Source: Taiwanofungus camphoratus
Lineage: Eukaryota; Basidiomycota; Agaricomycetes; Polyporales; Taiwanofungaceae
DNA length: 64,000 nucleotides
Assembly: GCA_003999685.1 (NCBI GenBank)
Contig: CP021230.1
Span: 868,001-932,000 of the forward strand
Direction: 5' to 3'
Position numbers and translations under genes: made by a program. Shown piece after piece: positions 1-64,000 of this stretch (positions within the stretch are counted from its first letter, which is position 1; each line of letters starts with the position of its first letter). The notes beneath the pieces were generated by a model. The model made no database searches, had not been told where the DNA came from, and saw nothing but the letters and a program-made list of their open reading frames with translations.

Positions 1-222
1 CCCAGTGAGCACCAGGGGACAGGGCAGGATCCCTCTATGTGGAATTTGCCTCCACCACCCCCCAAAAGGGTGGCCTCAGAGATGGCCAGAGAAGGGACAG
101 AAGGAGGGAGAGGCCAGGGAGGAAGGGAAGGGAGTAGGAGGGGCCCCTCACAGTCAGTCAATCCCAGTACTGCTTCCTCCAGACAGTCCCTCGGGACCTC
201 ATCCCGACCTCCGGAATAGACT

Positions 223-1835
223 GTGCTTCCCCCTCCCCCCCCATCACCAGTCACCCGGCATCCATCCTGGGACACATCTGGACCGCTGGACTGGATGCAG
301 CTTCCTCCCCCACCTCTCCCATTGACAGGCCACTCATTGATGGTGCAGGCAGGGCCCTCACCCTCAACATCAGCTGGCCAGTCAGCCCGGCTGCCATCTC
401 AACCACCCGACTGGACAATGCTGCCACCACCGCCGGTGTCCTCTGCAGGTAGATCCTGGCCTCCTCCATTTGAACAGCCAGGGTGGACAACTCTACCACC
501 ATCACCCCCATCCCAGTCAGGCCCATTGGCCTGGGCTGCATCACAAGTGCTGGAGTGGACCCAGCTGCCTCCCCCCCCTCCGGCATCAGCCAGACCACCA
601 TGGGGTGTGGCGCCAGTGGGTCATGCACTGGCACCATCAGGAAGCAAAGGAGGAGCGGCACCATTCTCTGGTGTAGCAGGGCTGTTGGGAGCAGGTGGAC
701 CAGCATCGGGGCATGCAACGGTGCTGCTGGGCTCAAGCACAATGCTGTCAGGTCGTGGTTCAGTGCCAACGGGTCCTAGTATGGCGCTGTCGGGTCATGG
801 ACTGGTGTCATCGGGTCCTAGCACAGTGCTGCCGGGTCGTGGACCGGCACTGTTCAGTCATCCAGTGGTGCTGTCGGGGGCAGGCACAGTGCTGGTGGCC
901 GCAAGCACATCTGCAGCAGGGAGTGGGACAATCCCAGTACCGAAGAAGAAGGGCAAGAAAACCCACCTTCTGTCCACTGTCCCCCTCCCCCCTTCATGTA
1001 TGACAATAATGTGGAGGTCATCCCTCTCACAGAAAATGTGAAGAAGTATCATGAGTCCCGCCCCATTCCTTCCAGGTGCTTGGTGTCCACAATCTATGGC
1101 ACCATCATTGACATCAAAAGGCCCACCAAGCCGCACCCCGACCTCACCCCCTTTGAGAAGAGGAGGCATGACCTCTTCGGCCCCAGATGTCCCACCATGA
1201 CCTCCACAGGCTACAGGGAGATGATGGCCATCAGGCATCAGGAGTTCTTTGCTGATGAGAGGTTTGTGGCAGTGGGATTGAGCCCCAGCCAGAGGAGATT
1301 GCCTCTCCCTCCTCCTTCATCCTCCTCTTCTGGTAGTGGCTCTTCTGAGGATGGATCTGGCAGTGAGGGACACAGCTCTGGAGGGGGGTTGCAGTATGAG
1401 ACAGATAGTGATGAGGATGATGATGATGATGATGATGAGGAGGAGGAGGAGGAGGAGGAGGAGGAGGAGGAGGAGGAGGAGGAGGAGGAGGAGGAGGAGG
1501 AGGAGGAGGAGGAGGAGGAGGAGGAGGAGGAGGAGGAGGAGGAGGAGGAGGAGGAGGAGGAGGAAGATGAGGAGGGGCAGGGCCAGGGGGATGTCATAGA
1601 GCTCAGCTCTGATGCTGGGCAGCATGCAGATCAGATGGAGGTGGATGAGGGCCAGGCTCAGGTAGGTAAGTTCTTTTTCCCCTTTTCCATGGTTCTAATA
1701 GTACATGGGCATGCACAGGCACAATTCTCAGCAGGGGGACAAGCTCAAGGGCCAGACCCCCATGATGATGGTGAGTTCTCAATCATGGTTCTCTCATCCA
1801 ACTCCTGCCTTTGTGTTCACTCATTGTTTATGTAG
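223..1835 (+). other. Low-complexity, repeat-rich ORFs of unknown identity
   Basis: Two overlapping plus-strand reading frames, 223-1041 and 996-1835. The first is Pro-rich, with a recurring W(T/M)xLPPPP element followed by short Ser/Gly/Val repeats. The second starts MYDNNVEVIPL, has about 100 residues of ordinary composition, then a Ser-rich stretch and a run of Asp and more than 40 Glu encoded by the GAT/GAG microsatellite. The frame change near 990 suggests either an intron or a frameshift. I do not recognise the family. Its position beside decayed retroelement sequence makes a repeat-associated or broken gene the likeliest reading. Many opposite-strand ORFs here (poly-Ser, poly-Leu) are shadows of the same repeat. 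Confidence 0.35.
1412..1569. repeat. GAT then GAG trinucleotide microsatellite
   Basis: A short run of GAT units (about 1412-1437) passes directly into an almost perfect GAG/AGG run to about 1565. In the plus-strand ORF it reads as an Asp run followed by more than 40 Glu. The switch from GAT to GAG units keeps the frame acidic throughout. Confidence 0.95.
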
Positions 1836-2201
1836 AATCTGTCTTTTCTGCAGACTTGCTGAGATGGGCTGATGAGCACACTGAGACCCAAGCTGCTGCT
1901 CAGTTGGTATATGCTTATTAGCATCTCAGGGTGGAGCAGGTCAAATCTGCTGATTCTTTGCAAAGGCTGACTGACATGAGGGACTTCAATGCCTTGGGGG
2001 TGGATTCTGTAGCACATGTACTAGAAAGGTACAAAATGTAACCATATCTACATTCCTGTTCTTGGGACTTCATGTATATCTGAACATGGCTGTAATTTAT
2101 CAAAGCTTTACCCAACAGTGAGGCCTTCATTTAGGCATCAGACTTGACCTGGCTGCTGCAAGGGCCAGGGGGCATCCCTGGAAATGAGAAATGGCTGGCC
2201 G

Positions 2202-2650
2202 ACCCATTGCAATAGAATGGGTCCATGACCGGCCGACCCATTGCAACAGGATGGCACCATTGCTGGCCGACCCATTGCAACGGGATGGGTCCATCACCGG
2301 CCGTCCCATTGCAATGGGTAGGTTTCATCTCCGGCTGACCCATTGCAACAGGTAGATACTATCCCCGGCCGACCCGTTGCAATGGGTAGGTACCCTGCCC
2401 GGTCGACCTGTTGCAACGGGATGGTACCATCACCAGCCAACCCGTTGCAACAGGATGGTCCCATCACTGGCCAACCTGTTGTAACGGGATGGTCTCATTC
2501 CCGGCCGACCCGTTGCAACGGGAATACATTCATGCCCAGCCAACCCATTGCAACGGGGCTTGTTTCAATGGTTGGCCGACGCCAGATGGCCCATTCACAA
2601 CGGGCCAAACTCAGCATTTATTGGCCTGTTGCAACGGGGTTTTTCACTGG
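2202..2650. repeat. 34-bp tandem repeat with a palindromic core
   Basis: About eleven clear head-to-tail units plus two degenerate ones. Each begins CCC(A/G)TTGCAA and ends near CCGGCCGA, with a period of about 34 bp. The core CCCGTTGCAACGGG is a perfect 14-bp palindrome, and some units carry the alternative CCCATTGCAATGGG, which is also palindromic. The rest of the unit is a variable spacer of about 20 bp containing CCATCACC-like sequence. The array abuts the RNase H remnant of the gypsy element. No cas-like genes are nearby and the host is eukaryotic, so this is not a CRISPR. Confidence 0.9.
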
Positions 2651-2654
2651 ATGG

Positions 2655-4475
2655 GCTTAAACAGCAACTGGCACCCCTACGGCTACATCTCTCAAAGCAT
2701 GACAGCTGCAGAATGAAACTATGATGTATACAACCGAGAACTGATGGGGGTTATGCAGGGACTCAACGAATGGAGCCATCTTCTTATTGGAAGCCTGCAC
2801 CCAGTAACGATTTATAGCAACCACAAGAATCTAACCTACTGGAAGAGAACTCGAAATGTCAACCAACGTCAAGCATGATGGGCCCTACAACTCTCAGAGT
2901 TTGACTATCGCTTGGTCCACGTTCCTGGGTCACAAATGATCCAAAGCGATGCCCTTTCCCAACAACCTGACCATGACAACGGATCATCAGACAACCAAGA
3001 TGTCACTATTCTACCGGACAATGTCTGGGTATCTGCCATTGACATAAACCTTCGTGCTTCTGTCACCGAAATATGTGCAGATGACTCACTCTACATGGAG
3101 GGCATGAGGAACGCAAAAGAGGGCCCCAACGATCACCGGTCAATCCTGGACAGAGACCTTCTCTATGACAATAAAGCCTACATTCTCATGGACAAAAAAC
3201 TCTGACAAAAGGTTGTATCCAATTATCATGACCTGCCCTCAGCTGGACACCCCAGCATCCAGAAGACACTTGGACTCCTCCATCATGACTACTGGTGGCC
3301 GAGAATGGCAGACTTCCTTGCCCGCTATGTCAAAGGCTGTGGAACCTGTCAACAAATGAAGGTAAACACTCACTTTACACGGCCAGCCCTCCTCCCGATC
3401 AAACCAACAAAACATGCCACTCCATTCAGCACATTTTGTTGCGACTTCATCACCGACCTCCTGGTCTCAAATGGCTTTGACAGTATTCTGGTTGTTGTGG
3501 ACCACGACCTTACAAAGGGGGTAATTTTCATTCCATGCAACAAAACAATTGATGCATCCAGAACAGCCGAAGCCTTGTACCAAGAAGTCTACAAATGGTT
3601 TGGCCTACCAGACAAGATGATCAGTGATCGAGGACCCCAATTCACATCAAAAGTCTTCCAGGAACTATGCCAAATGACAGGGGTAAAATCCACAATGAGC
3701 ACAGCATTCCACCCTCAAACAGACGGAGAAACAGAGTGTGTCAATCAAGAGCTGGAGATCTACTTGAGATGCTTCATGAGCAACAACCTGGATAAGTGGT
3801 CCTCCTTACTAAGTACAGCACAATTTGCTCACAATTCCAGGGAACACTCTGCCATCAAATCCTCACCCTTCAAGGTGATGATAAGATTTGACCCTCGAGG
3901 AATCCCCACCATACACCCAGGAACAGACATACCAGGTGCAGCATATCGGCTAAAGAACCTACAAAAAATCTGGGAAGAGGCTCATTCAGCAATGGAACTT
4001 GCACAAACCGTGCTCACAAAATGTGTAAAACCCCATGGAACAGGGTTTCGTAAAGGTCAGCAGGTTTGGTTAGACTCACAAAACCTAAAGCTGCCATACC
4101 CATCCAGAAAACTGGCCCCTAGACGAGAAGGCCCTTTCTGAGTCACAGAAGTGTTAGGCCCAGTCTCTTACAGGCTAAAACTCCTCGAGTCATGGCGAAT
4201 ACACCTGGTCTTTCACACTACTCTTCTCTCACCCTATTCAGAAACAGAGATCCATGGGCCTAACTAAATGAGGCCACCTCTGGAGCTTATCGATAGAGAA
4301 GACAACTACAAAGTAGAAGCCATCTCGGGAGAACTTACGGAGAAACCGCTGCAAGTATAGGGTCAGGTGGAAAGGCTACTTGTCAGCCGATGATTCATGG
4401 GAACTGAAAGCCCACTTAACCGAAACTGCAGAAGAGACCCTGGAAGCATATAAACAGAGAAAGAACCTGAGTTAA
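2655..4475 (+). mobile_element. Decayed Ty3/gypsy (chromovirus-type) pol remnant
   Basis: Plus-strand remains of a retrotransposon polyprotein in normal order. RNase H lies from about 2665 (HPYGYISQSMTAAE, then YNRELMGVMQGL). The HHCC zinc-binding integrase N-terminus is near 3220-3355 (YHD..GHP..CGTC). The integrase core is near 3430-3800, with DFITDLL, a DRGPQFTS segment and HPQTDGETE. A chromodomain follows near 4300-4470 (VRWKGY, WELKAHL). Gag, protease and reverse transcriptase are missing upstream, where the tandem array begins. Stops at 2716, 2878, 3203 and 4139 all fall where Arg is expected, and the chromodomain contains a frameshift. It is not functional. Confidence 0.88.
3305..4258 (+). 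pseudogene. Integrase core of the gypsy remnant, broken
   Basis: The longest open piece of the retroelement (278 residues, 3305-4141) carries the end of the zinc finger (CGTCQQMK) and the rve-type integrase catalytic core. Asp residues are visible in the CDFITDLL and SDRGPQFTS segments, and the conserved HPQTDGETECVNQELE motif carries the final Glu. A TGA at 4139-4141 sits where Arg is expected (PF[16 protein letters not shown]), and homology continues beyond it to about 4258. In a live element this enzyme would insert the reverse-transcribed copy into chromosomal DNA. Confidence 0.85.
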
Positions 4476-6180
4476 GTCAGTTCGCAACCTCGTCCCCTCA
4501 AACTACTACTCACAATGGCCTGTCAGTCCAACCAAGCCGCTCATGCCCGAGCTTGAGCAAACACTCAAGCCTTTGGAGATAGTCGAAGGGCAACCCGCAC
4601 CTCCACCTCGGGATCCTCTTCTACCACACCACCTTCTCCACCTACCCCGAATGAGGATAGGTCTGATATACCTCTGCGCCCCGAAAGCACCCATTTTTGG
4701 TTTTCTATGCACTTCTAGGCTACTCTACAGATCATCAGGACAAAGACCCACAGTCCATGCATCATAACACCACCCGAGAATCCCAGTCAATGCACCAAAA
4801 CATCATCATTCAGACTTCGGATATCAGAAGTTCTACAGCACATCTTAGAAGCCTCTATCCTACAGAGCAGTCTCTCCTACTCTTTAACGCACTCATTCAG
4901 CTCATCCTAGCATCCCTCTTACATTCTCAAGTCCCTCTTGTTGGCCAAGAGAAACCGAGCACAAGTCCTTCAGTCTTTGATTTTCGGTCCTCAATCCCCA
5001 GTCCTTCGGTTATCGGTCTTCGGTCCTCGGTTCTGGTTCTCAGTCCCTTGGTCCGGAGTCCTGGCCTCTTGTTCATGACGTCCATATGATCCCTTGGTAT
5101 TGCCTAGACTCCCTATGCATCAGCTTGACGGTTCGGCACTCTTAGGTCCCTGTTCCCCCCAAGGCCTGGTAAGATAGCCCATCTTCCATATGATGATCTC
5201 TAGATAAGCATCCCTCACCCTGTGCCATTCCCCAGTAACCTTTTTACCACATTCAGTGTCCCTGTTTCATGTCCTACTTCAGTTTAGTTCCCCATATGGT
5301 ACGCTGATCAGATCCTAGATTTTACGATTTTCAGTTTGTTTTCAGTTTCTTCGGTTTTATTTTGCATAAGATACTTTGACACCATGGACCCCTTATGTAG
5401 ACTCCTGTACCTACCAGATGGCAGAGAAGATACACGCTCCCATCTTGTCTCACAGAATCTACAGACTTGTCCCCCAGAGTTCAGATTTGGGCTTCCCCTG
5501 CTCTAAGGCTTCTCTACAGTCTGACAAGGTTCCCCTCCATCATATCTACGCCTATTGTCAGCCAGCAGTCCTATTATATTGTATATCGCAGCAGTTCTAC
5601 ATCTTCTACATCCTACGTTCCTGAAGTTGGAGTAACTTCGGTCTGAGTAACCAGTCCCCCTCCTCCCCCTCATCCAGCATGCCTCCACCCTCGTTATACC
5701 CCATAGGCACGTGTTGCACACAGTCCAGTCTATCAGTCATCACCTACGCCAGCCCTACATACCATTCCTACACCATCAGCCCTCAGCAGTATCCCCTATC
5801 CCGAATACATTGGTTTTTGGTTTATCTTTCGGTTCTCGGTTTACCATCAGTGCACCCTCAGTTCCTTCGACTCCTTTGCACCTGGCTGGCATTCAACCAG
5901 CCTGCTGCCATCAGATTAGAAGACCACGCTCCTACCTTCCTGGGACTGTCTGCACCTCGGCATAAGATCCTGTCATGCAGGATTCATTGGCCCCTTACTC
6001 CTCTGCACACACTAGACTTTTAGACCCCTGACAGTGGTCTAGGTAGTTTCTCTGTCATGTTCCCTCACTTACCTTTTCCTCTGGTATCCTTCACAGGTAC
6101 CACACCGCTTTAGCTCTCTCTACTCATTGGGACGCATCGGACCTACTCCCTAGGTCCATCCCCACAGTTCAGGACCCCCT
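4476..6180. other. Retroelement-flanking stretch without a convincing gene
   Basis: A Met frame begins at 4515 just after the chromodomain, but it is interrupted by stops. The sequence is Ser/Thr/Pro-rich when translated. It has short TCGGT-type degenerate repeats around 4975-5050 and TTTCAGTTT repeats around 5325-5360. It probably belongs to the same decayed element as the zinc-knuckle ORF downstream. I see no intact coding sequence. Confidence 0.5.
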
Positions 6181-7340
6181 AGGTCATATCAACATCCAAC
6201 GCATCATTTCAGTGGCCCACTTCCACAACCCTCCACCTGGGGAAGGAGCTCTCCCAAACCCCACTGACGTCCTCTATCGCCCCCGAAATATCTATGACTG
6301 TGACTCCACACTGATGGACCTGCTCCAAACCTGAGCCTCAGACATTACCCACCTCATCCTCACTCAACCCCACACCTGTAACAACCTCGAGGAATATGAA
6401 GCCTTCAGTGACTACCTCGATGCCTGTCTGGAATATTTGAGAACTATCGATGACGCAACCCACCAACTGGCTCTGTGAAAGGATTGGATCCAACTCCTGG
6501 ATTTCAAAGTGGTCTGAACCCTCTGAACCCTGGACAACATGAATGTCGCCCGACACATGTGCCATATAATCCCTCTCCATCGTCACCCTGGTCACCTGCA
6601 ATTCATCTGCTGTGACCAATCAGAGGCTGTTCTCACCTCCCCCACTCCTCCACCCCTACCCGAGAATCTGCTCCAAACCTTCATTGACTCCTCTGCTGGA
6701 CAACAGTCCACTGGAGCCCCAACCAGTCAAGTGGACTCCCTCCCAGCCCACATGCATCCAGGACTGGGATGGCGCCCATGCGGTCAGTGCCATACCTGCA
6801 GGAGCATGCAACACTGGATGCATGACTGCCCCCAGTACAGATGCACTCGGTGTCACTGCCTGGCACTGGGTCATTTATCACGAGAATGCACCAGCGCTCG
6901 TCATGCATCTGCACCCCCTTCTGTTGCCTCGCCTGGGGAAGACCTCTTACGAAACATAGTCAATAACCTGGTCACCCCGATCCCTGCCCCAGTCCCTGTC
7001 GCCGCTCCCACCAATCCACCTCGGACCCTGCCATCCCAATGCCCCAGAGCCCAAGGATGATCAGAACCCCACACCGACCCCATTGATGGCACTCATATCG
7101 ACATCTCACATCCCTCTTGTGCACCAGAACCTGGGGCGACCACTGGACCATTCCACCAGGGACCAACAGAGTGCCTCACCCCCCCACCCATCATACCCCC
7201 TCCCTCTATTACCCAACCCCGCTCCCCACCTCCCTCATACCACCACGAATGGTTCAACCAACATACCAACTCACACCTCAATGATAACGACTGGGACGAT
7301 GATGTCCTGAAACTCTACGGTGATGGTGAGCAATAAGGGA
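6180..7340 (+). pseudogene. Zinc-knuckle (gag-like) ORF, hypermutated
   Basis: One plus-strand frame reads from about 6180 to past 7060, broken only by TGA codons near 6332, 6476, 6512 and 6521, each plausible as a mutated CGA. The second half (open from 6539) has a CCHC knuckle (C-x2-C-x4-H-x4-C, CHTCRSMQHWMHDC) and a second Cys/His cluster ending GHLSREC, then a Pro/Ala-rich tail. Paired knuckles are typical of retrotransposon Gag nucleocapsids. Gag normally precedes pol, so this either belongs to a second element or to a rearranged copy. The family is not certain. Confidence 0.55.
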
Positions 7341-7553
7341 CTTGCTTATCAGAGGCGGCGGCTGCAACCTTGCTGGGTCCTTACCCAGAGGCCACATGCT
7401 TGCATGGTATGTGATGAAACACTCGCATCTGGAAGGACGAGGTGAAACATCCTCATGGTACGTGGTGCGACATTCGCATTTTCTCTCACATTTCATATTT
7501 AATTCAGCAAATCAAATGAGATTGACCGGAGTTCAATCTTAGTAGGGGGGTAT

Positions 7554-8091
7554 TGAAACAATTACCTGCATTATGCTTACCTCATAGACTCTGACTTGTA
7601 TCAGGCCCCACTTACACATTCCCCTACACATACTGATTGCTAATATGGCCTGATGACTCATATCACCTTTGTACCATTAGTTTTACCACTTGACAGACCC
7701 CCTGCCCTAGTGTAGTACTTGGTCCGTGCTCATTGCTTGTATTAGTATATATAGGCATGTATTAGTTAGATCGAACTATAAGTTCAATCTGGGTACCATA
7801 TTGTATTCATGTCTTGCTACCGCTTCGCTTGACACCTTTGAAACTTCATGCTACTCGGACTGTATCGTCCATAAGTCCTCACCACCCTCTGTCAGGCCCC
7901 GCATCGGATAGCGGTCCAAGATACCAATTTGTATCACACTGTATCACTGCTACTTTATTCCTATGGGTTATATTGGTTATTCTGTCTACTTACATGCAGG
8001 CTAGAATAAGCTGTGTTATTATGTACTGTATGCTGCTACAGATACCCTCAAGGGTTGTGTATCTGTGCTGCTGATGTTGTCCTATCCACAA
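7554..8091 (+). repeat. Candidate LTR (3' or solo)
   Basis: A purine-rich tract (AGTAGGGGGG, 7541-7550) just precedes a TG at 7554-7555. A CA at about 8090-8091 could be the other end. Inside are a TATA-like stretch (AGTATATATAGG, near 7747) and AT-rich sequence without ORFs. The layout fits a 3' LTR after a polypurine tract, but no matching 5' LTR was found in the window, so both boundaries are guesses. Confidence 0.35.
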
Positions 8092-8261
8092 AAGACAATC
8101 CAGCCATCTGAGCTTTTCCACCCTCTTGCCAGCAACCTGTCACTCATGTACAAACTGATCAGTCACCAGTAGGTCCAACACCAACATTTTGACTTGGTCA
8201 TCACATGCCATTGATCAATACCACAGCAATGATCATTCACAGAGCAGCACGTTGGTAAACC

Positions 8262-10239
8262 TTACTGCTCCTTTACCTCAGGCTTGCCATTGATCACCAG
8301 GCATTCCAACTCAAACCACTCAGACATCTCCAAGCGCCGTAAGAGCACCTCATCGATTCCACTTGATGGTGTGAGCACACCACCACCATGTGCGAGTTCA
8401 GGGAGCGTGGGTTTCTCGAGCAGCAGGGCCAATGCAGGCTCGGCTACCATGACTGTTTTCCCGCAGATTGAATATGTGGTGATGTATGTACGGACAATCA
8501 AATTGGGGAATATGGCGAGCAGGAGAACGACACGACGTACTCGATGTCAGGAGGTAGCCCGGGTCCCCGCGCCCGCGCAGCACTGTCTTGACGTGTACCT
8601 CGGACATGCCATCACTCGGCACGAATGACGTATAGTTCGTTGCTTCCAAGAAGTCGCTTTCCATCAACCTGAGAACACCGAATCAGACATTTAACATTGA
8701 CATCACAGACCCGAAGAAATATACCTTTCCGAAGGTCCCTCACCAGACTGTGGCATGAACCACTGGAGCACCCAACGCACTTGCCAATGGGCCAAGATTA
8801 TGTCAGTCATTGAGACTCAATTGACTTTGAAGCGCAAAACACAGGCGATGACACACCTATCTCCGGGAGTAAGACGAATATCGCCAAGCCAAACAGGTAG
8901 GCCAAGTTCAGCAGCACCGCCGGCATGTACCCACACGCCGCCGCCGGGAGGGCCCAACATCCGTCATATGTGAAATGCGAGCCATACGCGTGCTCACCCG
9001 CTCGTTCCTTGTCCTGTCCTAGTGACATGTGCGAAGGGGAGACCGCAGCAAGCGCACGCAGGCCCCAATGTACGCTGCACAACCGCACGGTTCGCACGTG
9101 CTATCGGGAACGTGATGGCAAGCTCAGGTGGCGACGTGAATGGGATGGCGTAGCACAGCCCGGGCTGCAGGCTCGGCGTGCCTTGCACTGCTGCAGCGAC
9201 AAAATGAGCAATCAGTTACCGGTGGGATCAGCATGCAACACGAGATGCATGGTACCGGGGCTCAGCCCACAGTCGCCCATCGCCCGCACGATCTTGTGCC
9301 GCGGGACATCCTCGAGCAGTGTGAGCACTGACGCGAACGTCCTGCCCGACACGCCGCCCTGCGTACGATATACCGTTAGCGAGCCCCCGAGGCCGGCAGG
9401 CTTGAGGGCCGCATGCGCCCGCATGACAAGTAGATCTGCGGGAACGGAGCCGAACCACTATGATTGCGCCCATCTTGGATGCGCGGTAGTCGAACCTGAG
9501 GAAAACCGGGTAAACACTTCCACGCCGTTGTATCAGTCTGAAATGGGATCTAGATGCACAGTGCATACTACCAATGCATTTAACAATTCGGGTAGTAAGC
9601 AACAAATCTCAAAGGATGGCTCTCGATAATTGATGGGCTGCAAAGGCTGCAATTCAGCCTGAGTACGTAGTCCTGACTATTCGGGACCATTGGTACCTCC
9701 TTCAGTGACAACGGCTAAACCAAGCACAGGAGGAAAGCTCGGGCTCAGAGGAGGGCTGAATGCTGATGAGAACATGACCGCTGGACTAGACTAATCCCGT
9801 ACAATCGTTGTGAACTTCAAACCACCCTCTGCTCACCTGTCGATCATCTCCCTGATTCATGGCGTCTCCCCGGTGAGGTCAACATAATGCGCCCCATGGC
9901 GGGCACACGTCCTTGACGCCACAGCCTTAGCGCAGTGGAGCACAGCACAACTCACGACCTCTGTACCCCATCGCCAATACGGCCCGACGGCGCTAATCAC
10001 GACCTTCTCCAGACCTGCGCAGGCTGCGTGACGTCTACATGCACGGTGAGAACGCGCTCGTCGAGCGCGAGGCTCTGCTTGAGCGCGTCCAGCTTGGAAG
10101 GCGAGCGCGCCGCGATGCCAAGCATGAAGGACGTGCGCTGTGGGTGATTAGCTAGGTATCGTGTAATGAAGCGGCCTCTAAAGCCTGGTGAACGAGATAT
10201 ATGGGCTTGTGTGCGAATTGGCAGACTAGCAGAATTCAC
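8262..10239 (-). pseudogene. Saccharopine-dehydrogenase-like (SCCPDH family) oxidoreductase, dead
   Basis: Reading the minus strand from 10239 downward, fragments of one NAD(P)-binding oxidoreductase appear in order but in shifting frames. They are an N-terminal Rossmann piece (GRFITRYLANHP, LGIAARSPSKLDALKQSL); RHGAHYVDLTGETP; TVYRTQGGVSGRTFASVL with DVPRHKIVRAMGD; AIPFTSP with ANRAVVQRTLG; and GDPGYLLTS then ALALLLEKPTLPELAHGGGVLTP near the C-terminus. A TGA at 9857-9859 replaces the Trp expected after GETP, several frameshifts separate the pieces, and the start of the nucleotide-binding loop is lost. The family is usually membrane- or lipid-droplet-associated. The assignment is from recalled family motifs. 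Confidence 0.8.
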
Positions 10240-11122
10240 CTGTTGCGCCTATCACAAGGATGTCCGTCATGACTTCTATGCGACTCAGGGGTGGGGTGAG
10301 CCTGTGATTAGGGAATCAGGGAAAATTTGGAGATTATTACGGCCAGGCTCGTAGTGGATGAACAAAAGTATCGCAAGTTAAAATCGCGGTGCAGCGCGAT
10401 ACTGATAACAAGTCGCGTCCGAGTGTGAATCCAAAGACGCGACGCGACGGTGCACGTGCCGTGGTACTAGCGAAACACCGTGATCAACGTTTCGAATGAA
10501 TTTCAGGTCCATCGTCCTGCTCGTGTGGTCTGCGGAATACGGGTCGTACGGAACTGTGCAACCTAACCTTCATTCATGTTGTCACGAGTAGGCTTTTGTT
10601 CAATCGTCGCGCATGGCCGAGACGACTGATTGACAAATTGAGAACCTCGAGTCAGCCATAAGCTATCTATTGGGGAAGCACTGACCAAATATCTATCGGT
10701 AAGTCTGCCTAGCCAGGAACTGGGGTTTCCATTCGCTGTTTTTCGACAAGAATTTCGCAGGGTTCGCATTATGTAGAATCCCTACATGTCGCACAACCTT
10801 TATTTCCGATGGGTCGGTTCTGGGCGTAAATCAGGCTTGCTGTCCACCAGACTGGGAGCGTACATATGTCATTATTGATAAGTTCACCTGCTCACCTGCA
10901 CTGAAATATACAAAGCTGAGCAGCGCTGCACCATGAACTCTACGAACTTCTTTTCTGTTGTGGCAGATCAACAACTAATCATTGGTAGGTGCTAATTGTT
11001 CGTTGACCAACTCCAATTGGAAACAACCCCACGAGCCTTGCCTTCCAGGACTAATACTTTGAGACGCTGTTTCCCAAACTCTCCGTGCAAACCGCCCGCA
11101 TAGTTGAGAGAGAGTTCTTGCA
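10240..11122. other. Non-coding; upstream region of the first FAD-oxidoreductase copy
   Basis: No gene seen. From about 10690 the sequence matches 22988 onward (for example the shared TTTCCATTCGC, ATGTCGCACA and GCAGATCAACAACTAATCATTGGTA stretches), so the promoter region was duplicated along with the FAD gene. The first 400 bases match nothing else in the window. Confidence 0.7.
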
Positions 11123-12800
11123 ATGGCAGCTCACGGTGTGGCGCCATTGGTAATTCCGTCGTCAACACTGCTTCGAGCTCAAGTGCTGTACGACGACTCA
11201 CGCTCCACGGTCAGAGGACCTGTCTGCCGTCCATCTGACGCAGCATACGTCTATTCAATGCTCCAACAAGGCCACTCTGATCACACGATGGCGCATTTTC
11301 TCATCCTGTGCTCGATTCCTGCCCGAGACTTGCGGGGCGCTCCCAGGACGTCGAGGTCGCTCTCGCGCGCGCTCGTCTTCCCCCCGGCGCGCACCGTACT
11401 TCGCTGCTGTACGTACGAAGCACACGCTCTCGCCCTCGATCCGTGCGGGTGGGTGCGGGGTCGCCAGCATGCTGGAAGAAGTCGACACCGAGCCACCACT
11501 TGAAGCGCCCGGCGGAGAGAAAGACTGGACGCAGCTCAGAGACATGCCGCCTCCGGAGAGCAAGGGCAGGGGATGCGCCGGGACAGTGGCTAGTAAATGT
11601 CGGTTCGATCGTAGCAAATGCTGGCACCACTACTGTCGCTCAAACTCCTTCTGCTCGGATGACGCCGCGTCCTACACTGCTGTGTCGTTCCTCCGTGTCC
11701 GCCCCTGCCGAGAAAGGGCAGACGCCGATAGGATCTCCCCTGTACTCCCCCCGAACCGCCGGCGGCTCAGGACGAGGCAAATTTCTTCCCCGAGGAAGTA
11801 CTTACCGGAGGAGTATGCGCATGAGAAACTTTGCGTGCTTGTGGTTGGAGACATGTCGCACGAAACGCCACGCGACTACGCGTCGTCTACGGCGGCCAGC
11901 AGCAGCCACCACTTCGGGATCTGGGATCGTCGTCAGCATCGCATAAAACAACACCTACTACGCGAGTGACGGCTAGCCCGGAGATGAGCCGAAACAAAGA
12001 CTTTGCGGATGAGTACTACAGTGCAGGAGCTTTTTGGGAACGTGGCATCCAATGATGCACCTGGTAACTCGTTCCAGTTCACATTGATTTTGGGTGCAGG
12101 TTCCAGCAGCTCGATGTCTACGGCGACGCCACCGCCTCCATGTCGATGCCCTTCTCATCTGGATCGTCTTTTTCCAGTCTAAACTCATCTTCCGTACCGC
12201 TGGACCCTATGTTTAGGCAGGGCAACCTCGGTGGCATGACGCCCCCGATGTCTGCATACGGACATGCATATGTCGCCTTCTGCGCTGGGATGCGGCAGAA
12301 GAAGATGTGACATGTACACCGCCGAGCGTCTCCTCGAGGGGATCGGCGAGGTCCAAGACTCAAGGGAAGACAGTGGTGCCGTACCGCACGCCATCGTGAG
12401 TGGCACTGCGATCCTCAGACTAACTCTGTGTTGGTGATGAGCCGACATGCTGCGATCGTCGTCTCTGGCTCTCCCCAACTTGTGGGTTCCTCGATCATCA
12501 TTACTCGAGGGCTTCGGCTTCCTCAGTCGCATGTACGGCTTGAGCGTCGACAACTTAGTTGAGGTGGACATGGTCCTTGCTGATGGACACATCGTCACTG
12601 TTAGTGAAGAGGTTGTTCCCGGTGAGATGAAACCGGCTCCAGTTTTATTTTAAATCAATATGTGCAGATCTCTAGTTGGCTGTAGGTCCTGCTTCTGATG
12701 AACGGTGTAACGCCAGAGTTTTTCCTGACCCGGTTGTCTTCGCCGAGAATCCTAATGTAGCATGTATTTGTGTTCAGCGAAAATGATAGCACATACAATC
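11123..12800 (+). pseudogene. FAD-linked oxidoreductase, copy A (truncated and frameshifted)
   Basis: Homologous to the fuller copy at 23411-26454. The start (MAAHGVAPL..., with VRGPVCRPSDA) aligns with 23411. The middle is in broken frames with internal deletions, and it includes the DIEPPLEA-like block as TEPPLEAPGGEKDW near 11485. The end matches the GFGFLSRMYGLSVDNLVEV block at 12517-12660. Homology stops near 12800, inside what is the third intron of the full copy, a few bases from the stop codon of the minus-strand NTPase-nuclease gene. The C-terminal substrate and BBE region is absent. It cannot encode a working enzyme. Confidence 0.8.
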
Positions 12801-12804
12801 CCAA

Positions 12805-15800
12805 CTACGATGTAACTACGTCTTCGACTTTGTCAGTGTCGTCAAATCTATAATGTAGACGCGACTCGAGGATCCAGTCATAACAATCTGTGTTGCGGTC
12901 AAACTCAGGCTTGAACCGGCGCACTGCACTAAGAGCTTCAGGAGTTTGCCTTGGATGCTCTGCAAAAAAGCCGCGGGAGTCCAAAAGATGAGCGTAGACG
13001 TCTTTGCTCTGCACCACCTTGTACACTGAGGGTGAGCAGCCGTAGATGTGAATTACGTAGCGTGGATGATCAGACTTGCCCCTCCGCGAGCTCCTTGTCT
13101 TCGTGGTAATCTTCGATGGACTCGGGGGTGGCTTCTTGGGCTTCATCAGAGCAGGAGGTTGCTCAGTGAATTGTTTCTTGTAAGCCTCCGTCTGGAGCCC
13201 TAGTTGCATATCTATCGTGATATATGGCCGACCATCACTCGCCAGGAAAAAAGGCGCATCATCGTTGTTGATTTGCTTTTCGTTAATATCAATCACGTTA
13301 CGTCCCTCTTTGTCTTTGACCTGGACCAGTATGCATGACATCGACGTATCGTCCAGGAGCGTGTCTGACATAGCAATCGGTATCATCGCGTCAATGCTCT
13401 TATGATTGTGGTGTACTTGAAGCGCCATCCCACGAGCAATGCATGCATATGCCGAAACACAGTCGATCGGGTTGTTTGACCCGTTCTGTGCGAAATGAGT
13501 GAAGCGCACATAGGCATCCTTAAATGCCTCCCGTAGTGTCTTATCACCTCCATCATTGTCCGCCTTGCTATCGAGCACATTCTCGATAAAGCCGTCCGAG
13601 ATGAGTGCTTCCAAAAAATCCACGACAGGGACACGGCGGCTGTAGAACGGCAATATTCCGTCTCGTGCGCAGCACTTCCTCACAGCGTCATCATATGCCA
13701 GCGTGAGCAGGAGACGCATGACAAGTTCGCCTCTATCACCCTTATTGACCAAACCGTCCTGGGTGTACCCTGTAAGCAACTTGGCAGCGGCGTCAGCCTC
13801 GCTTTCCGCAATGACAGCCATCTCTTGTGCTGCCGCTTCCGCGAGTATAGGCTCCGAAGGACTCCCCGAGCGAAGATATTCACGATGAACCGGGACGCTG
13901 TAAGCAATCCTCATGTTCCCCTCGACGAGCTGGTTCTCTAGTTGCCGTGCCGAATCTCGGGATGGTCCTACCTCGAGCAACAGTCGTGTGCTCAACGTTG
14001 AGAATCGTCCTCGCAGTACGAGGCCTACGTCCTTATGCAATTGGGGGATGTCGATCCTGCCGGTGAGCTTCGCCCTAGCATAGTGGATAATGGTTGATCT
14101 GACTGTAGTATTACCCGAGCGCCATGTCGCATGCCAACTGAGAATACAGTGTTCCAGAATCAGGGGACAACGCCATTATCATCAAAACTAAAGCAACTCA
14201 CAGAGGTCTGCCCATCTTTGCCATAAATTCAACTTGTGAAAAATCGTCAAGAGTCAATGTTCCAGGAACTACAATCGGTCGGTTGTCCACCAGACAATCG
14301 AATGAAAGCTCGACAAAAGGAGCTTGTAGGGCAGCTTCATCATTGACAACCCGGTTAGAACGATGCGCCGATTTCGAAGGAGCATGTTTGCTCAGATTCG
14401 ACTTGGTCGACAACGTAACGACAAACAACTGTGCGACATTGGTCAGGTGTGTCAATGCTTTGCAAAACACATCGAAGCAGTTGAGTCCTGTATTATTGTT
14501 CTTGATGCCCTGATCTGAAAGTGTGTGCGCCTCGTCGAGGTAAATCATCAGGATCACTTCAGTAGCTTCAAAATGCCGCCTTGTCCGCGACTTGATGAGC
14601 TCAACAAGCTTGGTGGCTTCGTCACAAGCCTCCTTAGATAGAATTCCATATGGGTCCTTCGTTTTGAGTACTTCCGTAAGCTCGGCCTCCGCATCCTGTC
14701 GAACATTGATATACACTTTGTGATCAGGACAGTAGGACAGATGCTTACCGCCACAACCTTACTATACAAATTATCGCGCACAGCGTGACCGTCGCGATCC
14801 AAAAGATTCCGCCATGACAAGGCCAATGTTTCCCCATCTTTCACTTCTTCTTGAGCTTGCAGGAACATAGCAGTTTTCGCAAATAACCATTTGAAGAATG
14901 CAAGGCATGCAGTCAGCGTCTCCCTCTCATCACGCTTCCCGGTCAGATAATCACGGACTTTATTGTCGGGTGGAGGGTATGCAAACTCTGAATGCAATGT
15001 CAACACAAATGTTGTCATGGGATGCTAAATCTTTCTACCTGACTTGCCGTCTTGTGCACGGACATTCAACGGTAGTGTGAATATCAACCCAGCAGCTTCA
15101 TGCACCGTCCGAGATTTGCCTGTTCCAGAACTTTGTATAATAGGAACATAGTTGGCATAGGCAGTATCTTTCCGCCCGGCATTCATGGTTTGTATGGTTC
15201 GAACAAGAAGACGATGCGCCCCTCCCACAAAAGGTGTCTCCCATGCCATCATAGCCGCTGGTAGCAAGTGTTAGTAAACAAAGTAGAGTATGGCTATCGT
15301 GCATGTTTACCTTCGCCTGAGAGTTAACAATGAGGCGTCAGCCTCGGTATTGCGGGAACACTTGTACTACTTACGCTGGTCTTCCAAACTGAGGCCAGAG
15401 CTCCACGTTTGTACTCCTTGCACGATTTCTGGTGCTATTGCGTTAGCCAGCTAGCCAGGGTGGACAGGTGCTCATTGGAAGCAACTCACTCAACTGGCGA
15501 ATTATCTTGAGGGAACCTGATCGCCAAGCAGCTTCCACGAGTTCCTTCAATCCTTGATGAGACTCGCAAAGTTTGAGGGCTTCCAACGGATTCTGATAGA
15601 CCTGATTCAAGCGACTATCGTAGGCCACAATCATTTCGATCACCGTGTAAGCAGGGCGGTCATCCTGAGGCCTTCCCAATGCACGATAAACCTTTGCATC
15701 CTGATTACGATGCTGATCGTCAGTGAGATCCGAGTTTGCAGTGACCCGTTCAAGGGATGTCTTCTGCAGAAGGGCATCGAGGTCGATAGGCTCAGGATGC

Positions 15801-16214
15801 AGGATTGCTGCAGCGGACGTTAGCTTTTGAGTACAGACCGCTGATAAAGGACAAACCTAGCTGACGGATTTCTTTCAGGGAACCCGACCTCCATGCGCTC
15901 TGTATAAGCTCATCCAGATTGTTGTGTTCTTGAATAAATGCCTCAGCCTCATCTATAAATGCGAGGTCGCGTAGAAGACGTTGATCGAAGCGAACGATGG
16001 CACAGAGAATACGAGGAGAGTCCACGGTCCTGTGTTGCCCACCCAACTTCTTGTATATCTGCTCATCAAGCTCTCGATGCTGTTCATCGGTTAGATCACT
16101 GGCCTCGCTGATATGTGCAAGGTCGAAAGTCATTTTGGGCTTGACTCGTCTTGCAGTCGAAGCAGAATCTTCAACTGGTCGTTTGTTTGTACTGGTTTTG
16201 GGTTGAGAGTCCAT
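12805..16214 (-). CDS. CR/Crinkler-like P-loop NTPase-nuclease protein, copy A
   Basis: An eight-exon model with introns at 15808-15856, 15435-15489, 15317-15374, 15258-15310, 14988-15038, 14696-14748 and 14138-14201. It leaves 3027 nt, exactly 1008 codons plus stop, all open. Two copies of an N-terminal module (LTD-x-QHR ... AWRSGSLK-x-IRQL) occupy roughly residues 45-120 and 140-225. A Walker A-like IQSSGTGKSR lies near residue 290 and a Walker B VILMIYLDEAHTL near 455. After an MGRPLW block, the last 410 residues include IDAMIPIA and ILVQVKDK about 20 residues later, as in PD-(D/E)XK nucleases with Glu replaced by Gln. The architecture recalls fungal Crinkler-type effectors: NTPase plus nuclease, with no signal peptide. 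Start MDSQPKTS was chosen to match copy B; an in-frame Met at 16256 is the alternative. Function is inferred. Confidence 0.8.
15311..15316 (-). other. Six-nucleotide microexon in copy A
   Basis: GCGAAG on the minus strand, between a 58-nt intron (15317-15374) and a 53-nt intron (15258-15310), both with GTAAG/GTAAA donors, CTAAC-like branch sites and YAG acceptors. Including it restores the frame (EDQ-R-E-AAMMAWE). The equivalent in copy B is ACAAAG at 21383-21388, flanked by introns of 58 and 53 nt. The residues differ but the length and phase are conserved. Confidence 0.7.
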
Positions 16215-16259
16215 GTAATTCGTGTGATCAGCTCCTGACCCATGTTTTAAGCCCACCTA

Positions 16260-18060
16260 GGACGTGGCCCGTCGCATCCAGTGGCCACAGGCCTTGGCCA
16301 CTTATTGGAAAACAACAAATCAGGGCAAACACATTGACATCGTTTCCGCCCTCGATTCATTTCACCGTCGGACTAGACCACCACATAGTTGCTTGTACGT
16401 CGTCATTACAGCAAGCGAATCTAGTTTGACCTCCCAGCACTGGCAACTTCATCCACAGTGACATTTCTAACCAATCTCGCATCAGGTCTGTGCACGCAAC
16501 ATGGTGGTTATTCTTTACACAGATATGGTGGAGACCATACAGGGAATGTTATCCAGCCATTCCACCATCTCCTACCCTCCGACGCCCATCCTCGCGTCCG
16601 CAGCCGCTAGATCTCTCGGAGCTGCAGAGATCCCTATCCAGTGTGCGTGCGCTGTTCCACTCCTCCCGTGTCCTAGCCCCGCTGCCACTGCCGCCGACTG
16701 GCCTTCGGGTCTTTGCCACGATGGGCCCAGGTATGGTTCAGCACATGGTGATGTTCGTATTCTAGGTCTGCGCTCGCGGGGTCGGGGTCGGCCAAGCAGC
16801 CCGCAGGCTGCGGGCCACAGACTACAGACCATCTCATCTAAGCGCATACCACTACACTGTGCACAGGTCTCGAGATCTCTTGTCGTTCTCTTTCCTCTCC
16901 TCTCTCCTCTCACTTCACCTTCTCACAAAATCCGAGACCCCGAGTTGAACCCCATGCACTGCGCCCGCTCTATATAACATATCCGATCAGTACCATGACT
17001 ACCGTCGCCGGCACGCGCTCTCCGAGTTGGAGGACTGACTCTGCCAGGACGGTGACTGAGAACGCAGCGAAGGGTGCAAGAAGAGTGTGGGAAGCCTGAT
17101 AAGCCTCCCGCCCGCTCCCCAGTCATGAGACCTCGGTGTGCACGCTGAACGCTGAACGCTGAACTCGTTTATTGTCTCTCGATTTGTGAGCTCATGGCGT
17201 ACATTGCTCAGGATGGGTTGGACATGCGTGAACACTAAACACTCTGCAGCGCGAGAAGCTGAAGCTGTACGCAGTTTCGGCTTTGGGTCCCTGGTCTTGA
17301 GTTTCGAGCTCCGGGTTCCGGGTTGCGAGTTGCGGGTCCCCGATGTCACTACTTCTAAGGCTTCACCGCCGCTCGAGTTCGAAGGGTGTCGACTCTGACT
17401 CTCACGCCCGCGATCTTGGGCTTCTAGTCCAATGCCTTTCGCGTGTGAGAACACCCCGTATTATGCCTACATCGCCGGCGAGCTTGTGCGGGACACCTTG
17501 CTCTGCGTGCTGCAAGTTAGCGCTTCGATGTTCCAGCGGCTCAAACTCGCGAAGCGGACGTCCGTGTGCACGTAGCCACGCGATGACGGCGTCCCTCCAC
17601 GATCGCTGAGTCCTGAGTAACCGTGTCTTCCCCCTCCACGATGGTCACTACATTAGGCGATCGACGATTGGTGTCACATCCGTGCGTCGAGTTTTGGAGA
17701 TCGCGCTTCAGATTCGAAACGCGGGTTGGATGGTTCAGCAAGGACCCGCGCCACTTCCTCCCCCTATCATATACATAAATTCGGTTCCAGTCCACACTCA
17801 TCCTCTTGCCAGAAGCGCGAAGCGGTACGTGCGCCAGGGCAGACGTCAAATGAATCCAGGGGGTCCAGCTTGACCTTGGGACTTTCGCAACAAGTCTGCG
17901 AATAGGCTTCGGTGACTATGCAGTTTGAATCGATCGGTCCTGTCGCCAGGTGTAAGTACACGTTCAACCGGAGGCAATTACCGGAGTGCATTCGAATTCG
18001 ATAAATGTAAATCAAGTGTCAAATGTATGAGCGAGCGAACGATCGCTGAGGCAATAGTTT
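16260..18060. other. Spacer between duplication units
   Basis: No credible gene. The many ORFs on both strands share low-complexity Ser/Arg/Pro composition and lack recognisable domains. Local short repeats include three GCTGAAC units at about 17145-17163 and GGGTTCCGGGTTGCGAGTTGCGGG-type repeats around 17310-17340. Nothing here matches the flanks of unit A or the region after unit B. Confidence 0.6.
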
Positions 18061-18900
18061 GACGGCCAGCCTGGAGATAAGCCGAAACCAAAAAAGTGCT
18101 ACTTACAGTGTAGGAGCCTTTTGGGAACATGACGTCCAATGCACCTGACCCAGCGGTAACTCGTTCCAGTCCACATTGATTTTGGGTGCAGGTTCCAGCA
18201 GCTCGATGTCTACGGCGACGCCACCGCCTCCATGTCGATGCCCTTCTCATCTGGATCGTCTTTTTCCAGTCTAAACTCATCCTCCGTGCCGCTCGACCCT
18301 ATGTTTAGGCAGGGCAACCTCGGTGGCATGACGCCCCTGATGTCTGCATACGAACATGCATATGTCGCCTTCTGCGCTGGGATGCGGCAGAAGAAGATGT
18401 GACATGTACACCGCCGAGCGTCTCCTCGAGGGGATCGGCGAGGTCCAAGACTCAAGGGAAGACAGTGGTGCCGTACCACACGCCATCGTGAGTGGCACTG
18501 CGATCCTCAGGCTAACTCTGTGTTGGTGTTGAGCCGACATGCTGCGATCGTCGTCTCTGGCTCTCCCCAACTTGTGGGTTCCTCGATCATCATTACTCGA
18601 GGGCTTCGGCTTCCTCAGTCGCATGTACGGCTTGAGCGTCGACAACTTAGTTGAGGTGGACGTGATCCTTGCTGATGGACACATCGTCACTGTTAGTGAA
18701 GAGGTTGTTCCCGGTGAGATGAAACTGGCTCCAGTTTTATTTTAAATCAATATGTGCAGATCTCTAGTTGGCTCTGCGGGATGTAGGTCCTGCTTCTGAT
18801 GAACGGTGTAACGCCAGAGTTTTTCCTGACCCGGTTGTCTTCGCCGAGAATCTTATATAGCATGTATTTGTATTCAGCGAAAATGATAGCACATACAATC
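18061..18900 (+). pseudogene. FAD-linked oxidoreductase, copy B (3' fragment)
   Basis: Nearly identical to 11968-12800 (a handful of differences per 190 bases where I compared directly). It carries the remains of the Ser-rich insert and the GFGFLSRMYGLSVDNLVEV block at 18609-18700. The 5' half of the FAD gene is missing altogether, because the duplication edge lies at 18061. Like copy A it ends at the stop codon of the neighbouring minus-strand gene. Non-functional. Confidence 0.82.
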
Positions 18901-18904
18901 TCAA

Positions 18905-21900
18905 TTACAATGTAACTACGTCTTCGACTTTGATAGTGTCGTCAAATCCGTCTTGTAGACGGGGGTCAAGGACCCAATCATAGCAGTTCTTGTTGCGCTC
19001 AAACCGGGGCTTTAACCGGCCCACTGTACCAACAGCTTCGGGAGTTTGCCTCGGATGCTCTGTGAAGAGGTTACGGAAGCTCAAAAGATTTGCGTAGACG
19101 TCTTTGTTCTGTACCACCTTGTACACTGAGGGTGAGCAGCCGTAGATATAGATTGCATAGCGCGGATGATCACGCGAGCCCCTCGGTGAGCCCCTTTGCT
19201 TCGGATTAATCTTCAACGGAATCGATGATATCTTGTGGGGTTTGGGCAGAACAGGAGGTTCCTCGGTTGATTGTTTCTTGTAAGCCTGCATTCGGTACCC
19301 TAATTGCATATCTATCGTGATATATGGTCGACCATCATCCGTTGGGAAACAAGGCTCATCGTCATTGTTGACCTGCTTTTCGTCAATATCGATGGTTTCA
19401 ACCGCCGCCTTGTCTTTGACCTGGATCAATATGCATGACATCGACGTATCGTCCAGGACCGTGTCTTCCAAAGCAACCGGTATCATCGCCTCAATGCTTT
19501 TATGATTGTGGTATATTTGAAGCGCCATCCCGCGAGCAATGCATGCATATGCTGAGACACAGTCGATCGGGTTCTTTGGCCCGTTCTGAGCGAAATGAGT
19601 GAAGCGTACATAGGCATTCTTGAATGCCTCCCGTAGTGTTTTTCCACTTCGGTCATTGTCCGCCTTGCTATCGAGTACATCCTCGATAAAGCCGTCAGAG
19701 ATCAGTGCTTCCAAAAAATCCACGACAGGGACACGGCGGCTGTACACGACCGGCGAAATTCCGTCTCGTGCGCAGCACTTCCTCGCAGCACTATCATACG
19801 CCAGCGTGAGCAGGAGACGCATGACAAGTGCGCCTCTATCGCTCTTGTTGATCAAACCCTCATCAGTGTATGACAAAAGTAATCGGGCAATAGCGTCAGC
19901 CTCGCTTTCCGCAATGGTAGCCATCTCTTGTGCTGCCGCTTCCGCGAGTAAAGGTTCCGAAGGACTCCCCGAGCGAAGATATTGGCGATGGGCCCCGACG
20001 CTATAAGCAATCCTCATATTCCCCTCAACGAGCTGGTTCTCCAGTAGTCGTGCCGAACCTCGCGATGGTTCCAACTCGAGCAACAGTCGTGTGCTCAATG
20101 TTGAGAATTGTGCTCGCAATAATTTACCCACGTCGCGTCGCACTTGGCGGACTTCGAACCTACCGGTGAGCTTCGCCCTAGCAAAGGATACCATGTTTGA
20201 TCTGATTAAAGGAATTTCATCACCTGAGCACCATGTCGCATGCCAACTGAGAATACGATGTCCCAGAATCAGGAGATACTGCCACTATCATCAAGATCAA
20301 AGCAACTCACAGAGGTCTGCCCATCCTTGACATGAGTTCAACTTGTGCGAAGTCGTCAAGGGTCAATGTTTTCGGAACTACAATCGGTAGGTTGTCCGCC
20401 AGACAATCAAATGAAAGCTCGACGAAAGGAGCTTGTAGGTAAGGTGAAGTATCTACAATCATGTTCGGCGGAGAGGCCCATCCTGAACGAGGTTGCCTGC
20501 TCAGGTTGGGCTCGGTCGACAACGTAACAACAAACAGCGGAACATCGGTCAGGCACCTCAATACCCAGCAAAATATATCGAAGCGGTTGTCTCCCAGAGT
20601 GTGCGCCTCGTCGAGGTAAATCATCAGGATTACTTCTCCAAACTCAAAACGCCGCTTTGTCCGCGACTTGATGAGCTCAACAAGCTTCTCGGCTTCGTCA
20701 CAAACCTCCGTATATAGACTTCCACGTGGGTCCTTCGTTTTGAGTACTTCCGTAAGCTCGGCCTCCGCATCCTGTCGAACATTGATATACACTTTGTGAT
20801 CAGGACAGTAGGACAGATGCTTACCGCCACAACCTTACTATACAAATTATCGCGCACAGCGTGACCGTCGCGATCCAAAAGATTCCGCCATGACAAGGCC
20901 AGTGTTTCCCCATCTTTCACTTCTTCTTGAGCTTGCAGCAACACAGCACTATTCACGAACAACCACTTGAAGAATGCAAGGTATGCGACCACCACGTTTG
21001 TGGCATTAGTCCTAGTCAGATAATCACGGACATCATTGTCGGATGGAGGGTATGCGAACTCTGAACGTGGCGTCAATACACTTTTATCATGGGATGCTGG
21101 ACATTGCTACCTGACTTGTCGTCTTGTTCATGGATATTCAACGGTAGTGTGAATATCAACCCAGCAGCTTCATGCACCGTCCGAGATTTGCCTGTTCCAG
21201 AACTTTGTACAATGGAAAGATAGTTGGCATATCCGTCAGTTCTCCGTGTAGCATTCATGGTTTGTATGGTTTGAACAAGAACACGATGCGCCTCTCCCAC
21301 GAAAGGTGTCTCCCATGCCTTCACATTCGCTGTTGACCAGTGTTAGTGCGTAGAATGGAGTACAGCTATCATGCATGTTGACCTTTGTCTGCGGGTTAAA
21401 ATTGAAGCATCAGCCTCAGTGTTACGTGAAAACTTGTACCACTCACACTGGTCTTCCGGACTGACACCAGATATCCACATATCATGGTGTAAGATTTCTG
21501 GTGTTACTGCATTAGCCAGCTGGTCACGGTGCATAGGTGTCCGTTAAAGCAACTCACTCAGCTGACGAATTATCTTGAGGGAACCTGATCGCCAAGCAGC
21601 TTCCACGAGTTCCTTCAATCCTTGATGAGACTCGCAAAGTTTGAGGGCTTCCAACGAATTCCGATAGACCTGATCCAAGCGACTATCGTAGTGCACAATC
21701 ACACAGATCACCACCGTAGCATAGAGGTCGCCCTGAGGCCCGCCCAAATCACGATAAACCTTCGCATCTTGATCACGATGCTGATCGTCAGTGAGATCGA
21801 AGTCTGCGGTGACCCGTTCAAGGGATGTCTTCTGCAGAAGGGCATCGAGGTCGATAGGCTCAGGATGCAGGATTGCTGCAGCGGACGTTAGCTTTTGAGT

Positions 21901-22273
21901 ACAAACCGCTGATAAAGGACAAACCTAGCTGACGGATTTCTTTCAGGGAACCCGACCTCCATGCGCTCTGTATAAGCTCATCCAGATTGTTGTGTTCTTG
22001 AATAAATGCCTCAGCCTCATCTATAAATGCGAGGTCGCGTAGAAGACGTTGATCGAAGCGAACGATGGCACAGAGAATACGAGGAGAGTCCACGGTCCTG
22101 TGTTGCCCACCCAACTTCTTGTATATCTGCTCATCAAGCTCTCGATGCCGTTCATCGATTAGGTCACTGGTCTCTCTGATATGTGCAAACTCAAAAGTCA
22201 TTTTAGGCTTGACTCGTCTTGCACTGGTAATTGGTCGTTGAGTTGTACTAATTTTGGTTGACAGTCTGTTCAA
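18905..22273 (-). CDS. CR/Crinkler-like P-loop NTPase-nuclease protein, copy B
   Basis: Paralogue of 12805-16214 with the same seven intron positions: 21876-21924, 21507-21557, 21389-21446, 21330-21382, 21061-21110, 20772-20824 and 20247-20310. The exons sum to 2991 nt, or 996 residues plus stop, open throughout. It has the same duplicated N-terminal module, VQSSGTGKSR, VILMIYLDEAHTL, MGRPLW, and a C-terminal AMIPVA...ILIQVKDK. Exon 1 and the intron-6 region are almost identical to copy A, while the C-terminal exon has diverged clearly. Both copies being intact beside dead FAD fragments suggests selection to keep them. Family assignment rests on motif order, not on a search. Confidence 0.8.
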
Positions 22274-23410
22274 TCGTCTCGGTCACGTGAGGGCAATTGA
22301 ATAAGAAATGGAAAACACCCCGAGTCTAATTCAAATAGTAAAGTCGGCCACGAGCCGTCTCCTCAGCTAAGTACATCTGTGGCAATTTCGTGCTAATTAT
22401 GAGGTCTTTGCCGTCCCTTATTCAGTGTATATGTACCACCCTCACGGTGTCCTTATCAACCGAACGACATAGGGCCGCGCAATATTTCAGAGCCTGGCGC
22501 GGATGGGCGTTCCAGGATATCTCAGCGTATGTTTCGCAAAGACACAGACACAGACTCAGTGACATGTCGGGAACTATTTCCAAGCTATTCAGCACGCAGG
22601 CGGAATGTTAAGTAGAAAGTGGGTGTCACTTCTTTGGACGTCCCAATTTCGATTCGTTTTCACGCCAATTTCCGGACATGGACAGAGATTCGTCCCATCT
22701 TTCGTACCTGTCTCGTCACGCAGTGGGTGAATAGCTAGCTTAAATTTGATATATCAATCGTCACACCCCACTTCGACATGCACCCTGTCTACCTCCGGCC
22801 AAGTGTAACTACATGCGAATACGGCCCACGCTCCGTACGTATATCCATGACTATCGGTATTGCTGAAGACCGTGCGCCGGATGTTCGATGCATCCGCCGG
22901 CGCCGTGTGTGATATTCTCATACCGCGCGGTCCCCTATGAATTTCGCACCCGAAGTTACGGACTAGGGAAGTCCAAATGTCCATCGGTAAGTGTGCCTAG
23001 CCAAGAAATGAGGTTTCCATTCGCCGTTTTTGAGAAGAATATCATGAATGATGGCGGGGTTCACATTATGTATAATCCTTACATGTCGCACAGCCCTTAT
23101 TTCTGATGGATCGGTTCCGAGCGTGAATCAGGTTTGCTGTTCGCCAAACTAGGAATGTACGTATATGCCTATTTATAAATTTACCTGTGCTGAAATATAT
23201 AAAGCTGAACAGCACTGCACTATGAACCTTACGAACTTCTTTTCTATGTGGCAGATCAACAACTAATCATTGGTAACTGCCAATTGTTCGTTGACTAACT
23301 CCAATTGGAAACGAATCCCACGAGCTTTGCCTTCCAGGACTATATAAAGTTGAGGTGTTGTTTCCCAAATCCTTTGTTCAAACGGCTCGCTTAGTATAGA
23401 GCGTCTTGCA
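22274..23410. other. Intergenic; includes promoter region of FAD copy C
   Basis: No gene seen. 22274-22980 has no counterpart in the window. From about 22988 the sequence parallels 10690-11122 and leads into the start of the FAD gene, with a TATA-like ATATATAAAGC at about 23197. Confidence 0.6.
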
Positions 23411-23581
23411 ATGGCAACTCGCGGTGCGGCACCATTGATAGTCCCGTCGTTCAAACTGCCTCAAGTGCTGTACGATGAATTGTGCTCTGCGGTCAGAGGA
23501 CCTGTATGCCGCCCATCCGATGCAGAGTATGTCTATTCAATGTTCCCAAGAAGCCACTCTGACTACACGCTCTAATATCGC

Positions 23582-26454
23582 TTGTTTTCTCAACGTCTGC
23601 GAAATCCCTCCCAAAGATTTGCCGAGCGTGCTAGGACGTTCAACGGGAAGCTGAAGTCTCTCTCGCGCGTGCTCGTCTCCCCCCTTGACGCGCACGACGT
23701 GAGCACTGTAGTCCGCTTCTGTACGAAGCACAAGCTCTCGCCCTCGATTCGTGCAGGTGGGTATGGGATCGCCGGCTGGTCGGTCGCGGGCGACGTCATT
23801 ATCGACCTGAGCATGCTGAAAGAAGTCGATATCGAGCCACCACTTGAAGCGCGCGATGGAGAGAAAGACTGGACGCGGCTTAGAGACATGCCGCCTCCGG
23901 GAAGTAAGGGGAAGGGCCGCGCCGAGACAGCGGCTAGTAAGAGAGCTGACAACGTTGGTTCAACCGTAGTGAATGCTGGCGCGACTACTGCTTCTCAAAT
24001 CCCTTCTTCTCAGCTGGACAGGTCGCAACTAACGGCGGGTGTAAAGCGGCGGCGCGAAGAGAGCGAGGGGACGCCTGATCGTGATCCGGGCGTCCTCTCA
24101 GCTGACCAAGCAAAGCGGAACCATCTGCACTCATACGATGCTGCGTCCTACACCGTTGCGTCGTTCCTCCGTGGCCCGCCCCTGCCGCCTGAGGCAGGGG
24201 AGACGCCGAGAGGACCTCCCGTGCACCGCCCGAGATTGCACTCTCCTGAGCCGCTGGCGTCCCAAGACGAGGCGACGTTCCTCCCTGAGGAAGTGCGGGA
24301 GGCTCATGCACAGAAGGAACCGCGTGTGCCCGAGATTGGAAATACGTCGTACGAAACGTGGAGCAATTCAGCGTCGTCTATGGCAGCCAGCAGCAGCCCG
24401 AGCTCCGAGTTACTGTCCGCTTCGGGATCTGGATCGTCATTGGCAACGCATGGCACATCCGTTACTACGCCGCTGACAGCCAGTCCGGAGATAGATTCAA
24501 ATAAAGATGCTGCTGAAAGCACGGAGCAGAAGCCCTTTGGATACATGACGTCCAATGGTCCGCCTGAACCGCACGCCCCAATGTATAGCGGTGGTAACCC
24601 TTTTCAGTCCGCATCAATTTCGGCTGCAGGTTCCAGCAGCTGGACGGCGCCGACGACTACAGCGCAGCCTACTGGCCACTCTCCCCGGACCACGATGCTA
24701 GGAATGAACATGTCGATGTCCTTCCCATCTGGATCGTCTTTTTCCAGTCTAAACCCATCATCCTCCATGCCGCTCGACTCTATTTTTGGGCAGGGCAACC
24801 TCGGCATGGCGCCTGCGAAGCCCATACACGGACATGCATATGTCACCTTCGGCGCTGGAATGCGGCAGAAGGAGATCGACATGTATACCGCTGAGCATCC
24901 CCTCGAGGGAATCAGCGGCGTCACTGGCTTAAGGGAGGACGGGATGGTGCCGTATCACATGCCTTCGTGAGTGGCACTGCGATCCTACTTGTATGTTCCG
25001 GTACTTGATGTTGAACTGACGTGCTGCGATCGTCGTCTATAGCTCGGCGCATCCGGTGGGCTCCTCGATCATGCTGCTAGGGGGCTTCGGTTTCCTCAGT
25101 CGCATGTACGGCTTGAGCATCGATAACTTAGTTGAAGTAGAGATGGTCCTTGCTGACGGACGCATCGTCATTGTTAGCGAAGAGGATGACCCTGGTGACA
25201 GTGAATCGGTTCCGATTTTATTTCATTTTCTAATATAAATTTGTGCAGATCTTTGGTGGGCTATGCGGGGTGCAGGCCCAGCTTTTGGTATTGTGACAAG
25301 GTATAAAGCCAGAGCTTTCCCTGTCCCGGTTGTCTTTGCCGGTAACCTCATATAGTATGTATTCGTATTCGTGTTCCCTCGATGACCGCATACGCTCCTT
25401 ACATTCGTACAATGCTTCTGACATCGGCGTCAATGTTCTAACATTTCATCTCATAGCCGGTTTCATCGAGCGACCGCTCCTTCACTCATCAAACATTTCC
25501 GCGACTGCATCAAGGGAGCGCCGCGTGAACTTTATGCTAACGTGCTCCTCACTGCCGGACCAGCAGACAAAGACTCGCTTGTCGTGATCCAAATGTGCTA
25601 CGTAGGGCCGAAGGAAGAGGGCATGGTATACCTACAGGCAATCTCAAGTTGGGACGGCGAACGCTGTCTACTGAATGAGGTGAACGAGAAGAGCTTCTTG
25701 AATCAGCAGGACAGTGTAGCTCAGGTTTTGCGAGGAAAGGGTATGTCCCTGGTCGTGTCCTTCGGAGAATAGGCTAACGACTCGTTTTGCAGCGGGACGG
25801 CAGTGGTTCATTCGATCATCCTTGATTCATTCGCTTCCGGACGAAGTGATCAACAAAACTGTCATCCAATTTGCCAACACCCCAATCGGCTGCAGTGAGC
25901 ATTCTTGTTGTCCTTAATCTGTTTCTGTTGCTCATAAGTAATACCTTTCGCTTCATAAATATAGCATGGTTATTCGAGCTGGCCGGAGGCGCAATTCTGG
26001 ACTTTGAGGGCACGTGCTTACCCAAACAGCAGCGCGAAGCTACTTGGACAGTTGCTGCACTACATCAGTGGGAGATGGGCATTGATGACCCGCGCTGCAT
26101 CACTTCCGCAGAAGAGGTACATACATGGCATTATTAGATGACTGTGAGTCACGATACTGACGACTCGCCAGTGGATGAACGGCACAATCGGCACTGTTGC
26201 ACTCGGCGGGCCTTATCCTACTGTGAGTGCCAACACTTGTATTCTCTGCGAAACAAAACCAAGGCAGCTATTAGTTCCTGGGTCGACATGAGCCGCCGGC
26301 TCGAACGATGGCATGTTACGGCAATAATTGGTCTCGTCTGGCCGACCTCAAGCGCCAATATGATCCTCTATATCTTTTCAAGAACAATCTGTGGCCCTTG
26401 AGTGAGAATGGCCAACCTATTGAATTTCTCACCAACGAGCCACCTTCCCCGTAA
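23582..26454 (+). CDS. FAD-linked oxidoreductase (PCMH/BBE type), copy C
   Basis: An eight-exon model with introns 24967-25042, 25195-25248, 25355-25456, 25741-25792, 25895-25964, 26117-26171 and 26223-26274. It leaves 2412 nt (803 residues plus stop). The N-terminal PCMH FAD fold (SIRAGGYGIAGWSVAGDVIIDLS) is split by a Ser/Pro-rich disordered insert of about 320 residues (about 90-410), then resumes (HAYVTFGAG, GGFGFLSRMYGLSIDNLVEV, LWWAMRGAGPAFGIVTRYKA). The C-terminal berberine-bridge element reads YGNNWSRLADLKRQYDPLYLF. The GGH histidine used for 8-alpha-histidyl FAD in many relatives is Tyr here. Homologous coding sequence also exists upstream at 23411-23545 (MATRGAAPL..), but in another frame, so the true N-terminus may be lost or frameshifted. 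Substrate unknown. Confidence 0.78.
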
Positions 26455-26736
26455 AGTAATCTTGTTCCTGCACTTAGAAAGTTGCAGAGCTGTCTTCCTG
26501 CTCTCGACTCTCATGTCTTCAAAAGCTCCTATTAAAACTAACTACTGATTGTAATGAACGTCAATGTGCTGATACAACGTATAACATATATAGCATGTGG
26601 ATATTCAAAATGCAAGGTACACACAACAGCTTCTAGTGATCCAAAAGAACACATGCAGGAAATCCAAAAGGAATGCAAAGGTATACATGCGTTTGACGAC
26701 ACTACCACAGTCCGACAACATAACGCAACTGTCATA

Positions 26737-29700
26737 TTAGTCCACAGGAACAAGAAAACTGGCCAATGCCCATCCGATTTCCCCTGCGTAATTTCTCACA
26801 AGCAGGAGACAATCTTCGCCATCGTCAACGTAGAGTGGAAGGTCCGGGTGTGTAGATGGATGACCTGCTTCTTGCAGCACATCATAGTCATCATTTACAC
26901 GAAGCGTGAAAAAAGGTAGATCGCGGTACGAAACCCCGGGTGGTGGTTCGCATTTGTGAACTACCCTGCATATGTACATTGGAGGGATCTTTACACCCAT
27001 GCTTGGTCGCCTACTTGGTCGTTTGCTGGACGTTGGAGAGCCGTTCGTAAACGTAGAAGTATTCGGGGACGGCGAAGGTGATAATCCCATAGTATTCGTA
27101 GCAGGAAGGGATGGTGAGCGGCGGTGTCGAGAGTTCGATAATGTATTTGGGCGAAGTGTTTCCGTTAGTCTGCGCCTGAATGAGGGCTTCCGAGTGGGCC
27201 GGCCCCGATCAACAGCCTCCTGCAACTGGTCATAGAATGGTAGAGACGACAGCGGCTGAGGTCTGTGCATATTCTGGACATTTCGACTGCTACTGCTTGT
27301 GACAACATCGTCGTAGTGAGTATCAAGGAGACGGCCTTGGGAATAAGACTTCTTCAGAGGTAAGGCCCCAGAAATTGGCATACTTTTGGTCCGTGAATAC
27401 TTCGGCTTTGTATGTGAAGAATCCAGTGATGTCAACATGGTTTCATACCCGTATCCAATCTCATCGGGGATATAGTTGACGCTCTGGCTCGCATTATGCC
27501 CTGCAGACTTGGAAGATTTAAGAGACTTGCCAGATTTCTTGGAATGAAGGCTTTCAGCGGATCCTCGATGATCGAGAGCGCGGCGGCTGCCAAGTTCCAT
27601 CGAACGCACACTGCGACTCTTCCCGCTGACGGGGGTCTGAAGCGACTGTGAGGAAGGTGAACTAGGAGGCAAGTTGAACGGGTCTAGAGACGTCAGGATC
27701 GAGGAAACTATCACAGTCGAACTCGTCTCGCTCGCATCGTCGTCTAATGACCTTGACCAAGTCTTCGTCCTCGAGCGTGTCATCTCAGACGGCTGAATCT
27801 TCTCTAGCTGGCGTACTATGTTGAGCCCGGATGTCATTGTCTCTACCTCCGCAAAACGCCCCCACCACACTCTGAGCGTCTCCGTCGCACCAGCATTCAT
27901 TTCCCCATCAACCTTCAGCGCATCCCACAAGCCCATCCATTCATCTCGCACATCACCCCAGAACTTGCTCTGCCATCGCGCCAGCTGCAGTATATTCATC
28001 ATGATTCCTTTCTTCAGGAGCTCAAGATACTGCGGGAGCTCCGCGAAAAGCTGTGCGCGAAGAGCAACGTAGGATTGAGAAGCTTCCAGTAACTGTGGTG
28101 GCGGCCGAGACTTTGAAATATCAAAATTAAGTAGACCGTAGTGTAGCGGCTCCAGCGTATGCATAGCTTCGAGTAGACGGAGCGGAGCGAGCATTGAATC
28201 CACCAGTCTGGACAGCTGGGGAAGCAGATGTTGGTCAACCGTCACAGAGAGCTTGTCGCACTCCTTGATCAGCCCCTTCGTGACGACGTCCAGGAACGCC
28301 TCGAAGGCCTCAGACTTCGGTTCCTGTGATATCCAGATCACGCGCCCAAAGCTGACTGACCAGTCACGCAGCTGCTCCATCAGTCTATGCACAGTGTCGA
28401 CCCAAACGACCACGTCCTTCGCGAACGAGTGGATGAAGGTTTCACAACGTTTCATGTCCTCTGCCATTCGCTCGACCTGCTCCGCCTCCTGGTTAGCTTC
28501 TATCCCCTCCTTGGCCTTATACGACTTGGCGCCAATGCTTTTCACTCGCCCGAGACTCACAGAAGCCGCAACACCGACGTTGAGACCCTTTTTTTTGGGC
28601 TTCGCTTTCGATTCGCTACCCTTCTTACTCGGAGTCCCGGACGGAGTTCCTGTGAGCACCTCTTTGACAACCTCCCGTCTCCGCCGCCCTTCATTCACGC
28701 CCCGAGCTACCTCCTCCATCCTCTCCTTCGCCAGCTTCAGGTTAGCCTTATCGGAATGTGCATCAGGCGTCTCGTCGATGATGGCGCTGAGGAGGAGGGA
28801 GTATTTGAGCAGCCTCTGTACGGGCTTTATGAGTAATGAGGGAAGGTCCCATGCATGGGATAAGTTTGATGCAAGCGTGCGCGTGTGTGCGAGATAGGCG
28901 GTGAGAGCTGGAGAAGAGGGGAGATTGTTGAGGTGTTCAAGCGCAGATGGATGTTTGGTGATGTAGGATTTGTATAACGGTTCCAATGTAGGTATCTGCG
29001 GCACATGATCAGTAATTCTATCACAAGAGCAGCGCGCCTGCACACCATTTCTAGAAAGAGAGCTCCAACATGATCCTCGCCTGTCCCACCCTCCAGCACA
29101 GAACCTAGCGCCTCTTCGAGCTGTTCCGTGAACGTGTCAGAGAATACGGCAAGCTCCGCAATATTGTTAAAGATGATCCGCGTGTCTTCGCGGGTCATAG
29201 GTGGGCCAGTGGCAGACCCGTTCGAGGACTCTGACGCCGTGGAGAGCGTCCGCGACGAGGAAGCTGAGGAGCCTGACGATGGCGGCGTGTCATGCGCCGC
29301 CGGGTATGGAGCAGGCTGGCCTGTTGGGGGAGGGGTCAATCGCTATGCTAAAGCAGTAGACTCACTTCGCATTCATACCTAATGCCAGCGGGATGTGGAT
29401 ATCACGAATGAGTGCGAGGTCGGAAGCGTAAGCCCGCTCGGAGGAGAGCAGCTCGAGCAATGCATGGGTGCGCTTGGTGATGACTGGAGAGGTGCGCAGG
29501 AGGGGAGAGCCCGCAGAGGCGGATGCGGACGCAAACTGGGACAAAGACCCTTCGCGATCGTGATCGTCTTCAACAGGGGACGAAGAGATCGATGGATCGG
29601 GGGTTATAGGTAACGGCTTGTTGGGCGTGGGTGGACGTGCTGACCGTCTGAGATTAGAGCCAGATGACTGCGAGCTAGACGGCGGCGGTCCCGATGGCCG

Positions 29701-30150
29701 CGGCGTAGATGGCTGGAGGCTGGAGCTGGACGGTTGCAGGTCCAACAAACCGGAGAAAGAACCAAAGCTGCGGGAGTGTAACAAAGGCATGTCGTCGGGA
29801 CTCGGGACAAGCTCGGATGTGAGAAGTGTAGCAACGGGACCAGATGCGCGCCGAGCTGGAAAGGCCGGTCGAAGGGGGGATCGCGGGGGACGCGGGGGGG
29901 ACGAGGGGGATGGATGTCCAGATGAAGGAAGTGGAGACGACGACGCACTCTCAAAGCTCTCCGTCGTGCTGGTGGATAGCCGAAAGGTTGACGGGGGACC
30001 GGCTATGCCCACGCGGCGGGAATGAGGCTCGCTGAGGGACGAATTCTCGAACGAAATATCCTGTCCAGAAGCAGAACTCATTTCCGTGGTGAATAGAGGG
30101 ACTCGGGTATCCTCTGTTGTGCCCGTCACGGAAGCGCGCCGTAGATCCAC
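26737..30150 (-). CDS. DH-BAR-SH3 guanine-nucleotide exchange factor (Gef1/Tuba-like)
   Basis: Three exons (introns 29321-29378 and 28996-29045) give 3306 nt, 1101 residues plus stop. About 225 Ser/Pro-rich residues precede a DH (RhoGEF) domain starting KRTHALLELLSSERAYASDL and ending IKPVQRLLKYSLLLSAII. A Lys-rich linker and a helical BAR-like region follow (from about GRVKSIGAK to VWWGRFAEVE). Next comes another Ser-rich stretch, and finally an SH3-like end (CRVVHKCEPP ... GEDCLLLVRNYAGEIGWALASFL). There is no PH domain, which fits the DH-BAR type (S. pombe Gef1, animal Tuba). These activate Cdc42 at membranes during polarised growth and septation. Role inferred from architecture. Confidence 0.85.
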
Positions 30151-30635
30151 CTAGCTTTGTCCTTCCGCCAATGCCTGTGGGGTTGTCTGCGTCGCTAGAG
30201 CGTTCCGAGTCGATAGCGTATGCTGTCGCGGTGAGAAGAAGAGATGAGTGAATCATATGCTGAGAAGAGAAGGCCCTGACCACCTCAGCGCTCGCTGGTG
30301 CTCACGGTCACTTCAAAATGGCCACACGTGAAAGACATGCGCCAGGTCAGTTAATGTAGCGGCTCTCACGCACACGATGCGAAAGAAAGACCCTGAGGTT
30401 AGTTGGCTTGCACACTCTCTTAATGTCAAAAGTTTATGAAGCAGAGGAATTGCAATGGTGATAGTCAACAAGGAATGCAGGCGTGAGGGCGTCCGGAGAT
30501 TCATCACACATTTTTTTAAGATAAGTCACCTCTTGGATGTGCAAAATTCTGCGAGAAACTACATCGAGTCTACTGGCAAGAGCTCTGCCTTTCCTCAGAG
30601 CGAGGGCGGAGCATGGTCAATACAAGAAAGTCGAG

Positions 30636-31857
30636 CTACCAGGGCATGCTGTAGACCTCGCTCTCCCTTCCACCCCCAGGTCGCCCAAACACCACCTCCG
30701 CGGAAGGCGCCTTGCCAGACTGGAACACCATCACGATGTTAAACAGAGTCTCAATGCTGGCGAGGCCGCCACGTTCAAGATCAGGTGAGCAGCAAATGGC
30801 CTGCGGGGAATTCGTCGTGTCCGAGAAAACGCGGCGCCGGAGGACGCGCGCGTCAAGAGTCTGTTCGAGGTCACGGTCTTCATGGCGCGCCTCTTCCGCG
30901 ACGGCTTGGCAGAGCCCGCGTGCGCGCTGCAGCCGTATCGGGGAGCCCGTCAGCCATGGCGGCTCGACGACGAGGTGGTTCTCGAGGAAGTGGTTCGTGT
31001 GCACGAGGATACCGTCCTGGTCCTCCCTAAGATAGACTCTCCCGCGCGGGGACAGCTCGAGACCGCGGCTGCCGTGTGCGTCCGCAATGAGGATGTGCTG
31101 GCTGGACGCAGCGCCGCCGAGGCGCTCGATGGTAGCAATGGCCGCATCCACAGAGGCGCACTCAAGCGCTAGACGCAGGAGCAGGTGAATTGGGAGAAGC
31201 GTTGTCGAGATGGGCCGCGCGCGGATGGCGTTCAAACACACCCCCACTGAGCACGAGTTGAAGCCTATCTTGCCAACTATCCCGGGCTGGGACGTGGGAT
31301 GAGCGAGCTGGCCTGGGAGAACCCGGACGGGTTGGCCTCACCTCGACCACCATCCATATCGCCGGTTTACCAGACTGCTGGATGGAGACCATAGCGAGGT
31401 TCTTCCCCACCGACGTTCTCCAATCCCAGTTCTGTGCCAAGATTTGCTTCCCGGAGCTGCCCAACCTCCAGGCAAGGCTCGTGCAGCCATCGTCCCACTG
31501 TCCGAGAGCAATCTCGCTTCTGGAGTTGAGCGCGACGATATCGAGCAGACCGACGTCACGACCCACCCCATCGGCAATTCCACGCATCTCTTCAAGGAGA
31601 TCTGGCGCCAGGGTTTCGATCGCAGCACGGAACTCATCTGCCACCTTCAACACCTGCGCCCAGTCGAACCTGCAGTTCTCGCGAAAGAGATCACGGTATA
31701 TGTCCAGCTGACTGCGTATCTGCGCCGCTAACAGCTGCCCATGCTTCAACCCTATCTGGAGGGGATAAAGCGACGATAAACGATTGAGGAGAACGAATGG
31801 ACTTACTTCATACGAAGAACCGACCAGTTCGATCTTGGGTATGCTGTACCCATCCAT
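30636..31857 (-). CDS. Acyl-CoA:6-aminopenicillanate acyltransferase-like protein (peptidase C45)
   Basis: Three exons (introns 31756-31806 and 31287-31341) give 1116 nt, 371 residues plus stop, close to the usual length of the family. The self-processing site is visible: QWDDG-C-TSLAW, with the Cys near residue 108 that becomes the N-terminal nucleophile after autocleavage. Other family landmarks are LAQNWDWR, GKIGFNS, GVCLNAI, HILIADAHG and LVHTNHFL. In Penicillium this fold swaps penicillin side chains. Most basidiomycete homologues sit outside beta-lactam clusters and their substrates are unknown, and no beta-lactam genes are nearby. The C-terminus VYSMPW does not obviously end in a PTS1 signal. 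Confidence 0.88.
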
Positions 31858-32569
31858 AGTGCAGGGTTTTCACTCAATAGTGTCACGTAATCAAGACCGA
31901 AAGCCCTTATCGAGGGCCATTTTTAATTCGCCATGAGCAATGAACGGCTTGGCCCTTGGTGGACTACCATATCTGGGACTTCATATATTCCCTAAGTCCC
32001 GTTTCGCAGTTGTCAGCTAGCCCCCGGCTCAGCTGACACACAAGGCATTGAGCACGAGCATGCGGCTCTGTGTATTACACACTTGTTGGCCGTATATTAG
32101 GGTCTGCATAACGAGTGGTATTTAGTGTAAACCTCCATTAGATAACACCATCCTCGTAATGAACCGAAGGAATTGAATTGGGCAGGCAGTTACCGTGTGG
32201 ACTGGTGCCGCCTCTCTACCTACTTATAGTGTTTTCTTCCGTCTAGATCTGTCTTCGAGCATAGACCATGGTCACCGCTGTTTCGCACAGGGAGACAGAA
32301 CGGACCGAGTGCCTGATACGCACTCCGTAACGGATCAATCTTGCACGTGAAGTCTTGGCATAGGACGTGTTGTAGTGTCAATCGCTGTAAAGGCTACGAC
32401 GTCGACCACCATGGTGTATTGAAAATTCCAGTGTACTCGTGCACACACGTTTGCGACAAGGATCCGGTTTCTGCATTTTATTTGGCTTTCTGATTTCTGA
32501 TTTCCGTAAGTATGGCACATTTTCCGAGATTATGATTTACATTGCAAGTGCTGCAGATTCCCCGGCGAA
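31858..32569. other. Divergent intergenic region
   Basis: Between the minus-strand acyltransferase and the plus-strand Ca2+ ATPase. No gene found. It presumably carries both promoters. Confidence 0.5.
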
Positions 32570-36613
<4,044 letters not shown>

Positions 36614-37020
36614 GTGGTATGTAGTTTTCTATTTTAAAGTATTTATTTATACAACTTCGGGATGCTTTCGAGTCTACCACAGCTTGGAACTATATTACTT
36701 GTGCACTATTAGGAGGATCAACAATGATCTAATGTAATTGCATGAGCCTCAACTTCAAAACAAATGGTGAATCATTTGCGTCGGTTCTTTTTTTTTCAAC
36801 TGAGGGCCATGCCATATGCGAAACATTACATGTGTGAGGACTGGAATCTCTAACTATTAGGCTGCTGTTTCTGCTGTACAACCTGTGGTGGCGCCGCGGC
36901 GGGAGTACATTCTCTGACTGTCATGGCGTAGGCATTGAGATCTCCTATGGTTGCTCGGTACATCTGCTCGGGACAAAACTACAGTATATCGGCGAAGGGA
37001 TCAGGAGGGATATACCAGGG
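36614..37020. other. Convergent intergenic region
   Basis: Between the 3' ends of the Ca2+ ATPase and the CoA-transferase gene. No gene seen; presumably both 3' UTRs. Confidence 0.5.
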
Positions 37021-38821
37021 CTACTTTCCGACCACACCGGCTTCCTGGAGCTTGGTAAGTTCTGCTTCCGACAGACCCAACTCGTCCACTAGTACCTCCC
37101 GGTTGTGCTGCCCTAGCTCTGGGCCAGCCCAACGAGTCTTAGGCTCACAGCCCTCCAGCACTGGGCTCACCTTTGGCATCTTCACATTCCACCCATTGTC
37201 TTTCCTCCCTACCCATACGTCTTCCACAATGCCCCTCGCCTTGGTATGCTCACTCTCCACAACTTCTTTCACGCTGAATACGCGGCCAGCAGGGATGCTG
37301 ACGGGGTGCAGCACTTCCTCGACCTCCTCCGCCGTTCTTGTACGTGTCCACGCAGAAATCGCCTCCTCGATCTCGGTCTGGCGCTCCACGCGGTGATGGT
37401 TCTGCGCATACGACGGGCCAGTGAGATCAGGCCGGCCGATGGCGTTCATGAGACGGATGTACATTGAGTCCGCATTGGCACCGATGACCACGAATGAAGG
37501 GATGTTCGGGGAGTTTGGGGAAGGTTTGCAAGGGTAAGCATTAGTTGGTACAATCCCGGTCACAGAAGATCCAGACGGTCCCCGAATCTGGAACATATCT
37601 CATAAGGATTGTGAATCGTCTCAAAAAACGAAGGGTAGCTGTGCCCACCTTGCCCTTGCGATCGTATTCTGGGATAATGCCTTCCATCAAATTGATCATA
37701 CTGTCCCGTAGCCAGGTTATAAACGCAATCCAGCAAGCATAATAGCTTTGCATGCCTTTCAAATATGCTAACATCCACCGTCTGCCCTCCCGATTGACCC
37801 TGGGCCTCTTTCGCTAGGCGCGACAGAAGGGCTAAGACCTACGCCGATGAGAACTCACCCCTGACATAAGTCCACTTTCAACGACATACTGTACCAAAAG
37901 CAGCGTGCAGCCCCGCGACTGAATCCCCTAGGCTAATATTTGGCCGTACTGGCGGTCCAGACAGCATGCCAGTTGCGGGATCTGGGTAACCGTTGATGTA
38001 TCGGAAGCCTGACTCGGCCTCGCAAACAGACGCGTAGCCGGGGCGGAAGGCCCATGGCCCGGTCTGTCCGTATCCACTGACGCGAGTGAAGATGAGCGAG
38101 CTATTGTATGGGTGCAGATCAGCAGGGCCGAGCTTCCACTTCTCGAGCGCTGCAAAGCGCGGCATGATTAAAGTGATTGAACGAAGCCGCTGAAGATGAC
38201 GTACTCCCTGGCTTAAAATTTTCCAGGAGAACATCGCTCTTGATGGCCAATTTTTTGACAAGCCTAGAGATTAGAATGCATGATGTTTATACAAAGGCGT
38301 GAGCCAGCGAATTTGCTTACTCCCTCCCCTCTTCTTTCCGCAAGTCAATAGTCACGCTCTTCTTGTTACGTGCTATGCTTCTCCACCAAGGACTCACCCC
38401 GTCAACGTCAAGTTCTCGCCACACGCGCAAAGGATCGCCCACATTCGGTGGTTCAACCTTGATGACCTCCGCACCGAAGTGTCTATAAATCATGAAGGGC
38501 ATCGAGTATCAACTACAACGAGGACGACAGATGCGAAACAGCTAACCCCAGTAGCTGTCCGCAGAAAGGACCTGCGATTACTTGGCCGAGCTCAAGGACG
38601 CGGACGCCAGAAAGAGGCAGGCCTAGCGGAGCGTCTGGTGAAATAGTGGATACTCTGACATGGTCAACAGGTCAGCGCGAAGCAAAATCTCCGTAATGAG
38701 TTCCTGCATGAAATGTGGTTCGAATCCACTCTCACCGACGTGTCGTGTAAGTACACAAGGTCGGTATGCAACCTTTGACTAGCCTCGCAGGCTGGCTGGC
38801 GCCGTGCAGGAAGGGCATCAT
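37021..38821 (-). CDS. Class III CoA-transferase (CaiB/BaiF), probably mitochondrial
   Basis: An eight-exon model with introns 38655-38735, 38483-38546, 38264-38320, 38150-38204, 37832-37894, 37701-37755 and 37588-37648. It leaves 1365 nt, 454 residues plus stop. The N-terminus MMPFLHGASQPARL...TYTTRRVSTISP is basic, hydroxylated and acid-free, like a mitochondrial presequence. The fold follows: GVRVLELGQVIAGPFCGQLL, HFGAEVIKVEPP, NKKSVTIDLRKEEG, LLENFKPG, TRVSGYGQTGPW, and LGDSVAGLHAAF, whose Asp matches the catalytic Asp of the family. It is closest in layout to succinyl-CoA:glutarate/dicarboxylate CoA-transferases (SUGCT). The sixth intron has a GC donor (AG/GCATGC). Confidence 0.9.
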
Positions 38822-39219
38822 AGCTTTAGTTACGGTTCCTGAGAATATCAATCTTAGTTCCGCTCAAGGGCGCTGTGGTCATTGAGATACTATCACAGAG
38901 ACGACGGTGAACATAGCGAACTATTTCACATTTGGTCTTGAGATGGCATCGGTAACGCTCGTGTCGGCTAAATAAGTTCAACGGTCACTTGAGCGCACGC
39001 AGTGATGTGCCCGGGACTCAAATCCCGGCAGGCCACTGAAGTTCGAAGCACCTCAACTCTCTGTACTTTTAGAGCGGTCATGCTTCTGGATTTTTACGGT
39101 ACTACAATGCCTGGTATACATTAGAGAACATAAGCTTGTATACAGAGAGTTCACACGCCTTGACCCTTGGTGGCATCAGTCCACTGCACATCACTACTTG
39201 AGCGCGCTGAAGACGTGCT
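38822..39219. other. Intergenic; no gene seen
   Basis: Upstream of the CoA-transferase start and up to the TA of the transposon. Two T-arm-like stretches (one inside the first CoA-transferase intron near 38718, one near 39030) do not fold into complete tRNAs. Confidence 0.5.
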
Positions 39220-39221
39220 TA

Positions 39222-40584
39222 CAGTTGATTCGGAAATTCTTGGGAGACGCGTCTCGGCAGCGTTCGTAAATACGAAATCAGAATAATTGTAAAATCGTCT
39301 ATGACCTCTCCTCTTGGTAAACTGCTCTACTTTGCTATGGTCTGTCGACGGATAAGCGAAGGGATGAAGCAGCGATCTTTAGGGCTCCTCCAGGAAGGCT
39401 GGGAACTCCCACATATTGCAGAAGCATTGGACGTCTCGCCGCAGAGCGTGAGCCAGTGGGTCGACAATTATCAACAGCATGGGCATGTCCAGCAAGGATG
39501 GGCGAACTGTCTTCCGCCGATATGGACGAGCACCTGCAGGAGAGTGTGCGTCGCAAACGATGCCACTTGATCGAGGGGTTCGTTATAGCATTCTACCCGC
39601 TCTCTCCTTGGCCGGATACATCGTGCTTTGTGTCGTTGAAGGTTCAATAGACGGAGAAGAGTTCTATGATTGGGTAGTTAATGATCTGGTATGTTTTTTG
39701 ACCTTCCTCCATGTCTATACAGTGCTTGGATATCTGATGAAGGGCTAGTCCACTACTCTATGTACCAAAATTAGGAGAAACTACAAGAGGCTGAGGTTCT
39801 GGAGATTGCATTGATGGAGGGATGCTTGCCTGCTGTCAATTCTCCAAAGGTAAGGGGTTGGGTCACACATAGTAGATACTCCTGAAAAGACAAGTCATAT
39901 TAAATGGCTGTACTATAATTGAACATTGTGCAAATACAGGTGTCACATATATACCATCAATAAGTAGAATGATATGAGCAGAGACTTAGGTGCTATAAGA
40001 TTACTGACAAAGGTAATGAAAGTCTCTCAAGCTGGGACCAGGGGGACCATCTCTTGAGCAGATCCGGAGCTTTGTGTGACCACAGCAGGGTGAAGCTATA
40101 AGAATAGTAAGTACAGGTTCATACCTTGGTAAAGGATTCCTGACACTCACCTTCAGAGGCTTCTATCATATTCTCCTCCACAGATTCAGATGTACTTACT
40201 CTTGTTATCTTCGTTGTCTGCGATCGCTGCCTGAGAGATCACTTCGTCTTTATCTCCCCTCTCCTCTTCAGTCTCCTCACCTTCATCCAGTCTGCATGAC
40301 GATTGACAGGTGTTGTTCTGGCTGGTAAAAGTGCCTCGTTTGTTGCATCTATGGCTTGCTGCATCTCAACGAAGTCATGGCATCAGGCACTTTGAAGTGA
40401 TCGTGCTGCTCTGAGGTTTTGGGAGATGCTTGCGACATTAAACAACAGTATATACTGTAGAAGATAGACTGTAGAAGTGAATGTGTGTACAAGGAATGAT
40501 TTTACGATTATTCTGATTTATTTGATTTATTCGTATTTATAAACGCTGCCAAGACGCGTCTCCCAAGAATTTCCGAATCAACTG
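39222..40584. mobile_element. Tc1/mariner-like element with terminal inverted repeats
   Basis: The ends are CAGTTGATTCGG (39222) and CCGAATCAACTG (40584). The inverted repeats run about 75-80 bp, with a small gap, through CTTGGGAGACGCGTCT and GCAGCGTT(T/C)(A/G)TAAATACGAA. Both ends are flanked by TA (39220-39221 and 40585-40586), the target duplication typical of Tc1/mariner/IS630. The body is 1363 bp, too short for an intact transposase. Confidence 0.85.
39301..39748 (+). pseudogene. Transposase remnant inside the TIR element
   Basis: A helix-turn-helix N-terminus (RSLGLLQEGWELPHIAEALDVSPQSVSQWV) is followed in shifting frames by a DDE-type fragment (RGVRYSILPALSLAGYIVL, VEGSIDGEEFYDWV) resembling IS630/Tc1-type transposases. 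The part between them, with the first catalytic Asp, is deleted, and the C-terminal catalytic residues are absent. The element can move only with help from elsewhere, if at all. Confidence 0.75.
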
Positions 40585-40586
40585 TA

Positions 40587-40928
40587 AGTGAAATGACTAT
40601 TGAACTTGATTCCCCCCGTCGATACTTATTGGCAGCGTTCTCCTACCTTCCTACCGTTTCAAGGACTTTAGCCAAGCTAAATAACATCAGTCCCAAGGGC
40701 GATGTCTTTGTACTTACTTCACCAAGACATTAATTGATTACTCTATGGCGGTCAATCCTCGGTCTACACAAACGGTTCTAAATAGAGTTAAGACGATCGA
40801 GTTTATACCGGTCTTTCATGGCCTCCCGCTTCCGTTATCGATGTCAAAGTCGATAGGAGGACATCAGGATACGGGTACTAGTGTCGACCTTTGAATTTCC
40901 AGTCTCCTGCCGTCGTAACAGCTCAACA
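40587..40928. other. Short intergenic region upstream of the lactonase gene
   Basis: Between the transposon end and the start of the lactonase-like gene. No gene seen. The element sits only about 340 bp from that start codon, so it is effectively in the promoter. Confidence 0.5.
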
Positions 40929-42093
40929 ATGGTCTATCAGCTTTTGGTCGGGTCGTACACTAATGAAATTTACACATTAGTATTTGATCCAATCTCATCT
41001 TCCTTGAAACTCAGTTCGTGTCTTACTGTTGGATATCATCCGTCCTGGATTACGCCGCATCCTACGGACCCCTCTCTCATATTCACCGGACTTGAGCAGT
41101 CAGATGGTAAGATCATTGCAGTGAAATATGATAAGGAGGGTCGTGGAATGGTGGTTGGAGAAGCCCCCAGCGGTGGTGCTGATCCATGTACCTTGCTTGC
41201 TGTTGGAGAGCAGCTCCTCGTCGGTAATGTGTGTACAAATCCTTCCATGCTCGCGCATATTGACCGACGGTCAGCAGTACACCTCCGGGACTTTCGCCAC
41301 CATCCCTCTATCATTGGAGCCCCCTTATCTACATGCGTCGCAAACCACAGTTGCGGCGTTCAGTGGAGCGGGTCCGAATAAGGAGCGGCAAGAAGCCTCA
41401 CACCTTCACCAGGTCATCCTTCATCCTGGGCGCGAGGAGATCCTGATACCAGACTTGGGATCAGATTTGACCCGACGATTCACTAAGGGCCCGAGCGGTG
41501 CTTGGGTTTCAAGCGGAGGCGTCATCTACAAGGCGGGAGGGGGGCCGAGACACGTCGTCATTCACGGTGTGTCTAGCAATGCCAATACGATGTCATCTGC
41601 TCTGATCACTCTGATTGTAGATGACGTGTTATACACTCTATTGGAACTAAGTAACGAAGTGACGGCACACCAGTTTCCCCCTCTGCCAAAGGAGCCGACC
41701 TTGCTCGCCTGCGTTTCGACCATGTCCAAGCCCCCTCCGCCTCCGGCGCTTGCGAACATGTTTGCGGCGGAGATCCTCAGCCCCACACTGAATTCGACCT
41801 TCCCTAATCCGTATGTATATGTCTCGAATCGCAACGACCCGTCACCCGAAGGGGACACCATTGCGATTTATTCTATTACTGACCCGGAGAAGCTGGAATT
41901 GGTTGCGGAAGTGCACTCAGGATTGAAGCACCTGCGTGGCATGTTGTTTGGCGGGCCGGACGACAAGTGGCTTATCGCGGGCGGCGTGAATGGGCCAGGG
42001 GTGAAGATGTTCGAACGAGTGGATGGAGGCAGGGGCCTCGAGGAGATTGCATCCCTTGAGCTGGCAGCACCGACTGGCTTCTTGTGGATCTAA
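40929..42093 (+). CDS. Lactonase-fold (6-phosphogluconolactonase-like) beta-propeller protein
   Basis: Three exons (introns 41229-41277 and 41567-41620) give 1062 nt, 353 residues plus stop. Motifs of the seven-bladed lactonase family are present: QLLVGSYT at the start, HPSWITPHP, LHQVILHPGREEILIPDLGSD, GPRHVVIH, LYTLLELSNEVTAHQF, and PYVYVSNRNDPSPEGDTIAIYSI. The start at MVYQLLVGSYT is preferred over an upstream Met at 40881 because the propeller begins here. Fungal members are often uncharacterised; 6-phosphogluconolactonase or another sugar-lactone hydrolase is possible. No signal peptide is seen. Confidence 0.88.
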
Positions 42094-42644
42094 TCACATA
42101 TTCCCTGCCTGGTGTCTCGAGTGATCGACACTGCTAATCGTATATAACTTATCATATTTGCCATGTATGTTCGCTAGTCAACTAGTCACGTCCTGTCCTA
42201 CTGAGAATCTATAACGTGAACATTTTATGATTACACCGACTTGACACCACCGACAGGCAAGGGTAAAGTTGAAGCTTGAAGCTTGCAGTCCTATGCATCG
42301 ATGGGGTTGATTTTTCTTCCCTCTTACAGATAGTGTAATCGCACTACAACCAGCGCTCTGCAGACAAAATGCAAAGGTAACCGGGTGCTCAGTTGGCCAG
42401 CGCTTGACGGGGTTGACATGATGATGGCTCATGTTATCTACGGTCAACGGATTGATCGCAGCGCCTTACTGTGCATGCGCAGTTCCACGTAGGCGAGCTA
42501 TCCCGAGAAACTTAAGGCGGCCTCCCTAGCCAGTCTCAAGGCTATTGGTAACACCCTCACCAAGGCGGTAAAAACAATACCTCACCCTCAGTAGACAAAT
42601 CAGACCCTTACCCCACCTTCTGCCTTGCATTCAGTGCGATCAAC
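42094..42644. other. Intergenic; no gene seen
   Basis: Between the lactonase-like gene and the PPxY protein. A CTTGAAGCTTGAAGCTTG short repeat occurs near 42270. Confidence 0.5.
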
Positions 42645-44021
42645 ATGATTCTCGATAAGCAACCCTTCCCTGACGATCCTGTTCCTGCAGAAGCCCCCCC
42701 CTCCTATGACACCCTGGAGACGACTCAACCTGTATCCACTACAGGGATCGAGAAAGCGGACCCTTCTGGTTTTCACAACTCGCTAGACTCTCGTCCTTTT
42801 CCAAGGACGACGATAGCATCACCTGTCATAAAGGCCTCTCTCAGTAGGGATGGAAAACGTTCAGCCAGCTGGTTCAGCTTCGGTAATCGTTCTCGTGCCG
42901 CGAAGGAAGTCAAGGCGACCGTTATGGGACTCCTACGGGATGTGGTGAGGCAACCGGAAGCAGGAACGCCCATGCCCATCCTCCAGAGTTGTGCGGAGGC
43001 ATGTCATTCATACGGACTCTCCTTCTCAGCTTTGCTACAAGAACCAGTAGTAGAGGGCCACACGCTGATCTACTGGGCTGTGATCAACCGTCCTGCCGAG
43101 TCTTCCAGCGGCAATGACCTTGATCTTGTCACGTCGCTCTTATCCCTCGCTGCACCTTTGACGGATGCGACACTGTCCGAGATTCGTCTGGCATGTTTGC
43201 ACACGTCAGATCAAGTGCTCTTCCAACGTCTTCGACGATCACCTGCCTTCGCGCCAATTTCTGGGACGGAAGAGATGCTACTGGGAGCATCCATTGCTCC
43301 AGATGAGATTGAGGTAGATGATGTCGTTGGGGATCAGGGCGCATTTGTAGTGCGATTCCGTGTGTTCATGTTCCAGAAGCGGATGACGATATCGAAACAA
43401 ATTAATCTTGAATTCATAGCACGAGGTGAGCCAGTCTGCGTTGCACTATGAAGCTTTCTGATTTTGGTGTGTTGTAGGCCGGTTATGGTCTTTGAAATTC
43501 ATTGTAGCTTCTGCGGATGACGATCAGTTGCGCCACAGGGTGACTCCAGGAACCTGGGTCGTGATGTTGTCTCTCTGGGAACAAAGCCCACCTACCTGGA
43601 TCGACTCCCGTCTCATAATTGAAGAAGCTCGCTCAACACCTTCTCCTGCCCCACGTTCACTTGCTAATGCATCGGCCCCTTCATCACCATCACCACCACC
43701 ACCACCACCACAGAGCGGAGAAACCCAAGGAAAACCGAAGCCGAATATATCACTTCGCATGAAGACCGGCTCTTGGCAATTAGCTCCTCGGGGCACAGGG
43801 CCAAGGGACGAGCAAGCGATCGTCGTCTCTCTGAAGGATAGTCTAATGGCAAGTAGCTTGCAGTATCAGTAAGTACTAACCTATTACGTCTCCGTTTTGA
43901 GCAATACTAATAACCACCCATCAACATCAGCGGAAGCTCGTATATCCGAAGTGATGGCTCTCTTGCGGCGAGACTGGAAGCACGTCTAGCCAAGCCTGAA
44001 GCAGAGTGCATTATATGTTAA
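42645..44021 (+). CDS. Conserved-looking protein of unknown function with a PPxY motif
   Basis: Three exons (introns 43426-43477 and 43869-43930) give 1263 nt, 420 residues plus stop. I do not recognise the family. The N-terminus is disordered and holds a PPSY sequence (about residues 18-21), a candidate ligand for WW domains such as those of Rsp5-type ubiquitin ligases. A helical central part (about 90-210, LLRDVVRQPEAG ... LLQEPVVEGHTLIYWAVINRP) resembles an ankyrin-like helical pair. A beta-rich C-terminal half (FRVFMFQKRMTISKQINLEF, LKFIVASADDDQ, WQLAPRG) is split by a Ser/Pro-rich loop. No transmembrane segment or signal peptide. Confidence 0.75.
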
Positions 44022-46837
44022 CCTCTACATTATCTCTTGATCTACATGTGCTTTCAATTCCGGTGTTATGGGGGGTACCTTCTTATGCCAGTGATGTAAT
44101 TTACTAGTATCCTACTCATATGGCGTTCCGGCTTCATACCTACTTCTCCATGTTTTGCGTCTAAATTGTTGATGCGGTCCCGATACTACACCTGTAGTAT
44201 TTTTTTTTTTTGGTTTCATAGCTCTCATCCGATTATGTTGTTGTTACAAATAAATATGGACATGCCACCATCGCGTCATCACTTAGTTCCGCGTATCTTC
44301 GACGACCAACGTCTTTACGATCAGAAGTGCTCGCCCTTGAACGATCGCGTACTCTGAATGTGTCTGCAAGGTGCTGGCAGCATGTTGGGGGCCGCAAAGC
44401 TGAAAGGACGAAGTCTATTTGGCTAAAAGTGTAAATCCCATGGTGTGTCAGGCCTCCATCGTAACCATTGGGACACTATCAACTATTCATGATGACGCTA
44501 ATGCTAGGAGTTTTTTCGATCCGAAGGGAGCGTGCCATGACTAAGCATAACACTGAAGTCAAGGCAGCCAATCCGAAAAGAACGGTCGGAAACACGAGCC
44601 CCGAAGCACATGAAGTATCAACTAAGGGAGTATCAGTGGGGGTTTGTAAGAAGCTCGGATACAACGCGAGACAGCGCCAAGTCACATACAATAGACTGCT
44701 AGCGAAGACTAAGCCCGATCAGTATTCCTCTCGAAGGCGTGATGGATCTAACAGAATTTGAGCGTGCAGGGTGAGATTGGATTAACTTCACTGACCCACC
44801 AATCAGATTGGAAATCCATAACCCGAGTTGAGCGGCCCAAGTAACATATTCAACCGCACTGTTTTTTTTTAAATGATACGCTGAGATTGCCTGTATCTGT
44901 ACGAGACCTGATACAAAGCTAGGACGCACACACAGCTTGATATAACTTAGTATACAATGCGCAGGGATACCGTATATGTAACCTGACATACAAGTGAAAG
45001 CCTGACCGGCTCGGTTGAAGAAGGTAAATGGAGGGAAACCAGGTGGCACCCTGTCCAAGTACAGAAGGGCCTAAATGACAATGACCTAGTATGAATGTGC
45101 AGTAGGCGGGAAACCCTACCTGATAATTTTCGTGTCATAACGCAGAAAGCCAAATCATCCTTGTCGATGCAGAGATGAGGGAGATGTATTGACAAAGGAT
45201 GTTGTATGTCAAAGTGCACCAGCGACGGTTTTGGTTGCCGCCTAAAATAGCTCCGTCAGAAGAAAAAATATTGAACGAGAAGAAATCAAAAACAACCCAT
45301 TTGAAATGGGAAACGTTCGTATACATGTTAAGACCGCTTAACAGTTGTACAGCACTGGCGAGAACCGCCTCTCTAACATAAAGTAATTAAATAGTGAGAG
45401 CTCGAAAGCCTACGATATTGTTCCTGAAGTGCGTTTTCCAATGTTTCCGACCAAAAGGTCATAGTGGAGAGGTAGCTATGGCTGACGTCGACTTACAATC
45501 TGACGGCTGATTCCCAACAACCATAGTGTTGGTCCGAAGAAACCTACTTAGACTGTGCAATAACAGAAAGGCTAGAGCAACACAGAATGTTCGCTGTCAG
45601 CCTGAAACAATATCAACGCTCCATGACTTCACGTAGCTTTTACATTACTTACCTGACGACACAACTCGGCCCACAGCGACCTTAGATATAATTGAATGAG
45701 ACTTTGGTGTCGTAAAAGCTCAGAGTGTGAAAGGATATGCCAGCATATTGTATGGCTCTCCTGGCCCGGGAGTAAAATGGTTCCACCATAACACTCATAT
45801 TGCCGATCATACTTGACGCTTATGTAATTGCACACTCGAGTCAAGATTTGCTTCCGGATCTAGATCAGACAAAAATACTCGAATCGCTCTCACGTGGTCA
45901 TTCAAACTGGTTGCTCTCTCGTAAATTCCACCGACTTCAGATTGAACTATTCCATACTCTGAGGCATGTCATTTTACCCGATCAGACTTGCAAGAGGACA
46001 TGGAACAGTCAAGACTGACTTGTATTCGTTCCTGGGCGCTCGTCACTCTTTTCAGACTAATCCTACTTAACTGCTTTATGGAGGGGGGGCTCCTTGGTTG
46101 CGGAGCCGAATAATGTGGAAGTATTCCTCAGCTCGGTGACTGAAGACAAGTTAAATATGCTCTGCTGCAGCTCCCTCCAGGTCAATGAAGGCCGATGCGG
46201 TCTGTCAGTAACATTTGGCCAAGTCACGAAGCTAGTTTGTTGCTCGGCACTGTAATGTAAAGTGAACGAAGTGCTTATGGATTCTCATGGTAAATCTCTG
46301 AAACCCTATGGCAACTCGACTCTCTTGCCGTCAAGAACATGGGCAATTTTGATGTGCTGTGCTGGTATCTTACGGAAGCCGTACTGCCCTGATGCCATCC
46401 TGCCGCTATGCGTGCTTGCTTTCTTGATTCCCAAGATGTTCTTTCACTCCATCCCGGACTGCTCTCTTGATTGACAAGAATAAAATGATCTTGTCGTCCT
46501 TTGAGATCAGGCTCACTTCGCTATTACCCACCTGCGGCGACGGATTCATCATATTCTCTACCTCTGCACTTACAAAGGGTGGAAAGTTACGGCCCTCAAG
46601 AGAGATCAGACCGTTGGAACTGACATGAATTTCCGTGATATTGAGTAATAAGGTATCTGTAATCTCTCGGTATTACGACCTACTGCGTTCAGTGTTTCGA
46701 CTCCGCGTTGCTGCGAACCACATGCAAGAGACGGTGGTTGGCACCGACGGTACGTGTCATGATCTTGCTAACATGAAATAAATACATGCTATAGGTACAT
46801 TTTAACGTCAACTGGCACAGCACCTGAATGAAGCAGT
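44022..46837. other. Gene-poor AT-rich stretch
   Basis: No ORF here has recognisable domains or fits a spliced model that I could build. Poly-T/poly-A runs occur near 44203 and 44863. I saw no close match to other parts of the window. Confidence 0.5.
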
Positions 46838-46839
46838 AC

Positions 46840-47577
46840 TGTACTGGCACGACCATAGGTTCAGCCAGTGTGACGTGTGACACCCTTGAACCACATTTTT
46901 TCTAGTTCAAGGGCCCGTGTGACGCAGGACAAAGCCCTTAGTTCAGTTCAAGTGTGGGTGTGACACATTTGTGACTGAACTAAGGACCTAAGGACCATCC
47001 TAAGCTGGTGTGACACCTGCTTTTGCAATTGAATATTGAGCTAGCAACCTACTTAGTGTGATGTCTGCAGGCCACTTAGCGAAATGTGGAGAAAAACAGC
47101 ATAAACCTTGAGACCCAACTTATGTATATAGTAATTTACAAGCCACACTTGAACAATACAGACTTACTCTCTGCCGCTGAGCATGACTTTGGTACCCGAA
47201 ATGCAACCATAGATCAAGATGAGCGAGCAGCTTTCTCGACATATCTGTGTAATGTCATTAAGGAGCTGGAAGCCTTTGCAAAACTGTTTGCAAACAGGCT
47301 CCAAGAGACATCCAAGCCACCTGCAAAAAGACAAAAAATTATAATGGTTTTCATTGCAATTGTCTTATTTGTTACTTCTATAGGACACCAATAGAGGTTA
47401 CAAGCTGTTTTGAGTCTCAACTGAAGGCTGAACAGCCAGGAAACAGTGTTTTTTGCCTGTGTGACCAATGGTTCGGACCCCAGTTCAGACCCCCTTGGGA
47501 CGCGTGACATTTGAACTAACTCCCCAGTTCGAGGGGCCCTGTGACGCGTGACTGAACCTATGGTCGTACCAGTACAG
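46840..47577. mobile_element. 738-bp non-autonomous inverted-repeat element (MITE-like)
   Basis: Ends are CTGTACTGGCACGACCATAG at the left and, reversed, CTATGGTCGTACCAGTACAG at the right, flanked by TA on both sides (46838-46839 and 47578-47579). Near-perfect terminal repeats of about 26 bp continue into looser similarity containing GTTCA and GTGTGAC. Repeated GTGTGAC(A/G)C and AGTTCA(A/G) motifs cluster just inside both ends. The only ORF (47086-47394, 102 aa) does not look like a transposase. TA duplication fits Tc1/mariner-type mobilisation. Confidence 0.8.
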
Positions 47578-47579
47578 TA

Positions 47580-48340
47580 ATCTGTGAAGTGCGTGATGTC
47601 ACCATTCCATGGCCAGCGGGGGACGGGACCTTGATTCAAAAACACGTCTCATTCAGCTCAGGGTAGCGATGTTGGCGCCTCGATTAGTCAAGCGTTTAGA
47701 CTCTACGCCATCACCGCCCTAGGTCCCCTGTCGTTAAGATGGGGCGGATCAGTCCTTTCTGGGAGGCCTGACGGGGCCCGTACGCCTTCAACTTTCGAGC
47801 GCATCAATACTTCTGCAGAATCCACGCGCGTGTGATCCATATAAGTTAGGCCAGTTTCCTCTTTTGGAAGATTTTGCCTCCGTGAAGCTCTCTAGATATC
47901 GTCGCAGAACTTGTTTCTCCATGTCAGGCAAATCAGATGAGTCGGATCAGAAGGTTATATGCAGCGTCAACTCTAGATACGTAACCGCGTACGCTGCGAA
48001 CATTATAGATCTCGACTCCTAGGGTATTTCGACCCTGAGGTTCTGGTCAAATCCCTCCTTCCCGGCGGGGCCTAACACTGTCGACACTGGCAGTACGCCT
48101 TCAAAGTTCCTGAGTCTGTGGCATATCTCTCATAAACCCATTTAAGGAGAGCTCATAAACTCGTTCCTGGTCTCCTATTACTTCATCATTCGTTACAAAC
48201 CTCACTCCTTTTTTTCCAGTGATCTCTGCAATGCTAACCTGGTCTCTAGTCGTGACCAATGTCGTACAATTGCCCTTGCAAGCAAGTAAGCACTGAGCTC
48301 CCACAAACATACAAAGCATTGCATTAAACTTCGACTCGTA
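47580..48340. other. Intergenic; no gene seen
   Basis: Between the MITE and the membrane-protein gene. The 5' end of the membrane-protein gene may lie here but I could not place it. Confidence 0.4.
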
Positions 48341-48447
48341 CGCGGCTTTAGACGATGCAGCATCCGTGATCGGCCATCTGCTCAGCGGCCTGAGCTCGTA
48401 AGTATTTTGGCATCGCAAATTTCAATGACTCATACACTTTTCTACAG

Positions 48448-50132
48448 TTGGGATTTTGTCATATCTCTGTCAAACGATTGGGCGATTATCAGACGACGTC
48501 GAGGTTGCCTCTGGGGATTCGCAGCATTTTACATGCTATGTCGATACATTGGCATGGCATCCGTGGTCTTGACTATCATCTATCTGGACACTAAGCTGCT
48601 CCAGTCAAAACCTGTGCGTTATGTTCTTGATGTCATGCTATTCCAGATTCTGGACTTTGAGATGCTGCATTGCAGGCTCTTGGCTATATTTACCAGGTGA
48701 GTGACCATGAATTCTGGGTATCCAGCGACCAAGCTCTCTCAACCAACTGTAGGCCGCATGCATGATCTCGGCGGGGAGCGCCTTTTCGATATTCACCGTG
48801 CGCGCGTATGTCTTACCTCTCCTGTTCGAATCCAGTACTGATCCTGTTGCATGACCAGAGTCGAAATATGGAAGCATGTCTACGTAGGATGGTATCTAGC
48901 ATTCGCCCATGCGTTGTTATGGGGCGTTATCTTGCAAGGCAAGTGCAGGCACTGGCCATCATCTCAGGTACTCATACCTCTATTTCTGGTGCTTGACCTG
49001 GGTCCCGGACAACAACTTATAGGGCTGGCAAGATTCCATGGCGCGTGGGGTGACCCAACATCACATGTGGTCTTTGCTTCCGCCAGTACGTTCACATTAT
49101 GTACTCTACTCACCGGCCGTTCAGTGAACGTAGTTGATCATTGTCGCTAGTGATTTTCCTCTCGACGTCTATTTTAGTGGGCAGTATTGTTGGCATTATC
49201 CGTCAGCGAAATCGTTGTGCTGCATTCACACGCGGACTTTATGCCTTCTGCCGGAGGCTTTTTGATCTGGGGGTACCTTACTTCCTCACGGTGTGGATGC
49301 TGACATTGATCTCATGTGTACGTCCTACCCTTCACACCGGCCTGCAGGAAACTCATGATTCTCCTATGGCTTTTAGGTTGCAGCCTTAGTCACTGGCGAA
49401 CGGTTCAGTAAGTAGATTGTGCATTATTCGATGTGACTGCTAATCACCTTCGAACTTGGCGTGCTTAGATAACGTCACGTTTGTAAGTGGTCGCTTAATT
49501 GGGTCTACGTGCAGCAACACTGACCTGTTCTTCAAGATCACAGGCTACACTTCGTGTAAGTAGACATAAACTTTCATTGCGGACCCTTCAACCAATTTAC
49601 ATCATGAGCTATGTATGTTCCTTATAGACACTATTACGTGAGTAACATCCCGGTCATCCAGCATTGACTTTCGTTGACCTTTTCATGATGGCATAGGATT
49701 ATCTGTGCAGGCCGTGTGTATCGGGACATGGTTCAGCACTACAAGTGCTGTCCTGTTATGCAATATTGCGAGATTTATAAATTGTACGTGTGTTTTCCTC
49801 TTGTATGCCATTGTGAAATTCAATCGTTTCTCATTTACAGGTGTAGGAAGGGAATTGTTTTCGGAGTGACACACATGTTCCCTGTGGATGAGAAGGTTCC
49901 TGTACGATCGGCTCGTTGTCCGTACGCCAGCTCAGCAGTGTCTAGTACCGATTTTGGCATTGCCATGAACGATTGTACTGTAGAGTGAGTTGTTTTCGTG
50001 ATGGCCTGCATCATCTGGCAAGCATAGACTGATATCTACATTTGCTTGGATTTCAGCCGCCCACAGCCGTCTGCCGCAGATGATGATGTTACCGTAGGGC
50101 CATTCTCTCCGGGAAGCCACAACACCACCTAG
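48448..50132 (+). CDS. Multi-exon membrane protein, DUF6533-like; 5' end unresolved
   Basis: From the acceptor at 48447 the exon reads WDFVISLSNDWAIIRRRRGC then a hydrophobic helix (FAAFYMLCRYIGMASVVLTIIYL), the usual start of Agaricomycete DUF6533 seven-helix proteins. Further helices are AACMISAGSAFSIFTV, YVGWYLAFAHALLWGVIL, VLIPLFLVL, VIFLSTSILVGSIVGII and LFDLGVPYFLTVWMLTLI. Introns I can support are 48398-48447, 48614-48675, 48698-48752 and 48806-48858; later ones are less certain. The tail DRPQPSAADDD..., after an intron near 49986-50056, ends with TAG at 50130-50132. An upstream exon ending at 48397 is open but shows no Met, so the start is unknown and decay is possible. Confidence 0.6.
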
Positions 50133-50597
50133 TCACCACGCTTGGCTGTAATGGCAGCCTGTCTGATGACGCGGGTCTCGGATGTTCGGCAGGACGCCCA
50201 TCCCTTTGCGTTCGCCTATGTGTCGCCCCATGAATCAAGCCCGTTCTTCAGACTGCCATCGTCGTTGAACATCCATCGCAAGTCCACCGCACGTTGTCCA
50301 TACGTCGCGCATACTTTGATCAGCTAATCTTACACTTTGCTGCTAGTGTACAGAGTCTTCGGTATGTATATAGCATACAGTCATTTCCACCCTTAACTTC
50401 ACCTGCAGTTTGGTCACACTGGCCGTCTGCGCTCCATTCGTGACTCACTATTTCTACTTTTTAACAATTTAATACCGACTTGTTTGAAGACTGCGAGTCA
50501 GATAGGTATTATACAGCATGTCCATCATTCCAAATCAAAACTGATAGCATGGTAAGGCGATATAAAGCTTCATGATCATAATCTACCGGCCTAGTTC
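50133..50597. other. Convergent intergenic region
   Basis: Between the ends of the membrane-protein gene and the P450 gene. No gene seen. Confidence 0.5.
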
Positions 50598-52871
50598 TTA
50601 CTCGCGCGGCGCCAGTGACACTTTCAGAGGCAGTTGAACTCCCTTGTGAACCTCGCCCTCCAGTGTAGGTACCATGACTAGAGCATTTTCCCTTCGGATC
50701 CGTTTGGCATCCTCTGTCATGGAGAACTCAAAGTTGGAAATGAGCTCAACAAGAAAGGCTTGCAGCTCGTATATCCTAGAACCAACCCATTCGCACTGTT
50801 AGCCCTCGGAGATGCAAAACATCTGCATGACATACGCAAATCGCCAACCGATGCAAGCTCTAATTCCACCGGCGAATGTCAGGCTATACAGCGTATATCA
50901 GCATCACTGGCTAATATTATCGAGACGGATGTGCATACACATTGCCGACCACCCCAACCGTAGTAGCACGCTTGCCGGAAAAGTTCAGAAAACGTTCTGG
51001 ATTGAACACATGCGCGTCTTCTCCCCAGACATCTTCATTTCTAATGCAACAGAAACGGGCATTCATGAGCCAGAACAAGACTTCAGAGCTGAAGCTGGTT
51101 TGGGCTTACCGATTATATGCCGCTACGGACAGTGTGAGTCGTTGACCTTTGTGAATAGGTATCTCCCTGATCACCTTGCCCGACAGTGTCGTGATTGGTT
51201 TCGACAAAGGAAGGACATCGTCTCTCGCAGCCTGTCTGAAATTGTGGGGGACTACTGGGTGGAAGCGTAGTACCTCTCGAAGTACAGCTTGTAGGAATGG
51301 CATGGCGTCGAGATCAGAGGCCGTGAACTCGCTATCTCCACGCTCATGGAGATTCTGTTCCATCTTTCTAATCTCAGCGCGCAGGCGCGTTTGGTAGTCT
51401 GGACGCTTTGCTAATTCCAGAAGCGCGAAGCTCAATGTATTTGAGGTGGTCTCTTGGCCAGCTAGCATGATTGTCCTATGTATTGAATGTATCTCATTGT
51501 CATCCAACGCGCAGCGATTGACAAATCATGACGTACCTCATCTGGGAAAGCATTTCCTCATGGCTTAACCTCGTCTTCTCGTTCTCCGATGCATTCGCTT
51601 TCACTGCAACACTCATGGTGTCGTACTCTCAATGTGCGAATAAGAAACATGCCTGTACGCACCCAATATGCTCATTACGTCACGGTTATTCTTTCCGAGA
51701 TGCAACGCGTCCGACTTTGTCTGTAGCAACTGATTCGCTACCTTGTGCGCAACATCCCTGTTGTAGCGAGCCTTATCCAAACCTTGCCCAGGTAGGTTGT
51801 CGTACAAGACCTCAGTAAGACGCATCGGAAGATAGTGAACTACACTCTGGAAGAATATCGTCGCGTTTGCAGGCGAAGAAAAAATATCTGAACTGCGCAC
51901 GAATAGTCGGAAAGGCCTCGACGAGATATACAAAAAACACAAGCTGACGTACACGAGGTTCCGATACGCCTTGGCTAAGTCGGTCTCAGCGTTGTCCGAG
52001 CATCCGAATTTGTAGTCGAAAGCAGCTGTAAGGAATTACATCAACAACGCGGCAAACATGTGATGCTTCATCAGTACCTTCCCCGATAGCATCTAGAGTG
52101 GCAGGTGAGATGTATTTAATGACATTCAAGACACAGGACTGTTCTGGTGAATCCATCAGAATGTCCTTCCACTTCTGGGTCATCTGTTTCGTGAGATGTG
52201 TCAGGCTGGAGCGTCATATTATGTCAACAACTGGGCTCCCACTGACTTGTGCAGCATAATGATCAAACACAGGAAGGAGCGCTTTTGCCTCTGGCGTCCC
52301 AAAAGCGGGAATCATTACCTTTCTTTGCCGCTTGTGCGTCTCACCTGCAACCCATGAGTGAGCAAGCGAAGCATTCAATGACAAGTAAGTTACCATCAGC
52401 CCAGGTAAGTCCGTGGTCACCTATCAGGCGGGAAAGAGCCCGACGTTCAGGTTGCTTGGGAAAGTTATATCCCGACGTTTGGTAGATGTATTGCAGTGCC
52501 TTGGGGTCAGAAATCCAAAGCGTGTCTGCCTGATGATACATACAGGACACTTGAGAGTCAGAGGCTCTGCCAAAACAGACAAAACATACGCCGAAAGGTG
52601 CTTTGTAACGAGCGACGCCACCGAATCGAGCTTGCCACCTGAAATCCACATCTCCGGCTGGGCCCTGGTGCAATTCCTGAAGGTTGCCTTCGTAGGACTC
52701 AGAACGATGGATAACCATATCAAGACGAGTTCGCTACTCACCCAACCAGAACGATTCGGAGTCTGGTCCCGGTATGTCGGTAATGGACAGTCTGCTATAC
52801 CGACGGCGCAAGAGATAAGCGAGACATATGCCAGCGAGTGCTAGGATTACGGCCAGAGAGCTCATTGACAT
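50598..52871 (-). CDS. Cytochrome P450 monooxygenase
   Basis: A twelve-exon model with introns 52688-52741, 52530-52589, 52345-52393, 52184-52246, 52026-52077, a 60-nt intron near 51905-51964, 51604-51662, 51476-51536, 51041-51109, 50884-50938 and 50776-50835. It leaves 1632 nt, 543 residues plus stop. An N-terminal anchor (SSLAVILALAGICLAYLL, then RRR) is followed by the hinge IPGPDSESF. The I-helix is MLAGQETTSNTL, the ExxR helix AVLREVLRFHP, the PERF-type motif FNPERFLNF, and the haem loop FAGGIRACIG with the axial Cys. It is therefore probably an active ER-bound P450. The family is not named: basidiomycetes have hundreds and the substrate cannot be read from sequence. No biosynthetic cluster surrounds it. 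Confidence 0.92.
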
Positions 52872-54455
52872 TGGTAGCAGATAGTGAATGAAATAAGGTA
52901 CGCGATGAGCGATCCTATTGCATGGGCTTTATATGGGCCAGGAGGGGTGTCCCATGACTCTATCGCGCAAAGATCTCAGCAACAGAAGCCACACATACTG
53001 TAAGCATGCATTTGAAGTTGGACAGAGTGCTATAGAGATAGAACCGTCATCCACGTCAATTGAACGAGCCTAGAAGTCACTATAGTTGGTGTAAGACGCG
53101 GAGTCACCAGTTCCATGTTGACCAAGAAAACATGCGAAAGAAGGGATCCACGGAGTTCAGAAGAACCCTGCCATGATAATTCCCTAAAGTCACAAAGTAG
53201 CGACTACATAAATGACCGCGGAGAACTGTCATTCTCACGATCAACGACCGGCAGGTGTGCAGTGCGCGTTGCCGTCGTATCACATAGAGTCCATTAGAGC
53301 GTATTCACACCCAATTCGAACTCGAGCGATACAATTACAGTGTAATGGAATATTGTAGAGTCAAAGACACCGGATCCTCGTGCAACAAGAATTGCTGTGC
53401 GCCGCGCCCAAGTCCATTTGCTCGTCTTCCTCCCTCCGGCATCAAAACTGAGCAGCTCACACAATTGCAGTCCCTCTTAAGGCCGCTGGCATGATCTATG
53501 AATCGCTCTGTACATCTCAACCTACCCCGAGTGCTCGAAGTCGAAAACTTCCCCAAGTAGTATTTTGAGGCGCGATGGGAACTTGATCTCATTCACATCG
53601 ACGTCTTCATCCGGATAACATACCGAGATTAGTGGAGACACGGCAATGGCGGATCGCCCCTGGCTGAACCCTCCGGTCTGCACGCCAGTCACACGACTGG
53701 ACTAGTCGTACAAATGACTCAAGACGACTGGTCGTTGCCATCTGGCACAACACTGAATGACTTCCATTCAAGCTTCCGGCTTTGAAGTGGCCAAGTCGGA
53801 CGGTTTGATGAATGACACTTCCAGTTCTTCTATACACTGAGAACTAACACGAAAAGAACGGTTCATGAATACTTTACTCGCCCAGAACTAGGCGCGATAG
53901 ACGAAGGTCACTCATGCATATGGTTATATGGACGTAGTTAACAGCCAACGAACTCGGATGCACATAATACGGTTTCGATCATTGGAAGCATTGAGTAAAT
54001 ACACATATGTATGACAAAACCGAACAAAATGATGCATGCAGCAATAACTATAGCCCCTACAAGAAGATTGGAACGAACAACACCAGTAAAAATCGAGAGG
54101 AGGCATAGCGAAACAAAAGGAATGGCGGTGTATGGCGGACAATAAACGATCCCGGTACATGACAAAGTCGATCTGAAATGTGATATTGTTTTGTAGGCAG
54201 TGTAGGGTTGGGAGGTGGATAGTGTATGATAGATGCAAGTGATGCGTGGGAAGAGTCCTCGAATAAGTAGATGGTAGCGTATGATATGGAGCATCGGATG
54301 GAGCTGGAGTGGGCTTGCAGGTGTGAAGTCAAGTACTATTGGGATATACTATAGCGAGTTCGATCAATGCAACCGCAGAAAGTGACGGGTTGAAGGGCCG
54401 ATGACGAGAGAAAGCGATGGGATATGCGACGAATAAAGATATGAGAGTGCAAGTT
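52872..54455. other. Intergenic; no gene seen
   Basis: Upstream of the P450 and downstream of Cdh1. Only short unrelated ORFs; no domain recognised and no close repeat match seen. Confidence 0.5.
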
Positions 54456-56216
54456 TCATCGAATGAGCCTTCCATAATCAAGCCGGCTCTCTCGTTTTGC
54501 TTCGTGGTTCTCTTTCTTGGGAAATGCGTTCCAAAAGCGGAGCGTCTCGTCGCCTGCCCCAGTGACAATCGTCTCGCCGTCAGGGCTCATTGCGAGATAT
54601 AGAACTCGGTGTGTATGGCCAGTTAGCGAGGCCACCATATCCAGCGAAGGATACTTCCATATGCAGATCTGGTTCTGAGCGGTAGTTGAGGAGAAACCAT
54701 GTGTAGACACAAGTTCATGCGAAGTCAAGGACCACGTGAGATTGCATACCTGGATTATGAAAGTACCTGGAATAAGCGTCGCACTGCAATTACCAAGAGA
54801 GTAAGTTACCTGGCTACCAGTGTCGAGTTCATTCAACATGCTCCCAGTAAACGTGTTCCAGAATCGGATGTGCTTGTCTGCAGTGCCACCACCTGTAGCC
54901 AAAATGCCTGAAACGTGCGGGTCCCATGCCAGCGCCTTTACAGCTGCTGTATGTTCATGGAATTTCCACAAAGGCACCTCACCCCCGTCCTCCGTTGCAC
55001 TGCCGCTTGCGCTGCCACCAGCGCTGCTGCTTCTCGATGCTGATCCGGGTTGGGGTCTTTTCGATCCTCTCAAGTCCCATATACAGACCTTGTTATCATT
55101 TCCCCCACTCGCGAGCGTCGCCGCCTGCGGACCACCACCCCCGCTCCATCGCAGCCCGCATACCTCCTGCCGGTGTCCCTGACACCGTTTGAACGGCTGT
55201 ATCGATGACTCCCGTACATCTCTATGCTGAACTTGGCGGTCCCGCGACCCAGAGCTGAGCACGTGAGCATTCCATGATAATGCGCCAATTCTTTGTGTGT
55301 GTGCTTGCTGGTACGTACGCTGCAGCTGCAGGGTGTTGGCGTCGTAAATTTGCAGCCGGCCCGATAGCGTACCCACTGCAAGAGTCGTCCCTTTCTGTAC
55401 CCATGACACCGAGCTAATAGTGTCATGCGAATCTGCGAGATCGCAGAGTTTTGACACCTGCGCTGTGTGAGCTGTCCAGAGATATACGCATGAGCCCAGC
55501 CCGACGCCTAGCACGTTCGTGCTCGACCAGTCAACTAGATTTAGATAAAAGTCATCTGCCAGCTCGGGTGCATCAAGCACCCGATATGGCGTCTTACACA
55601 CACTGCGAAGCTGCCGCCGCGGGCTCTCCAAAAGTTGCCTGCTTTCTGCGCGTACGGGGCTCATTGAATACGCCTCATCCGTCGGGGTATCAAGCCGGCG
55701 AGTGGGCGTGGCAGGGTTCGAGCGTGAAGGTGAGTTGTACGCGAACAGCCGCCGTCGTGTCGGCGTCGTCGGTAAAGTCGCGTTCGCATTTGGCGTCGCG
55801 CGAGATGGTGATGCAGATCGATTTGAAGAGGGTGGAGTGACTTCTGTGTGCAGGATAGATGTGAAAATCGCGTTTGCCTGCTCTTTCAACGCGTCCGACT
55901 CTGTAGGGATGATTCGGTTTTTCGACGGCGTTGATGGAGTCGTCTCGTCCATAAGATGATATGATGTACGCATGTCTCCTGAGTCCCTCGAGGGCACAAA
56001 GCGGTCGCCATAATCTCGTGGACCACGGGAATCAATGGGTGATTCGGATCCGCCACTGTCGCTCGTAGTCGGTCGTGAATCTAAGGACGGTGTGGAGGTT
56101 GATCCAATGCCAAAGATGAGATTGACGCGCGGACGGTTTCTTCGGTGGTCGTCATCTTCCATTTCTTGATGGGTTGCACGCAAACGCTTGCCAAAGGGCG
56201 AGTTCTTGAGAGACAT
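54456..56216 (-). CDS. CDH1: Cdh1/fizzy-related APC/C activator (WD40)
   Basis: The ORF of 586 codons contains one in-frame 60-nt intron (54750-54809). Removing it joins DTGSQ to VCNLTWSLTSHELVSTHG, the family sequence, and gives about 566 residues. Landmarks are the C-box DRFVPSR near residue 70, the RVLDAPELADDFYLNLVDWSS entry to the propeller, LGSCVYLWTA and CDL as in Cdh1 rather than Cdc20, seven WD40 blades, and the C-terminal Ile-Arg tail that docks on the APC3 TPR groove. It brings D-box and KEN-box substrates to the anaphase-promoting complex in late mitosis and G1. Several SP/TP sites in the N-terminal half fit CDK control. A Ser/Gly-rich loop interrupts the middle of the propeller. 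Confidence 0.93.
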   Translation of the reverse strand: MSLKNSPFGKRLRATHQEMEDDDHRRNRPRVNLIFGIGSTSTPSLDSRPTTSDSGGSESPIDSRGPRDYGDRFVPSRDSGDMRTSYHLMDETTPSTPSKNRIIPTESDALKEQANAIFTSILHTEVTPPSSNRSASPSRATPNANATLPTTPTRRRLFAYNSPSRSNPATPTRRLDTPTDEAYSMSPVRAESRQLLESPRRQLRSVCKTPYRVLDAPELADDFYLNLVDWSSTNVLGVGLGSCVYLWTAHTAQVSKLCDLADSHDTISSVSWVQKGTTLAVGTLSGRLQIYDANTLQLQRTYQQAHTQRIGALSWNAHVLSSGSRDRQVQHRDVRESSIQPFKRCQGHRQEVCGLRWSGGGGPQAATLASGGNDNKVCIWDLRGSKRPQPGSASRSSSAGGSASGSATEDGGEVPLWKFHEHTAAVKALAWDPHVSGILATGGGTADKHIRFWNTFTGSMLNELDTGSQVTYSLGNCSATLIPGTFIIQVCNLTWSLTSHELVSTHGFSSTTAQNQICIWKYPSLDMVASLTGHTHRVLYLAMSPDGETIVTGAGDETLRFWNAFPKKENHEAKRESRLDYGRLIR

Positions 56217-56743
56217 AGTCGTCGCGCGAGGAGTGTTGATCGTGTCGACTGTCGGATAGATGATGGAGGTAAATTAGGATGGATACAGAGCTAGAAATAA
56301 GCAGAAATCAGGCGAAACCTAGCATGTAGAGCATGAACAGCGCTAAGGATGGTTGAGTGGGCGGCGGCGGCGTCGTCGTGGGCATCGACCAGAGCCAACT
56401 TGTGGCTGGGCCACATCGTGAGCTTCTTACGTAAGCAATTGTGGCAACTCCGATATCGGAACGTTTCACAAGGTCACAGAAGTAAACCATGTCTATTTGC
56501 GACTTCATGAATAAGTGTTCTGGGAAGAACCTCCAACCGTACACAGACACAGTACGACAATAGGGACAATACTTGAAAAGAATGAATTGTCCAGTGGCGA
56601 CTGTTCGGCTTTTCGCGGAAATTTCCAGTCGGAGCCTAAAAGGCTACGTTGTTTCGCTACCACCACTTACAGCCCGAATGGACAGAGGATGAATGTGAGT
56701 GGTTTTATCCATCCATTCATGTTTACTTCTGACAGGCTTAGTT
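56217..56743. other. Divergent intergenic region
   Basis: Between the divergent starts of Cdh1 (minus) and Spt7 (plus); presumably holds both promoters. A short exon of Spt7 could lie near 56690 (ATGAAT before a GTGAGT donor), but I prefer the Met at 56744. Confidence 0.45.
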
Positions 56744-59725
56744 ATGCAGAATCTCCTCAGGACATTGACTGAAAGCCAGTACAAGACCGCACAACGTGAT
56801 ACCGATCTCAAGTTACTGTTGAGCGCCGTTAAGGAAAGCCGCGTGAGTTCTTCCACGAAGACATAAGTATTACAGAATACCGTTGATACCCGTGAAGCGG
56901 CAGAGTCATGATACTACTAAGCTCGCGGACGCATTCTACGACTCGTTGGAAGGCCTCTTGCATGACTTACGGACGGTGACAATGGTAAGTCCCCATAATG
57001 AGCCACACGTTCTGAAGCAGTGTTCAGTAAGACATGCAGGACAACCGAGATGCGGAGGCATTTCTCAAGCCAGTCTCGAAGACTGATGTGCCCGATTATT
57101 ATGATGGTATGTACGTCCGTTCAATATGTACCGCCTGGGAGCGCTTAATGAAGATCTAGTCATTGCGAACCCTATGGACTTGCAAACAATGCTCAAGAAA
57201 GTCAAGCAGAAGCAATATAAGTCAAAGAAGGACTTCAAAGATGACCTGGATCTTATATGGTCTAATTGTTTTACGTATAATGCGACAGAGGTAAGGCTTT
57301 AGTGCCAAGTTGTGATCGGAATCCAATCTCTCTTTGCAGAACCATCCCCTGCGCGTGTGTGCCAAGCGTCTCAAAGCGAAAGCTGAGAAGTTACTCAAAC
57401 ACATTACTGATTGGAAAGAGCGTGCCGATCCCTCTATACCAGTAGATATCTCGGTTCGCGGTGTTACACCCAAACTGAACGGTGTCACCCTGAACGGCCA
57501 CGCAAGACCACTCTCCCCTACTGTCATAAAGTCTCCGAGTCCTGGAAAGGTCATACCCACTCATATCAACAACAAAAAAGTTCGACGAGATGTGCCTTTT
57601 CTTGAGTCTCCTGCCATCATTCGTACACCTTCTGGCATGGCAGCGTTTCTTCAATTAGATCAAGAGCTTGACAGCAGACCATCATCGAATACTAGTCTTG
57701 GACAAGAATTCCGTGGTCTGGAAGAACGATTAAATGAGCTTATTGCAGTTGCAGATGACGAGAACGAAAGCATTAACTCTGATTCTCCAGATATTTCCCT
57801 AAAGACTGTAGAAGGAGAAGTTGGAGCTAAGCGAAAACTGTGCGTCTATTATAACCTTTCAGCATCGGCAGCTCATTGAGTAGAGTATACAGCAATGGCT
57901 ATAATGACCTAAGACCTCGGAAACGGGCTCGTACCCAGCAGTCGGCAGAGAGGGATGTGGTAGAACTCTGGTGGGATGCTCTGCAGTCTGATGACTTACT
58001 GGGAAATGGCCTTCCGACTCTCGTGTACCAATCCTCTGAGGATGTCCCCAGCCTTTCGCCGGCCAAAGCAATCGTTGATCCACCTCGGGAAAGAAAGACG
58101 CATCGGCACAAGAAGACCGAGCCGCCTAAGAGCAGTTTGCTTTCGCATTTGAATAATAACATCCGGACAATGCGGCGCGTGCGTAGCACGCATGCTAAGT
58201 TTGCCGCACTCAGTCAAAATATCGAAGAAGTTATTGGGCCACCTGCCCCGTCTGACCTGCCTCCAGAGGATGTGGAAGATATACTCGATGAACGGCCTTG
58301 GAAGCCTATGGGATCTGGTATCGACATCGGCGAGGAAAACGCAGACGATTGTCTCCATTGGATGGGCAGCAAGATACTAGAGCATGCTGGGTTTCAAGGT
58401 CGGCAGATTTGATATAAAGTCACGACAAATTGAAATACTGATAGTGCATATTTGAATCAAGGGACGTCTAAGGTAGCATTGGATGTTCTTGCAGGCGTAA
58501 CATCAGAATATCTCCTCAATGTTGGTCGCACAATTCGGTTTTTGTGTGATAAATATGCGAAGAAGATGACCCCCGAAGTATGTAATCAGATCTGGCATTG
58601 AACTGGTCGAGCTGAAAATTGGATTTTAGGAAATCATCCTCCATACGCTTTTCGAAAGTGGAACTACAAAGATTTACGAACTCGAACGATATATCAAAGA
58701 CGATATCGTACGGTACGGTTCGAGATTGGCGGAGCTCGAAAAGAAACTCGCCAACGCTTACCGCGAAGCGGTGAATCGTCTCATATATTGCCCTAATCAT
58801 GATCCTCATACTTTACATATCAGACAACAGAGGAAGCTTGGGATGATGATGCTTTATTCCAAATCGCAGACGACGAAGAAGAGGAAGGAGAATTTGTCAT
58901 GTATGCCGCGAATTATCTATCCGCTCGCCATATCTGTCCGCTCGCCGATCAGTGATTAATTCTTTTTGTAGGGGCAACTTCGCAGACTCGTTCGGTGAAG
59001 ACTTCCTGGGTTTACGCGAGCTCGGTATTGCTGCTGAGTTCGGCTTGTCAAGTCTTACTATACCCAAGAAATTACTCAAAGGCAAAGGCAAGGGGAACCT
59101 CAAAGAAGGACAATCCACGTGTGTTTTTATTGTATTTTCGATCGAACCAGTGTGCTGATATGACTTTTGCAGTGCCAAGCCTACCGAACCTCCGCCACCA
59201 TTCCCACCGCCACCACCCTTCGTACCCTTGGATTCGAAGACTGTCGACGATCAAATCGGTCTCCTCAAACCATACTACCAACAACGTCTTGCTTCCGTGT
59301 CTAGCTCTATTATCCCATCGTCTACCAACCTTAATTCATCTCCATCACACGTTCCAAATCTACCACCTACACCTGGTGCATCATACACACAGGCTGCCGT
59401 TACCGCTGCTTTTGAGCCCAATTCTCCTCCACTGATCCTTCCTGACGATGCCCCAACCCCTTCTCATACCAAGATAGGACCCCTTGGTCAGATCATGAAA
59501 GGTGCCCCCTCTGCGACTGCAGCGAAGAAGAAATCGAAGGGGAAAGCCCCTATGGAATCAATAAACGGTCCTTCGGAGGCGGAGCCATTTCCCAAAACTG
59601 CTGCTACCAGTCCTCCAGCTGTGGTTGATTCACAGAAGAAAGGCAAGAACGCAAATGGACCAATGGGCAAGAGGAAGGCGAAAGGTCCGGAAGCATTTCC
59701 GGCAGCAGTTGTGGCAAGCGCATAA
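56744..59725 (+). CDS. SPT7: Spt7-like SAGA subunit (bromodomain plus histone fold), with an apparent +1 frameshift
   Basis: An eleven-exon model with introns 56843-56897, 56985-57039, 57107-57159, 57291-57339, 57840-57892, 58399-58461, 58579-58629, 58771-58823, 58901-58971 and 59119-59172. It leaves 2425 nt, one base more than a multiple of three. The bromodomain spans [17 protein letters not shown] to [18 protein letters not shown], with [13 protein letters not shown] and [11 protein letters not shown] (the acetyl-lysine Asn). The histone fold is [24 protein letters not shown] to [16 protein letters not shown]. The Spt7 tail has [25 protein letters not shown]. Spt7 scaffolds SAGA through a histone-fold partner. 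The extra base lies near 58560 (GCGAAAGAAGATG) between KYA and KKMTPE. It may be a sequencing error or a real lesion. A Pro-rich run and a Lys-rich end follow. Confidence 0.85.
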
Positions 59726-60401
59726 GACCTTCTCGTCTTACCTGTGGTCTGCTCATTCTCTCTGTACTGTTGTATTTCTGGGACATTAGTAACATGTGGA
59801 ACGTAACTATTAAATTAATATTGTAGCACTACTGATATCGGTGTACTTGTGTGGCGGCGAAGCCTTTCGAACGCCACGGTGTGTATTTCATTTCTGTCGC
59901 GAACTTCAAAGTTGCATGAAAGACGCCTTCAAGCTTCAGACTACGAGTTTTCACTGTATAACCGAAGCAATCTAGGCTGAGGTTTGTGTCGAACGTATCA
60001 AGTACTAATCAGCGTTGGATGTTTGCCTGATTTGGTTGGTCAGAGGCGACCATCACGACTCCAAAGGTTGGTGTCTACAGACTTGTTGTTATTCCTCAGG
60101 CTTCAACCCTTGTCATTAGATTGATAGGCTCAGGAGGTCATATTAGTAGCTTGCTAGGACTCAAGCGTTCCACCTTGGCAAGCTCCTTAATTTCGAAACT
60201 GGTGGCTTCAAAGTTTATGCCAGACGCATCAGATTTGTTGAGAACTTCATGCTTGTGTAAAGCATTTCAACTCGAACCTCGATTTTCCCAATTCACTCCA
60301 GTCGTCTGCATTCCGAATACGACGGAAGTTCCACATACATACCTCCTTTGTGTGGCTTGAATCCGAATTGTTCTGACAATTCCTTTGGACCTGATGTAGT
60401 C
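59726..60401. other. Intergenic; no gene seen
   Basis: Between Spt7 and the FEELR gene. One 79-codon ORF (60121-60360) lacks recognisable features. Confidence 0.5.
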
Positions 60402-61323
60402 ATGGGTGATAGTACTGACCGAGATATTTATATGAGTATCTTGGCTCTAAGGGGTGAGAAAGAGGAGAGCTTTGAGGTGTGTGATTCACCTTAGGTGGCC
60501 GCACAATTTGCGATTGATCGAGGTTATATCGGCTTAGGAACGACGAGTCCGGGACTACATTCATGCACATAGGACGACGGGAAGACCTCCGATGCCATCA
60601 CCCCTAGAGCCGGCTTCTTCAGAAGAGCGTGCAGCTTTAGGCTTGCCACCGCTCTTTGTACCGTTTTCTGAGGTGATAACATACCCGGCCAATGAGCAGT
60701 CGAACGGAATAACACAGGGTGATCCGCGTGGTGGCGTATCCTCTGCTTCAGATGTACAAGTTTTTCGTCCGTACACGGGACGGGATGACAATCCCAGAAT
60801 GTTCTGCGTATACTACAGCATAGTCTGCCAGCCCGAATTCAGAGCGTTCTCTTTCGAGGTGGGTTCATTCCGCAAATACAGTGCACGCGATGTCCATTCC
60901 CTCATGTCCTTTGTCGCATCGATCTTCAGGAGCTGCGATATGCCGCATACTCCAAGGGCCTGAAGATCGTGCCCAGGGCCTTAAATGCACGTCAGTATTC
61001 CTGTGCCATTGTCTCATGCGTAGATACATACCTTTGGGTGTCCAGAAGCTACGTCCGCCACCGCATTACCTCATGCTAATGGGGTTGCCGAAAGTTTTCA
61101 AAGTATATACTCTGAATCTCAATATCAGAAGCATAGTTTCGAAGTAAGTTTATAATTTTCAATCGCAGTCAATCGATTGTGTATCAGACTCATACATCAT
61201 CATTCATACTTTCTGCTTTATCCCATTTCATGACAGGAGTTACGTCTGGCCTTCCTCCGTAGCGATCGCCAACTTAACTCTGCAGAGATCATCGAACAGA
61301 ATTCTGTCCTGAAGCTAACGTGA
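60402..61323 (+). CDS. Small protein with two FEELR motifs (nucleoporin-like)
   Basis: Assembled from fragments: introns 60477-60537, 60859-60929, 60991-61045 and 61144-61236 leave 642 nt, 213 residues plus stop, open throughout. It begins MGDSTDRDIYMSILALRG. The middle (RDYIHAHRTTGRPPMPSPLEP ... SEVITYP) is not recognised. Two similar elements occur: PEFRAFSFEELRYAAYSKG and YQKHSFEELRLAFLRSDRQ. Each is interrupted by a phase-0 intron at exactly the same place (SFE/ELR), which suggests a duplicated exon pair. SFEELR-type motifs are known to me from fungal nucleoporins such as Nup98/Nup145N, but there are no FG repeats or autoproteolytic domain here. Function unknown. Confidence 0.72.
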
Positions 61324-61581
61324 TATCGAGGACAGAAGCTAATATGATATCGTTGACAATGGACGTTGCTCATCTCATGGTGAGACTTACATCATCCTGG
61401 TAAAGTCATGGCCAACTGTTGGATTTTTCAGTAACTCGTGGTTTGTTGCATTGCTTTCGTCAGATATATGAACGAATGTATCATTGTGGTTGTAATACAT
61501 AAGACTCGGACGTGGAACTACAGCTGTGATATGTTATGAACTATTAATGATGTCGATGCACACCAGGTACTATCGGCGAAG

Positions 61582-62517
61582 TCATCGCCGTATATTGGAC
61601 AGCCATGACCACTTTCTAGCCACCTTCTCTACCCTCTCCATCTCGTCACCGGAGACCTCGCCCTTCCAAACGCTGAGAAAGTCGGCCTCGGCGTCAATGA
61701 AGCGGAGCACAGTTTCGACGCTCTTGGCCGACACAAACGCGAGGTAGCATCCGGCTACCGATAGAGCATCTGTCGGTCGATGCGCAGGGGTGCAGACAAG
61801 GGTGCGCACGCCTAAAGTGCCATTCGACGCAGTTCCGGAGTAGGGCAGTGCTTGCGCGAGGAAGTCGCGCGCAGCACGAAGCTGTGCGTCGGTGAGCGCG
61901 AGCCCCGCACGTAGGGAGTCGTCGGCCCGTGCGGACGTGGGAAGGACGAGGCGTAGTCTGTGCACTCGACCGTCCCATGCTTGCTCTACGGAGCCGCAGT
62001 CGAGTTCATCGCTGCCGGCAGGCGGATCGCAGATGTCGACGAGGTGAGTGAAACCATCTTCGAGGGACTGTACAGTGTCCTCTCCACTGTCATCGGAGGG
62101 CTTGAATGCAAGGGACAGTCCAGGAATGATCTCTTGCAAGTGCCTGCCGTCGGGCTTGGAAAGGTCGCTTGGGGCGACGGGGATCTCCTGGGATTTCACC
62201 TCGACTACATGTGCCTCCTCTTTGAGCACGATTCGCCTCTGTCCCTTGCGCCTCCGTGGGAGATGATTGCGGTGCGGCTGGACGTGGCCTTTGTTCGAAC
62301 ATGGTGCCATGTGATCATGCTGTGTGAAAGTTGTCTTGATCTTTAGACTAAAACCGCATCGATCTCTGAGAGTGCGACGAATCGCCGGGACAGGCGGGGG
62401 GAATTGAGCAATTGGACTTGATGGGTAGAGGATAGGAGGCGAAAAAGGCGCCGAAGGGATGGAAAGTGATGGCAATACTGCAGCGGTGGCCATCTTGGTG
62501 TGTGGATCAATGAACAC
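61582..62517 (-). CDS. Dual-specificity-phosphatase-like protein, probably catalytically dead
   Basis: A single open frame of 311 codons; an alternative start at MATAAVLPSL (62493) is equally good. The N-terminal third is Pro-rich and basic (HLPRRRKGQRR). The rest resembles the tyrosine/dual-specificity phosphatase fold: EIIPGLSLAFKPSDD, LEDGFTHLVDICDPP, HRLRLVLP, and a P-loop-like TLVCTPAHRPTDALSVAGCYLAF in place of HCxxGxxRS. The Cys-to-Arg spacing is four residues instead of five and the His is missing, so phosphatase activity is unlikely. A binding or regulatory role is possible. The fold assignment is by motif order and moderately sure. Confidence 0.65.
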   Translation of the reverse strand: MFIDPHTKMATAAVLPSLSIPSAPFSPPILYPSSPIAQFPPPVPAIRRTLRDRCGFSLKIKTTFTQHDHMAPCSNKGHVQPHRNHLPRRRKGQRRIVLKEEAHVVEVKSQEIPVAPSDLSKPDGRHLQEIIPGLSLAFKPSDDSGEDTVQSLEDGFTHLVDICDPPAGSDELDCGSVEQAWDGRVHRLRLVLPTSARADDSLRAGLALTDAQLRAARDFLAQALPYSGTASNGTLGVRTLVCTPAHRPTDALSVAGCYLAFVSAKSVETVLRFIDAEADFLSVWKGEVSGDEMERVEKVARKWSWLSNIRR

Positions 62518-63354
62518 TGATGATTCCGATGCAGGGAATGAACAAGGGACTCAAATACAGATGTGTGAGTGTTCGTAATAGTTGTGATGATATAAGGAAC
62601 TTTATGCAATCAAGGAAAGATCAAGTCACAGACTCGATGGATAGATGAATGATTAGTTTGGGAAGATAAAGATAGCTCGATAGCCAACGGTTTTATATGT
62701 GAAGCCACGAGGATAGTGGCACGTACAATGCAGGCCACACGAGGCCAAAGGGTGCTCGGAGACGAATGTAAACGAGGGGCTGTGGCTTTGACTGAGGGAA
62801 GGATAGGTTGTTGAAGAAACGCACGGGCAAGCACAAGGCTTTATAGACATGTTTGATGGAAATTCGGAAGTGGAAGTCTCGGGACACGGATGTGTTCTGT
62901 GCACGGAACATACTGAGCGAAACTGAGAGCGCAAATCTAGCACTGTTTGCTATTGCGGGACAGCTTGTTCCAATCCCGATTGCGATCGTGACGCGCCGCC
63001 AATTTGGACAAAAATCAGAATGACACAAGCAGCTGGCTGGTCAGAGTCAAAATGGTCCGTGTCACTGGAATTGTTGCATGTACTCAATTGCAACTGGAAC
63101 CAAGTACACTCAAATTATTTGCATATGAAAGATTTCGAAGTTCGCCCAGCGCGGCCCGGGAGCGATCGCATTACAGCCCACAAAGTCACAACCTTTTTCA
63201 ATGAAAAATATAAGAGATTTAGGGTACGGGAGAATCCCTCGCTCGCAGTATTACTGCGGTAAATGTATTTTTATGGAGTTGGGGTTTTACCCTAGCCCAC
63301 ACCAAAAAAAATATAAGGGGTTCTGTGCCCCCCCGAGTTTGCTAGCTACCAAAA
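62518..63354. other. Intergenic; no gene seen
   Basis: Only overlapping short ORFs on both strands without domain features, between the phosphatase-like gene and the tRNA. Confidence 0.5.
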
Positions 63355-63455
63355 TGGACATGTCCGGGATTGAACCGGACCCCTCTCGCACATCAAAGTC
63401 TCCCCAAGTTTCCGCGATGCTAAGCGAGCGTGATAACCAACTACACCACATGCCC
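63355..63455 (-). tRNA. tRNA-Ala (AGC) with an intron
   Basis: On the minus strand the gene runs from GGGCATG (63455) to CATGTCC plus discriminator A (63355). The acceptor stem pairs over seven positions with one G-T. A D-arm (TAGTTGGTTA), an anticodon stem CTCGC/GCGAG with loop TTAGCAT (anticodon AGC, 63419-63421) and a T-arm with GGTTCAATCC are present. Between anticodon-loop position 37 and the 3' side of the stem lies an extra segment of about 27 nt (CGCGGAAACTTGGGGAGACTTTG region), in the canonical nuclear tRNA intron position. The G-C3/G-T70 wobble typical of tRNA-Ala is in the acceptor stem. Confidence 0.9.
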
Positions 63456-63833
63456 TGATTTACCGTGCACAATGTTATATCTTCCATTTGCAGAGTGGCT
63501 ATGTCCTGCCTACGCCCAAAATTGCACCGACATGGATACTGTGCCCGACATAGCTAGCCTTAAGCTTGATCAATGATTACTGAGGAAATAACATGAATAG
63601 ATAATGATCTATCCGACGTATCACTCAGATCAGGATCTGACTGAGTGGAGGAAGCGCCTTCGATCATGGATTGCGGGCGGCACCTGTGCGGTGGCACCCA
63701 GGGCGGTGTCGCACTGGGGCTGTGCTTGCAGTTGAACGTTGAACTCATACATATACATCTTGGCATCTAGGCCAAAATCATCGAATCTTGTTCTCTAGCA
63801 GCTTTCCTGCCTCAACTCGAAGCAAAGATCATT

Positions 63834-64000
63834 ATGTCGTATGGTGCCGTACGCGCTATCGGTCTCTCGTTAAAGCGCCTAGTATCAAACTGATTCTGCA
63901 CGCGTGTTTGGCAGCCAGGTGGTGGATATGGCGGACCACCCGCTTATGGGGGCGGATATGAAGGCGGGTATGGCGGGGGCTATGGAGGCCAAGCTGGCGG
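63834..64000 (+). CDS. Start of a Gly/Tyr-rich protein gene, cut by the window end
   Basis: Exon 1 encodes MSYGA. A 66-nt intron (63849-63914) follows, then PGGGYGGPPAYGGGYEGGYGGGYGG and on beyond the window. Such Gly/Tyr/Pro-rich N-termini occur in fungal metacaspases and in penta-EF-hand (ALG-2/Pef1-like) proteins. The part that would decide lies outside the window. The single-base-pair phase and splice sites fit, so a real gene is likely. Confidence 0.65.

Follow-up and report, generated by a model that had tools for sequence, protein, structure and literature searches.

Crinkler-like NTPase genes with exchanged N-terminal cassettes in Taiwanofungus camphoratus: candidates for a role in intracellular conflict

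Among the STAND NTPases, which include Avs, CED-4 and the plant NRC proteins, Avs3 carries its nuclease at the N-terminus. In the CR/Crinkler (CRN) proteins a P-loop NTPase is followed by a REase-like domain, behind an exchangeable N-terminal header. According to passages of PMC5289972, more than a quarter of all CR C-termini combine NTPase and REase, and the CRN N-terminus or its junction is a hot spot of recombination. In the fungal NLRs HET-D, HET-E and the NWD family of Podospora, variable modules are swapped within a family that undergoes concerted evolution and has a STAND-like switch, according to PMC4986451.

We have analysed a window of 64,000 nt from the wood-rotting mushroom Taiwanofungus camphoratus (contig CP021230.1 of assembly GCA_003999685.1, positions 868,001-932,000 of the forward strand), in which two genes, copies A and B, lie in tandem on the minus strand (Table 1). 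Their P-loop NTPase and an exchangeable header are shared with the CR proteins, as may be their putative REase-like domain. They differ from these in having a duplicated helical header instead of the Ubl Crinkler header PF20147, and in showing no sign of secretion in a simple scan for a hydrophobic N-terminus. The fungal NLRs vary in a long C-terminal array of WD, ANK or TPR repeats, whereas in these genes the variation lies in an N-terminal helical header of two modules; moreover Pfam sees NACHT or NB-ARC in the NLRs and matches neither here. The putative nuclease is C-terminal, in contrast to that of Avs3, and Pfam reported no TPR, WD or ANK sensor repeats when P0001, the strain V5 counterpart of copy A, was scanned, a further difference from these STAND NTPases.

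Table 1. Positions of features in the window (position 1 is the first nucleotide of the 64,000).
Feature	Coordinates	Strand	Remarks
Copy A	12805..16214	-	1008 aa, eight exons; V5 counterpart P0001
Copy A exons	16214-15857, 15807-15490, 15434-15375, 15316-15311, 15257-15039, 14987-14749, 14695-14202, 14137-12805	-	
NLS-like stretch, copy A residues 11-27	16134..16184	-	from a pattern match alone; copy B lacks it
Header module 1, copy A (about residues 41-123)	15797..16094	-	spans intron 1; low pLDDT in model
Exchanged cassette 1, copy A (codons 51-100)	15915..16064	-	type 1
Header module 2, copy A (about residues 147-225)	15490..15727	-	helical in model
Variable patch, module 2 of copy A (codons 171-193)	15587..15655	-	
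AAA+/STAND-like NTPase and helical part, copy A (about residues 252-677)	13801..15246	-	from model
Walker A QSSGTGKSR, copy A residues 289-297	15109..15135	-	conserved
Walker B YLDEAH, copy A residues 452-457	14525..14542	-	conserved
PD-(D/E)XK-like nuclease domain, copy A (about residues 779-950)	12982..13497	-	
Putative catalytic Asp814, copy A	13390..13392	-	
Putative catalytic Q837-V-K839, copy A	13315..13323	-	
Copy B	18905..22201	-	972 aa from first ATG, eight exons; V5 counterpart P0002
Copy B exons	22201-21925, 21875-21558, 21506-21447, 21388-21383, 21329-21111, 21060-20825, 20771-20311, 20246-18905	-	
Exchanged cassette 1, copy B	21983..22132	-	sequence identical to that of copy A
Glu778, copy B	19490..19492	-	in place of near-invariant Asp
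RhoGEF	26740-29136		flanking gene, by Pfam
Penicillin acyltransferase-like AAT	30639-31337		flanking gene, by Pfam
P-type cation ATPase	32510-35565		flanking gene, by Pfam
CoA-transferase III	37024-37599		flanking gene, by Pfam
Lactonase	41125-42090		flanking gene, by Pfam
CDC20/Fizzy	54459-56273		flanking gene, by Pfam

Gene structure and domains

Each gene is read as eight exons, one of them a micro-exon of 6 nt, with GT..AG introns of 49-64 nt and a frame free of stops. The deposited V5 proteins P0001 (1006 aa) and P0002 (970 aa) match copies A (99%) and B (with an identical start) respectively; that annotation was built with RNA-seq, according to PMC8865532. The length of copy A depends on the acceptor of intron 2, being 1008 aa with ours and 1006 aa with the deposited one. 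The preliminary description had given 1008 and 996 residues with identical intron positions. The first length stands, subject to the choice of acceptor, while copy B has 972 residues from its first ATG; the intron positions agree if the deposited acceptor is used, but with ours the end of intron 2 is shifted by one codon between the two genes. Copy B had been extended to 22273, where the codon is TTG; the first in-frame ATG is at 22201, and similarity between A and B stops at 22223, with unrelated DNA (45% identity) upstream. Copy B therefore lacks the first 27 residues of copy A. We considered that copy B might be a pseudogene, and dropped this since its frame is open and its start is shared with the deposited protein. 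The proposed order of duplicated N-terminal module, QSSGTGKSR, LDEAH and D/E...QVK is found in both genes.

The AAA+ fold of the P-loop NTPase is clear in the predicted structures, and Walker A and B are conserved, so that the P-loop expected earlier is borne out; it may serve as an ATP-driven switch. The VIA structural table was led by Avs3, CED-4 and NRC together with TnsC and ORC; a STAND affiliation is possible. NACHT and NB-ARC are absent from the Pfam families reported for 66 relatives (E ≤ 0.01), among which there are just a few weak AAA matches, and single exons gave nothing above the Pfam cut-off.

The C-terminal part is probably a PD-(D/E)XK-type nuclease, with a D...QxK set that is conserved among relatives and putatively catalytic. 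Foldseek comparison of both models with PDB and viral structures gave no match at E ≤ 0.001, and a sequence profile search of the PDB returned one match, unrelated, with E 0.19. Of the 61 aligned relatives that have a residue at this position, 58 have the aspartate; in copy B it is glutamate. Both genes had been called intact; their eight-exon frames are indeed open, but for copy B the term is doubtful on account of this glutamate.

Relatives, genomic copies and exchanged cassettes

The search that gave the 66 relatives and a profile search for remoter ones were limited to the candidates with the most words in common, 7993 and 7996 respectively, so counts of relatives are lower bounds. The profile search gave 12 rows, 7 of them new (P0067-P0073, excluded from all such counts). 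The named relatives are all basidiomycetes, many of them wood-decay or mushroom-forming species. Viral contigs gave 32 pattern matches, and no relatives by tblastn. Among the relatives one body is found with different kinds of header, and two of the 66, both from Psilocybe cubensis, carry PF20147, which was matched neither in the exons of the window genes nor in P0001 at E ≤ 0.01. The likeness to Crinkler-type NTPase-plus-REase proteins drawn in the preliminary description is supported in part: it holds for the P-loop NTPase, and header and body recombine as modules, as in the CR proteins, but the Crinkler header itself is missing from the window genes.

The tandem pair is real within the window, but at least seven copies, rather than two, exist in the genome: C11 carries five and C9 two, and C2 has a weak, broken match besides. 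The C9 paralogues (L006, C9:82707-85171; L007, C9:125609-128073) are ~57% identical over the C-terminal part; they keep the Walker motifs, have no header match and read RVQ where the nuclease element has QVK. They are possibly decoys, regulators or decaying copies. The match on C2 (L045, C2:3342010-3342689) is to the C-terminal body with E 3e-4, contains in-frame stops and is likely a remnant.

From exon 3 onward hardly any differences separate copies A, C and D, and A and D form a natural pair of proteins that differ almost only in cassette. Cassette 1, of ~150 bp within header module 1, is sharply bounded and comes in two types that have diverged deeply (dS about 1.2). It is the same in A and B although their bodies have diverged, while D and E carry type 2, so that cassette types cross body types. 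For the patch in module 2 the five C11 copies fall into three types, that of A, one shared by C and D, and one shared by B and E. The adjoining header is unchanged between copies, and the two modules vary at the corresponding place. We dropped assembly error as the origin of the variable header, since the flanks of the copies differ and the deposited V5 proteins also carry type 1. That near-identical copies differ almost only in a swapped N-terminal piece suggests, from the sequences, that this end does the recognising.

In other species the header is more divergent than the body in 13 of 15 scored pairs, which are not independent and have N-termini prone to error in gene models. Searching a large database with the header returned only P0001 and P0002. 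Relatives with a single-module header were found only by an iterated profile, run over those N-termini that reach 30 aa (52 of the 66), and its E-values apply to that small pool.

Dense direct and inverted segmental duplications, of up to 8.5 kb and 97-99% identity, surround the copies (C11:655001-715000 and 775001-815000, and 7940-25370 of the window). A gene with a FAD-binding domain (PF01565; 23576-24967) is oriented convergently with the array, and its region recurs in diverged or partial form downstream of A (10685-12775) and B (18060-18875), so the duplicated unit carried part of its neighbour along. A Ty3-type retrotransposon integrase (Integrase_H2C2, rve) lies at 3206-4138, with similar sequence several times at C11:656-715 kb, and self-comparison reveals a short tandem repeat array with a unit offset of ~34 nt at 2191-2557.

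Possible function

We consider it about an even chance that these are intracellular proteins of biological conflict, in which a helical two-module recognition header is joined to an AAA+/STAND-like NTPase switch and a PD-(D/E)XK-type nuclease. A partner or target would be bound by the header, releasing the NTPase to bind ATP and assemble; assembly would place the nuclease on nucleic acid, perhaps in the nucleus, and cutting would do harm, whether to an invader, to a non-self nucleus or to the cell itself. Exchange of the header cassette between copies might then fit one body with different specificities. More tentatively, the header could be a non-self recognition domain renewed by exchange of ~50-residue cassettes between paralogues, in a mushroom immune or allorecognition system that kills by nuclease, analogous to the repeat-bearing fungal NLRs and not descended from them. 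Searches of open-licence papers turned up no title that deals with the exchange of headers among CR-like proteins of basidiomycetes.

The proteins might instead be exported toxins or effectors of Crinkler type, the header delivering them to another organism or to a non-self hypha after fusion, where NTPase and nuclease would act in the recipient nucleus; header variation would then reflect delivery or escape from recognition. The body shared with the two PF20147-bearing proteins of Psilocybe cubensis is consistent with this, as are the frequency of NTPase plus REase and the N-terminal recombination described for CR proteins, and non-classical secretion is possible. Yet the window genes lack PF20147, and a simple scan found no hydrophobic N-terminus in their proteins. 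Passages of PMC5364385 report only two CRN-like proteins with signal peptides in chytrids, so the CR label alone is no proof of export. We regard export as unlikely.

We give a similarly low probability to neutral exchange. In this case gene conversion would act between tandem copies in a region that is rich in repeats and rearranges, one tract would derive from an old divergent allele or paralogue, and the header would simply be less constrained than the enzyme parts. Segmental duplications and pieces of retrotransposons fill C11:655-893 kb, dN/dS for the bodies of A and B is already high (0.46-0.71), and cassette 1 itself has a value of about 0.5. Against this, the header next to the cassettes is unchanged while both modules vary at the corresponding place, and the faster divergence of headers in other species, with the reservations given, points the same way. 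That the genes are cargo or derivatives of a mobile element, spreading with it, is improbable, since the duplicated blocks vary in length, carry the fragment of the FAD-binding gene and have no common ends, and no inverted repeat pair of at least 40 nt was found around the genes.

Returning to the conflict protein that we favour, its variable part can now be placed, in copy A, at codons 51-100 and 171-193, and the natural pair A and D makes the header as determinant of specificity testable without new constructs. If this reading is true, the Crinkler-like NTPase-nucleases of mushrooms would be fast-changing intracellular weapons or sensors, and not leftover pathogen effectors.
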